DNA of 64,000 bases, taken from positions 30,347,902 through 30,411,901 of the forward strand of contig OU452198.1 of NCBI GenBank assembly GCA_911728435.2, written 5' to 3'. The DNA is from Apoderus coryli (lineage: Eukaryota; Arthropoda; Insecta; Coleoptera; Attelabidae). Position 1 is the first letter of the stretch. Every line of letters begins with the position of its first letter. A model generated the notes under the pieces. It was not told the origin of the DNA. It worked only from the letters and a program-made list of their open reading frames with translations, and did not search any database. Below, one piece after another: positions 1-64,000 of the stretch. The position numbers and the translations under genes are program-made.

Positions 1-734
1 AATATTGTGTAATTGGGTAAACAATTATTTTACAAAAATAATAACATAAAAATACCCTGATGAACCAGTTGCAATATCAGCCAGTGTCTGGCGTAAACCA
101 GATTTATGTCAGTATACTTTTGAGAGTAATCGTAAAATAACAATAGTCTATGTTTTGTTTTTTCTTTTGGAGAACTAAAAGGTTATCTGCGAGAGATAGC
201 TCGTTTCTAGTCTGTGACGAATATAATAATTGGAATAGCTTGATATTCTAAAACATTATTTTATTTTAGATATTTGTTGCTTATATTTCCGGGTTTGGCA
301 AGAAGACAACTTTTTTCTACGAGTTGAATAAGAGTAGTTTGGGGTTGTAGTATTCCTATTGACAAAGGTATAAAAGTTAGTGAACTTGCCACGACATTGA
401 TTTGAATGTACCAGGTGGCCCGTTGAAGAAGGACCACTAACTTATCTGAGAAACTATATAAATATTACAACAAAAAGTCAAATAGAGGGGTTAACTTGAA
501 GATTGTATTTATTTAATTTTTACATTTATAAGGTGGCTTATATTGCAGTGACAGCATTCAACTTCCATATTTTAAATAGCACACCCTATATATTGACACA
601 TATTTAGATAGAGCCCTAAAAAGCAAAGTCAACGATATACAGGTTGTCTGGAAATGACGTGTACAACGGAATAACACAAATTCCTTGGTCGAAAATATTA
701 TGATTTAGGTCAACTTATCTACAATGTGTCCACG
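1..734. other. AT-rich sequence, nothing assigned
   Basis: I see no convincing coding region, RNA gene or repeat boundary here. It is AT-rich intergenic DNA that leads up to the foldback repeat. Confidence 0.5.
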
Positions 735-1202
735 GATAGAGTTTGGAAGAGGAAAAACTTTTTTATTTGTCGATTTAGAAGAAAAAGTCATTCTTTATAA
801 AAACGTCTGCTTGTGTCGAAACTACAATTTCAAATGCCAAATTTACGATTACTATACAGGGTATATCAAAAATAACATTTTTAATGATTTTGATTTTTTT
901 TGTTTTTTTTAATTTTATGAAAATATTTTCAGAACCGTGATTTATTACACCAATTGTGTTTTTACACTAATAAACTTTTTTCTCAAAGTGGTTAATTTAA
1001 TAGCTACTATTAAAATAATAAAATTAAAAAAAAACAAGGAAATCAAAATCATTAAAAATTTTATTTTTAATATACCTTTTATAGTAATCGTAAATTTCGT
1101 ACTCGAAATTTGTAGTTTTGACACAAGCAGACGTTTTTATAAAGAATGACTTTATCTTCTAAATCTACAAATAAAAAAGTTTTTGCTCTTCCAAACTCTA
1201 TC
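735..1202. repeat. Foldback inverted repeat (non-autonomous element)
   Basis: Positions 735-901 are the reverse complement of 1036-1202 with only scattered mismatches. This gives arms of about 167 bp around a spacer of about 134 bp. Both ends read GATAGAGTTTGGAAGAG going inward. No transposase is present, so this is probably a non-autonomous foldback/MITE-type element. Short open frames inside it are by-products of the repeat. Confidence 0.75.
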
Positions 1203-1265
1203 TTCAAATACTATTTTCAAATACAATAATCTTCTTATTTATAAATACCTTATCTTGCATTCTAA

Positions 1266-1460
1266 TTACTTCTCCATTAGTTTTTGTCCCTTTGATGGCA
1301 TTTCTTCATCGTTAGATTCGACAAACCTTCCCGATTCTAGTGGATCTTCGAAATCTTCAAGAACATCACCGTCTTCGTCTCCAAGATTATTTCCGGTCTG
1401 CATTGGTTCTTCATCGACAATTTCATCTGAATCATCAACTTCCTCGTAGGTTTTTCTTTC
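1266..1460 (-). other. Acidic open frame, unassigned
   Basis: The minus strand has about 60 uninterrupted codons ending at a TAA at 1266-1268. They are very rich in Asp and Glu, and the last residues are Met-Glu-Lys. Such a codon pattern is uncommon in this AT-rich DNA, so this may be the tail of an acidic protein exon or of a transposase. I see no domain, no good start codon and no clear splice acceptor. Confidence 0.25.
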
Positions 1461-2910
1461 GAGTTTTATTCATTATTTGCATTTTCTGAGAACATTTACC
1501 ATAGTAGTGTATATTTTTTTATACCATCAGAAAGTAGAGATTTCAACGAACAAAAGACACACCAACTTTTTTAAAAAAGCAGATATTTTGACGTGAGAAT
1601 TTTCGATTGAAAATTAGGGCTCTTTTTCGATATTAAAAAAAATAAGGTGAAACAATGAATATTTTAAATCAAAAAAATTACTGTATATTCGGGACATACA
1701 AAGGTAAGTATTCACCAAATTTCGTGAAAAAATAAATTTTTTTGCGAAAGGTAAAAATAAAAAACAAAAACTCGATTATTCGAATTTTTCACATAAATTT
1801 TGAGGTTATGTGAAAAAAGTCTCGATACAAAAGTCGCAGATCTTTTTATTACCTACAACTTTGCTATTCAACTTTTTTTCATAGGACTTGCAGTTTTACC
1901 GGAAATCGAGATTAACCGTTTTTTACCCTTAAAACCTCAGCCCCTTCCCCTTCCCGACCTCAGATAGCCCGAAATTTACTTTTCCTTTCATTTTTGTTAT
2001 ATTCTCTACCTTTTCCAATGGGTTTCATCCTACTATAATTTTTTTTGGTCTCAAAAATTATTGACCCTGGTCTATTGACAGGCTAGTGGTAGAGGGTACA
2101 GACCTGTGAAACCAGAGGCTTTTGTCGAACGGAGTCTTTCAAAAAATATCTGCAAATATCTTTATGATGTGTGTGTATGTTATTCTAACAAGCGTGGAAT
2201 GGTCTCATCACGCGAATGATGTTCACCAGGCTACAATACGTATGGGGAAAATGCTAATTAGGCACGGTCGTAGAAAAAGTATATTTAACTGTTAGGAACA
2301 CTTCTTCAGCTTTTTTTAATGGTTGACAAAATTCGATTTCTAGATCAGTAGGCAGATAGGTAGGTCTCTTCTGTTTTTCTTTGAGTATTTGCACGTATTT
2401 CAAACATTTGCCTGTGTCATCAGCTCGAAGATTAGCTATCTGTGAATGTAAGATTAACTTCCAGAAACTTTGGCAAATGGCTCAATGAAATATTAAAGAA
2501 AACACTATATAGTTAACAAAAAATTGATCTATTATTTTAAATACATGTAGATACTCGTATATTATGTAGGTATTATAAACAAATGTGTTTTGTGTAGAAA
2601 AAAATATTATTTTGCATAATCTACAATTATTACATATGATTTACAATAATTAAATTTCTTACAAACCAGATAAAACTAGTTTCGATCGTTTCAATTGACT
2701 TGACCTGTTGCTACATACATTAAGACAAATCCTATATATCATTTACAAACACTATACCGAATGGAATTCTTCACACAACTTTCATTTTATACAATATTAT
2801 TACCACGATGTTAATCAACTTTAAAATACCAGGATTCTTTTAACTAAGTACCTACTTGAAATTAAACTAATTTGATTGTCTAGTTGTTGTACCTAGTTTG
2901 ATGTAAAGGG
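1461..2910. other. AT-rich sequence, nothing assigned
   Basis: I find no supportable gene. The stretch is low-complexity AT-rich DNA up to the terminal repeat of the mariner at 2911. Confidence 0.4.
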
Positions 2911-3063
2911 TGTCCCAAAATTAACGCAAGATTTGTATTAAATAAATTCAAGTTTTTTTATTGAATCATAAAGTACATGGTTTTGCATACACATACGCCC
3001 TCGTTTTTTGAAATTTTCCATGACCATCTGCATAAATGTGGCTGAATTTCGTCGAAAATCACT

Positions 3064-4074
3064 TTATTGTTTTTCAAAATATTCCCCATGAAGACCTATA
3101 CACATTTGCATGCGTTTGAACCAATTGTCGAAGCACTTTTGCCACTCTGATTGAGGTATCTCCAAAACAGGCATTCTGAATGCAGCAACCGCTTCTTCAG
3201 ATGTCAAAAAACGTTGACCTCTCAGTTTGTTTTTTACGTACGGGAATAAAAAGGAAGTCATTCGGTGCCAAGTCAGGACTATACGGCGGATAACTCATCA
3301 AATTGATGTTTTGGGTGCTCAAAAATGCAGTTGCTTGAGACCATGTATGAGAGCTCGCATTGTCGTGGTTGGTTTTCCTGATTTCTTGGAAGACAACTGG
3401 CAAACAAATGGTTGTGTACCACTCAGAATTGACTGTTCTGCGTTATTCTAGTGGTACAGTTGCGACCTGTCCAGTTTTTCTGAAAAAACAGGCGACCATT
3501 TGCTTCGCAGTGCTTCGTGCGCGAACAACTTTTGCTGGATTTGGCTCATCTTGAAACGTCCATACAGTCGACTGCTGTTTACTTTCGGGCTCATACGCAT
3601 AAATCCACAATTCATCATCTGTCACGATGTCATAGACGTGTTTCGAAGCACCGCAATCGTATTTTTTGAGTATTTCTTTCGACCAATCGACACGAGCTTT
3701 ATTTTGAGCTATTGACAAATTGTGTGGGATCCACCGCGAACAAATTTTTTTGACAGTCAAATGTTTATGCAATATTGAATGTATGCTGGTCCCACTAATG
3801 CCTAAGGTTGTCTTAATCTCTTGATAGTTCACATGACGATCTTGCAATATCAGTTCGCGCACAGCATCAATGGTTTTCGGAACAACTGATTTTGGACGAA
3901 ATTCGTCTTGGAGTGAACTATGACCACGATTAAATTCACCATACCATCGATGGTCCTTGATGTAGCTTCATCGCTAAAAATTGAACTAAGTTCATCCACG
4001 CACTGTTGTTGAGTTAATCCACGTCGAAAGTTGTAAAAAATAGTCGCACGAAAATGTTTACGATTTGATTCCAT
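3064..4074 (-). pseudogene. Mariner transposase (D,D34D), frameshifted
   Basis: This is the transposase of a mariner DNA transposon, which cuts and pastes the element at TA sites. Reading the minus strand from the ATG at 4074 gives an N-terminal helix-turn-helix region (about 4074-3850). Next come a central part with the first catalytic Asp in a TDDELW motif and a C-terminal part with HDNASSH followed by SPDLAPND. I count 34 residues between the second and third catalytic Asp, the mariner signature. The frame is broken at least three times (near 3860, 3440 and 3200), so no active protein can be made. The end at TAA 3064-3066 matches the sister copy at 5700-5702. Confidence 0.88.
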
Positions 4075-4188
4075 TTTTGGGCCGAGATGAATCTTTTAAG
4101 TTACTGTAAACAACACAAATAGCGCTCGTATGTCAAAACGTTCTGAGTACGTATAACCTCAAAAATGTACAACTTTACGATAGAGCTG

Positions 4189-5180
4189 TCAGTTGCCAGA
4201 TTGCAACACCTGGGTTGCCAAATCCCGAAATATAAAAGGCAACCCTCGCAATGCAGTTGTGGGCTTGTTGACATAGACCTGTGATTTTAAATAACCCCAT
4301 ACAAAGAAATCTAATGGTGTTAAATCACACGATATAGGGGGCCAATTCTGATCACCGAAACGAGAGAGTACACGACCTGGAAATCTCTCATACAGTAATT
4401 GCAGTTTTTCACGGGCTGCTGTATGGCATATGGCACCGTCTTGTTGAAACCACATATTGGCCACATCAATCTCATCCAATTTCAGCAAAAAAAACTGTGT
4501 TATCATGTCGCGATATCGAGCACCAGTAACAGTCACTGTTTGACCAGCCTCATTTTCAAAAAAGTATGGTCCAATTATGCCTCCGGTCCAAAATCCACAC
4601 CAAACAGTGACACGTTGTAGATGCATTTGTTTTACGACAATCACATGTGGGTCGACAGAGACCCCAAAAGCGGCAGTTTTGGCGACTAACAAACCCATCA
4701 AGGTGAAAATGTGCTTTGTCGCTTAGGATGATTTTGCTTGAAAATCAGCATCTATTTGTTGATGCTGAATAATCCATTCTGCAAACTCTCTTCGCTGTGC
4801 ATGGTCATTCGCCTTTAGTTGATGTGTGTAAGTATGGAGACACATATCTTTAGTGAGTATACGCTGTAGAGAGCTTCTTGCAATTTGCTATTCTTGTCCA
4901 AGACGCCCAATTGAGGTTCCTGGATTATCAATGACACTCTCATGCACTGCTTCGTTATTGACATTTAAATGGCTTGTTTTTGGACGACCAGTGTGTTTGG
5001 CGTCTCCAACGGATCCTGTCTCCCGGAATTCTTCAATTAATCTATTCACAGTTGACGAAGTTAAAACACTATTCCGACCATATTTTGTATGAAGTTTTCG
5101 AACTACGCCAGCCAGCTTTCATTATTTTTGAAGCATTGTTCAATAATGAAAACACGTTGTTCTATCGTGTAACGCTCCAT
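4189..5180 (-). pseudogene. Tc1/mariner-superfamily DDE transposase, broken
   Basis: This is a second transposase, of a different lineage. It belongs to the insect group whose N-terminus is a DUF4817-type helix-turn-helix and whose C-terminus is a DDE_3 domain. The start is the ATG at 5178-5180 (minus strand). The N-terminal half has stop codons and frameshifts, while the last 170 codons (4701-4189) are open. The C-terminal part shows QQDGA with His-Thr downstream, then NWPP and CDLTPLDFF. I count 42 residues between the two Asp, unlike the 34 of classic mariner. It lies within the 5' region of the neighbouring mariner, which suggests nested insertion. Confidence 0.8.
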
Positions 5181-5286
5181 TTTTACTAACCCTAAAGTGT
5201 CAACTGTCGATTTGTTTAGTTTTTAGGGTTGCCCACACTTTTTTCATAAATGGCGGCAAATTCAAATCTTGCGTTAATTTTGGGAC

Positions 5287-5702
5287 ATGTCGCAACCGTA
5301 CCACTAGAACAACGCAGAACAGTCAATTCTGAGTGGTACACAACCATTTGTTTGCTAGTTGTCTTCCAAGAAATCAGGAAAACAAACCGCGGAAGACGGA
5401 TCACTCTTCACCACGACAATGCGAGCTCTCACACATCGGCTCAAACAACTGCATGTTTGAGCACCCAAAACATCGATTTGATGAGTCATCCTCCGTATAG
5501 TCCTGACTTGGCACCGAATGACTTCCTTTTTATTCCCGTGCGTAAAAAACAAACTGAGAGGTCAACGTTTTTCGACACCTGAAGAAGCGGTTGCTGCATT
5601 CAGAATGCATGTTTTGGAGATACCTCAATCAGAGTTGCAAAACTGCTTCGACAATTGCAAAAGTATATAGATCTTCATGGGGAATATTTTGAAAAACAAT
5701 AA
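5287..5702 (+). pseudogene. Second mariner transposase fragment, inverted
   Basis: This is the C-terminal half of the same mariner transposase as at 3064-4074, now on the plus strand. It includes HHDNASSHTS and YSPDLAPND with the D34D spacing, and it ends at TAA 5700-5702. It starts abruptly at GTCGCAACCGTACC, directly after the terminal repeat of the first mariner. It therefore lacks its own 5' end. One frameshift lies near 5550. Confidence 0.8.
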
Positions 5703-5739
5703 AGTGATTTTGGATGATTAATATTTGGTTTTGTTCTCT

Positions 5740-5767
5740 AATCCCGAAATATAAAAGGCAACCCTCG
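5740..5767. repeat. 28 bp repeat shared with 4221-4248
   Basis: The 28 bases at 5740-5767 are identical to 4221-4248, in the same orientation. Read on the minus strand they begin CGAGGGTTGCC, and at 5768 they are followed by TA. This looks like the terminal repeat of a TA-targeting transposon. At 4221-4248 the same bases also lie inside the transposase open frame. Confidence 0.55.
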
Positions 5768-5981
5768 TAATATTAAATAAATCTAACAAACTACAAGACC
5801 AGAAAGCTTAATTCAGAATACAAAATAACCAGATGATGTGAAATACACAAAAATAGAAAGAAAATGCTCTGACGAAGTCATAACTAACTAATAAATCTTA
5901 CATATGTAACGGGTTAAATGGAAGAAATACTTATATAGAGGAAACAATTTGAAATAGTTTCACTAATTTACTGCAACAAGT

Positions 5982-6456
5982 TGTTGTGGAAACACAACAG
6001 ATATAGAACTGTACCTTTTATTAGCAATATCACGCTTAAATTTGTTATTTTTATTTTACTACCCTTAACATATTTTTACACCGGTCTGAAAGAGATTTGC
6101 TGGTACACAGATGTGTAAATCCCAACCATAAAGTCCCTTGGACGCTGTATAAAAGATGGGGTTTTTCGAGTCTAGTTACGGTTGCAATAAAAAGTTAATT
6201 GTTGCAAGACGGTTCATTTCTTCTCTCCTCTCTAACAGCTCATTTTATCTCTCCCGCACTCTATCTTTTTATTCTCTAAATTTAGTTTAAGTTGTTGTGG
6301 AGTTTGTAAATATTATTGTGTAAATAATAGAAAGTTAGCTTAATTAAAACTCGCGTTTCATTCAACCAGTGTGGAACAGTCTTTCTCACGGTTTGCCTGT
6401 ACTAAACACAGGAGCCAGTCCAGTGTTGGTTAGAAGACGTTTACTATTTCCCAACA
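5982..6456. mobile_element. Solo LTR with 5 bp target-site duplication
   Basis: The sequence starts TGTTGTGGAAA and ends TTTCCCAACA, which is near-inverted as in LTR termini. It is flanked by CAAGT on both sides (5977-5981 and 6457-6461). Inside is a TATAAAAG promoter-like box near 6148, followed by AATAAA-like signals. There is no internal retrotransposon sequence. This fits a solo LTR left by recombination between the two LTRs of a full element. The family (Copia or BEL) cannot be told from the LTR alone. Nothing further is assigned between 6457 and 6909. Confidence 0.72.
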
Positions 6457-6909
6457 CAAGTTATAATAGGGTATGTTCCAATAATCTAATCTAATGCTGA
6501 GGCTACACTGATCGTCATGTTTAAATTGTTTAAAACTTTCTTATATTTTTAAAACGTCGGCGTCAGTTAAGGAATACATTTCTGTCTTGCGATGTTGTGC
6601 TATCTACCCATTCGCGAGTAGAGTGCATTGAGTAACACCTTCAACGTGGTCTAATTAAATCAGTGCTTAATGAGCTTAATTAAAAGAGTTTTTTTATAAA
6701 ACTAGTAATGATAAGTGTTTATAAATATATCGTCTAAATTTTGTATAAGTTGCAACACCGGATAAACTGTTTCTTAATAAAATAAAGTGCTATAAGCTGC
6801 AGCATAGTGTTTGTTGTTTACCGAGCTAAGCGGTAGAAGTATCTTTTGTACGAGGGTTTATATGTATATATTTATGTAAGTACCTGATTTTTTTTTTAGT
6901 CGATTTTAA

Positions 6910-7240
6910 TATGCCTGGATATAAATCCAATTATAATATCGCATTGGAACAAGAATAAAATAGCAAACGAATATCAGTTTTTCTATTTTCCAAAGATGAT
7001 AATTTAACAGAAATGGTTACAGACTATTCCTAGATCTAATTTTAACCCGTCAAAGATTGCGGTAGTTTGTTGTAAACACTTTCCTGAGAGCCAAATTATA
7101 CGGGAGGATAATTACCTTCAAAAGGATGGAACTTAAACCCCATCTGTTTCCAAATTTGCTTAAATATTTGTCAGAAGATCTTCTTTTAAATTTAAGTGAA
7201 AATAATGTTTCTAATAACTGGAATATTAAAACAAACTAAA
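6910..7240 (+). pseudogene. THAP-domain relic (P-element-like)
   Basis: Over two frames the plus strand encodes a recognisable THAP zinc-binding domain, the DNA-binding head of P-element transposases and THAP proteins. There is an FYFPK-like motif near 6980. It is followed by a segment containing RSNFNPSKIAVVC, then CKHF and ESQIIRE. Stops and at least one frameshift break it. No catalytic domain follows before 7300. A THAP-bearing host gene fragment is the alternative, but P-element-like catalytic relics elsewhere in the window make a transposon origin more likely. Confidence 0.65.
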
Positions 7241-7356
7241 ATTTAAAATTCTACGTTACAAAATACGATTACAAAATTTTTGTTATCGTATTGTTGCCAT
7301 TATCTGTTCATGCCTTGTCTAAGGTAGGCTGTGATTGAGCCTTTTTCTGTGGGTGT

Positions 7357-7375
7357 GTATATATATATATATATA
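7357..7375. repeat. (TA)n microsatellite
   Basis: A short run of alternating T and A, about nine units. The surrounding 7241-7890 holds nothing I can assign. Confidence 0.8.
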
Positions 7376-7894
7376 CGCGGTACCTAGTTTCGGTTTATTT
7401 AAAAAATAAAGCAATATGGAACAAATTATTAATTATTAATAGAAGAAGTGGTTACATGTGTTTTTGGAAAAAATCCCGAATGATTATGTTCGCCTAATTT
7501 TCTTCTGTTTACATTTATGTCACGTATTTTCTCTTCCGATTCTTATTATTTTTATCATTACCTACCCGCTCTCTAGCTGCACCCGTCAACATCTTAGAAT
7601 CAACAAGACGAAAATAAAACTATCGCGTTCTGTGTGTCCATCCACAGTAACGAATATCCTAAACATATAGAATAGCGCCCTGTCTGGCATTAGCATAATA
7701 AGGTGCAAAGAAAAACTGAAACGTGAAAATTATTTTCTGCTTTATTAAAACAAAAATTAAATCAAATTTGGAACAAAACACCACACTCCTAATTAATTAC
7801 TAAAGAAGTAATGTGGTTGAGAGGCCTGTCACTGCACTAGAAGAATTCGACTTTTTGAGCATTTAAATAGTACATTGTTTGATGTGTGCGCGTT

Positions 7895-8070
7895 TTCATT
7901 GGCTCGATGAAGAATGATCCCACGGCGAGTGTTTTTTTTTTCCTTATTTCACACAAGATTTTTGGCAAACAAATTATGTGTACCTGTCAGAATTACGTTG
8001 CTTTATAGCTACAGTTGTCACATGACTAGTTTTTTGTTTGTTCATATGCATAGATCCATGTTCAAAGGTG
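7895..8070 (-). pseudogene. Decayed mariner transposase fragment
   Basis: The sequence aligns by eye with the part of the mariner at 3360-3480 that leads to HDNASSH. Shared pieces include the GGCAAACAAA segment and the stretch corresponding to the GQVATV coding region. It is heavily decayed, with no open frame. Confidence 0.4.
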
Positions 8071-8295
8071 CAAAGTCTTGTTACTTTATGTAACGAGCAA
8101 TTCACAAATAAAGTTTCCCGCTAGGGAATTCGGGCGCATCTAGTGTTGACAATAGGATATGATGGAGTTGTTGCTTCTCGTCCGGCCATCGTTTGTGAAC
8201 TTTTCACCGGGCATATTGCCTGCTCACACTAGATGTCGCCAAAAACATCTTGTTGACAGTAATATTGCCAAAGCTCAAAGTATAAATAATTGCCA
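8070..8295 (+). mobile_element. Retrozyme-family relic without ribozyme
   Basis: This stretch is about 85% similar by eye to 13455-13625. It shares the order of landmarks of the 333 bp array units at 46-48 kb: AGTCTTGTTA, then a CCCGCTAGGGAAT-type block, then a GCGCATCTAG block, and finally CTAGATGTCGCCAAA(A)ACATC. No hammerhead core (CTGATGA...GAAA) is present. I read it as an old truncated relative of the ribozyme-bearing units. The relationship is inferred from short matching blocks. Confidence 0.5.
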
Positions 8296-8439
8296 TATTA
8301 CAAAAAAGACTCATGCTATAGGTTTATTATATGTTCCACAATCCAAGAATACGTACAAACTATAAATAAAGATGCACCTAGTTCAGGAATTATCTGTCCT
8401 GCTAAATAGCACAGTCAGCCAACATAAGCGTCGGTATTG

Positions 8440-8930
8440 CTCAGATAGCGAGAAGTAGGTACACATCCAGCATTCAGAAAAGCTAAATTTTGTGTACGAA
8501 CTTTGGGTATCATATTATACGTCTTTGCCTTCTACCTAGAAATCTTGGGTCTACAATTACTCCAAGAAACTTATAAGTATTGTTTTCGCTAGTAAAAATT
8601 TTTACTAAGTGTAAAATCAATCCTCTCTGTTTTCAAGAATTTAAGAGACAGTACGTTAGAGGCAAACCAATTCTCAGCACTTTTTAATTTGGTTTGGATT
8701 ATGTTATTAAAATCCTCGGAAGCCTGGTAAATTGTGGTGTCGTCTGCATACTGAATTACTTGAGTATCCCTCAAAAAAGATGATAAGTCGTTGACATATA
8801 TAATAAATAAAAGTGGGCCAAGAATTGAGCCCTGGGGTACTCCGGTTGTCACAGGCCTTACTTCAGACCTCTCTCCCATATAGTCAACTAACTGATGTCG
8901 ATCACTCAAGTAAGATCTTTTGCTCTAATG
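8440..8930 (-). pseudogene. LINE reverse transcriptase fragment
   Basis: The minus strand encodes the palm of a Jockey/CR1-type non-LTR reverse transcriptase. It has [11 protein letters not shown], then [19 protein letters not shown], then an intact YADD catalytic motif. The best open piece is 8909-8589, and similarity continues in broken frames to about 8440. Both the endonuclease and the 3' end are missing, so it is a dead fragment. Confidence 0.85.
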
Positions 8931-9816
8931 CCATATAGGGGAAGTTTCTTTAAGAGAATTTATTAGCGGCAACGTATCTTTAACAACTTCAACCAAATTA
9001 CTTGTTACAAAATGCCAAAGAACATTTTAGGCAATGTTTTTACTACTCCATGGAGAGTGGTGGTGCACATTTCCAGCATTTGATAGACTAAAATCTTTTA
9101 TAAGGGAAAAATAATGTTTTGTAGGTACTCGTCCTTTAAAATGATATTTGTTATAAGATTTAGTATAAAAAGGGCATTGTACTATTCGATCACGTGCAAC
9201 TGTTTATTTTGACACACTTCCTATAATAGTTAATGTGTTATTAGTTATGTTTCAATCATCATATCTTATGACACAAGATTCCTAAACAGTGAGGGCACTG
9301 CACTTAGTTGTTAATGGTAGCACTCTCTAAACATGTCAACGACTGAGATTTAAAAAAAAAAAGCTGAATGTACAAGTTTCAATTTGGATGCCGAAAGTAG
9401 AAGTGATCTTTAGTTAGATGATTATGTTTGTTCTTAGAGAATAGTCGAAGATAGAAAAAAGCTGTTGTACTGAACGGATTAAATTCAATTATTAGCATTA
9501 TTATCGGGTTTTATTTGAATTTACTGTTATTATCCTTACAGTATTCTCACTCGACACCCCTTTGAGTTAATCGACGACCAAGATACACCACCCAATCCTA
9601 CTGTATTCTCCACTATGCTAATGGTTGCGTTAGGAAAACCACACCAACCTTTGTTCAGATTCTGGTACAATGTTTAAACTAATATAACAATATCTTTCTT
9701 GTTAGGACAATCTATATAAAGAGAAAGGAAATTTGCAATGCGTTTACAGCAGTATTAATGACTTCTTTGGAACGCCGATAACAAATTATTATTGTTTAGT
9801 TTATAGATATCGTACT
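8931..9816. other. Intergenic sequence, nothing assigned
   Basis: I see no coding or repeat signal that I can defend. The right end is the presumed promoter side of the dehydrogenase gene. Confidence 0.4.
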
Positions 9817-9827
9817 TATATAAATTA
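9817..9827 (+). promoter_or_regulatory. Candidate TATA box of the dehydrogenase gene
   Basis: TATATAAATTA lies about 200 bp before the candidate first ATG at 10024. An initiator-like TTAGTC is at about 9849. This would give a 5' untranslated region of about 170 nt. TATA-like strings are common in AT-rich DNA, so this is suggestive only. Confidence 0.3.
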
Positions 9828-10023
9828 CGGCAACGAAATTTCTGACGATTAGTCGAACACTAAAAATTGACTGAGTGATTTGAAGAAAGTGGTTTTTATC
9901 ATTATTTTAACACATTTTAATTTACCTACTATCATTGTATGAAATAATTCATTATAAGTTTAGCCTTACAATTAATAATAATAAATTTTAAAAAGTTAAT
10001 AAGTTGTGAAAAAAAGTGTCAAC

Positions 10024-10035
10024 ATGCCACCAAAT
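10024..10035 (+). CDS. ALDH1L1: Candidate 4-codon first exon (Met-Pro-Pro-Asn)
   Basis: ATGCCACCAAAT is followed at once by the donor GTGAGT. Spliced to the acceptor TTAG at 10796-10799, it reads on in frame through Gln-Asn-Asn into the ATG at 10809. If used, it adds seven residues to the N-terminus. If it is not used, translation starts at 10809, where the similarity to known formyltransferase domains begins shortly after. The intron of 764 bp contains a LINE relic. Confidence 0.5.
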
Positions 10036-13000
10036 GTGAGTAGAATAGAAATTTGTACATAAACTAAAGTGCGTGATCTGCCTGATTATTTAAAGCTCAA
10101 TAATACGTTTCTATTTTTAAGTGAGAAATAAAAGTCGAAACTCCGCGAAAAAAGTTTTTATCTCTCGCTTATAACACATTCACTCCACTTCAGTATGTAC
10201 TATTTCTTTACACTTTATTTGCTGACGACACAAATGTCTTATGCTCTGGTGCAAACTATGAATTGTTGGCTCAAAAAATTGAACTGGTGAATTTTCGATC
10301 TGACTAACAATTATTTGAAACTAAATTTGCACAAACTTACTTACTTTTTCTACAAATACCCGTTTGGTCAGAGGTGATTCCGTATAACTGTTGAGCTTTA
10401 CTCTTGATGAGGTAGTGCATATTGATGTCCTCAAGGATAAACTGTCCTCTAATATATTCGTCATCCGCAGAATGAGGTTGATCCTTGATCCATTCACTTC
10501 TCAACATCTATTATTATCTTCAGGTTACAGGCTAGCAGTAGGCCTGATCGATTTAGGCACAATACATAACGATTATATTGTAACAAATAAATATATATTA
10601 ACGAAATCCTTCAGAAATTCACTGAATCCAAGTTTATCTATTAATGTTTAACTAGATACTGTGAGATCGTTGCCATTAATTATCAATTGAAAATGATTTT
10701 TGTGTGTCAATTGCTTTTATTCTATTTTATTGGTTTAAATTTAATGAAGTTCTTCAAATAAAACTTCTCTGTTAGTCTAATATTATTTAAAAATCTTAGC
10801 AAAATAACATGAACAACGGTTCATCCTCATTGAAAGTGGCCATCATCGGACAGAGTCAATTCGCCGTAGATGTCATGGAAAAGATCACACAACATGGTCA
10901 TACAATTGTTGGTGTATTTACTTTGCCAGACAAAGGCAAGCGCGAGGATCCTTTAGGTAAGTATTAGCTAATGTAATAACCTTCTAGGAGTAGTATAGAT
11001 GTTATCTCAATATTTAAATGATGATAGAAATAGGGTAATGAATATTTAGAAAATAATTAAAATTTCAGTTATAGATGAATGAGTAGGTATATATATTGAG
11101 CCTTGGTAACATTTAAATGCAAAAGTGTCTTAATCATAAACGAGAATATTTTAAATAACAATAAAGCAAGTTTAAATTTTGATTGTTAGGCTCAAAATAT
11201 AAATAGTGACCCTCGTACTTTACAGCTATAAATGAAAAATAATTTTGTGGCGTAGCGGACAAAATGACTGGGGATTTTGTTTAATTTAGCAGGGCCCCAG
11301 TCTAATTTCAAATTCTAATAATAGTCGTTGCACATCTGCAATATCGGCTTGCATTTACGCCACAAATTAATTTTATAATTTTCAGCTATAGTTCCTTTAT
11401 TTTGTAGCCACCCCTCGTAGCGTAGGTATGTTGTTCTAATGTTTTTAACTTGTCCTAAGCCAGCAGGTATATAATTATTAACCTCCAAGGTCGAATTAGT
11501 TCTATTATACTTAATAAGTATCCATTACTGGGATTATTTTAAATACATATTATTACCTAAGTACTTTTCTTTTTATGTTTCTGAAATTTTTTGCACAATT
11601 CTGTAAAAAAAAATCCGGAATTTTTTAATTCTGACTTTTTTTACACAGTTCTGTAAAATAACTCAGAATTATGACTATTCTTACATTTTTTGCAGAATTC
11701 TGTAAAAAAACTCGGAATATCTTATCATTCTGACTTTTCTGTAAACCATCTCGGAATTTTTTAGTTCTGCCTTTTTTTTATACAATTCTGTAAAATAACT
11801 CAGAATTATGACTATTCTGACATTTTTTGCAGAATTCTGTAAAATAAACTCGGAATTTTTCAATTCTGACTTTTCTTACAGAATTCTGTAAAATAACTCA
11901 GAATTTGGTAAACGCTGGGAAAAGCAGTCAAAATTAAAAAATATATAAACTGTAAAAAATAAATATTTGCTATTTTATTTGACTTCGCATTCAAAAAACA
12001 CCCGATAAAATAGTACCTAAACAAAGGCGTTCGTCAAAAGTGTAAAATATGGGTTGTGTTAGCCTCAGCCCAAAAAATTTCCGGCGGTTAAACTATCGCC
12101 TCAATAATCTACCGTGGATGAAAACGCAATTTTCAAATGAAAAAAAATGCGATATATTATACAAAATCTTATTTTCCTTTCGGTTATACAAGGTGTTTCT
12201 AAAATATGTGGTCAAAATTTGTGAGTGAATTGGGGATCTGTAATCATGAAAAAAACCTAAATTGTAATTTTTCGAAAAGAGAAAAATTCGAGTTTGAAAA
12301 TTCTAGGACAAAACTGGTCCTTAGTACATACACAGCATTAATAACATTTTGGAAAACTTTTCGTTAGCAAACTGTATTTCAATATCAAAATAAACTCAAC
12401 AAAATTAAATAAATTTAACATAATTATTAATATTTAACAAAAATAAGTAATTTTAAGAAAATCAATAACAAACAATAATTATTTTTCAAAATTGCTGCTA
12501 TACAATTATTCACTCTAGAGCTTCAAAGAGTACACAATGCGCCTTAGTTTTTCTTCTGCAACAATTTGATTAAACGCATTACGTATTCTTTCCTGCAGTT
12601 GCTCGACATTTTCAATTGGCACTGTATAAACGTCTTTTACTTGACCCCAAACAGTAAAATCTAAAGGATTTAATTCAGGAGACCTAGCCGGCCAATTTTA
12701 GGAGCATCATTTCCATTTTCGTTTAACCACTAACGACATTTTCGTTTAACCACTAACGACACCGTCTACTATAATGTGGAGGGGCGCCATCATGCATAAA
12801 CCATAAAGAGGTTCGACGAGCCAAGGGAATATCTTCGAGGAATTGGAATTTGCGACAGAAGATTAAAATACATATCTCCAGTTAGATTTTCTGGGAAAAT
12901 GTGATAACCCAGCAGTTGATTTTCTAATGTTGAGGACCAAACATTTACTTTGAAAGAATGTTAATAATGAGTTACTTTTCTTGCATGAGGATTTCCATCA

Positions 13001-16000
13001 GCCCACACATGCTCATTATGCATGTTGAAAACCCCAATTCTGGTAAATGTGGCTTCGTCTGTGACTATAATATTAAAAAAAAACAATGGGTTTAGTTCTG
13101 TCATATCCAACATTTAAGTAGGTGAATAAATATGCTACATTTGATTAATTTATCTTTACTCGTTGCGCAAATATTTTAAAAAATCGTCCTCAGGTAGTTA
13201 TCTTTAACACCCTGTATCTTTGTAAATAAGGACTTTTCGAATAATTACAATTTACGAATTGCTTGTTACAAAAAGTAGCAAGACTTATAGTTATGTTGGA
13301 AATTTGTTTCACACTAGGTACCACGCTTTCACTAGACGTGCCGTTTTGTTGAACCACAGCTCATCAGTAGTTATCGGCAGGTAGTGTGACCCAAATTTCA
13401 AACATTTACGAAGAGTCATCTCTCGTACTAGTATAAGAACACGAGAGAGTTTATGTAACAAGCAATTCGTAAATAAAGCCTCCCGCTAGGGAATCCGGGC
13501 GCATCTAGTGTTGGCAATAGGATATAATGGAGTTGTTACTTCTTGTCCGGCCATCGTTTGTGAACTGTGTTGCACCGGGCATATTGCCTACTCACGCTAG
13601 ATGTCGCCAAAAACATCTCTTTGTCAATTACAATTTAGGTTTTTCATGATTACACGTCCCAAATTCGATCACAAATTTTTACCACCTATTTTCAAAACAT
13701 CTTGTATAACCTACAAAATTTGGGGAATAAAATTATTATACCTTATTATACAAAGGGCGAGAACTATGCTGCGATATAAATTTAGTACACATGCAGCCAT
13801 ATAAACAAATATACAAAAAATAGCAAGTGTATAACCATAAAATACTTTTTTTATTCAAAACTATAACTTATTCTAGATTAAATTAAAATACCAAGAATCT
13901 TACGATCATAAAATTTTCCGTATATACCACTGATTTTAGTAGTAATTTACAAAAATTTATATCCCACCAATATGGTGACGATTTTCAGCTATATTATTCT
14001 TTTAAATAGAGAGTTCTCAGGCAGAATGTGATCTTATAAATAACGACTTAAAAATAATATCTGAAGTCTCTAAGTGGCATGGTTTAAATTTGAATCCAAA
14101 CAAAACTAAAAATATTTATGCTGTTTGGTCGAAACTCCCAAAAACTTTTGAATGAAGATTAATATTATAAAATTAAAATACATAGTGTTGAAATATCATC
14201 GTCAGACACTTGTAAGAATCCTGGCGTTCTCATGGATAGGCACTTGCCATACGAGGATCATGTTGCTAAGCTATTAAGATTGGGATACTGTAAACTTAGA
14301 CTTTTGTATATGTCAGAGCATTTATTGGCTACTGATATAAAATTGAGACTGTGTGCTTCGATTCTTCTATCTGGATTGTCATACTCTGATGTTCTATATT
14401 GGTCGTGTCTCACAGTCACTAACAAAAATAGTCTTCAAAAAAATTTCAGGATTCATGCGTAAGATTTTGCTGTGGTGTTAGAAAGTTTGACCATATTTAA
14501 CCGTATTTTCAGTTGACAAATTGGTTAAATTTAGAAGAACGCTACTTTTTACACATAGCAACACTGTTATTCACAATAAATAAGTATATGCAGCCGGAGT
14601 GCTTATCTATATTTGCAAAGAAATTCAGATATTCATTGCCGAAATACAAGATACCGTAATCTTTTTGTTGTGCCTGGCCATGCCACTGCCTTGTTTCAGT
14701 GGTCGTTCTCCTACAATGCTGTAAATTTCTTTAATTCTATTCCACAAGATGTCAGAGACTGCTCCTCCTTAAACTCATTTAGGAAAAAAGTCAAAATATT
14801 TGTAATGAGTAAGATAAATTGATTTTTCTATTAAATGTGTATTGTAATGTATCTGAATTAAATTTTGTCTGTTTTTTTTATTGTTCCTTTGTATGCAAGA
14901 TTGTGATTGGATCGAATAGCGCAAGCTAGATTTCACGACGCTTTTATTTATTATTTGTACACTGTATTTTTGACTGAATAAAAGACTATATTATTATTAT
15001 TATTATTTGTGTTTTAAGTTTTAAAACATTAATATTATTGCTATAAAACTAGTGGATTTAGTTAAGACACTCTGTACACTGATTAAGCTTGGAGATATGA
15101 AACATTTTTACACAAACAAGAATTTAGAAGTCTCTAAAGTCACAAAAAGAGAAAGGAAATTAATTGTTATAAATTTAACCATGCTCAATGAAGTTCTAAG
15201 AAATTCGAAAATACCCAATATTATGCAAAACAAGAAACGATTTAATCAGTTCTAATCTCAAATTCAAAAGTAAATTTAAATAGCAATATAATGTATGCTT
15301 AGAGAAACCCTGGTTACACAATTTATGCGTCGTTCTCTTTAAAATCCCAAGTTACAACATCAAAAACTATAATGTTCAAATTAAAAAAAAATCTATCTCA
15401 AAATAATTCGGAGATATCATGAATCTGGTCAACCTGTTCTTTACAATTAACATGTTCATCATCAACCAGAAGAGAAAATTTTATTTATTTAAAAAATTCC
15501 TGATCCAATTAATATTTTCAAATTGTTGATATGTTTTAACATTTCGAGTTTTTCTACAGAATTCTGCAAAAAAAGTCCTAAAAAAATATTCTGTATGGTA
15601 CTTCTACGCTTCTGCACGTGATTTATGTCTATGCGGACAATAACACGTCTATTATACGTTACCGAAAATCGTAAGACATATTTTTGGATGTCATAATAAT
15701 CTTTCTTTCAGCTAAAGCTGCCGCTGAGATGGACATTCCAGTGTTCAAATTCAAAGCGTGGCGCAGCAAAGGCAAAGCTCTGCCAGAAGTATTAGAAAAA
15801 TACCGAAGCGTTAATGCTGATCTCAACGTCCTACCATACTGCTCACAATTCATCCCTATGGAAGTCATCAACCATCCCCCATTGAAAAGCATCGCTTATC
15901 ATCCATCCATATTGCCCAGACACAGAGGAGCTAGCTCAATCAACTGGTACTTAATTAGAATTATTCAAATAATAATAAGACCCTGCAACTTTATATCGTA

Positions 16001-19000
16001 TCCAATTTTCAGGACCCTTATCTGTGGTGACAAAAGAGGAGGTTTATCAATATTCTGGGCTGATGATGGTTTAGACACTGGCCCAATTCTCTTGCAAGAA
16101 GAATGTGAAGTCCTGGAAGATGACACTGTTGACAGTATCTATAAAAGATTCTTGTACCCTGTTGGTGTTAGTGCTGTAGCTAGAGCTGTTGATATGGTAG
16201 CACAGGGCATAGCTCCAAAGGTAGTTCAAAGTGAAAAAGGAGCTACTTATGATCCTATGCTTAATAAACCAGAACTCCAAAAGGTACATTTTGATTGCAC
16301 ACCCAATCTTTACTTTACTTTACCATCTATCTGTTTTCTCTAGATTGATTTCTCAAAATCTGGTAGAGACCTACACAACTTCATTCGTGGCATGGACTCA
16401 GTGCCAGGGGCAATGTGCAACATTAGAACACCAGGAAATGACCAATTCCAAGAAGCTCTTCTATTTGGATCATCTATGTGGAAAACTCCAATACCTATTG
16501 GTAAAGAGATTGAAATTGAAGGTACCACGCCTGGAATAATCCATGAGGAAGGTTTACTTTTACGTGGAAATGATGGAGAATACGTCAATGTCAAGAGAGT
16601 TAAAATTGGAGGTACGTTGAAATATTAAGTCAACGGAAACTTTCACGAGTGATATCCATTTAAATCTTGGATTCTAAGCTTTCGTACAATTATTGTCTAT
16701 AAAAATTATCCGATTTTTTTATGATAGGTCGCATGAAGAACGCAGCAACCATAGACCAAGTAGCCAAACAAATCACGCTTGAATATACTCCTGAAGAAAA
16801 GGCACAAATTGAAGCAATCCGAGATATATGGGAATCGATCCTAAATGTTGATATTGAAGAAGATACCGACTTCTTTGCAGCTGGTGCTGGATCCATGGAC
16901 GTAGTCAGGTAAGTAATCTAAACGAAAATTCTTGTAAATACTTGATATATGCTTTATTCTTTTTCAGACTAGTTGAGGAAGTAAAAGAAGTTTTCAAAGC
17001 AGAGTTAGAAAACGAAGACGTATTTCTTGCACCAACTTTTTCTGAATTCATTATACAAGTGGTTTTGAAGAGCAGAGGAGCAAACGAAGAAAAGATTATA
17101 AATTATCGGTAACTAGTTTTCATTTAAATCTGAATTTTACAAATGACTAACGTATGTAAATCACTTTGCAGACCAATTGAAATGGATATCAACAAAATGA
17201 AGATACGTTTCCCATGTCAATTATTTATTAACGGAGAATTCGTCGATGCTGAACATGGAAAAACTTTACCCACGATAAATCCAGCAACTGAGGAAGTCAT
17301 ATGTGATGTAAGTTGTCGTATTCTATTCTTAAGCCCTGTTCTCATTCTACCACTGAAACGGGCTACCAACTGTTCCGATTCTTAAATCCTCATCCAAGTT
17401 ATAGCTGCGTTTCACACAACCAACTTCAACTTCTACGGTCGTGACTAAATGCGTGACCTCATCTAGGTCACTAGCCATTCTACGACAACCCCTTTGTGGC
17501 TTAGATAAAAGCACCAAGCAAGAAACTGACAGAAGAAAACATATACACAAAATATTCCTTGGAAACCTCAACCACAAAAGAGCGGAAGCTTCTTTGGATA
17601 GCAGCAAGAACATGCGACTTATTCTTAGGAGATTTCTTACGGGACATTTTCGCCTCAGGAAAGAAGACGAAATCATTGTAACTTCACTTTACAAACTTCA
17701 TGGATCTCCAGTCACATTAGATATTCAGATCCAAATGGATCGTTATTTAAATCTTAAACTTTAATAGTCTACCTTCGTGTGAATCAAATTAAATAAATAT
17801 GTTCCTCTTCAGGTTCAATGTGCTTCACGAAATGATGTTGACAAAGCTGTTAAAGCTGCCAAAAAAGCATTTGAAGAGGGCGAATGGAGTAAGATCAGTG
17901 CTCGAGAACGTGGCCAACTTATGTTCAAGTAAGTTTGATTTTTCATTAGTCATCAGCTAATGAGTATGAATTACCTCAACTCAGGGATTTCTGGTGTGAA
18001 TCCTAAGATGGCTAAACCGACCGATCCTAATGTGTATTTACCGAAGGAAGATACTAAACCCAAACACCTTCAGCTGCATGCTGTTTTTCCACTTCACTAC
18101 ACCAGCATGTGTATGGACCCGACCGATTCGACCAAAAGATTTAATCTGGATTTCTTTTAATATGTTCACGTGCTGCTCACACAGTGATCATTGTTTTGAT
18201 TTAGTATCTTTCTTCGGAACATAAATCTGAAGCTTGTCTTCGTTAACTCGAATATGTGGTGCCACAGTGTTTGGTGCAGTCTGGTAGAGAATCTGTGTTT
18301 TCTTTATATTCAGGTCAAGCCCGATACTACTGTATGCGCTGACAATTGAAACTCGCGGATCTTAGCAGACACGGTTTCGGTATTCCATATTTTGTGTATT
18401 AGAACATGAGGATGTTCCAATATCTCTCGTCCTCCTTCTTTAAAAAGCGAAGGAGATATGCCATCAGAGCCAGCTGCTTTGTTGTTTGTTTTTAAGTTGA
18501 ATTTAATGATGAAGTGTATTTATATTTACCGTGTTCTATTGCTTTCAGGTTAGCTGACTTAATGCAGCAACACAAAGAGGAACTAGCCACAATCGAATCA
18601 ATTGATTCAGGAGCAGTTTATACTTTAGCTCTAAAAACTCATGTAGGAATGAGTATTGAAACATGGAGATATTTTGCAGGATGGACAGATAAGATCCAAG
18701 GATCGACAATACCTGTCTCACATGCCCGACCAAATAGAAATTTGAGTTTCACGAAAAAAGAGCCTATAGGGTAAGTTATTCACTAATTCCAGAAGACTTC
18801 ATAATAAAGAGAGATACCTAACAATTGTATGCCTATACTCTCAGGGTTTGTGGATTGGTAACACCATGGAACTATCCATTAATGATGTTGTCATGGAAAA
18901 TGGCAGCTTGTTTAGCAGCTGGAAATACCGTTGTTATTAAACCAGCCCAAGTATGCCCGCTGACTGCATTGAAATTTGCTGAACTATCTGCTAAAGCCGG

Positions 19001-22000
19001 TTTTCCTCCAGGAGTTATAAATGTCTTGCCAGGAACAGGTAAAATAATGTTATACAAAGGTAATTACAGTTTGCCTCTAATCTAATGTTGAACAGGAAGT
19101 GAGTGCGGAAACGCAATAGCAGCTCATCCACTAATAAGAAAACTTGGTTTCACTGGAAGTACAGAAATTGGACAAGTGATCATGAAAACTTGTGCAGATT
19201 CAAACTTAAAGAAAGTTTCTTTAGAATTGGGTGGAAAATCACCATTGGTTATATTTTCAGACTGTGACTTGGATAAAGCTGTGCGATTGGTAAGATAATT
19301 TTACAAACTACTTATTTTGATACAACTGCGTTATATCGCTTCCTTCTCCATCAATCAGGGTATGCAAAGTGTCTTCTTCAACAAAGGTGAGAACTGTATC
19401 GCAGCGGGAAGGGTGTTTGTTGAAGACAGCATTCATGATGAATTTGTTAGAAGAGTCATTTCAGAAACGAAGAAAATGGTAATAGGAGATCCTTTAAATC
19501 GATCCACGGCCCATGGACCACAAAATCATTACGCACACATGAAAAAATTGTTGGAATATGTAGAAACAGGTACGTACTCTAACATTATTTATTGAAACAC
19601 TAAATTAATATACGTAGCATTCAAATAAAAGGAAAATACTTCTTTGGTTCTTGAGTGTCATCATCATCAGTATTCAGTCGCTAACGAGTATGAATTATTA
19701 CTATAACTCAGGTATTTCTGTTGTGAACCCTAAGACTAAACTCACTCGAGTCTCGATCCAAAAATTACCACCATTTAACAGCTGTTGTTGTTTTATATAT
19801 TTATTGAAAGTTGGTTTATTAAATAAAACCCTTAACAAGCAATTAAGTATACTAGTTTTATTACTAATACAAAAGGAATGAACTGATGCAAAAATTATAA
19901 GCACATTGTACATCGAGAAAAATATAAAGCAAAGTGAGGTTAAAAACAAAAATGTTCTTCTTCTTGTAATATGTAAGAAATCACTCATTTCAAATAACAT
20001 ATTTCAACACCCTCCCTATTTGAAATAAGTCAAACCTTGTTCTTTTACACATCGTTTAAATTTTTGTCTGTCCAATGGTTTAGTCAACGAATCTGCTAAC
20101 ATTAAATTAGTTGGCACGTACTTTAAATTTATGAGCCCCGCACTGACTTTTTCTTTTAAAAAATGATATCGAACATCAATGTGTTTTGATTGATATGCAC
20201 CATTTAACGCGAGGTTCATCGCACCTTGATTGTCTATATTAAGTAAAACCGGAACGGAATTTACAAAAAGTTCACTGTTCAAACTACGGAGCCATAGAGC
20301 TTCTTGTACTGTAGATGACAGTGACATGTATTCCGCTTCAGTAGTACTGAGAGCCACAGTCGGTTGTTTCTTGCTATTCCAAGAGATTGGACACCCATTT
20401 TTGACAAAAATGTATCCTGTGACAGAGCGTCGATCTTCTTGATCATTAGCCCAGTCAGCGTCACAATATCCACTTATGTTTGGAACTGATTTAATATTAT
20501 TTCCATTAAATTCCAGTTTATAGTTTAACATACCTTTGATGTATCTAAATATACGTTTAACAGCTGCCCAATGTGCAATGCCCGGGTTGTGATTGAATCT
20601 GCTAACACAACTTACAGCATAACTTAAATCAGGCCTAGATACTTGTGATGCATAAAGAAGACTGCCCACTGCTTCTTGATATGGTATATTCTCCATTTTC
20701 AACTTATCTACACGATTGGTTGGGCACTGACTCTTCAACAATTTTTCACCAGGACATAACGGTGTATCTACTGTATTGGCAGTGTCCATCTTAAATTTTG
20801 TCAGTAATTTTTCCAAATACATTTGCTGGTCAATCCATATTTTCCTGTTAGGTCTATCTCGTACGATTCGGCAACCTAATATATGTTAGGCAGGACCAAT
20901 ATATTTCATCTTGAAATTCTGCATTAACGGACTCTTTATATCGGATTTGGCTGCTGTGCTGTTTGAAAAAATTAAAATGTCATCAACATAAATTGCTAAG
21001 ATTAGAATAAAATTTTCTGTGATTTTAAAGTAAATACAATTAACTTTTTTGCTTTGCTCTAATCCAACATTTTTAAGAAAAGCATCTAACTTTAAATTCC
21101 AACATCGGCTAGCTTGTTTGAGGCCATATAAGGACATCTTTAATCGGCAAACTTTATCTGTGTTACTGAAACATTCTGGAGGAAACATATACATTTCTTC
21201 ACTTAGGTCACCTTGGAGAAAAGCGGTAACAGCATCTAACTGGTCAATTTATAGATCATGTTCGGCTGCTAGTGACAAAAGATATCTTATTGAAGTATAT
21301 CGTACTACGGGGGAATAGGTTTGTTCGAAATCAATTCCCTTTTTCTATGCACATCCTTTGATGACTAATCTAGCTTTATGTTGTACGTGTTGATCATCTT
21401 TGATCTTGGTTTTAAAAACCCATTTACAATTTAATACCTTTTTACCAAGAGGCAAATCAGAGAGTTCCCAAGTACCATTTTCAATCAAGGAATTATATTC
21501 GCTTTTCATGGCCTGCATACAAAGATCCTTTTCTGGACGATTAAGGGCGTCTTCAACAGTAATCGCGTCGTCATCAGCTTGAATTACTGCTGAGTAAATT
21601 ACATAATAATTTTCATTGATTGTGGAACCCTTTTTGTTCGTTGTAACCTTGACGAACTAATTTCATCAATAGGATTTTCAATATCTGGATCATCTGGAAC
21701 AAAATCAGGATCAATTCCTTCCTCATCATATTCATCGGATGAACTGTGAATACTGTCTTGTGAATCATCATCATTGAGGAAAATAAAAAATATCTGTATT
21801 TTCCATTCCTTTATCTTCCAACAATGTACAACCTTTTTCATTTTCTATGAATTCCACATCACGTGCTAAAAATACTATGCCTTGTTCAGGATCGTATAAC
21901 CTATAATCCTTGGATTCAGAACTATATCCCACAAAAATGGACGGAGTAGCTTTAGGGTCTAACTTTTTCCTTTTTTGTGCAGGGACAAGCGCAAAGGCTT

Positions 22001-25000
22001 TACAGCCAAACATTTTGGTGTGCTTTACTGTAGGCTTTTTACCACTGAACATCTCTTCTGGTGTCTTGTCTACACATCTGGAAGGCAAACGATTTAATAA
22101 ATACACCGACACATTTACAGCCTCAGCCCAAAAAACATGTGGCAACGCTGCATATATTAGTAAACATCGAGCCTTTTCTATAATGGAACGATTTAAGCGT
22201 TCTGCTTTGCCATTCTGTTCTGCAGTATAAGGTACTGATGCTGAATGCCTGCATTTTTTAATAAGTTCTGAGTTGCAATACTCTTTACCGTTGTCGGTTC
22301 TGATACATTTGATCTTTTCACCTGTTTGGTTTTCGACAAAATTCTTGAACGCCTTAAAATATTCACAAACCTGACTTTTATGTTTCAAAAGATAAATAAA
22401 AGTTTTGTGACTGAAATCATCTAGAAACGTCAATACATATTGTGAACCAGACAAGGACTTCTCTTGTATAGGCCCGCATAAATCAGAATGGATCAATTCC
22501 AGAACTCTAGTTGATGAAGATTGACTAGCCTTAAATGGTTGTCGGTGACTTTTTCTCAGAATACAAATTTCACATACAAAATCTGACGGAACTGTATTTT
22601 TACAGTCAAAACCATCCACAAATCCATTTTTAAGTTTGTTAAGACTAACTGAATTGACATGTGCTAAACTACGGTGCCACAAATAATACTCATCAACAGG
22701 AGACATACTTAATATGGCAGAACCTCCTTCAGATGAAAACATATTAAGTTTAAATAAATGGTTCTCATGTGTAGCAGTTGCAATAACTTGTTTAAACTGA
22801 TATAAGATTTTTGCGCCCTCGGAGTCAAAAATAACTGTGTTGCCTTTCTTCACGATTTGACTGACTGACAACAGATTGACTTTTAAATTAGGAACAAAAT
22901 AAACGTTACTTACTGCGACATCAGAAGTTTTCTTGTTAATATTTACAGACAAGTTTATTTTACCAATTGTATCAGTATCCATTTTTTCATCAATTGCAGT
23001 ACGTATAGTTAGCTTACTAGTTTTTCTGGAATCTTCAAGTATATCAGGACTTGATGTCATATGAGCGGAACATTCTGAGTCTAAATACCATACAATTTTA
23101 TTTTCTTGTACTGAAAAAGCTGAAAGTAATGCGGCAGAGTGTTTAGAACTAGGTATTACTATCACTTTTTGTCTCTTTCTTTTTATCACAGTTGTTGGCA
23201 AAATGTCCATAACGATTACAATTGTACCAACGAAAGCCTTTGTTTTTATTATTCGCGCTATTTGTTTGTTTCGATGTCTTTTTGTGTTTGCTATAACCCG
23301 AGTTAGCACTTTTGTTATAACCAGAACCGGAAGAACCATAAAACGCAAGAGATTTATTATCTGTTTCATTCGCGACGACTGATATGTCTTGAAGTAACTT
23401 AGTTTTTATTGTATCAGCTGTAACAGTTACGCCCGAACTTTCAATACCCATTATCATCGGTTTATAATGATCTGGAAGACCCGCTAACAAAATTGTACCT
23501 ATCCACTCATCACTAACGATTAAACCAATGTTTGAAAGTTTATGTGCAGTTTCACGATTTTATTTACAAAGTCTTCAACTGAACTGCTGTCTTCTAACTT
23601 TGTAGTTATTAGATTACGGAGTAGACTCGTCTGGTTAACCCCGTATCCTGAAAGGCTGTAGCAAGGTTATCCCAGGCTTCTTTGGCGGACGTTGTAGTCT
23701 GAACGTGTACATAATTTAGATGATCTACTAGCAGTATTATTTTAGATCTTGCCTTAGTTATTTTATTGGTATTATCATCTGTACCTAATATCGCGTCCCA
23801 TAATTATTCATGCTCTAGATATGTTTGCACAGCGAATTTCCAAGTGTCGTAATTTTCACGGCCCTTTAATTTTTCTATAGGAGGTAACTGATACGACATA
23901 ATGAAGAAACTGTTCGCGACCAATTGCCAATTTCACTTAAACCAACTTTTCAAGCAAACTGTAATATCTGGGCCCATAACCTGTTGTTTTATATATTTAT
24001 TGAAAGTTGGTTTATTAAATAAAACCCTTAACAAGCAATTAACTATACTAGTTTTATTACTAATACAAAAGGAATGAACTGATGCAAAAATTATAAGCAC
24101 ATTGTACATCGAGAAAAATATAAAGCAAAGTGAGGTTAAAAACAAAAATGTTCTTCTTCTTGTAATATGTAAGAAATCACTCATTTCAAATAACATATTT
24201 CAACAGCTGTTGTAGGTGCGCTGCCCCATCTATGCGTTCTCTCTCAGTTCTCTCTCCTTTCGATGCTGTCTCTTCACATCCTCATGTCGTCGACGCTGCT
24301 CTTTAAAAACTTGATGACTCTCGTAAATGGTACGCCTCCATCTCGGTCGGTCGATCGCTATCTGCTCCCAGCTGTTCTTCACATCTAAGCCACACTTCTT
24401 CATGTTGGTCTGAGGAACATCTTAGTACTTTTAGCTGTCCTCCCTGATTTCATGAGCCAACCTTAAGCTGTGAATGAAAGATTCTCTTGGGAAGGCATTC
24501 CGTTGGCATGCCGATTACGTGGCCAGTCTATCACAACTCAATCATCTCCTCAATGCTAGTTGTTTCAGCTTCCTCCAGAACGGTGATGTTTGTTCGTCGG
24601 TCCTGCCATTTAATTCCAAGAATTCTTCTAGACTCACAGCTATACCTAAGGGTAGAAACTACAATACACTCGCAACTTAGCTCTAACGTTGATGTTATGT
24701 TTATCGAAGACTCTCGTCCTCAGTCGACCAAAATATGCGCTTGCCCATCTTATACGATGCTGAATCTCATCATCGATATTTCCGTTCGCCGTGAGAATGC
24801 TGCGGAGGTAAGAGTAACTCTCGATGTTCTGAAGCCTGTCTCCGTTAACTCGAATATGTGGTGGGACAGCCACAGTGTTTGGTGCAGGCTGGTAGAGAAT
24901 CTGTCTTTTCTCTATATTCAGTTCAAGCGTTGTTAAATGCATTTAGTATATAGTGAAGATCCTCTTCTGTATCAGCTAGGACAACATTGTCATCCGCGTT

Positions 25001-28000
25001 TTCCAACTCAATGACTGATGTGGATGCGATCTTCGTCCCAGCTTTCAGTCTACGAAGGTTGCGTTCGCCGGCCGTGAGAATGCTGCCGAAGTAATGTAAT
25101 TTTTTTAATGAATTTGAAGCGACAATCTTACAGAACTAAAATTTGTGCAATTTTTTGGTTTCACCTTTCATACCGTTTACAGAACTCAACGCATTAGTTT
25201 CATTTATAAGGTAAAGCAACTGAGTGTAAATATCTTCACATCAGCAGTTTAACTAAGCGGATAGTCGTAAAAGGAAACTAACTATTTGATAGTAGATATT
25301 TTCTTGAACTTGAACACACTCATGAAAAGTCAAAGCCGAAATATGCAAATTCTTTCATTAACCATTAAAATAAATTGCGACGCCACTGGAGACCGATAGA
25401 AGACCGCAGCGAAGTTTGAACTGATCTTGTCCGATTACATATATTTCTTGCATTAAAGCTAATTTGTATGGATGAAATTTCAATTCATCAATTCAAGGAG
25501 GATCCGCCTCACACAAAATCCAACAGCAGCAGCATGTTTTCGAGTAGAGCGCCTAGGAAATAGCAAAACAGACTGCCTTACCAAGTCGGATGTTTTGCGG
25601 TGTCCTTACTGTTCGTGGAAATCCAGTTTTCTTCTTTTTCCCACCAGTTTCCTTGAAGTTGTTTACCGTTACGAAAATACTCCTCGATAAGGAACGCGCG
25701 TTGCATCTTTGTCCACTCCATGATGCTAACAGAATCCAGAGGAGTAAGACCCCAACATTTTATTTGCGCTCAATACTACACTGACGGTCTTTTGGATAAA
25801 TGTAAATTCAATGTCGAAGACAACACCCAAATCTTTAATTTCACTGAGTCTTCCCAAGGACTCACTGTGCAATTGATAATCAAAATTTAATGCACTTATC
25901 AGTCTGGAATAGCTAACGATCTTGCATTTAGATAGATTCAAATTACTCTGCAAATGATCGCAGTCATTCAAGGAATTAATGGGCTGGAATATCTTCAGAT
26001 CGTCAGCAGAAGCAAGCATATATACCACACGTAAAAGACTCAATTAAGTCATTAATGAAAATATTGAACAATAAACGACCGATATTGCAGCCCTGTGGAA
26101 CACCCGACCTGGAAGGAAAAACGAAAGACTTAAAGCCTTCATATTCTACAAACTGGAATCGTTCTAATACATATGATCCAAAGAAGTTGACCAAACGATA
26201 AGAGAAACCAAAATTCTGTAATTTAGACATCAATATGTAGTGATTTATACGGTCAAATGCTTTGCAAAAATTGGTATAAATCACGACCAACTACTGGAGA
26301 TCATCGATAGCTGAAGATATGTTCTCAGAAAACACAGCCAAATTAAAAACACATGAACGACCACTGTTGATGTTCAGAGAATCTATTCCGAAGCTGTAAA
26401 TAAATTTTCTCATCTATTACAATCTCAAGAACTTTAGTGAAGTTACAAAGAAGGGAAATTGGCCTGTAGTTGCTAATCACATCAGACTTCCCTGATTTTA
26501 GGATAGGTGTAAGGTGTAACTCTTGCTGTTTTGCAGCAAATAGGAAACGTGGAGGACTCAAGAATTTGCTGAAAAATATGTTGCACTGGTGCAGAGAGCA
26601 TACTGATCCAGTCTTTCTCAAGGAAACTAGGGAGACCATTTGTGCCACATGTAAGAGATTTACCAGCCTTGATAACATCATCGATAGTAACATGAATAAT
26701 ATCAACAGTATCCGCATATGGCTTCTGCATCATATCATCAAAGATGGGACGCGAATCAACATAAACATTGTGGAAGAATCTGGAAAACGCATCAACTATA
26801 TCCTGAGGAGACGTATATACATTTTCATCAGCGCAACCATTGTGTCGGGAATTCTAGAGTGATTTCGCTTACTTTGTAGAAATAACCAAAATTGACGAGG
26901 ATAACTTCTTTTAATAGACTGTTCGCAATTAGAAATGTAGTCCGATGATCATGCTCGCTTTATTTGAATTTCTACTAATCTCCTAAGAGATATAAATTTT
27001 GTAAGAATGACTGACACTACGCTAGTTCATCCCTATCCCACATTCTATTCCTACCGTTTCGCAGGTGGTACTTTGCTCTATGCCGACTGTAGCCAGCGAC
27101 TCCATAATAAGCCGAAACATGCGCTCTTCTCTCTTCTGTCCTAGTATTTTACTAGCGGTTAGGGGGACCGAATTTACTTTGATCACGCGATTTTTAGGTT
27201 ATGTAGGTTGTTTTTTAATGTCATAGCATAGGTTATTTCACTAGCGTCTAGGGGAGAAGGTGGTAATTGTTTGAACGTGCTCCAGTGTTGCCAAATTTTC
27301 TTACTTTAGTTTTCAGACTTTTCTCCGAGAAGAGCAACCGTTGCCCTTCTCGGCTTTTATCTTAGAATCAATCATAAATATATTAAAAATATAATTATTC
27401 CTTATGAAAATTCATAACTTGCTTTTTGTTCCTACAACTTCTCAAACGAAATAAAGACTAGCTAATTTCGTCATAAAACATTATTTATATTTCAGTTTAA
27501 GTTCATAAAACACAAAAATATAATAAGAAGGTGAACAGAAAAGGATATATTCTAACAGTGCTCATGAATTAGGTATATTTATGATCATTATTGAGATCGT
27601 GAAAGATATATTCAGATCCAGTCAATAATTCTTTTATAAGATTTACCTCATTTTCGTCTGGCTTTTTGTTATAAATGTTTTTATAAGTAGATACTAATAA
27701 GATATCAAACAGTTGTTTTTTACTTTAGACATTGATGTTGTTTTGAGTGAGTCAATAATAAAAGTCAATAAAATGATTTGCTCTTTTGTGCTCTTACCAC
27801 TAAATTTCGAGACTAAAAAACATCTCTTGGCAAATTTTAAGCTTCTCTTGCAAATGCTCCCTTAAATCTTCATTGATTTTGAAAGAAATTAAGAAATATT
27901 GCATCCCTCTAAACACTTATACATTCCTACATCTTTATGATAACTAATGGCACACGTCGCGTCGGATCGTTATGTACCTCTTTCATATGTCTATTGTAAT

Positions 28001-30137
28001 TACTTCGTTTGGTAATACTTTTTCACACTTGAAGCAAAACACACCCATCTTATGAATACGAAATTAGTTTAAAAGAACTGAGAAGTTTTACATGTAACGC
28101 AACAAAGCAGAAAATAGTAAATATTTGAGGTTAGAAAATCCATATCAGGCATCAACAAGATAACCTGGCAACAGTGGAGCCCGTTCAAACAATTACCTCC
28201 TTTTGTTAGGAGGACCGAATTTGCTCCCGCGATTTTTAGGTTATGTAGGTTGTTTTTTAATGTCATAGGTTGTGTTATTATTTCTTATGTTGATAGGTAT
28301 ATAGTGGATATAAATTCTTGAGTTATACGATATAAATTAATTTAAAAAATATCACAGTGGTACGACATAAACCAAACCAACATTATATCTAATAAAGATC
28401 TATGTTGTAATAAAAGTGCCATTTTAACTTTAAGATAGGATAAATTTAATTATCCATTTTAGATCAGTTATATGAAATTGCACCAAATAGGAGCTTTAAA
28501 TGTACCGCTGTATGAATGAATGTTCAAAAACTTTTTGTAAATACTCTCGAACTTAAAAAAAGACATATTGAAGTTTCATCCAGGAAAGAGAATGTAAATA
28601 TTGCAAAAAAAATTTGCACACAAAATACACTACAACAGTCACCTTTTCATCTAGATGAAAAAAAAAACAAGCAACCTGAGTTGTTAACTTGTAGTTTGTG
28701 TAATTTACATCAAAATCAGTCTTGTATGATCATTTTGATCAAACCCATAATATCAAAATTATTGCTAAACCCACTTCTTGTACACAACGCTTATACAAGT
28801 ATACAAAAATAAAATAGAGAAAAGAAATCACTTATATGCTTACAAATATGTTTACAAAAATGTTTAAAAAAAAGCACATTCTCAAAACCGATTCAGTTAC
28901 TTTAATAACTTATTGCACCTATCCATAAAATACCTACATACTAACAATAATAAGGATATTTTACAAAATTTGTTCGGTACCTACTTTTAATCTTATTCAC
29001 AATTTCAAACTTTACCTTTCCCGATACAAAATTTGTTAGCTCCTTGTTTTTATCTTATTTCACAATTTCAAACTTATGATACTTTTCCCGCCATATGTAT
29101 TGCGCTTGCGAGAATCGAGGGAGCAAAGTAAATTCGGTCCCCCTGACCGCTAGCCCAGATACTTACTTATCTTGGCCGCTAGTGTTAATATTTGGCGGCA
29201 GTTGAGAGTCAGACGCCGAGATATTAAGACGAAAACCGGTTTCACTTAAATGATGCTTACTATCTAATTAAACAAGTATTTTTGCTATCAGTTAATAATA
29301 AATCATTGTAATATGTTATTAATCTCATTTACGTAGGTACATAATATTAATAGTTATTCAATACTTATTTGAACCAACTAATGAATCCGTTTAGTAACTT
29401 TTAATTATTAGTAAAGTGTTACTTAATTATTTTCTATAATATCCTTATTTAAAACCCCTAGACAACGTTAAAACTCCTACAATTTATAACGATAAAAATT
29501 TTATGCGCTTTCTCTTTCTTGTGTATACTATCAATGATCTCTCTAGCAAAATAAACAGGAAGGGCGTGATACATTTTTCATATAATTTTAGTAGGGAAAG
29601 TAGATAAATAAAATTTACATTTTTACTCATTGTTCCAGGACTTAAAGAAGGCGCCAAACTAGAATATGGTGGTAAAAGACTGAACAGACTAGGATACTTT
29701 TTCGAACCAACCATTCTTAGCAATGTGGAGGATCACATGTTTATTGCCAAAGAGGAGTCATTCGGTCCAATTATGATTCTGAGTCGATTTAGCAATGGGT
29801 GGGTTACAAATATTTAACTTCCAAAAAGAAAATAAAAACAGCCTTTGGTATACCTACTTACCCACCTACTTTCATTTTCAGCGACATCGATGGCGTATTA
29901 AAACGCGCCAACAACACAGAATACGGATTAGCATCCGGAGTATTTACCAAAGATATTTCCAAAGCACTCAAGTTTGCTGAAAAAGTTGAGGCTGGAACTG
30001 TTTTCATCAACACATACAATAAAACTGATGTAGCAGCACCGTTTGGAGGCTTCAAACAGAGCGGATTTGGTAAAGACTTGGGACAAGAGGCTTTGAACGA
30101 ATATTTGAAGACGAAATGTATTACAATTGAATATTAG
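10024..30137 (+). CDS. ALDH1L1: 10-formyltetrahydrofolate dehydrogenase, 15 exons
   Basis: This is a cytosolic folate enzyme that oxidises 10-formyl-THF to THF and CO2 with NADP+. Exons: 10024-10035 (probable), 10800-10956, 15712-15946, 16013-16283, 16344-16611, 16728-16908, 16968-17108, 17172-17307, 17813-17928, 18549-18770, 18845-19038, 19096-19289, 19359-19569, 29639-29798 and 29882-30137. All introns are GT...AG and all phases fit. From the ATG at 10809 the product is 910 residues; with the upstream mini-exon it is 917. Human ALDH1L1 is 902. The three domains are formyltransferase (about 1-320), acyl-carrier (about 340-415) and aldehyde dehydrogenase (about 430-910). Catalytic residues are all present: His113 and Asp149, the carrier Ser363, Glu681 and Cys715 (910 numbering). 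I cannot tell the ALDH1L1 from the ALDH1L2 type beyond seeing no obvious mitochondrial leader. Confidence 0.95.
10200..10560 (+). pseudogene. LINE reverse transcriptase relic in intron
   Basis: In broken frames the plus strand gives [11 protein letters not shown] followed by LNLHKTY, typical of the catalytic loop and following segment of Jockey/CR1 reverse transcriptases. A later segment around 10420-10540 contains [18 protein letters not shown]. It is interrupted and not functional. Confidence 0.6.
10800..16611 (+). CDS. ALDH1L1: Exons for the formyltransferase (hydrolase) domain
   Basis: Exons 10800-10956, 15712-15946, 16013-16283 and 16344-16611. They encode the N-terminal folate-binding domain, which removes the formyl group. 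Visible landmarks are the opening KVAIIGQS strand, then [21 protein letters not shown] with the catalytic His, and [12 protein letters not shown] with the catalytic Asp. The C-terminal sub-domain follows, with [11 protein letters not shown]. The 4.76 kb intron after the first of these exons is full of repeats, while the other introns here are 60-116 bp. Confidence 0.95.
11575..11912. repeat. Minisatellite of TTCTGTAAAA...CTCGGAATT units
   Basis: Degenerate tandem units built around AATTCTGTAAAATAACTCAGAATT alternate with CTCGGAATTTTT and TTCTGACTTTT blocks. The basic unit is about 55-70 bp and a longer unit of about 130 bp repeats twice. The unit core is partly palindromic. An isolated similar block is at about 15550-15600, at the other end of the same intron. 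Confidence 0.75.
12520..13110 (-). pseudogene. DDE transposase relic in intron
   Basis: The minus strand encodes a decayed Tc1/mariner-superfamily transposase of the insect DUF4817/DDE_3 type. From about 13080 to 12990 it gives [12 protein letters not shown]. Near 12790 there is a HDGAP-like region. From 12690 to 12530 the clear stretch [19 protein letters not shown] is followed by a helical tail. A 20 bp stretch is duplicated at about 12717-12758. It has several stops. Confidence 0.65.
13260..13625. mobile_element. Retrozyme-family relic, two halves inverted
   Basis: The left half (13260-13440) matches 31503-31660 and contains a hammerhead-like fold on the minus strand. The right half (13455-13625) matches 8090-8295 and reads in the opposite orientation. 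The combination resembles the inverted array at 46-48 kb. It is old: the ribozyme core is damaged. The element lies in the 4.76 kb intron of the dehydrogenase gene. Confidence 0.6.
13295..13403 (-). ncRNA. Degenerate hammerhead ribozyme
   Basis: Read on the minus strand, CTGATGA is followed by a stem II with one mismatch. The next core bases are AAAAC where GAAAC is needed, so the essential G12 is changed. A GTC cleavage triplet follows. Flanking arms pair over GTTGGAAATTTG/CAAATTT-CAAAC as a long stem I. The fold is recognisable but probably inactive. Confidence 0.6.
13965..15010 (+). pseudogene. LINE 3' part with ATT repeat tail
   Basis: In broken frames this encodes the end of a Jockey/CR1-like reverse transcriptase. 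[10 protein letters not shown] stretch lies where YADD is expected, and a [13 protein letters not shown] segment follows. The long thumb and C-terminal region is partly open at 14232-14462 and 14613-14822, the latter ending at a stop. It finishes with (ATT)n at about 14988-15008, a normal LINE tail. It is 5'-truncated, as most LINE copies are, and has several stops. Confidence 0.8.
15011..15711. other. Intron remainder, nothing assigned
   Basis: This is the end of the 4.76 kb intron. There are short open frames but no recognisable domain. A single block at 15550-15600 resembles the intron minisatellite. Confidence 0.4.
16728..17108 (+). CDS. ALDH1L1: Exons for the acyl-carrier (intermediate) domain
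   Basis: Exons 16728-16908 and 16968-17108. They encode the carrier-protein-like linker that shuttles the formyl group on a 4'-phosphopantetheine arm. The attachment motif reads [14 protein letters not shown], with Ser363 as the modified residue. The exon junction falls just after this motif. Confidence 0.94.
17172..30137 (+). CDS. ALDH1L1: Exons for the aldehyde dehydrogenase domain
   Basis: Exons 17172-17307, 17813-17928, 18549-18770, 18845-19038, 19096-19289, 19359-19569, 29639-29798 and 29882-30137. They encode an NADP-dependent class 1-like dehydrogenase. Landmarks are [31 protein letters not shown] with the general-base Glu681, [11 protein letters not shown] with the nucleophile Cys715, KEESFGP, and the C-terminal [16 protein letters not shown] 10.07 kb intron between 19569 and 29639 is filled by transposons, yet both of its splice sites are clean. 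Confidence 0.95.
17440..17680 (+). pseudogene. Possible LINE RNase H tail relic
   Basis: An open frame contains [10 protein letters not shown] and then [11 protein letters not shown]. This resembles the conserved end of the RNase H region in I/R1-type LINEs, where a LTGH motif follows a Leu-Ser-rich helix. The similarity is short, and no other LINE part is seen in this 505 bp intron. Confidence 0.3.
17945..18480 (-). pseudogene. Rearranged LINE pieces in intron
   Basis: Three pieces of one LINE family are joined. At 17945-18060 is a 3' region also found at 19655-19785. At 18238-18330 is a segment matching 24838-24935. At 18330-18480 the minus strand gives [20 protein letters not shown], typical of the start of a LINE reverse transcriptase. 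The pieces are not colinear, so the copy was internally deleted. Confidence 0.6.
19786..20009 (-). repeat. Copia 3' LTR
   Basis: 224 bp, TG...CA, paired with 23982-24205. The only difference I find is in the context TTAAGTATAC here against TTAACTATAC there. Confidence 0.93.
20016..21841 (-). pseudogene. Copia reverse transcriptase and RNase H, frameshifted
   Basis: The reverse transcriptase starts near 21560 with an [21 protein letters not shown] segment. It is interrupted by stops in the 21240-21350 region. It resumes at 21194-20886 with [16 protein letters not shown] and an intact YVDD motif. A further frame change near 20830 leads into the connection and RNase H region (20822-20016), with [23 protein letters not shown] and a KHIDVRYHF end. 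It cannot make a full polyprotein. Confidence 0.92.
21771..23369 (-). pseudogene. Copia protease and integrase region
   Basis: This is the longest open piece (532 codons). The protease motif reads [11 protein letters not shown] where DSGAS-HM is normal, so the active site is altered. The integrase follows with its His-His-Cys-Cys zinc-binding module (HRSLAHVN ... [14 protein letters not shown]). The catalytic triad is intact in context: [15 protein letters not shown] and [13 protein letters not shown]. The C-terminal [18 protein letters not shown] is typical of Copia. Confidence 0.92.
23149..23899 (-). pseudogene. Copia gag, damaged
   Basis: Starts at the ATG at 23897-23899 (minus), giving [13 protein letters not shown] and then [10 protein letters not shown] stop follows soon after an LEHE stretch, and there is at least one frameshift before 23490. 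The downstream frame carries [13 protein letters not shown] and a CCHC zinc knuckle near 23210. The first Cys of the knuckle is replaced by Trp ([14 protein letters not shown]), so the knuckle should be defective. Confidence 0.88.
23982..24205 (-). repeat. Copia 5' LTR
   Basis: 224 bp, TG...CA. The primer-binding site lies immediately inside it at 23968-23981. GCTGT follows outside. Confidence 0.93.
24211..25110 (-). pseudogene. LINE C-terminal half
   Basis: Reading leftward from 25110, the minus strand has a damaged catalytic loop ([15 protein letters not shown]). An open piece follows at 24942-24646, with [14 protein letters not shown] and a [19 protein letters not shown] segment. Then comes a [12 protein letters not shown] zinc-finger-less tail running to 24220. 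Together with 19655-19785, on the other side of the Copia, it formed one LINE before the Copia landed in it. It has stops in several places. Confidence 0.75.
25111..25739. other. Intron sequence, nothing assigned
   Basis: Contains only short open frames without recognisable motifs. It may be decayed LINE sequence. Confidence 0.35.
25740..26940 (-). pseudogene. LINE reverse transcriptase, Jockey-like
   Basis: Three overlapping broken frames give, in order, a pre-RT segment ending in the [17 protein letters not shown] motif, then a fingers/palm segment ([15 protein letters not shown]), then [21 protein letters not shown]. The catalytic loop reads [10 protein letters not shown], where YADD is expected, so the Tyr is lost. 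Further similarity stretches to 25740. The endonuclease is absent upstream. It is a dead insertion within the large intron. Confidence 0.82.
27152..29152. mobile_element. 2 kb element with 30 bp terminal inverted repeats
   Basis: Positions 27152-27181 (CTAGCGGTTAGGGGGACCGA...) and 29123-29152 are inverted copies with one mismatch. Inside, 27252-27300 and 28150-28206 are also inverted copies of each other. In addition, 27160-27235 is repeated in direct orientation at 28205-28275. So one element seems to be nested in another of the same family. There is no recognisable transposase. One open frame (28516-28812) is of unknown nature. A hairpin with a 14 bp stem lies at 27314-27342. Confidence 0.6.
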
Positions 30138-30301
30138 TTTTAGTGTTTTACGAAGCTGATAGTCAAAATGTATCATTAATTTATTTCGGATTTATTGTTT
30201 TGTATATATTTTGTAATTAGTTTATTTTTTTTTATTTAAACTTTGTAAATACTATTTTAAAACGTATAGACAGGTAAATTATGCAGATATTACTATTTTC
30301 G

Positions 30302-30307
30302 AATAAA
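30302..30307 (+). terminator. Polyadenylation signal of the dehydrogenase gene
   Basis: AATAAA lies 165 bp after the stop codon at 30135-30137, followed by T-rich sequence. It is a plausible cleavage and polyadenylation signal. Confidence 0.6.
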
Positions 30308-30632
30308 GTGTTTATAATATTATGTAGATACCTACCTACTTTATTACTTTCCCATTTTGAAGTTCCCTGCTGAGATGATTAGGACTATTTCCAGTAAAAT
30401 ATTTTTCTGTTGGAGTCTCTAATAAAAATGTCGCAGCAAAATATATTAGTATTATATCTTTGGTATTCATACTTATAAAAATTTATCATCTATTTATGTA
30501 TATAATTTGATATTTTACCAGATTTATATCAACTGACAAGTTACATCAAATTATTATTTTTTATTCTCTATTCAACTATTACTACAGGATGATAATATCA
30601 ACAAATACAAACAATGATTATAAAATTCGACA

Positions 30633-30990
30633 TTCTCCCCATCGTGCAAACTGTTTCAGTTTTCACCATCATCATCTGTTACATCTAATTTGCAAACTTT
30701 GGTGATAGGACGGCGATAAACACCATAGAGACTGTTCGAACTTCTATTACTTTAACAATCCCATCTTTTCCTGGATAAAGAGCCGTTATTCTACCTAATG
30801 GCCATTTATGTCTTGGAAATGTCGGGTCTATAACTACAACAACGCTATTTACTTGAATGGATGAATTAGTGTCTATCCATTTACTTCTTTTTGTTAAAGT
30901 GGGTAAATATTCTTTAACCCACCTGGTCCAAAAACTGTCAACAATTTGTTGAGTGTTCTTCCATAATTTTCTAGGATTTAAGGAATAAAA
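30633..30990 (-). pseudogene. BEL/Pao retrotransposon integrase C-terminus (DUF5641)
   Basis: The minus strand encodes the end of a BEL/Pao polyprotein: a FWTRWVKEYLPTL stretch, then KWPLGRITALYPGKDGIVKV. After one frameshift it continues to VCKLDVTDDDGEN and a stop. This is the hallmark DUF5641 module. A purine-rich tract (GATGGGGAGAA) is followed by TG at about 30632, the expected start of a 3' LTR. I could not define the far end of the LTR. Confidence 0.75.
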
Positions 30991-31502
30991 GACGTTAAAT
31001 AAATGATATAATATTAATACCCCTTAAACAAAACAATTTTATTTAAATGTTGCCGTATGCTAAGTGATTTATCTATTTTATTTTTACTTAAATAATACAT
31101 CGTGGTATTAACGTATTTAGTCGCAATAGATTTGATCAGTAAATATCTATAGTTATCAAACACTGATTGATCAAAACCGTGCACAACTAAATTAGGAAAA
31201 ATATTACTATTTACAAATTCCTTTAAAGCTAGCTTTATTATTAATTCTGCAGACAACTTTTCATTAGTAGCTACTATACGATTTTTTATGATCTTTTCGC
31301 ATTGGAAACAAACGCCTAGAACATCTTTTGAAGAAATTTGTAAACCCTTTTTTGCTGTCATTTTAATAATGCATCTTGACATTCTCCGCAAATACTTTGC
31401 TACTTTAAACTAAAAACTACAAATCCAGCAATATTAACAATAATGAATTTCGAAAATTCAGAAAATGGTCCAGGAATGTAATCATGATCTGGATAAATTG
31501 TT

Positions 31503-31660
31503 GCTTGTTACATAAAGTAACAAGACTTTTAGTTACGTTGGAAATTTGTTTCACACTACCATGCTTTCACCAGACGGACCGTTTCGTTGATCCACAACTC
31601 ATCAGTGGTGATCGGCAGCCAGTGTGACCCAAATTTCCAACATTTACGAAGAGCTTATTG
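31503..31660 (-). mobile_element. Retrozyme-family fragment with hammerhead
   Basis: Begins GCTTGTTACATAAAG, like the 13260 copy and like the start of the array units at 46-48 kb (GCTTGTTTAACAAAAC). It ends near ACATTTACGAAGAG. It lies between the two parts of the P-element relic, which dates its insertion after that element. I could not fix a target-site duplication. Confidence 0.6.
31537..31641 (-). ncRNA. Type I hammerhead ribozyme, core intact
   Basis: On the minus strand the stem I strand CACCA leads to CTGATGA. Stem II is GTTG-TGGAT-CAAC, followed by GAAAC. A very short stem III (ACGG/CCGT) comes next, and then the GTC cleavage triplet with the return strand TGGTG. The outer stem I pairs GTTGGAAATTTG with CAAATTTCCAAC. 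All invariant core bases are present. It should cleave after the GTC if folded; activity is inferred. Confidence 0.82.
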
Positions 31661-32639
31661 TTCTAGCTGCAATTCATTCAAACAGAACTCTAACGCAGTA
31701 GCAACACTTTCGCTAAATACCTGGGTTGCCAGGCGGACTTTCATTTTTTGTTTATGAAAAGCAATGTGTTGTGATCTTAACTTATTAGCAAATGAAAAGA
31801 TTCACTCTGTTGCAATTCATGCAATTGTTTAAAATATCTCCAGTCAATACTATTATTTTGTGCATCGGTAAAAGAATGTTTTTCGCCTAGTGTATTTCGA
31901 ACTAACTTTAGCATATGGGGTGGGTCAAGGAAAACCACAACTTCTTCATCACATGATGGATGTGAAAAAGAAGTTTTTAAATTTTAGTGATGTAAATTGC
32001 AACCCAGGTGTTTTGCCATTGTTAAATTTGCTGGAGGTCCATCACATGTAAGGCTGACAACTTGTAATCCAACCTCATGACAATTTCTTACGCATTCCAA
32101 AACCAAGGCCTTTTTCTGCTCTCCTGTTATACTGGAAATCATGAAATAGCCTACTGGTATCTTCCATTTTCTGTTGATACACTTTAAACGAAAAACTAGG
32201 GCCTCTTTAGCCAAAATGATGAACCTGTTCCCATAACAATATAGCCATAATATTTATCCTTACTGGGAACCCATTCTTCTTGCTGACCGGATAGCCATCT
32301 CATCAATTATAAAGCCGTGTATTCTTTTCTTTGAAGAATATTGAACTTTACACTTCAAAGCCTGAAATGCTTCAATCATAAATCCCGGCTCTCCATTAAC
32401 ACTGTGATACCATCTGCTTATAGTTATAACTCCTATAATAATGTGTTTTAATAAGTTCGCCTACATATAAACTCTGAATACGTCCATGTACAATGTTTAC
32501 AATTGAAGACATGATTAAACTAAGTACTTGGAGTTTGTAACAATAATGCCCGTGCCGCAGAACGTTTTCCATCTAGGTGACCCCAGATCATAAGACAATA
32601 CCTAAGTGCTGTTGAAAATCGCCTTCTTGAAACTGGGTG

Positions 32640-33330
32640 CTTTGCACCACGGAAGCATCATACACAGATTCATGCAAAGAATTGCATCCTGGAGATAGTG
32701 GGTTGCGCTTACGATTTCGTAGATTTTTTTTAAATTGCCTGGACGCAAATGAAGAACTTTTTAAACAAGTACTGTGGAGTGATGAAGCCCATTTTAACCA
32801 GGAAGGAGTGTTCAATCAGCACAACTTGCATTGTTGGAATTAAATCAGCATCAAATTAGATAATCATATAAGCAAGCACGCTGGAGTTTAAATGTGCGGA
32901 TTTGTCTGTTGGGAAATAGGATAATAGAACCTAGGATACTAAACACCGAAAACTATGCCAATTTTTGCGATAACAGATTACCTACTCTTCTGGGTGAAGT
33001 TCCTTTAGCACAGCGGCCAAATATTGTGTCTCAACATCATGGTGCACCTGCCCATTATTCTCGAAATGTTCGAGAGATATTAAACGACGTTTTCTCAACC
33101 AATGGATTGATCGTGGAGGACCTATTTCTTGGACTCCTAGGTCTCCGGATCTCAACCCAATAGACTTTTGGCTTTGGGGTTATCTGAAATAGGTTTTACC
33201 ATTTCCTACCCAACAGTGAAGATGATGTTATTGTTCGCATTTATGGAGCTTTAGCACAAGTTACAAACAAAACAATAAGCCGTGTAGAAAACCATTTTAT
33301 TCGCCGTTTGCATCCATTTGCATCCATGCA
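32640..33330 (+). pseudogene. DDE_3-type transposase relic
   Basis: The plus strand carries LWSDEAHFNQEGVFN (first catalytic Asp), then QHHGAPAHYSRNVREIL (second, with Asp changed to His). After a frameshift come TPRSPDLNPIDFWLWGYLK and a decayed tail to 33330. It belongs to the insect mariner-superfamily group also seen at 4189 and 12520. The sequence ends at about 33440 with TTTTTTGGGACACCGTGTA, the likely terminal repeat. Confidence 0.72.
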
Positions 33331-33585
33331 TTTCCAAAAATTGCTTCATTTTAATAAACAAAATTGTCATAATTTCATAAGGAGACATTTTTTGAAATTT
33401 TGACATAAGTGATTTTCGTCGTATTCTTGGTCGTATATTCTATTTTTTGGGACACCGTGTATATATAGAAATTTTGATTAGCTTTTGGCCTCCGTTTTTG
33501 CTCTGCAAAAATTAATTTTTTGTTTGGGGGTATATAAAACAGTGTATGTAAATAACTGATTAATTATTTACAATTATTTTTTCAG

Positions 33586-34674
33586 GAATTGAAAACGAAA
33601 AGATTGAAACGCCATGCCCGCCCTATTGACGGCGAGGCAAAACAAATTGAGGAAAAATCCGTACTACACATCAATAACCCAGTCGACTACCAAGGCAGAT
33701 CATTTCTACACCCCCCGCAAGATTTTGGAGTCAATTTGCGTTCAGACACACCTCCAACCAAATTCTTCCTACCGAAGGCCCATATCCATACCTGGTCGGG
33801 ACACACCAACGGCGTTTCCGCAATTGCGTGGTACCCACGTACCGCACATCTCTTACTCTCAGTTGGCATGGATTGTAAAATCAAATTATGGGAAGTGTAT
33901 AATGAAAGAAGATGTATTAGGACGTACTATGGTCATCGACAAGCTGTTAGGGACATCAATTTCGATAACAACGGCAAAAGATTCTTATCGGCAGGATACG
34001 ATAGATATATTAAGTTATGGGACACTGAAACGGGACAAGTATTATCCCGATTTACAAGCAGAAAGATCCCATATTGTGTTAAATTCAATCCTGATAAGAA
34101 CAAGCAGCATTTGTTTGTTGCTGGAACATCAGATAAGAAAATTATATGTTGGGATATTCGGTCGGGTGATGTAGTTCAGGAATACGATAGGCATTTAGGG
34201 GCAGTTAATTCGATTACTTTCGTAGATGACAATAGACGATTTGTCACGACATCCGATGATAAATCTCTGCGTGCGTGGGAATGGGACATTCCGGTTGATA
34301 TGAAATACATCGCAGACCCTCAAATGCATAGTATGCCATCTGTAACTCCATCACCAAACGCCAAATGGTTAGCGTGCCAAAGCATGGACAATAAAATAGT
34401 GATATTTTCGGCGATGAACCGGTTTAAGATTAACCGGAAGAAGACATTCTCTGGTCATATGGTTGCGGGATATGCGTGTACGTTGGACTTTTCATCAGAC
34501 ATGAGTTATTTGGTGTCTGTTGACGCAGATGGAAAGTGTTTTATTTGGGACCGGAAAACAACAAAATTGTACAAGAAATGGAAAGCACATGTTAATTAAG
34601 TTAAGTTAATTAAGAATGAACCCAGTAAATTGGTAACGGCGGGTTGGGATGGGTTAATTAAGTTTTGGGATTAA
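33586..34674 (+). pseudogene. CDC40: CDC40/PRP17 C-terminal WD40 part, in-frame stop
   Basis: CDC40 (PRP17) is a spliceosomal WD40 protein needed for the second splicing step. From an acceptor at 33584-33585 the frame runs through GRSFLHPPQDFGVNLRS and PKAHIHTWSGHTNGVSA. Several WD repeats follow, such as DCKIKLWEVY, YDRYIKLWDTETGQ, SDDKSLRAWEWDIP and DKKIICWDIRSGD. A TAA at 34597-34599 interrupts the last repeat. The same frame resumes as EPSKLVTAGWDGLIKFWD and ends at 34672-34674. About 12 conserved residues are replaced by nine codons, including the stop. There is no ATG at the start of the exon, and the N-terminal exons (about 240 residues) are not visible between 30137 and 33585. It is either the terminal exon of a gene whose first exons lie elsewhere, or a decaying partial duplicate. 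Confidence 0.88.
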
Positions 34675-34716
34675 GCTTTTTATACATTAAAAATGTATTG
34701 TATATATTGTATATTT

Positions 34717-34722
34717 AATAAA
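34717..34722 (+). terminator. Polyadenylation signal after CDC40
   Basis: AATAAA lies 43 bp after the ancestral stop codon, followed by T-rich sequence. I see no genomic poly-A tract, which speaks against a recent processed retrocopy. Confidence 0.55.
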
Positions 34723-34739
34723 TGATTTTTTAAACTATA

Positions 34740-36232
34740 TTTGAAGCTCTCATTTGTTTGTCCAAACAGTAGGTACAATGTTACAATCCGAAATTTCCTG
34801 TATTAAATAATAAGCCAAATATCCAATTTATCGAAAGTATTTATTTAAAATCTTATAATATGTTCATTAATCATAATATAAAACCTCATACAATTCATTA
34901 AAGTATATAACATCTCATTTTAAATATTTAATACAAAACTTTACTATTCTTGACCAATTGGCGAAGGCGCAAATTTGTGTGCAAAATTTTAGGATCCAAT
35001 ATCTCTGGAAATAATAAACATAATAGCATGAAAGTTTTGTAATTTATTTACTGCTAAATATACTCTTACCTTATATAACTCCACACTCTTTCAAAATAGA
35101 AATCGATGTAATTTAGTAATTTATGTGTTTTGCTTCATAACACATTTTGTGTTGCCGTTTGTTCGCGTTGGTATGGCTTCAATTTTGTCCAATTGTTGTC
35201 AGTCTATTCCTTAGTTTATTCTTTATTTGTCTACCTAAAAAGAAATTAATAATGTTGAATAATTAAATAATTATTAACTACAGAATTTGTGTAGTTATTA
35301 TTATTACTGCCACAGCTTGTTCAAATGATTACTTACCTTTTATTCATTGTGTTGTAGCACACGGTTGGTTGTATTTATACCTGTTCTGTTATTTTCCGTT
35401 TTCTTTTAACGTTGTTCACTATTTTGTATCGCTTGTGCAATGATTATTTGTAGTTTTACATAATAATATAATATTTTATTGAACAGGGTATAAACAATAA
35501 CAAACCTATATTTAGGATCGAGCTACTTCGGTTGACCATCGACCCAAATCGATGTGTCAATGTATTCGATTTGCGCGCAGCTAGCCGTAGGCTATAAACT
35601 TTTCTATTAGGCGTAGTAGCAAGGGGGGCATTAGTATGATTACACGGGATTTCTTAGCGTTAGGGATATTAAATAATATTATTATACTTACCTTGTAATC
35701 CTTAACGTTATGTTGGTTGTTTCATAAATTGTAATTACCAATTATAATTTTTCTATATGTCACTAATCTTTAATTGGCCAAATTTCAGTAGATACGACAA
35801 TGTGTTTTCTAATTGTTTGATCCTATTGCTTTTATTGATTTTGCATTTTCATGCGTCGATATTGAAGAGAGGGCAAAGGTACAATTTTGGAGAAGAACGG
35901 TTGACCGAGGAAAAAAAATTTTGAATGAGCGGTGTCGATTCTTGAAGAAATGTGATGAACGTTTTTCTAAAATTTTTAAAGTATTTAATTACTACCTTGA
36001 TGGGATTTAGATTTTAGAAAATCATAAATGATTTTATCCGTTGTGTAGTATCGGAGTTTACGTTGTAATTAGTTGATACGTGAGTTGGATAAATCAATAC
36101 CCTTAATTGGGAATTATAAATCATATTTGCCGTCTGGTCGTTAATTCAAATATGGCGTACAGTACCTGATAAAGTAGCACGTGTCGTTTCATTTAATTTG
36201 TTTTGTGTCTACTTGGTTATCGCCAGTTAATA
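34740..36232. other. AT-rich sequence, nothing assigned
   Basis: Contains a short open frame at 35813-36010 (plus, ending FNYYLDGI) with no recognisable motif. I see no repeat or RNA gene that I can support. Confidence 0.4.
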
Positions 36233-36490
36233 GCTTCGTTCGCGGCCACGGTTCTGAATTGATTCTGAACTGAATCGTGACGTCACAGAACTGGTTTTAA
36301 AGCGCAGGCGCGGTTCGAAATGCGTTCATAACTTTAATCACTGCGAACGCAAAATAGAACAAAAATAGAACGCCAAACTGTTGAGTCTATTACTAGTAGT
36401 CCGATAATTTTTTCACCGCGAACGCCGAAATCGAAACTGCGCAAGCGTAGAGAACTAGAACCAATTCAGAATCGTGGCCGCGAACGCAGC
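36233..36490. mobile_element. MITE with terminal inverted repeats
   Basis: The termini read GCTTCGTTCGCGGCCACG inward on the left and GCTGCGTTCGCGGCCACG inward on the right (reverse complement of 36473-36490). The similarity runs on through TTCTGAATTG. TAATA lies directly outside on both sides (36228-36232 and 36491-36495). The element is 258 bp with no coding capacity. It is much more GC-rich than its surroundings. Confidence 0.72.
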
Positions 36491-37354
36491 TAATAATAAC
36501 TTTTGTTACTTGTAAATTAGTAACGTGTTACGTAGTATGTTTTGAACATAAAAAAAAAAACCGTTAACCGCGTGAAACCGTTTAACCGTACGCAAAGACC
36601 TATCTGTAATTCTCTGTGCACGTTGTAGCTGTGAGTTGTTGGTAACTATATCGAGTTTGTTACGCTGCTGTTACACAAGCAGTGTGTTGAAGGTGTTGTA
36701 TAATCCGCACCAATGTTTACATTCTGAACCTTTACATTTGTGTGCCTACTGTATGTACCTACTCCTGTATTGGACTGCACTGATTATGATATTGTTGAAT
36801 TGAGATGCCATTTTGTATTGATGGTTGATGATTGTATTCATGCGAATGTATTGATAATACAGTTACGTACAAGTTTAGTATAATGATTGAAATCTGGTAA
36901 GAGATTTATTGTTAATAGTTATAAGAAATGAATGAGACATTTCATAGTGTTACAATTTGAAATTTTTCGGAACTATTCTATACAGAGTGAATAAATTTAA
37001 GTGCAAAATTTCTCTCAAACAGTGTTTAATTGTTGTATTAATTTGATTGACATATTTTTTTTTTGTGATTTGATTCTATTATTGACTCTAATGATCTAGT
37101 CCTAACTAAACTAAAATTGTTGATTCTTTATTGAATGATTGAATTATTGTTGAGTTAAGTAATTGAATTGAGTAATTTAGTACCATAATTTTGATGATTC
37201 AGGCACAATAACTGTTGTTTGTTAAATACTGACCAAATATTTAATCTAACATTTTATAAATATCGTTTAAGATCTTTCAATTTCTTATCACATTTAATTT
37301 TAATACATTTGTTAGTTTATTATTTTAAAACTGAGTTTCATTCCAATCACTTGC
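36491..37354. other. AT-rich sequence, nothing assigned
   Basis: Low-complexity AT-rich DNA with no supportable feature. Confidence 0.4.
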
Positions 37355-37943
37355 AGCATCAGCGAATTGGTATCACTTATATCTCAGCGACAGGGCCTTA
37401 TTCACGACCCAATATTATTTTTTTTTCTTTTGCTTACCGAGCTAGCCCAGCAAAACAAAAATATTGCTGCCGGCTTTTGTTTTACTCTTTCCATCTCGAG
37501 CGAAGCAAGGTTGGTAGCATAATTTATTTGTCGCTGCCAACGTGGAGCCCCGTGGGACTTGGGTGATACTAAGTCTTACAATCGTGATTATTATTATTTT
37601 TTTTACGGTGTCGTAGTCGTTAGTTCTTACTAATTACCTAGTAACGTTTTATTTTGTTGAAGTGTAGCAATATTAACTTGATTTTTTTTTTCTCTTTTCT
37701 GGAAAAAATATTAACTTATTTCAATTTATCTGAGTGCGTTGTTGCAAGTGGTGTTGGTTTGGAACGCTGGTATCATTTCTAGGGTAAAACATCAGCGAAT
37801 TGGTATCACTTATATCTCAGCGACAGGGCCTTATTCACGACCCAATATTATTATTTTTTCTTTTGCTTACCGAGCAGCAAAAATATTGCTGCCGGCTTTT
37901 GTTTTACTCTTTCCATCTCGAGTGAAGCAAGGTTGGTAGCAAC
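37355..37943. repeat. Direct repeat pair, about 160 bp
   Basis: 37358-37525 and 37788-37943 share an almost identical block from CATCAGCGAATTGGTATC to AAGCAAGGTTGGTAGCA. The left copy has a short insertion after CCGAGC. The copies are about 430 bp apart in the same orientation. No coding function is recognised. They could be LTR remnants or a dispersed repeat. Confidence 0.8.
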
Positions 37944-38049
37944 AATATGCTGTCATTTTAAAAAAAAATCAAAAGTCTGCCTCTTAGAAATAGCGTTGCT
38001 TGCCAGAATTGTATATATGCTCATTTCGGTGTTGTTTTATCGTCCCATA

Positions 38050-38755
38050 TCTTAATGTTCGTGTATATTTCATAACAAAACTACAGTCCCAAAATTAGAT
38101 CCCATTCTCGAAATCAATTAACAAAACGCATTCTATTTAAAGGACAATAAAAACGTTATGTATTGGTGTTGTGTCTATTGCTATACCTATATTGTTAATT
38201 TTATGTTTGTATTGTTCAATAAATACACTGTATTGTAAACATTTTAGTCTCTCGTTATGTGTAGTGTGTCTACGATCCCAGTGTTGACAAGACAGTTGAC
38301 GTTGACATTGAAGGAGATACGTCAGAAATGTGAAATCACAGATGAAGTCTATGCTTCTTCTTGTGTGGTTATGTTTAGAGGTTAATTTTGATTTTTGTTG
38401 TTTATGAATAAATATAGTCTTATTTTAAATTTATGTTCGGCATCCTTATTTAACGAAGCCCTACACTTTAGCTTTTTGATTATTTCAATCTTTAGAACAA
38501 CATGCACTAGATAGCCCAGCAAATCACATAATATACTTTTTAATAAAATCTATTTGTGTCAAATATCTTAATGTTCGTGTATATTTCATAACAAAACTAC
38601 AGTTCCAAAATTAGATCCCATTCTCGAAATCAATTAACAAAACTCATTCTATTTAAAGGACAATAAAAACGTTATGTATTGGTGTTGTGTCTACTGCAAT
38701 ACCTATATTGTTAATTTTATGTTTGTATTGTTCAATAAATACACTGTATTAACAT
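38050..38755. repeat. Direct repeat pair, about 188 bp, TRIM-like
   Basis: 38050-38236 and 38569-38755 match closely from ATCTTAATGTTCGTG to CAATAAATACACTGTATT, in the same orientation, with about 330 bp between them. Each ends with a polyadenylation-like AATAAA. The layout resembles a terminal-repeat retrotransposon in miniature, but there is no TG/CA end and no target-site duplication that I can see. Confidence 0.65.
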
Positions 38756-40019
38756 ATTATGTTGTTTCATTTATCAATTAAATTCTCTATATTGCATATC
38801 CAGCTCACAGATTATCACTAACCGAAAAATCAGCATTATAATAATATGATAATTAGATTTGTGAACAAACTACCAATAAGTATCAAAGAAATAAAAAATA
38901 AATGGATTGAAGATATTTAAGAATAAAGTTAGGAAATTACTAGTGGAACTAGAACCACATCAATTGGCGGATTATTTTGATATGTAGTTAGGAGTATCAA
39001 TTTTTTTTTGTTTTTCTCTTTTTTGACGTCGTTTTATTTATTTGTATGCTCGTGTGATTGTGGATTTGTAGGTACATTTATTTGATTTTTATTATTATTA
39101 ATATATCCACATGCCCATATCTTTTTTTATTAAAACTATTAATCATCAAAATTAACTAAAATTTCAAAAATATATCACATAAGTTATGAATGTTACGCCT
39201 CTGAATCTAAGGGATATGTGCTAGGTGGTAACACAACGACCGGCACAGTTACGGGTCCACTCTCTTTTCTTGTCTAAGACTCAGAGATATGGACATACGA
39301 GCATACATTAAAATGCCAACGTGCCGAGCCAATCAAAATCGGTATATTATGCGGGATGCGGGCAATCACCTGATGTTATTATTTTCGTTTGGCGCAATAC
39401 CAAAAAAAAACCAAACATTGGAAATAATTTTTCAAATTTATGCTCAATTTTCCTCATATACCAATCATATTATTGTTTATTTTGTTTAAAAGAGCAATTT
39501 TCATGGCTAATATTGTATCTGTGTCGAGTTTGTTTTCCTTTAAACAGAAATTCTATTGGTGGGTAGATATGCAGACATTATTTGTTATTTAATATTTTGT
39601 GTTTAATTCTAGCAAACTCTACATTTATATTGGATAAACTTGGGTTCTACCGTTGGTTATAGTTATAGCGCAGCTAATATTAGCTGTGGTTATAGCATAG
39701 CAAAGGAAGCTACGCTACTGTTCTTTATTCTGTGGTTGTAGTTAAGAAAATGGATTCGGTAGGTAAGTATATTTATGTTGAGATTGGAACTCTTAATCTA
39801 AACCACTTCATATGCCCTATATGCACAAACACAGAGAAGTTTTCCAAACATAATAAGTACTTTGATTACTTATTTCAACAACATTCATAAGATACCTAGA
39901 TATTAAACAATCTTAAGAACAAAAAGATTATCAAATGCAGAGCAACACACTATTGTTTCCCAGTTAATGGCAGGAGTATCTAACAGTAGAATTATTCAGG
40001 ATGCTAGAACCATTAAGCC
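38756..40019. other. AT-rich sequence, nothing assigned
   Basis: Has open frames at 39289-39566 without recognisable motifs. A family name is not justified. Confidence 0.35.
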
Positions 40020-41951
40020 ACCATTGGTAGCAGTTATGGCTTCATAGAAGTCGTTAAAGTACATTATGAACAACAAAGGGCCCAGAACACTACCCTGAGG
40101 CACGCCCGTGTTGATAACTGGAACTTCGATTCATGAGCAGCAGTCGCATCTTTTAATAAAACTTTTTGTTTCCTTTCGATTAGATAAGACCTAAACCACT
40201 CTATAGCTAGACCTCTGACTCCGTAGGATTCAAGTGTTTTCAATAGGATATTGTGATCTATGAAGTCAAAAGCCTTAAATAAATCCAATAATAACCCACA
40301 AGAGGAACTTTCAGCTTCCACAGTATCTAAAATACGTTTGTTTATTTCAATAAGTCCTGACTCTTGTGGATTTTGTTAGAATGGAACCATGTTGAAAATT
40401 ATGCAATAATTTATTTTCTTGAAAGAAGTTAAAAAGTCTTTTGTATGCAGTTATTTCAAAAAGCTTTGAGAATGAAGAGTGCAAACTTATTGGCCTATAG
40501 TTATTAAAATCATTATGATTTTCTTTTTTATAAATTGGCAGTATGAGGGTTTTCTTAAGTTTGTTTAGGAAGACATGCTAATATTAAAGATATAAGACAG
40601 TGGCTGAGCTTTAAAAGGCACACCTTTCTTTAACATATTTGTAGGGACTCCGTCGAGTCCTGAGCTCTTTTTGTTTTTTAATATTTTTGCTATGTAAATT
40701 GCGTATTGCAAAATCATAGATCCATCTTGATAAATATCCTGCGCCTTAAGCATACTCGGTGTCACGTTAACATTAAGTATTCGTTCATACAGTTAACAAG
40801 GTCATTCTTGTTTGGATATTCAGGATATATGAGCGAAGATTCTTTATCCTTTGTCAATGATTTCACAGTGTTTCATGTTGCTTTGGCAATATTGTCACTT
40901 TGTTGTATTTTACTTAAAATAAAATTGTCTTTTGAATTTGTAATTTCCCTATCATATTCCGATTTAATTTCCATATACACATTTAAAAATTGGCTTTTAT
41001 GTGGAGATAACATTTCATACATAACTACCTGGTCTTGCAAGATGCAACAGCTCCGGCGTCAGTCACCCAAGTGACCGTGTATTTTTTCTTGTATGTTTTC
41101 TAATCTTTTTGTAAGGAAAGTGATTGTCAAAGTGTGACAAAAATGTTTCCTTGAATGCATCCCATAACATGTCTATGTCATTTTCAATAGAGTACAAGTT
41201 ACCCCAAGAGACTATATTTCGCTTACTAAAACATCTGAGTTAGCATGAATTTGAATCACAGCTTCATGGGTCTCGAGAGTCACCAATTGGGCTGTAAGGT
41301 CAAACTTCGTTGAATTCATTATTTTAACCTTTACAGGTTGAAAATAATGTTATCACGACAAGATTTTGACGACGTCGTGAATCGGCGTAAAATCGCTTAT
41401 AGATGAACTAATGTTAAAAGTGTTCAATAAATTAATAAGTCGCGGTTTTCTCTACAGTTTTGTTCAAGACGTATATTAAAACCTCCTGCGATAACCACAC
41501 CCTTACACTCATTATCTATTCTTTCTAAAATTTGTTCTAATAAACACTTCGAGATTACCCGATACACATGATATGTACAAACACAACGAAACGTACCACT
41601 TTTTCCAATTTTGGCCTCCGATGCGGTACACTCAAAACTATATTTTTCTGAAAAGCTGACTAAATCAAGCCTAGCCGTGCAAAAAACATCTTGCCGTTTG
41701 TATATCGCCGGTACACCATGCTCCCACTGCTCTCTACAATATGAAGATACCAAGGAATAACCACTTATCGGCATGCTTCTAAGAGCCTCCTCCCATTGCC
41801 AGTGTTCCATAAGGAATAATAAATCTGGTTTTTTGTGTTCATTAAGGAGGACTTCAATGTGATTTACTCCATTTCCAAGAGATTGTATGTTATGACGAAT
41901 AAAACTTTGAATGATTTGGAACATATTCCAAAAAAACGACTCTACCGCCAA
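40020..41951 (-). pseudogene. LINE (endonuclease and RT), left inverted copy
   Basis: On the minus strand, 41951-41424 encodes an apurinic-type endonuclease domain beginning near RHNIQSLGN. It ends at VVIAGGFNIRLEQN, where GDFNI is expected, so a catalytic Asp is replaced. After a broken middle, 40765-40565 gives LKNKKSSGLDGVPTNML, the start of the reverse transcriptase. 40321-40064 then gives LLLDLFKAFDFIDHNILL. The sequence stops at the palm region (40020), before YADD. The same LINE is present in inverse orientation at 50563-52640. Confidence 0.85.
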
Positions 41952-42690
41952 TATCGGAAGATATACAATGAAGCTAGATGTCGCTAGGTAATTATAAAAG
42001 ACATCAGAACATATCCCAAGGTCACGGGTTAAACTCTAGGCGGCTTTTTTAATTGAGCCTCAAATTCAAAATTTTGTAGAAAAATGCACCTTGAAGGGTG
42101 AGTGGTCGAGAAAGGAGGGCCATTTATAAGGGACAATTATACATTTTCGGAATTAGCCCATCAAACTCTATAATCTCACCAATTTTCATCATGATACGTA
42201 AAAATATGTATGTTTCGCAAATATTTGAAATTATGAGTAAAAGAAAAAAGGTGATATTGTTCCAAACCAAAATGAAAAAAAAAAGTTTGACGTAGGATTA
42301 TGCAATTAGTGAAAGTATAGATTTTGATTTGCTGATTCCAAAAATGTATTCACAAGTCATTCAGAATTGTTCCTCCTTCATCATTCAATACGGGAAGATT
42401 TGGAACAAATTTAGACTAATTGGTCCCGTCGACCTAAGTGCTACATTAGATTTTCAGATTGTTCCACATTGTACTTTGTCCATAACCGATCGTACCCCTT
42501 CCCGGTGGGATACTCGTATAGATTCCAAAATACTACTCTGCGAAGAAAATAAATGAGAAAATTCAACTTCTAACTGAAATGTTCTGAATTGGCTTCACGA
42601 CTTCTCCCAATACAAAAAGAACAGTTGACTGACCGGTGTAAAAAATAATTTTAATTTTTTTAGACATGTTTACAATCTTGCTAAAAATTA
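40020..42690. repeat. Left arm of large inverted duplication
   Basis: 40020-42690 is similar, in inverse orientation, to 49830-51960. The similarity covers the LINE coding part and about 740 bp of non-coding sequence before it. Inner borders are near 42690 (...CTTGCTAAAAATTA) and 49831 (TAGCAAGTTTG...). The right arm lacks about 95 bp and about 350 bp present in the left. Confidence 0.8.
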
Positions 42691-42701
42691 AAGAAAGCAC
42701 G

Positions 42702-42841
42702 TGGGTAGTACGAAAGTATAAAAATGCAGTGATTGTGTAGGTTAAAAATATTAGAAGGATGGGACGGATAGTTTCCCTGATAGAATACGTACGTAGGTAG
42801 TACGAAAATATAAAAATACAGTGAATGTGTAGGTTTAAAAT
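42702..42841. repeat. Short direct repeat of about 49 bp
   Basis: 42702-42750 and 42793-42841 are near copies sharing GTAGTACGAAA and GTGTAGGTT, 91 bp apart. No function is seen. Confidence 0.65.
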
Positions 42842-45420
42842 GAAAATAAAAATGAGATTTTAATGAGGAATACAAATATGACGATACGTTGGTCGGGCAT
42901 GGAATGTGGCAATAGTGAAAAATTGTCTATAAATAAGGAACTAGAAAAATACATTTAAATTACGTCTATTAATCTGATCGCGAGCTACAAAATGTTAGAC
43001 TTTTTAATGTTTAAAAATTTATGTAAAACTAATATTGAATTACCTTGTATATAGAGATATATAGAGACAAGTACAGCGTGTGTATATAGTAATGTATAGT
43101 AAGTAGTAAGATAAGTTGGTATAGAAAAATACTATTATTCGGATACATAAGTTTCGAACTTTTTAGAACAAAGCAGGTCACACATACACACCCCCTTTAT
43201 TAAGAGGATACCATTGAGGAAATTTTCAAAGCAATTGATAATATCCCGTCGTTTGCAAGTTATGGGGACGCCTATGGCTTCCACAGCGACTCGATATTAA
43301 TCATTTGGAAGACAGTGATATCAATAGTACTATTTTTGTTAAAAGATTTTTTTTTTCGTTTTTTTTCATTTTGATATATTTGGAATCTAGGCTTAGATGA
43401 ATTAAAATTCTAAAATTTTATTTACTCAACGCAGAATATAGGGATGTTCTAGTAATAGATAGTGAAGAAGACATTATTAATGTTCAACCCTGACATTAGC
43501 AGACATGTGTGGAAAAAATGATTAGATTTTTTAATTTTTAAAGTACAAGAGTAGGTTATATAATAGTTTTAATTGGGAAATATTTTTAAGTGTACGGTAC
43601 GAACTAAGTTAATATTTAAGACATTTTTATAAAAATAATTTGAATACGAGGGACAGTTACATATTAAGCTATTCAAACAAAAAACAGGTGAATGTCAGAA
43701 AAATTACTTTTATAATCTTAGAAGAATGACATTAATATTTTTTTCTTTTTACTAGGAATTATGGGAAAATATAATTTAAAAAAAAACAAAATGTATTATC
43801 AATAAAAGAGTTGCTCAGTTCCAGAATAATGGATTATTATAATGAAACATATATAATATATATTTATTTACTAACTTTTTAATTTTGCAACTCTGGAGAT
43901 GAGTAACATACTACCATTGATTATACATGCAAGAATAAATGAACTTGAATAATATGCTGTCGACCAAGAAAACGACTTTTCGGACAGCATTTCCAAAACA
44001 ATTTAAAAAATATAATATTTCAAAACTTATCTTTAAAAAAGAGAATCTTGATCTCAGCTATATCCTAAAATGGCTTTCAAACTTCACAATTTCCACGCTA
44101 AACTACAACTTCAAGACTACAATAATTCCACACCATTTTTTTAATCGACTAATCACTTTTATTTTTCACACAACCCTCGTCAACATAACGTTGAGAGGGA
44201 ATACCGAATTATCACGACCAAAGCTAAATCCAAAAATGTCAATTGAAACTAAAGTCTTAGACCGACAAAAACTGAGGTTTTTATTTCCAAAAACCGTTAC
44301 ATTCATAAAACTGCAAATGCAACAAAACAAGCAAAATCGTTAACTCCAGAGGACGAATGCTGAGGAATCCCGATAATATTCCAAAGAAAATTGTAGCAAA
44401 TAATGTTGGAAACAAGCCATTTCAACAAAATTTCTCTAACAGTGAAATTTAATACTTTATACCGATAAGATAAAAAATGTGTCTTATTTTTCTTTACAAT
44501 GTTATACTCATGATAACATACTAGTACATATACGTGCCAAAAATGGGCACGCGGGAGTTCTAAAAATATTTAATTTAATATGAAAATGAAAATCATTTAG
44601 TTTTTAACAGTTTTTAATTTTTTTTTTATTTTTTAATCAGATATTTAAATAAGAGCATATATTGATACTTTTCTTTTTTTTTTTGCATGATCTTTTGTAT
44701 CAAACGCCCATTACGACATGAGCCGCAAGACAACCAGCAACCATCAATAAATCACTGAGAAAAGCGGAGACGGGAGTTACGAAATGAGAACAAAGACGAT
44801 GATGATTGATACGAAAAAGTTTGCTTAAGCAACGATGAGACAATTCCACATCTCCAGAACACTCAAATTTTAACCAGACAACAACCACGGGGAACGAAAA
44901 TCTCGTATAATGATGTTCCTCCTTCAGTCGACCTGAATAGATGCAAGTGAAAAACGAACGATTAGGTGTACACACTACACACCCAAAACGACTCGATACA
45001 AATTAACCAACCAATGCGATGCAATAAAGAGGACGCCTATGTTCAAGCAAAACGAGTAAGCAGAACCATCCAATTTGGCGCCTTACAACAACAATTGGAG
45101 ATGTCCGCAACTTCAAACCAAACGATGGCAAACTCCCTCCCCGCAAGTACCAGTGATATGATGGCAGAATTTCCAGCTACAACGAACAAATGCACAACAA
45201 GGTTTAACAACAGGAAACCATGGCAATAAACATTGTATTTTATATTTAACAATTTATGTAAAGACATGCAAAAAACAGTAATAATTTATTTTAGCTAATA
45301 TAATTTTTGTTTTTTTTTTACAACTTTTTACAACATTATACACTTTTGAAAGATATTTTAATTTATGTATATAAGATATACTATTGTATGCGGCACAGTT
45401 GATCTTTACGAATACATTTT
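42842..45420. other. Low-complexity region with two orphan open frames
   Basis: The longest open frames are 43939-44343 (134 codons, rich in Lys, Asn and Phe) and 44966-45229 (plus, 87 codons, Gln/Ser/Thr-rich). Neither resembles a family I know, and neither has good neighbouring signals. The second could be the end of a retroelement gene, given the LTR-like sequence 260 bp downstream. Confidence 0.35.
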
Positions 45421-45454
45421 TAATTATTTTTTTTTAAACAACATTAGCGTCCCA

Positions 45455-45560
45455 GCAAAGGCAAAAGGGGGGCCATTTTTTCGTGAGTCCGGGGATGTCA
45501 CACCCGGTATATTGTAATAAAAATATTGCATCCGGTCAAACTAGCTATTTTACGCTGATT
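45455..45560 (+). other. Possible 3' LTR border of a Gypsy-type element
   Basis: A purine-rich stretch (AAAGGCAAAAGGGGGG) is followed by GTCCGGGGA and then TGTCACACCCGG at 45496. This looks like a polypurine tract and LTR start, as in Ty3/Gypsy elements. I find neither the other LTR nor the LTR end. Confidence 0.25.
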
Positions 45561-46397
45561 AATAATTTTTAAAAGTTCATCAAAGTTCATGACTCTAGCA
45601 TCGGTATTGTACCTAATAGACAAATTGCAAAGTCAACAAAGTAAAGTTATAAATATTGTTGTAACAGGAAGTTACGGGGGATTTTGATTTGCACTTCGGT
45701 GTAGTAAAGATTAAAGAGAGTGGTTGGAGACTTGGCGTCTCGGACCATGAAGTCTCCCCGCGTTGGAGCACATATGTGTCCGAATGCTCCGCCAGGTTCT
45801 CTAACCACAAAACTCTCTTTTTTGGGGTTCTTGAGTAGTGTCATTTAAGTTTTACGGTTTATCAACGCGAAGTTATAATTTAGTATTAATATTAATAATT
45901 CTGAACGTTTCTTTTAAACTAAAAAAAAAAGATCAGCTATGTCGAGGATCATGTTTAAAATGTGAGTACCAAATTTTTAATTATTATAATTATTACTAGT
46001 TTTTAATAATTCTTTTTCCCTTAAATTGATACTTCTTATCTGATTTAATTATATTTTTTGTGTGACAATATGTGCTCAACGAAAATTTAAAACTAAACTA
46101 CACGGCAAATGAAGTGAGATATGAAAAATTGCATAATTTTAAAAAAACTATAGGTATACTTCGACATTTCTTTGCCGATGTTGCGTTTTCAGCCAGGATT
46201 ATAAAGCGCTATCGTTGGACTGTGTCGAACTGGTGTAACATATTTCTTTCTTTCGACCCTTCCCTTTCTACAGGGTTTGAATGCAACGTAGCGAAAAATT
46301 TGGAAATTTTCTAAAATTTTGATTTTCTTAAATTAAAAAGAGTTAAACTAAATAATAAGATAAAATGGGCTTGTTTAACAAAACAAGACTTAAAATC

Positions 46398-46499
46398 CGA
46401 GAGTTTGTCTGTCAACCACTATACTTTCACCAGACGGCCGTTTCGTCGATCCACGACTCATCAGTGGTGATCGGTCAGTAGTTGACAGCCAAACTCTCG
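46398..46499 (-). ncRNA. Hammerhead ribozyme 1
   Basis: On the minus strand: outer stem I CGAGAGTTTG/CAAACTCTCG and CTGTCAAC/GTTGACAG, inner stem I CACCA/TGGTG, core CTGATGA, stem II GTCG-TGGAT-CGAC, GAAA, and a tiny stem III ACG/CGT with GC between. Cleavage is expected after GTC, between 46433 and 46432. The internal loops of stem I (11 nt each) offer the loop contacts that natural hammerheads use. Confidence 0.87.
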
Positions 46500-46730
46500 T
46501 AAATAATGTGGTATATACCCCACACGGAACAGAGATGTAAAAGGATGTGTTTGGCGACATCTAGTTTTATCGTTGGTAGTACGCCGAGTGAACAACAGTT
46601 CCTATTTCGGCTGCCTGGGAGGTCTCTGACCCCATAAAGCTACTACCAACACATAGACGCGCCGATACTCCCTTAAGCGGGATCGCATATATTTAAAATG
46701 GGCTTGTTTAACAAAACAAGACTTAAAATC

Positions 46731-46832
46731 CGAGAGTTTGTCTGTCAACCACTATACTTTCACCAGACGGCCGTTTCGTCGATCCACGACTCATCAGTGG
46801 TGATCGGTCAGTAGTTGACAGCCAAACTCTCG
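46731..46832 (-). ncRNA. Hammerhead ribozyme 2
   Basis: Same sequence and fold as ribozyme 1, exactly 333 bp further on, with an intact core. Confidence 0.87.
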
Positions 46833-47178
46833 TAAATAATGTGGTATATACCCCACACGGAACAGAGATGTAAAAGGATGTGTTTGGCGACATCTAGTTT
46901 TATCGTTGGTAGTACGCCGAGTGAACAACAGTTCCTATTTCGGCTGCCTGGGAGGTCTCTGACCCCATAAACAAGCCCATTTTAAATATATGCGATCCCG
47001 CTTAAGGGAGTATCGGCGCGTCTATGTGTTGGTAGTAGCTTTATGGGGTCAGAGACCTCCCAGGCAGCCGAAATAGGAACTGTTGTTCACTCGGCGTACT
47101 ACCAACGATAAAACTAGATGTCGCCAAACACATCCTTTTACATCTCTGTTCCGTGTGGGGTATATACCACATTATTTA

Positions 47179-47280
47179 CGAGAGTTTGGCTGTCAACTAC
47201 TGACCGATCACCACTGATGAGTCGTGGATCGACGAAACGGCCGTCTGGTGAAAGTATAGTGGTTGACAGACAAACTCTCG
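47179..47280 (+). ncRNA. Hammerhead ribozyme 3
   Basis: Same ribozyme on the plus strand. The core CTGATGA is at 47214-47220. Expected cleavage is after position 47245. Confidence 0.87.
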
Positions 47281-47511
47281 GATTTTAAGTCTTGTTTTGT
47301 TAAACAAGCCCATTTTAAATATATGCGATCCCGCTTAAGGGAGTATCGGCGCGTCTATGTGTTGGTAGTAGCTTTATGGGGTCAGAGACCTCCCAGGCAG
47401 CCGAAATAGGAACTGTTGTTCACTCGGCGTACTACCAACGATAAAACTAGATGTCGCCAAACACATCCTTTTACATCTCTGTTCCGTGTGGGGTATATAC
47501 CACATTATTTA

Positions 47512-47613
47512 CGAGAGTTTGGCTGTCAACTACTGACCGATCACCACTGATGAGTCGTGGATCGACGAAACGGCCGTCTGGTGAAAGTATAGTGGTTGAC
47601 AGACAAACTCTCG
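47512..47613 (+). ncRNA. Hammerhead ribozyme 4
   Basis: Plus strand, 333 bp after ribozyme 3, identical by reading. Expected cleavage is after 47578. Cleavage at both this site and the previous one would release a 333 nt RNA. Confidence 0.87.
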
Positions 47614-47844
47614 GATTTTAAGTCTTGTTTTGTTAAACAAGCCCATTTTAAATATATGCGATCCCGCTTAAGGGAGTATCGGCGCGTCTATGTGTTGGTA
47701 GTAGCTTTATGGGGTCAGAGACCTCCCAGGCAGCCGAAATAGGAACTGTTGTTCACTCGGCGTACTACCAACGATAAAACTAGATGTCGCCAAACACATC
47801 CTTTTACATCTCTGTTCCGTGTGGGGTATATACCACATTATTTA

Positions 47845-47946
47845 CGAGAGTTTGGCTGTCAACTACTGACCGATCACCACTGATGAGTCGTGGATCGACG
47901 AAACGGCCGTCTGGTGAAAGTATAGTGGTTGACAGACAAACTCTCG
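47845..47946 (+). ncRNA. Hammerhead ribozyme 5
   Basis: Plus strand, 333 bp after ribozyme 4. Expected cleavage is after 47911. The remaining partial unit to 48137 has no ribozyme. Confidence 0.87.
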
Positions 47947-49204
47947 GATTTTAAGTCTTGTTTTGTTAAACAAGCCCATTTTAAATATATGCGATCCCGC
48001 TTAAGGGAGTATCGGCGCGTCTATGTGTTGGTAGTAGCTTTATGGGGTCAGAGACCTCCCAGGCAGCCGAAATAGGAACTGTTGTTCACTCGGCGTACTA
48101 CCAACGATAAAACTAGATGTCGCCAAACACATCCTTTTAAATAATAAGATTTTAGAAAATTGACAAAAATTCCCGAGGAGTCGATTTAGTGATTCATTCA
48201 ACATCAGAAAGAACTTCTTTATGACTTCGAAACAAATGTAAAAAATTTATTATTTATTTAACTTCGCCGATGTTGAATTTTCAGCCAGGATTATAAAGCA
48301 CCATCCTTGAACTGTGCCGAACTGGTGTAACATATTTGTTTTCCTTTTGACTTCCGTCAAAACAGGGTTTGAATGTAAGGCAGCGAAAAATTTTGGATTT
48401 TTTGGCAAAGAATTTGTTGAAAATGGGTGGCTCACCCTGGCTGAAAATTCAACATCGGCAAAGAAATTTATTATTTATTTAACTTCGACATTTCTTTGCC
48501 GATGTTGAATTTTCAGCCAGGGTGAACCACCCATTTTCAACAAATTCTTAGTCAAAAAATCCAAAATTTTTCGCTGCCTTACATTCAAACCCTGTTTTGA
48601 CGGAAGTCAAAAGGAAAAAAAATATGTTACACCAGTTGGGCACAGTTCAAGGATGGTGCTTTATAATCCTGGCTGAAAATTCAACATCGGCGAAGTTAAA
48701 TAAATAATAAATTTTTTACATTTGTTTCGAAGTCATAAAGAAGAACCATCAGTTATAAGAATTATTAGCTTCCAAAGGGTGACAAAAGTAGAAGGGAAAT
48801 GATTGATTTATTTCGAAGAAATATCATACCCCCATGTGCAAATAGAGTTGGCAACTTTAGCTGTACCGACCGTAGATTTAGACTAGTTTGCCTTTGTTTT
48901 GGCATGAAAATTGGGCCCACGGTTTTGGATAAACACATTCACTGTACTTATATTTTATCAGTCGCAGAAATAAGAGAGCAAAAACACCTAGGTATATTTT
49001 GTAAAAATTATTACCTACGTATTAATTTGTACAAATACAATTTTTATTGTTCCTCTATGCATTAAAAATGTTGACCTTATAAAACTTACCTTTTTCTATC
49101 TCGATGGCACTATTAATTTCCATATCTTCAGTTTCATCACATACAGCTAGACTCATTATTTTTTTCGTACGCGATTGTATATTCATTTTAAATTATATGC
49201 TACT

Positions 49205-49285
49205 AAGGTGAGATCCGGCGCACGATCTAAACAAAACTGAAGCGGTTTTGCGCATTTTAGATTTGGCAACATCGCCGGATCTCGG
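49205..49285. repeat. Short palindromic repeat with GAGATCCGG ends
   Basis: AAGGTGAGATCCGGCG and CGCCGGATCTCGGCTTG face each other across about 55 bp. Similar GATCTCG/CGAGATC strings recur at 49320-49360, 49480-49520 and 61850-62110. This looks like a dispersed MITE-like family. Confidence 0.45.
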
Positions 49286-49829
49286 CTTGTCCTACATACA
49301 TAAACATATACAGAAAATGATCTCGCTTTGTCATACTTTCAAATTGATCTCGCTTTGTTGGGATTTTATGACCAAAAATTAAAAAGTAAAAATTCTTACC
49401 CCTCTGGGGGGGTAGCGATTACCAATACTTTTTAAGCTATAGGTATGCAAGATATACGCAGAAATTGTGATTCATTCAAGTGGATCTCAGGTTGTCTTAG
49501 AAATATCCGGATCTCGACTTAGTTCAAAAACACATATATATATATGAAACTTCCAAAATTTAAGAAAAAAATTTTTTTAGAAAATTCACAAAATTTGTCG
49601 CTGTTTTGCATTCAAACCCTGTCGAAAGGGAAGGGTCGAAAGAAAAAAATATGTTACACCAGTTCGACATAGCCAACGATGGCGCTTTATAATCCTGGCT
49701 GAAAATTCAACATCGGCAAAGAAATGTCGAAGTATATAGTTTTTCAAAATTATGCAATTTTTCATATCTTCATTTGCTGTGTAGCTTAGTTTTAAATATT
49801 CGTTGAGCACATATTGCTTTGTTTCATTT

Positions 49830-51960
49830 TTAGCAAGTTTGTAAACATGTCTTAAAAAATTAAAATAAGTTATACTTTACACCGGTCAGTCAAGTGTTCT
49901 TTTTGTATTGGGAGAAGTCGTTAAGCGAATTCAGAACATTTCAGTTAGAAGTTTGATTTTCTCATTTATTTTCATCGCAGAGTAGTATTTTGGAATCTAT
50001 ACGGGTATCCCACCGGGAAGTGGTACGATTATGGACAAAGTACAATGTGGAACAATCTGAAAATCTAGTGTAGCACTTAGGTCGACGGGACCAATTCGGC
50101 TAAATTTGTTCCAAATTTTCCCGTATTGAATGATGAAGGAGGAACATTTTTGAATGACTTTCACTAATTGCATAATCGTACGTCAAACTTTTTTTTTCAT
50201 TTTGGTTGGGACAATATCACCTTTTTTCTTTTACTCATAATTTCAAATATTTGCGAAACATACACATTTTTATGTATCATGATGAAAATTGGTGAAAATT
50301 GGTGAGATTATAGAGTTTGATGGGCTAATTCCGAAAATGTATAATTGTCCCTTATAAATGGCTCTCCTTTATCGCCCACTCACCCGTCATTCGTTTTTCT
50401 ACAAAATTTTGAATTTGAGGCTCAATTAAGAAAAGCCGCCTAGAGTTTGACCCGTGACCTTGGGATATGTTGTTTCTATGTCTTTTATGATTACCTAGCG
50501 ACATCTAGTTCCATTGTATATCTTCCGATATTGGAGGTAGAGTCGTTTTTTTTTTTTGGGATATGTTCCAAATCATTCAAGGTTTTATTCGTTATAACAT
50601 ACAATCTCTTGGAAATGGAATAAATCACCTTGAAGTCCTCCCTAATGAACACAAAAAACCAGCTTTATTATGCCTTACGAAACACTGGCAATGGGAGGAG
50701 GCTCTTAGAAGCATGGCGATAAGTGGTTATTCCTTGCTATCTTCATATTGTAGAGAGCAGTGGGAGCATGGGTATCGACGCCAAAATTGGAAAAAGCGGT
50801 AGGTTTCGTTGTGTTTGTACAGATCATGTGTTTCGGGTAATCTCGAAGTGTTTATTAGAACAAATCTTAGAAAGACTAGATAATGAGTGTAAGGGAGTGG
50901 TTATTGCAGGAGGTTTTAATATACATCTTGAACAAAACTGTAGAGAAAAACGCGACTTATTAATTTACTAAACACTTTTAACATTAGTCCATCTATAAAC
51001 CTTGTCTTGATAACATTGTTTTCAACCTAGAAAGGTTTAGCTATTCTGTTAAAATAATAAATTCAACGAAGTCTGACCATACAGCCCAATTGGTGACTCT
51101 CGAGACACATGAAGCTGTGATTCAAACTCATGCTAACTACGTCAGATGTTTTAGTAAGCGAAATATAGTCTCTTGGGGTAACTTGTACTCTATTGACAAT
51201 GACATAGACATGTTGTGGGATGCATGTAATGTTAATGTGGCACCGATTATGCTTAAGGCGCAGGATATTTATCAAGATGGATCTAACTATGATTTTGCAA
51301 AACGCAATTTACCTAGCAAAAATATTAAAAAACAAAAAGAGCTCAGGAATCGACGGAGTGCCTACAAATATGCTAAAGAAATGTGTGCCTTTTATAGCTC
51401 AGCCACTGTCGTATATCTTTAATATTAGCATGTCTTCCCAAACAAACTTAAGAAAACCCTCATACTGCCAATTTATAAAAAGGAAAATCATAATAATTTT
51501 AATAACTATAGGCCAATAAGTTTGCGCTCTTCATTCTCGAAGCTTTTGGAAATAATTACATACAAAAGACTTTTTAACTTATTTTAAGAAAATAAATTAT
51601 TGCATAATTTTCAACATGGTTCCATTCCAACAAAATCCACAAGAGTCAGCTCTTGTATTTTAGGTACTGTGGAAGCTGGAAGATCATCTTGTGGTATATT
51701 ATTGGATTTATTTAAGTCTTTTGACTTCATCGATCACAATATCTTGATTCCTACTGAGTCAAAGATCTAGCTATAGAGTGGTTTAGGTCTTACCTAATCG
51801 AAAGGAAACAAAAAGTTTTATTAAAAGATGAGCAGTCGCATCTTTTAATAAAACTTTTCGAAGTTCCAGTTATCCACCCGGGCGTGCCTCAGGGTAGTAT
51901 TCTGGGCCCTTTATTGTTCATAATATACTTTAACGACTTCTATGAAGCTATAAATGCTCC
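49830..51960. repeat. Right arm of large inverted duplication
   Basis: Inverse of 40020-42690. It includes the non-coding block 49830-50562 and the LINE from 50563. The shared endonuclease lesion (GGFNI in both) shows the two arms descend from one already mutated copy, unless the residue is normal for this family. Confidence 0.8.
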
Positions 51961-52640
51961 GAATGGTGGCTTACTGTGACGACACTACTCTTGGGGTTCC
52001 GGTTAAGAGGAAAGTGTTCTGAGCCATCATTAATCAGCATCTCTTAAACATTATAGAAAAACTAACATAATCCAGATAACTAACTTTGCTGTAGATTCTG
52101 GTAGCACAAATACACTGCACAACAATGAAATTAACGTTTGTCAAAATGTAAAATTACTAGGTCTGACAATTCACAGCAATCTTAATTACCAGGAACACAC
52201 TACGTGTGAAACTGAGTAGGGCATGCTATGCAATAAGTACCGTTTCAAAAACTCTAATCGATAAGGAAAATACAAGACCTATATAGGTACTATGGTCTTT
52301 GTTACTCTCATTTAATATACGGTATTTTATTATGGGGTAGGAGCAGGCATGCTCTCTTTGAGAAGTAGCGAAAGTTTCAGGGGCATATTTAGATCAGCCG
52401 GAATTTTAACAGCTCCGGACGTTTATATCATTGAGTGTGTTAACATCATCATCTTAAAAATAAAAAAATTCAGCAAATTATAATTACCCCAGACACAGAC
52501 TATCGTTTACTGAAAAGGGTTTAGAGTACATGGCTGTCAGTCGAAATTAAGGAAATTGAACGGTCAAAATTTGTAAAAAAAATACTCCATTATTACTTAT
52601 GTGATATGGAGCCTTATATTTTGACTTATATCAGTGTGAG
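50563..52640 (+). pseudogene. LINE, right inverted copy with C-terminus
   Basis: The plus strand repeats the left copy: an IQSLGNGINHLEVL start, a deletion of about 95 bp near 50770, and VVIAGGFNIHLEQN at about 50910. The RT start (KNKKSSGIDGVPTNML) is at about 51330, and [20 protein letters not shown] sequence is near 51880. It then runs beyond the duplicated arm. The thumb and C-terminal tail, with WGRSRHALSL- and GILTAPDVYIIECV-like pieces, is in broken frames to about 52450. Many stops make it non-functional. A 36 bp stretch near 51826-51858 is an inverted duplication of a downstream segment. Confidence 0.8.
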
Positions 52641-53449
52641 TCCGGCAATATGTAGTGTGTCAGTTTTCGTCGTGTTTAATTTTAGTTTTTTGATTTATTT
52701 TATGTATTTTGGTTTCAGAAATATGTGATATCGTTATATACTTTTTATTTGTGTACGTACATCTTGTTTTACATTTTTTTCATTTTCCATAGTATTTTGT
52801 TTATTTACTTGTTTTAAGTGACAAGCCAGATGTATACGTACATTATGTGTTAATGCATTGGTAATATATTATAAGTGTTATAATTATTACTACTAATTAT
52901 TATTATCCACCATAATTGTTGATTATGTTTGACAAGTATTAGGTATAGTTATTTGCTTTCTAAAGACCTCGTGGCCCACTAAAATCAATTAAATTTCAAA
53001 GTCTAATCACTATTGCAATAGAACAATGCAAAACTGTCAAGATCTTGAAAACAATAAATTTTAGGAATAAACATCCTTTCATAAACTTGCCCTTATTTTT
53101 GATGAAAAAAAAATAAACAAAAAATATCAAAATTGGGGGCTGCCATTTACATATTTTGATTTTTTTTTAAATTGATTTTCTACCCTTTTTTCAAACACTC
53201 TGTCTTAATATTTATTAAAAAATCATACATAGGCGCGTAAATTAGATCGATAACTACTAGGAGCTCCGAACAAATTAAATTAATAAAGTTTCCGTAAAAT
53301 AAAAAATTGTTATCATTTTTTAATCGGCAAACGTCATATTTGACATAAAATTTCAGATATTTCCAAAACGCCTGGACAGAAGTACGTATAATATATTATG
53401 AAGTATTTTTAGAATTACAAGTAGAATCAAAAAAATATATAATTTATAC
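52641..53449. other. AT-rich sequence, nothing assigned
   Basis: No supportable feature. Probably the LINE 3' flank and unrelated AT-rich DNA. Confidence 0.35.
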
Positions 53450-53700
53450 AGGGTCGTATTTAAAATAAGGAAGTTGACATCCACGGTATAACCGGAAGTG
53501 CTAGATGCTTGACAATATTTAAGCCGAATTGGCCATGTCGACGTAAGTACTGCACGAGATTTTCAGAATGTTCCACAATGTAGTTTGTCTATAATTGATA
53601 AAAACCCTTATCGTTGGAACACCCGATATAGGATATGTTGTAAAATACTTTTATCTGATCTACACTTCTGATATTACTACTTCTCACCCCAAATAAATAA
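53450..53700 (+). repeat. Diverged third copy of the LINE upstream block
   Basis: The order AATTGG, GTCGAC, TAAGT, then ATTTTCAGA, GTTCCACA and ATACTTTT follows 42400-42545 and the inverse of 49980-50110. Many substitutions separate it. This indicates a dispersed repeat family rather than a feature unique to the inverted duplication. Confidence 0.5.
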
Positions 53701-53875
53701 TTAAGCACATCTTCCGGCAATTAGTTTTTTCTCCATAGCACAAAATATCCAACATGAATATATGAAATGAACGGATTGCTCCTTTTTTGTTCTTTTGTAT
53801 AAATGAGATAATTTCAACTACTAGAATAAAAATTATAAAAATAATTAGAACCTAAATTTAAAATATTTCTTAATA

Positions 53876-53910
53876 CAGGGTGAACTATCACTCAGTACAA
53901 AAATTTTAAC
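53876..53910. repeat. 35 bp terminal repeat (left), TA-flanked
   Basis: Starts CAGGGTGAACTATCACTC and is preceded by TA. It is the exact reverse complement of 61676-61710. The two face each other, as do the ends of a DNA transposon. Confidence 0.75.
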
Positions 53911-55462
53911 CACATGCTCAGGAAAGCATGAAAAACCATAAAAAATTTGTTTCGGAATATTATTATTTCCCTGGTAAATCGGCGCCTATGACAATTATTT
54001 TTCACGATGGCTTCCAACCTACGAACAGCTATACGCGGCGTTGCCAATTGTAGAGAGGTGAAAATGAACATTTTTGTAAATAATAATTATTATAATACCT
54101 TATTAATATAAATCCATCTTTACTACTGCCGAATTGTACACTGCTTCTTCGTTCTCGCAAACAACAAACTCTTAAAACGATATTCTCGCATACTTATTGA
54201 ATACACTAAAAACACAAAAGATTCCGAAAGCATACTACATGCCGGCAGAGTTTGTTAATATTCGCTGATGCCGGTTTATTTTAAATTTAACGAAATATTA
54301 AACTATGAGATCCAGCTTTAGCGGCGCTGCCTTTGTCTTATAATACTTGATCAATAACAATCAATCTGGAATACTCCAACTTGTAGATAATTTCTTCGTT
54401 TTTGAAAACTTCTAACGATATTTTCGCATTTTGAACACACAAACACTAATTAAACATTGTCGGAAGCACACTAAAACCCAGATAAGTAAAACTACTACTT
54501 ACTTATCTGGGACTAAAGGTAAAATTAAATCGTTTATTCCAATAAGGACGAAAATGTAAACACAAACATAATTAATCCAAGGTTAATAACCTCGTAGGAC
54601 ACCTGTATAATACTATTGTGCAGACAAATTCGACGTTAATCATCTGTTAACCAGCAGCCTAACGAGTTGCCAAGTTTATAACACACATATCATTATTATA
54701 TCATTATTTTGAGTGAGAATAACTTATTCTTTTTATGTATCGAGCATCTAGCCATATTATGCTACTTTTAATCCTTGACACCGCATGCGGTTTGCATGTG
54801 TATACCACAGTGTCAGAAATTCCTCACAAATTTCTCAGATCAGATTGGCTGATGTGGCATCACCTACCACTCACCCTCACTTGAAATTTATAAAAGGAAC
54901 GTGAAACTGTCAAAAATTATCATTAGATACTTAATTTCTCACGTAACTATGGTTGTTTTTACATTACATTAGACGTTAGAAATTGCGCATTGCATACTTT
55001 ACACATTAGGCAGAATAAAATACACATATGATAAAACGGGTTGCCTACGTAAACTACACAAAAATTTTGTCGGAAATATTATAATCATTATTATGAAATA
55101 AATGTTAATGATGTGGTAGTGGTGAATAAGATTTGGAAGCCAAGAGCTACTAAGAATATTTAGCGCCTATTGACCATCGCTTTTTTGGCCAAATCTGGCA
55201 AGCCTGCATTCACGAATAATTATTATGCAGATTTTGTCACTATCGATCGAGTTTGTTATTGAAATTTGAACAATCAATATCGTACATTTTCAACCGATAA
55301 AATGGTAATATTTTCAGTATAAATACAACAATAACTAGAAACTACACTAATGTTAATAAATACCGATCTTTGATCCGATACATTGGCACTATCGTTGGCA
55401 AAGCCCAGCGGTATATCCAATCAAGTATATTGATATATCTGCTAAAAGAAATTATCGGCAAT
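53911..55462. other. Non-coding sequence with a short hairpin
   Basis: No coding feature is recognised. A hairpin of CCCAGATAAGTA with its inverse lies at 54478-54512. If the flanking 35 bp repeats belong to one element, this is its interior. Confidence 0.35.
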
Positions 55463-55467
55463 ATACT

Positions 55468-55895
55468 TATAATATATTTTATATTATCTCTCTCTCTTCT
55501 CTTCTCTATATTATTGGCCTCTACAACTAGGTAATTTAGCCATTTCTTTAGTTATATATATTTGTGAGAAATCTTGGACCTACAGTTTAGCGAGGAATCC
55601 GAACCACGGTCATCGACTGCCAGATGCCAGCACCTACGACTATGTAGTCCATAAGTACTTGGCATAGGCAAATCTACCGACTCGACCGAGAGCGCCGTCC
55701 ACCCATCCAACCACCATCCACACGACCAGATACTGCAGTATCATTTTATATTATCTTAATCCTATGGGATCTCGTTATATGTGTTAGGTTAGGAAATGAT
55801 ACTCGTGCGGTGTCTGGTTGGTAACTGTCTTTATTATCATATACATTGTCAGTTCAACTGTACAAATGACAACCCATGTTGCCATGTATCTCACA
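55468..55895 (-). repeat. Gypsy 3' LTR, interrupted
   Basis: 22 bp lie left of the insertion and 139 bp right of it, which together correspond to the 162 bp 5' LTR. The 14 bp ATTTTATATTATCT is present on both sides of the insertion. Confidence 0.87.
55490..55742 (-). mobile_element. SINE-like insertion inside the Gypsy LTR
   Basis: A stretch of about 253 bp is flanked by the perfect 14 bp repeat ATTTTATATTATCT (55476-55489 and 55743-55756). The right copy and the intact LTR show that only one copy belongs to the LTR. On the minus strand it carries GGTTCGGATTCC (55594-55605), close to the RNA polymerase III B box. It ends in a GAGA-rich tail next to the target-site duplication, as SINEs do. 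A TGGCATCTGGC box about 27 nt before the B box may be the A box. There is no coding capacity. Confidence 0.72.
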
Positions 55896-56153
55896 TCTTC
55901 CCCTTTTCAAATCAAAATGTACAATTCCAAATTTCATCATCTATACAATAATACATGAACAACAATACAATATTCATTTGTCAACATATAGGTACATAGT
56001 ATAATGCCATCTTATACCTAGCACATTTATTAACACATTACCCGTAACAATAAATGACAATCACAATATTTCACACTTTAAAATAATGAGTTATGTTTCT
56101 CTTATACCAAAGCGCAATCATATTTAATTCTCCTAAAAATATTATACAAGAAT

Positions 56154-57118
56154 CTATCTTAATAAATAATATTCATCCAGTTTTACAGGAGGTTTAATTA
56201 CTCTGCCTGTTCTTGACGTAGACTCAGAGAAATTTCTCACACAACCCTCTACCGGATCTGTATCCATATCAGATTCATACGAACTACTTGACAAACTATA
56301 ATCATTTTGGGAAGAATCTGTATTCTTCTGAGTTGGCGGTGTGTTATTGATATTTTCACCTCCCGCATCAGTATTGTTGACTTCTAAATAAAGATAGTCC
56401 GAAAACGGAAAATGTTCTTCATTTGAGACATATTTGTATTTGTCATTTGAACAATGCCCTTTAACACTATGTGTATTATTCGATAATATTCTAATGAATT
56501 TACGATTTCTTACAATTATAGATCCATTTTGTAATTTAATCTTATAACTACGTAGTCCTCGTTTATTCAGTATTGTCGCATGAACCCACTTACCCCCTGA
56601 AACTTCCTGTACAAGTACGGAATCTCCAGGTTCCAGATTTGGCAAGGTTCTGGTTCCTCGCTTATCAAAATAAAATTTTTGCTTTCTCTGAGCCTCGTCA
56701 AGAAATTTGTTATATTTTCATTACATACTTTAGGATCAACAGCAGAATCAACATTAAGCAATAACTCTCTTAAATTCCTACTCATTAGAATGTTAGCAGG
56801 AGAATACTCCTTATCAACAGGAGTATTTCTATAAGATAAAATTGATAAATATGGATCCTCTCCTTCAGATTTGCATTTTTTTAACATTTTTTTAATAGTT
56901 TGTATACTTCTTTCGACTTGTCCGTTCGACTGTGGATAGTAGGGAGAAGAAGTGATATGCTGAAAATCCCAGTCTTTAGCAAATTTTGAAAATAATTTAC
57001 AACTAAATTGAGGCCCATTATCTGACATCACAATTCTAGGTATGCCGTGCCTCGCAAAAATAAATTTCAGACAAAGTATGCATTTTTCTGAAGAAAGGAA
57101 CACACCCAAGCTTGACAA
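56154..57118 (-). pseudogene. Gypsy integrase core and C-terminus
   Basis: Core motifs are MSDNGPQFSCKLF (second Asp) and PYYPQSNGQVERSIQT (catalytic Glu). A frameshift near 56600 leads to a C-terminal region with PGDSVLVQEVSGGKW and an acidic, Ser-rich tail ending at 56154. The first catalytic Asp lies just upstream, in the broken part near 57150. Confidence 0.9.
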
Positions 57119-57189
57119 TTCTATATACTTAGAATAGTAATCAACTACAAGTAAAAATGATTCTCCAAAAATAGAAAATATATCACAGC

Positions 57190-58140
57190 CTACTTTATAC
57201 CAGGGCAGCTTTTCAATCTCATGAGAGTCATGGGTTCCGATCTATTAGAATTTTGAAATTGATGACATGCGCTACAGCTCAACACCATATCGTGTATTTG
57301 CTTATTCATAAAAGGCCAATAAAAAGACAAATTTGCCTTCTGAACAGATTTTTTTATACCTAAATGACCAATATGTAATTTTTGTAATATCTCTTTTCGA
57401 CATTCTTTTGGAACAACTAATTTTTGACCTTTATACACAAGATTATCAGCGATTGTCAAATCATAACGAAATTTATAGTAGAATTTGATGTTTTCGGGTA
57501 CAGCCTTTATTAAACTAGGCCATCCGTTTGTTATGAACTGTATTAGAGTCTGCAACTCGGTGTCACGGAGGGTTGCGTTTCTTAACTCGACTTTTTTGTC
57601 ATCAGTAATGTTCGTGGAAACTAAGCAAATCTGTGCCTCAATTTCCAGATCAAGATCATCAAAATGCTTATTTTCATATGCTCTGCTGAGCACATCTGCT
57701 ATGATTAATTTTTTACCCGGCTTGAATACTAAGTTAAAATCGTACTTTCTAAGTTGAATCAACATTCTTTGCAATCTGGGTGGACACAAACTTAATGGTT
57801 TTTTAAAAACCTGAAGTAAAGGTTTATGATCTGTCTCCACCGTGAAATGCTTGCCATAAACGAATTGCTTAAATCTTTCACAACCGAACCAAATAGCTAA
57901 AAGCTCTTTCTCTATCTGAGCATACCGCTTTTGAGTTTCCGTTCCGAGCTCTGGACGCATGAGCACACGGCATATAATCCTGAAGTAACGACGCGCCCAG
58001 ACCGACCTTAGAGGCATCTACAGTTATTGTACTATGTTTTTTAATATCAAAAAATTTCAAGCATGGAACTTTACACAAAATTTCCTTCAGTACTAAATGC
58101 TTTTTCGTTAATCTCATTCCAAGAAAATATAGTATCTTTT
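57190..58140 (-). pseudogene. Gypsy RNase H and integrase zinc module
   Basis: The RNase H begins with TVDASKVGLGASLLQ (58117 frame), shifts frame near 58000, and continues with ELLAIWFGCERF and VETDHKPLLQ. The integrase HHCC module follows, with GHLGIKKSVQKA and CSACHQFQ. Confidence 0.9.
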
Positions 58141-58203
58141 TTTAGTAACGACCTTAATGCGGCAGTTTTCTCTGACAAGTTTTCCACAAACTTTCCTACA
58201 TAC

Positions 58204-58860
58204 TTAAGTAACAAGACCTAAAAATCTTTGAACATCCGCAACATTTTCCGGTCTCGGCATATTTTTTATAGCCGAAACCTTCGAATAATCTGGGGTCAAA
58301 CCTACGTTAGAAATTCTATGTCCCATATACTTTACTTCATTTAACGCGAACTGACATTTAGTTTTATTGAATCTAATATTATTTTTAGCTGCCTCCTTCA
58401 ATACTGACTCTAACCGTTCATTATGTTCTTCTAAAGTTTTACCCGATACTATGATATCATCAATATAAACGCCCGAACCCTCTATATGACCAAAAATTTC
58501 ACTCATCCTTTCCTGAAATACTTTTGGAGCGCTAGAAATCCCATAGGGCATGCGTAAAAACCTATATCTCCCGAATGGAGTCGCAAAAGTACACAATTTG
58601 GAACTATATTCATCTAAGTGTATCATTAAAAATCCCTGAGTCGCATCAAGGGTGGTAAAATACTCTGATCCGCCCACTTTAACTGCTAACTCGTCTATTG
58701 TTGGAAGGTGGAAATAGTGCCGTTTTATTGCCCTGTTTAAATCTTGAGGATCCAAGCAAATTCTCAAGTCCCCAGTACTCTTCTTTACTATCACAATTGC
58801 ATTTACCCATTCTGAACTTTCATTTGTTTTTTCGATAATATTGTTTTCAACTAGGTTATC
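58204..58860 (-). pseudogene. Gypsy reverse transcriptase
   Basis: Shows LRICLDPQDLNRAIKR, TLDATQGFLMIHLD and FLRMPYGISSAPKVFQ. The catalytic YIDD is intact, followed by KCQFALNEVKYMGH. It is frameshifted at both ends. Confidence 0.92.
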
Positions 58861-58880
58861 CAGAGAACTCTTAAGTTTAT

Positions 58881-59858
58881 CTACAATTGCAAAGGAACTT
58901 TTCTAGGAGGGTGCACAACCGGAGTTGCATTCTCTCTCAATTCAATGTGATAAGGCCTATTAAGTGATCCTATTCCTTTAAACAAAAAATCATATTTCCG
59001 TAAAAGATGCTCTACTTCGTTTGTTTTGCTAAGATTATCATAGCTAACAGAATCTACTTTCTTTATCAAATTTAAATCTAAACAAGCCTTCAAGCCCAAT
59101 ATCGCGCTACTTTGAAGGTTGTCCACATAAAACAAAAGCCGTGCCTCTTTATCATTGCAAATACATTTCAAATAAACACTACCTATTATAGGCAGAGAAT
59201 CCTGTGTATATGACTTTAAAACTGTTTTAGTTTTATTTATTTTATTACAATCAAAATTTATACCCTTTAGTGTTTCCACAGGTATGATGTTGGCCATCGC
59301 TCCACTGTCTAGTTTAAACTGCACGTTATGTCCGTTTATATTGAGTATTTTCACCCATGTTCCCTCACATATGCTGTCAACTGCCTGGCTTTCGATGCTA
59401 CCTATAAATAGAAAATCATCAGCAGCATCGTCGTCTTTACTTTCAGCAATAGCATTAATTCTTTTATTTTTATTATTCTTGTTAAAATGTTTACGTTTTT
59501 CGTAATAATTCTTGCCAAATCTATTTATTCTACCTTCCTTATCTAGAACAGGTTTTGAATATCTATTATTAAAAGAGTTACCAACAGTACTATTTTTATT
59601 ATTATTAGAAAAAGTTTTTCTACATACCACCGCGAAATGATTGTATCCATTGCAGCTGCTACACTTCTTGCCATAGGCCGGACATCTCCCAAAACCATGG
59701 ACTTTTCCACATTTCTGACATGTTGAAACAGTGTTGACGGCGTCCACTTTAATCGTACCACGACCATTTGTTATCGCTCTGCTTCTTTCACGTGTCTTCT
59801 CAACGTTTATACAGATTTTAATAGCATCTTCAAGAGTTTGTGGATCTTCTTGGAGCAA
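58881..59858 (-). pseudogene. Gypsy gag zinc knuckles and protease
   Basis: Contains two zinc-binding knuckles (CQKCGKVHGFGRC and CSSCNGYNHFAVVC), a Lys/Asn-rich linker and a retropepsin with LDSGAMANIIP. It leads to the RT start (HPPRKVPLQL), where the frame is lost at 58881. Confidence 0.9.
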
Positions 59859-59880
59859 TTTTTCACGTAAGTTCTCGCAC

Positions 59881-60231
59881 TCAAGTCCACAAGTTCTTGA
59901 GTTCTGTTATGTATTGTTCTGTTGTTTCAGAATCTCGTTGCTTACATGTTAATAAAAGATGTCTTTGGTACGTCAAATTCTTCTTCGGACTAAAACGTTC
60001 TTCAAATTTTTGGACTAGTGCATCTATATTGTCTGTTTCTTCTTCAGTAAATATGAATGTATTATAAATTCGAGAGCCTTCTTCACCAATTAACGTTAAT
60101 AATTGCGCACATTGTGTCATTTGGCTTTTGTTACATATTTCCGTAGCTTGCAAGTATGTTAAAAATCGTTGTTTCCAGTTTTCTGATAAGTTGCCACTCA
60201 TTTTCATTGGCGGTACACCTCTAAAGTCCAT
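59881..60231 (-). pseudogene. Gypsy gag N-terminal part
   Basis: Starts at the ATG at 60229-60231 (MDFRGVPPMKMSGN) and shows a WKQRFLTYLQAT capsid-type segment and KFEERFSPKKN. A one-base frameshift near 59885 separates it from the rest of gag. The end of this piece is therefore an artefact of decay. Confidence 0.85.
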
Positions 60232-60438
60232 TTTTCAAATCTTTTTCTACTTTATATAAGATTTATAAATGGGACTGCAATGCGGTTTTCGTCCTAACCT
60301 CAAATTGTGACAAATTACACAAAAATATATTCTCAAACTACTACTACTAATATGTTTATTTTTGTGATTACGTATACTTTGTTCTTACTGCTGTCGTGAT
60401 TCTACAAATATTTATCAATTCGACCATCGGCTGCGCCA

Positions 60439-60600
60439 TATAATATATTTTATATTATGTTAATCCTATGGGATCTCGTTATATGTGTTAGGTTAGGAAA
60501 TGATACTCGTGCGGTGTCTGGTTGGTAACTGTCTTTATTATCATATACATCTGTCAGTTCAACTGTACAAATGACAACCCATGTTGCCATGTATCTCACA
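60439..60600 (-). repeat. Gypsy 5' LTR, intact
   Basis: 162 bp. It matches the split LTR at 55468-55895 once the insertion is removed. Confidence 0.9.
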
Positions 60601-60789
60601 ATACTGTTTAAATTTTAAGGTAACATATCGTTATAATGAAGCTATATCGATATTTTGATAATATCGATATGGGATGTTTTCCTTTGTCATTTGTCATCGC
60701 GTTTTTGACGTCGAATTATTATATTACTTTATTGATTTGTGAATGTTTGAAAATCGAATTGAATTATTGAAAAACGCGGTAATAATATT

Positions 60790-61110
60790 ATACCTATGGG
60801 AAATGCAAAGAAAGATCAAATCGGGCGGCAGTGGAATACCGGAGACGTTTTCCAACTAGGAAAGACATGCCTAATCTAATCCTCGCACATTTGTTGTGTT
60901 GTGTGTGAGATACTGGTACATTGCAAGCTCAAACGGGCGGACAAGGAGGACAAAATAATTCAGAACATGTAGTGGCTGTACAAAATTTAATAGAGAAGGA
61001 ACCCTCCATAAGTACTACGGAGATTGCAAAAAGATTGGGAATATCTCAGAACAAGGAGGATTCTGAAGGAGAACGAGTTTCAACCGTATCATATACAAAA
61101 GGTCCAGGTA
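60790..61110 (+). pseudogene. N-terminal relic of a mariner-type transposase
   Basis: In several frames the plus strand gives a YRRRFPT-like motif. It is followed by LQAQTG-GG and then NLIEKEPSISTTEIAKRLGIS, the helix-turn-helix of the DUF4817 transposase group. No catalytic domain follows. It lies just inside the right 35 bp terminal repeat at 61676. Confidence 0.6.
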
Positions 61111-62612
61111 CTAGAAGTAGTTCAGTGATTAAGCGCATAAACAAGTGTGGTAAAGTTAACGGTGGCCCCTTTGAACATTTGCTGTTGTAGTGCTAGTGTT
61201 ATTTGCATTTGTGTGTTTTTTGTTGCCCTTTGGGGTTTTCCTAACGGATGGGATCCACCTTGTGATCGTCGGGCTGAGTACCTGACATTAAACAAGAAGA
61301 GTGGACGAGGTAAATCAGGCGGTCCTCAGGAAGTTCAAAAATCATGGCGGCATGGCATGGCATATTAGACCTATCCGAAAGGTAGGAGCTTACATAATAT
61401 TTAATATTTCGCATGATTGAAGTCACATGATCATCTACATTTTCTAAATAAATTGTTTACTTTAAATGCTCGGTAAATCGATACACTTGGCAACATGGCA
61501 CTGTATCATAACATTTAAGCTAATGTCTAATTTAAACTTCGTTGGGCAGGCGTTCATAGGCGTCGTAAAAAGGGAGTTTAACATGATTTACAAAAAAATT
61601 ATTTTCAGCCCTAATAAAAATGTTGGAAATTTTTTTAAAGGCGATTCTGTTAAATCTTATTTTTGTATACCTCTAGTTAAAATTTTTGTACTGAGTGATA
61701 GTTCACCCTGTATATACCTAAATGATATTTCGTATCGAGTCTACAGCATGATACATAAAATCATCTGTAAAATCACGGCTGGTGCTGTACAATTTTATTA
61801 TTCAAAATATAGAGCTAACAAACTTATCGCACGCTGCGTTGCCAAATTTCCGGATCTCGTCTTTCACACTTTTATCTGTGTATATCCGAGCACAGTAGCG
61901 CCACCTGGAGGAACTAAATTTGTATATGTTGGGATAAAATTGGTCAAGACGAGATCCATAGCAAAATCGACCTACGGCCCCCCCATAACCCACTGAGTCA
62001 AATAAAACCTATATACACGGAGAAAAAGGCGAGATCCGAAATCGGATCTAGTCTTTCCAAAATGATCTCACCTTGTATGGTATACATCTTCAAATGATCT
62101 CGCTTTGTATATATACATCTGTTTGGTAGGATAAGATTGAATTTTATTTAAAAAAAAAAGTTTGGATGTATCATTTTCTGTTCGTTTGTGCCTATTCAGT
62201 TTTAGTTTATACACTATTAAATTAGCAAAATATATGTTTAAAAGAAACCCCCTTTTTGATTTCATCATATGTAAATGTCCTTCACAATTGAAAATATTGA
62301 CAAAAGAAACATATTGTTCACGTGAGTATGGAGAACCCGTTGTAGTATGTAGATTTATCTGTGTTTAAACAAAGGAAAAAAAATTACATTACATTACATG
62401 TCTTGATGTTTTTATTTATTTATATTTTTATATATTTTTTTAATATTTTTTTTAATTTGTGTATTTAACAATTAATTGTAAGTTTCAAGTCACCCTTTAT
62501 GTTTTTCTTTTTTGTTGTATTTTAGTGTCCTGAGGACTTAATAAAAGTCGAAACGTCGACAGAGGAATTACTTTGTTTCTATAATTGACCTAAAACCAAC
62601 CAATTTCAATTA
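61111..62612. other. Repeat-rich non-coding sequence
   Basis: Holds the right 35 bp terminal repeat (61676-61710), GATCTCG-type palindromic repeats (about 61850-62110) and AT-rich DNA. The open frames here overlap repeats and show no domain. Confidence 0.4.
61676..61710. repeat. 35 bp terminal repeat (right), TA-flanked
   Basis: Exact reverse complement of 53876-53910, followed by TA at 61711-61712. Confidence 0.75.
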
Positions 62613-63128
62613 CTAAAATTTTAACATTATAATCATAAATATAACAGTCAAAGAATTGTCCCCTGAAACCTCAAGGTAACCGAGAAATTCCGAGTAACTA
62701 TAAAATGCGTTTACAGTGAATAGATGCTTCAATTTGTTTTTAAAAGAGATTATGTTTGGGGAATCCTCTGGCAGCATATTAAAGAAAGCAATCCCAGAGT
62801 ACATTGGTGACCTCCTGTACAATTCCCTCCTTGGTCGTGGAGGATGCAATTGATTTCTACCCCTTGTAAATTGTGAGTGTTGTGCACCGTTCTTTTGAAT
62901 AAATCTCATCTTATTAAAGGTGAACTGTAACAGTTTATAGATGTATATGCATAGAACTGTTAATACTTCTTTCCTAATAACAAATAAGGGTTTGCATGTG
63001 TCACGACCAGATAGTCCAAATATCAAGCGAATAGTCCGCTTTTGTGAAATGAATATTCGATGCAAGTCCGTCGATCGCCCCCAAGAAATGATATAAGATA
63101 ACGTCGCACAGTGGGGCCACAAACCCAA
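62613..63128 (-). pseudogene. LINE C-terminal fragment
   Basis: A 171-codon open frame on the minus strand has the usual end of Jockey/CR1-type LINE proteins. It shows SWGRSTDLHRIFISQKRTIR, IFGLSGRDTCKPLF, YIYKLLQF, HSQFTRGRN and SPMYSGIAFFNMLPED, then a short tail. The reverse transcriptase core before it (beyond 63128) is missing. It is a recent-looking but truncated piece. Confidence 0.85.
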
Positions 63129-63377
63129 AAAGTTGGCAATAAATCGAAAAACTAAATATCAAATACACCTAATCCAATATTATTTATCAATGCACGGTAC
63201 CTTCTGACATAATATACCCAATGAGTGAGGTCACTAACCTCATTCAGTTCATCGTCACACGTCTCAGTCGATGTTCATTGGTTGCAAAGACTATACGTAA
63301 ATTGTTACTGTGTAAATTTTAATCTATTTTTGTGATGTGCTTAATTTAGATTATCTCAATTTTATTAAACTTAGGAA

Positions 63378-63967
63378 ATGGAACCTTCAAGTTCAGGTAT
63401 GTGTTGTTATATAAATCAGTATAAAAGTATATATTAGTTAATATAAGTTTATAAATATGGGTTTAAGCAAAAGTAAGTAAATATTTTAAATTTTTTAAAA
63501 ATTCTGAGAAATATAAAGGCTATTAGTTATGTTCCAAGGCAGTCCAAGGTTTAATTTTATTATTTTTGTAATCAATATTGTTGGCACTTTTCAACGCCAC
63601 TTGATTTTGGTGCACTTATTTGCACTTCTCGTCTCTATTTGATTTTTTAAAGGTAAACGTAAATAATAATAATTTAATACGGTATACCTATATAACGCAT
63701 TAAATTAGATATTTTTGTTTTATTTCAGGAACGCGTTCCAATACTATGTTTATAACAAGAAGAGGACTTCTTAATATTATGAGAAGTTTTCAAAAGAGTG
63801 AAATTGATGACCAATTTAGTTTTTTAAAAGAAGAGCTTAAGAAACGAATAAAATGTGATAAAACTTTATTGAAGGCCTTAGATAAAAATTATTCAAATTT
63901 AAAATCTCAATATAAAGTGCGTTGGATAAAAGCATTTAAATTAGATAGATGCCTCTATTTCCTTTAA
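63378..63967 (+). CDS. Short two-exon gene of unknown function
   Basis: The ATG at 63378-63380 opens MEPSSSG, and a GTATGT donor follows at 63397. A T-rich acceptor ends at 63728 and the frame continues to TAA at 63965-63967. The joined product is about 86 residues: a Ser-rich start, then a basic, helical segment (RRGLLNIMRSFQ, KEELKKRIKCDKTLLKAL). I recognise no domain. TTAG before the ATG (63371-63374) could itself be an acceptor, so there may be an upstream non-coding exon. The gene may be longer in an alternative splice form that skips the stop, since the window ends at 64000. Confidence 0.4.
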
Positions 63968-64000
63968 AAAGATGGATGAATCTAAGACACCAGAGAAGAA

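Follow-up and report, generated by a model that had tools for sequence, protein, structure and literature searches.

Metazoan non-LTR retrozymes, already a known class, are described as repeats with a type I hammerhead ribozyme, tandem units of ~170-400 nt, low GC, no coding sequence and target site duplications (TSDs) longer than 4 bp, in genomes that also carry Penelope-like elements (PLEs), all of which is also the case here (Cervera and de la Pena, 2020; PMC7229834). The array unit described below fits this class. As to what moves such repeats, one account considers LINEs or PLEs and, without insertion evidence, regards PLEs as a strong candidate (PMC7229834), another presents retrozyme repeats without a motif that would tell a LINE from a PLE mover (PMC7761336), and a late-2024 review gives both as possible movers (PMC11722881).

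PLEs of the Penelope/Poseidon type are characterized by head-to-head inverted insertions, TSDs, an extra tail at one end, an internal start of reverse transcription, a hammerhead upstream of the starts and AT-rich targets, traits that the family analyzed here has in common with them (PMC11167929, PMC3846280). PLEs are thus a published candidate; the insertion anatomy, inverted and with two fixed ends, is the aspect that is new to us, and our literature search listed no such evidence.

Anatomy of the array

The array lies in a window of 64 kb, the whole stretch of DNA that was analyzed, in what is probably a beetle genome (Table 1). The first-pass annotation had delimited it exactly, as its span is that of the insert between the two TSD copies, and the proposed unit length also held, with a 333-bp period at 100% identity. 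What had been read as a single tandem array is, however, an inverted double array with two minus-strand and three plus-strand ribozymes, and it is from this inversion and its two fixed end points that most can be learned. An ORF scan across the insert found no reading frame of at least 110 aa, leaving the array without coding sequence and without an RT or GIY-YIG ORF; the GC content of the region is 0.42 (46001-48000). Judging by the sequence, complete 333-nt monomers could be released from a transcript of either strand, two from the plus and one from the minus. In the predicted circular fold of the unit, the outer end points, sites A and B, are mostly open stretches flanking the body hairpin.

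Table 1. Features of the retrozyme array and of its older relatives in the window
Feature	Position	Strand	Description
Whole retrozyme insert	46362..48137	.	two head-to-head arms, 333-bp unit, 5.3 copies
TSD, left copy TAAATAATAAGAT	46349..46361	+	13 nt
TSD, right copy TAAATAATAAGAT	48138..48150	+	13 nt
Left arm	46362..46971	-	1.8 units, two ribozymes; ends outward at site A, unit coordinate 71
Right arm	46972..48137	+	3.5 units, three ribozymes; ends outward at site B, unit coordinate 226
Inner junction between arms	46968..46971	+	4-nt microhomology TAAA, overlap of both arms
Hammerhead ribozyme 1	46427..46470	-	Rfam Hammerhead_1, 33.8 bits
Hammerhead ribozyme 2	46760..46803	-	Rfam Hammerhead_1, 33.8 bits
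Hammerhead ribozyme 3	47208..47251	+	33.8 bits; predicted cut after 47245
Hammerhead ribozyme 4	47541..47584	+	33.8 bits; predicted cut after 47578
Hammerhead ribozyme 5	47874..47917	+	33.8 bits; predicted cut after 47911
Predicted body hairpin, one unit	47337..47471	+	unit 92-226; circular fold of unit
Older subfamily copy K13	13255..13625	.	minus-strand ribozyme arm (core broken) and plus-strand body arm
K13 TSD AATTACAATTTA	13243-13254 and 13626-13637		
Older subfamily copy K31	31494..31653	-	one ribozyme arm with an intact core; outer end close to site A
Older subfamily copy K8	8073..8258	+	consists of a body arm; outer end close to site B

Hammerhead ribozymes

All five cores that had been proposed, with CTGATGA, GAAA and GTC, are present, and the two GTC triplets named as cleavage sites (ribozymes 3 and 4) are found in the sequence together with a third (ribozyme 5). 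The covariance search suggested at that stage matched the type I model Hammerhead_1 at every unit (E 3.6e-6 in the 1.9-kb stretch searched), with a score that is 0.2 bits below the curated cut-off of 34, and for that reason the default Rfam scan of the whole window lists no hammerhead. The type I model was the best-scoring of its Rfam clan; the type III form, a trait of plant LTR retrozymes, was not found. Stem III is indeed minimal and contains an 8-nt palindrome (ACGGCCGT), and the suggestion that a dimer may be needed for it is sound, the open-core fold having a predicted -42.1 kcal/mol vs -50.8 kcal/mol for the best fold. The two stem I loops had been given as 11 nt each; under strict pairing each of the two sides measures 10 nt, most of which is closed in the predicted fold. 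Isolated ribozyme cores folded no better than shuffled sequences (z -1.25 and -0.93). Rfam microRNA and sRNA matches over the array junction and the PLE centers were rejected as hairpin effects of inverted repeats.

The Rfam match, the unit size, the tandem copies, the TSD and the pairing-preserving stem changes in copy K31 (see below) together support the identification of a retrozyme with intact type I hammerheads; it is the plain tandem layout that has to be given up.

Other copies in the genome

Clusters of matches were made out by eye among those listed (1200 candidates, 40 scored), and the 40 loci considered here, L031-L069 and the array, were not selected for inversion (L001-L030 were left out of the analysis). 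These listed loci hold at least 101 ribozymes identical to the 44-nt sequence of the window, the five of the array included, so that the loss of core bases in other copies, named in the first-pass annotation as evidence that would count against it, is not seen in these ribozymes of the subfamily but is seen in the older copy K13. An Rfam family search of the genome gave four matches, the best 73 of 52198 candidates having been scored, a result with no bearing on copy number; scans of viral contigs for the ribozyme gave no match.

Inverted pairs make up 26 of the 40 listed loci, and the 3' ends point outward in all 26. Where both ends could be classified, 18 of 19 inverted loci combine one end at site A (unit coordinate ~71) with one at site B (~229); the remaining locus is AA (L053) and none is BB. 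Were both ends independent and equally likely, at least 18 of 19 would have a probability of 3.8e-5, a value to be read in the light of the A and B windows having been defined after the end points had been inspected. TSDs of 12-14 nt flank 17 of the 18 A+B loci, and the TSD-corrected ends of these 17 fall at 68-74 (A) and 226-234 (B). With a search slack of 12 nt, TSDs of at least 12 nt were found at 18 of the 40 listed loci and were absent from 22, vs 1 of 1560 mismatched flank pairs used as a control. Counting single outer ends, 59 of 66 lie within the A or B windows and seven lie elsewhere, and no end comes within 10 nt of the position at which the ribozyme would cut. Among the 40 loci, L045 duplicates L046, and L035, L050 and L054 have common flanks; the 18 A+B loci include none of these five.

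Arms longer than one unit are common (52 of 69), the longest reaching 2254 nt, or 6.8 turns of the unit. The inner junctions, often with a few shared bases, differ at each of the 24 loci where our script placed one. When arms of at least 60 nt were compared, the two arms of a locus differed at 59 of 6238 positions (24 loci), vs 4762 of 226386 between loci. Locus-specific variants were in both arms in 43 cases and in one only in 59 over all 24 two-arm loci, and in 32 and 34 cases, respectively, over the 16 A+B loci with long TSDs among them; we read the one-arm variants as probable later mutations. When only the five two-arm loci with at most 2 internal differences per kb are taken, 17 of 17 such variants are in both arms; this cut-off was chosen afterwards, and the count is not independent of it.

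A second subfamily, with a unit of 337 nt, has ends at +76-79 and +224-240 from the cut in 9 of 11 inverted loci with TSDs of at least 9 nt, with L104 and L107 as exceptions among them; L108 is BB. The search slack for this set (L097-L116) was 14 nt. L097-L108 were picked by their match to an inverted query and are biased, while L109-L116 were picked by body match only.

Three older relatives in the window had been overlooked by the first-pass annotation (Table 1). The ribozyme of K13 (13326-13395) has lost its core, with AAAA in place of GAAA, whereas that of K31 keeps its pairing despite changes in stem II (GTCG/CGAC to GTTG/CAAC) and in outer stem I (CTGTCAAC/GTTGACAG to TCACAC/GTGTGA). A pre-insertion paralog of K13 at 12182-12279 (minus), which covers ~10 nt of its left flank, suggests that K13 entered with both arms as a single event. 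The K13 composite gives continuous matches and was considered as a replicating unit in itself; this was dropped, as the inner junctions differ between loci.

Penelope-like elements of the same genome

The genome encodes a 774-aa frame with RVT_1 and GIY-YIG domains (L117), and among 150 scored GIY-YIG matches we counted by eye 18 minus-then-plus pairs within ~5 kb and no plus-then-minus pair. Fifteen of these 18, chosen because they are inverted, were examined and the remaining three left out: a short end is combined with a long one in 13 of the 15, and 14 carry a TSD of 12-14 nt, found with a search slack of 14, 25 or 45 nt depending on the set. Short and long ends are combined with TSDs of 12-14 nt in all nine pairs of one set and in L070, L072 and L073; for PLE-1, 12 of 13 pairs have both kinds of end. 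L075, of a second GIY-YIG family, has unequal ends ~38 nt apart and a 12-nt TSD. The exceptions are L071, in which one arm is truncated, and L074, which yielded no TSD; L076-L078, GIY-YIG matches that are not inverted, were set aside.

The TSDs of retrozymes and PLEs thus have the same range, 12-14 nt (n = 17, mean 12.9, vs n = 14, mean 12.6). The PLE ends lie at ~+50 (short) and ~+84 (long) from the hammerhead cut, so that the two start sites are 34 nt apart in PLE-1 vs ~158 nt in the retrozyme. BLAST of the retrozyme unit against nine PLE loci gave no match; a shared sequence near the start sites, for which there is no known requirement, was not seen. A 7-mer, CGCCAAA, noticed by eye, precedes both the long end of PLE-1 and site B of the retrozyme by 12-20 nt; we did not take it to be significant.

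Proposed mechanism and alternatives

Because the insertion anatomy of the retrozyme matches that of the PLEs of the same genome, we consider it likely that PLE machinery inserted the array, a metazoan non-LTR retrozyme, in a single event. In such an event, the transcript of an existing copy would be cut by its own hammerheads into 333-nt RNAs, which would circularize. A PLE protein would cut both strands of AT-rich DNA at the spacing observed as duplication length, 12-14 nt, and from each freed DNA end reverse transcription would begin at an internal point of the RNA, site A for one end and site B for the other, at the observed end points and in what are predicted to be open stretches on either side of the body hairpin. 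Each enzyme would run round the RNA, probably a circle, as often as the observed arm lengths indicate, and the two DNA strands would be joined head to head at the variable points seen at the inner junctions, often via a few shared bases, to give an inverted array with 3' ends outward. A purified PLE protein cuts both strands and extends them, has two adjacent internal start sites and favors AT-rich DNA (PMC11167929). In the same report, the start site did not differ between strands, and therefore that enzyme alone does not explain the one-of-each rule.

In LINE-type twin priming, a LINE RT would use the 3' end of the RNA as its start for one strand and a matching internal stretch for the other. 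LINEs, too, can give inverted arms, TSDs and inner-junction microhomology, and all are found here; in twin priming, however, the second start is variable, whereas here each of the two starts stays within 9 nt across 17 loci, and the PLEs of the same genome have the same TSD range and unequal ends. We regard this origin as improbable, even though the 15-bp TSDs of Nematostella retrozymes have been likened to those of LINEs (PMC4918200). A plain tandem satellite, formed by unequal exchange or DNA rolling circle and inverted afterwards, would account for identical head-to-tail units, yet it is very hard to reconcile with the inverted layout of 26 of the 40 listed loci, the TSDs and constant outer ends of the A+B loci and the single duplication seen in the mismatched-flank control, or with the single-event entry suggested by the K13 paralog. 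Perfect inverted repeats such as the arms of the array are an assembly hazard, and fold-back reads could create them; the TSDs, the distinct junction at each of the 24 loci where one was placed and the recurrence of this anatomy across two retrozyme subfamilies and the PLEs make such an artifact the least credible of these explanations.

The form of the template is a separate matter, as a long uncut multimeric transcript could replace the circle with the PLE machinery otherwise unchanged. In vitro, mutating the ribozyme leaves insertion at the wild-type level, and uncut RNA is the main PLE substrate in the same report (PMC11167929), so that a cut, circularized template is not favored there, and homogeneous copies would be expected from a homogeneous source array. 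On the other hand, arms of up to 2254 nt have the same starts and run unbroken across the ribozyme cut, which would need seven uncut units, and metazoan retrozymes are reported to occur as abundant circles (PMC7229834). We therefore hold an uncut template to be possible but doubtful, and lean towards circular RNA as the template of a Penelope-type enzyme, with each half of the complex entering at one of the two fixed hairpin-flanking points and both strands of one cut copying the circle several times, such that it is written in both directions at once.

From these sequence comparisons we conclude that PLE machinery would use both cut strands to copy a probably circular retrozyme RNA, starting at two sites within it, and the retrozyme would be, in this genome, a non-coding passenger of PLEs. 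The end points, the inverted layout and the duplication length provide a readable signature linking retrozymes to PLEs, one that bears on what moves animal retrozymes and on whether their abundant RNA circles are the template, and exact, testable start positions can now be given on the 333-nt RNA. If circular templates are indeed used, metazoan retrozymes would be obligate, non-coding circular-RNA parasites of PLEs.

Comparison with known systems

Plant LTR retrozymes also rely on hammerhead-cut RNA that circularizes and is moved by another element, as would be the case here, although they differ from the array in their type III hammerhead, LTRs and 4-bp TSD (PMC4918200). Schistosome hammerhead repeats resemble it as short repeats with type I hammerheads and one reported TSD case (PMC8490949, PMC4918200), but are described as carrying a full tRNA, whereas the tRNA scan of the 64-kb window was empty. 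The satellite retrozymes of newt and axolotl, likened to the array by description only and from other hosts, have a ~330-nt unit, a weak helix III with a palindromic loop and probable cleavage as dimers (PMC7229834). Compared with Penelope/Poseidon-type PLEs, the retrozyme has no RT/endonuclease gene, a longer, canonical hammerhead and ends ~158 nt rather than ~30-40 nt apart (PMC11167929, PMC3846280); the PLE TSDs given in PMC3846280 are 8-10 bp, vs 12-14 in the PLEs of this genome. The metazoan non-LTR retrozymes, the class that the unit fits, are described in PMC7229834 as tandem copies only, and the head-to-head arms with their fixed ends are what sets this family apart.

Two opposed arms of one retrozyme unit

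The first-pass annotation had described a tandem array of 333-bp units with five hammerhead ribozymes. The repeated units are there (100% identity between them), and so are the ribozymes, each matching the Rfam type I hammerhead model at 33.8 bits (E 3.6e-6 over 1.9 kb; two on the minus strand, three on the plus), but the units do not run in a single direction: an arm of 610 nt on the minus strand meets one of 1166 nt on the plus strand with a TAAA overlap. Because the curated Rfam cut-off for this model is 34 bits, a default scan of the window reports no hammerhead. That the insert is a retrozyme, a class already known, we regard as nearly certain.

Stem III is minimal, as the annotation had stated, and contains the palindrome ACGGCCGT. 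Keeping the ribozyme core open gives a fold of -42.1 kcal/mol, versus -50.8 kcal/mol for the best one, which makes dimer action or assistance in folding, the former already suspected from the short stem, plausible for these hammerheads; amphibian retrozymes are described in the same way (PMC7229834). The long stem I is far more stable than shuffled sequence (z -8.4), and the core alone folds no better than shuffles (z -1.25). A transcript spanning the whole insert could form a perfect 611-bp hairpin and might thus be a source of small RNAs targeting the family.

Features of the window
Feature	Position	Strand	Remarks
Retrozyme insert, 333-bp unit	46362-48137	both, two arms	100% identity between units
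Target-site duplication (TSD) TAAATAATAAGAT	46349-46361 and 48138-48150		flanks the insert
K31, older relative	31494-31653	minus	core intact; paired changes in stems I and II
K13, older relative	13255-13625	minus ribozyme arm, plus body arm	core broken
K8, older relative	8073-8258		body only
Fold-back element	48214-48743		254-nt arms, 98% complementary, 22-nt spacing
Related inverted pieces	46066-46310 and 49566-49816
Formyltransferase-domain exon, host gene	15675-16343		PF00551
PRP17/CDC40 exon, host gene	33556-34599		protein matches
Reverse transcriptase domain	58204-58902		PF00078; Gypsy-like by eye
Reverse transcriptase domain	8589-8924		PF00078; LINE fragment by eye
Frame	3443-4722		mariner-type transposase by appearance
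Frame	20016-23405		Copia-type polyprotein by appearance

The inverted pieces related to the fold-back element suggest that the array is nested in an older inverted-repeat element. Named matches among the best 34 proteins for the PRP17 exon are all from beetles, at 81-85% identity (by eye), which makes a beetle host probable. A Pfam scan of 20016-20885, part of the Copia-like frame, gave no match.

Inverted pairs with fixed ends

The unit was used as query against the 428-Mb genome; inspection by eye sorted the matches listed (40 scored, of 1200 candidates) into 40 clusters, giving a set of the array plus 39 fetched loci, with arms mapped in all. Twenty-six are inverted pairs, every one with its 3' ends outward, and the opposite inversion is absent from the remaining 14. 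With end windows fixed after the first arm mapping (A, unit 64-90; B, unit 220-245), 18 inverted loci are AB, one is AA, none is BB, four combine A and three combine B with another end; of the 14 loci with a single arm, ten end at A and four at B. The AA locus, L053, breaks the one-of-each rule and lacks a clear TSD. At inner junctions, L059 has a complex set of short additional pieces in either orientation, L033 a third small arm and L047 a 23-nt overlap.

TSDs of 12-14 nt flank 17/18 AB loci, and none of at least 8 nt was found at the eight other inverted loci. Across the set, 18/40 loci have a TSD of at least 12 nt, versus 1/1560 mismatched flank pairs. The duplications are 85% A+T (window, 66%). 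Corrected for TSD overlap, the two ends occupy unit positions 68-74 (median 71) and 226-234 (median 229) at 17 loci, and 0/66 outer ends come as close as 10 nt to the ribozyme cut. In the predicted circular fold of the unit, A and B occupy mostly open stretches flanking a hairpin at 92-226, with mean unpaired probabilities of 0.67 and 0.74 at the two sites versus 0.35 over all positions.

A second subfamily, with a 337-nt unit, was recovered with K13 as query. Among 21 mapped loci (L097-L116 and K13), of which L097-L108 were chosen by an inverted query and L109-L116 were not, 11 combine inversion with a TSD of at least 9 nt. In nine of these (L097, L098, L100, L105, L106, L110, L113, L116 and K13) the ends lie +76-79 and +224-240 from the ribozyme cut; of the other two, L107 departs from this at one end and L104 has a mosaic structure. 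Within L109-L116, 4/8 are inverted, all four with one end of each kind. L108 is BB, without a clear TSD. K13 itself is flanked by a 12-nt duplication, AATTACAATTTA, and a paralogue of its site (12182-12279, minus) spans the insertion point, with a single copy of the 12 nt between roughly 10 nt of the left flank and roughly 75 nt of the right, so both K13 arms probably entered in a single event.

A probable single template per insertion

Arms exceed one unit in 52/69 cases, the longest reaching 2254 nt. A comparison of all 24 two-arm loci suited to it gave 43 locus-specific variants common to both arms and 59 confined to one; arms differ at 59/6238 positions inside loci versus 4762/226386 between loci. 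The 16 of these loci with A and B ends and a long TSD contribute 32 variants in both arms and 34 in one. The five with fewest internal differences (the array, L032, L034, L048 and L064) have 17 in both and none in one, under a cut-off (at most 2 per kb) picked afterwards and not independent of the variant count; in L036 and L052, too, all such variants (3 and 4) are shared.

Our reading is that each insertion would represent one RNA copied from both ends, with mutations arising later. The simplest candidate for such a template is a circular RNA, towards which we lean. A long uncut multimer could also serve, and a purified Penelope-like element (PLE) protein does not require ribozyme cleavage in vitro (PMC11167929); we consider the multimer the less likely of the two.

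Penelope-like elements of the same genome

A genome search for GIY-YIG, the PLE endonuclease domain, gave 150 scored matches among 1260 candidates. At least 18 pairs with members no more than about 5 kb apart could be picked out by eye among the matches listed, each in minus-then-plus order. In one of them the right arm (L117) encodes RVT_1 (2.1e-15) and GIY-YIG (4e-6) domains in a single 774-aa frame. Fifteen of the 18 pairs were inspected, 13 belonging to the PLE-1 family. Twelve of the 13 have a short end at about +50 and a long end at about +84 from the hammerhead cut, and in the other (L071) one arm is truncated. TSDs, all 12-14 nt, flank 14/15 pairs. The two ends of L075, a member of a second GIY-YIG family, are unequal and its TSD is 12 nt long; the search gave no TSD for its relative L074. 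PLE-1 ends are preceded by a weak minimal hammerhead match (18.3 bits, far under the cut-off), and BLAST of the retrozyme unit against nine PLE loci (L070-L078) found no match. L076-L078 represent another GIY-YIG locus type, not inverted; short divergent direct repeats adjoin the GIY-YIG locus in L076 and L077.

Comparison with known systems

The insertion anatomy described here is well supported. Among titles and abstract openings of the open-licence literature, no report on inverted insertion of retrozymes or on fixed end points in them was found. What drives metazoan retrozymes is left undecided, at least in parts of PMC7229834, PMC7761336 and PMC11722881; judging from the genomic copies, Penelope machinery would probably have moved the ones described here. 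PLE copies are reported head-to-head; their TSDs measure 8-10 bp, and one inverted end may carry a tail (PMC3846280). The purified PLE protein cleaves and extends both DNA strands, prefers AT-rich DNA and initiates internally on RNA at two adjacent sites, where the two strands do not differ in the start used (PMC11167929); the one-of-each rule and a circular template would have to accommodate this equality of the strands, as well as the dispensable cleavage.
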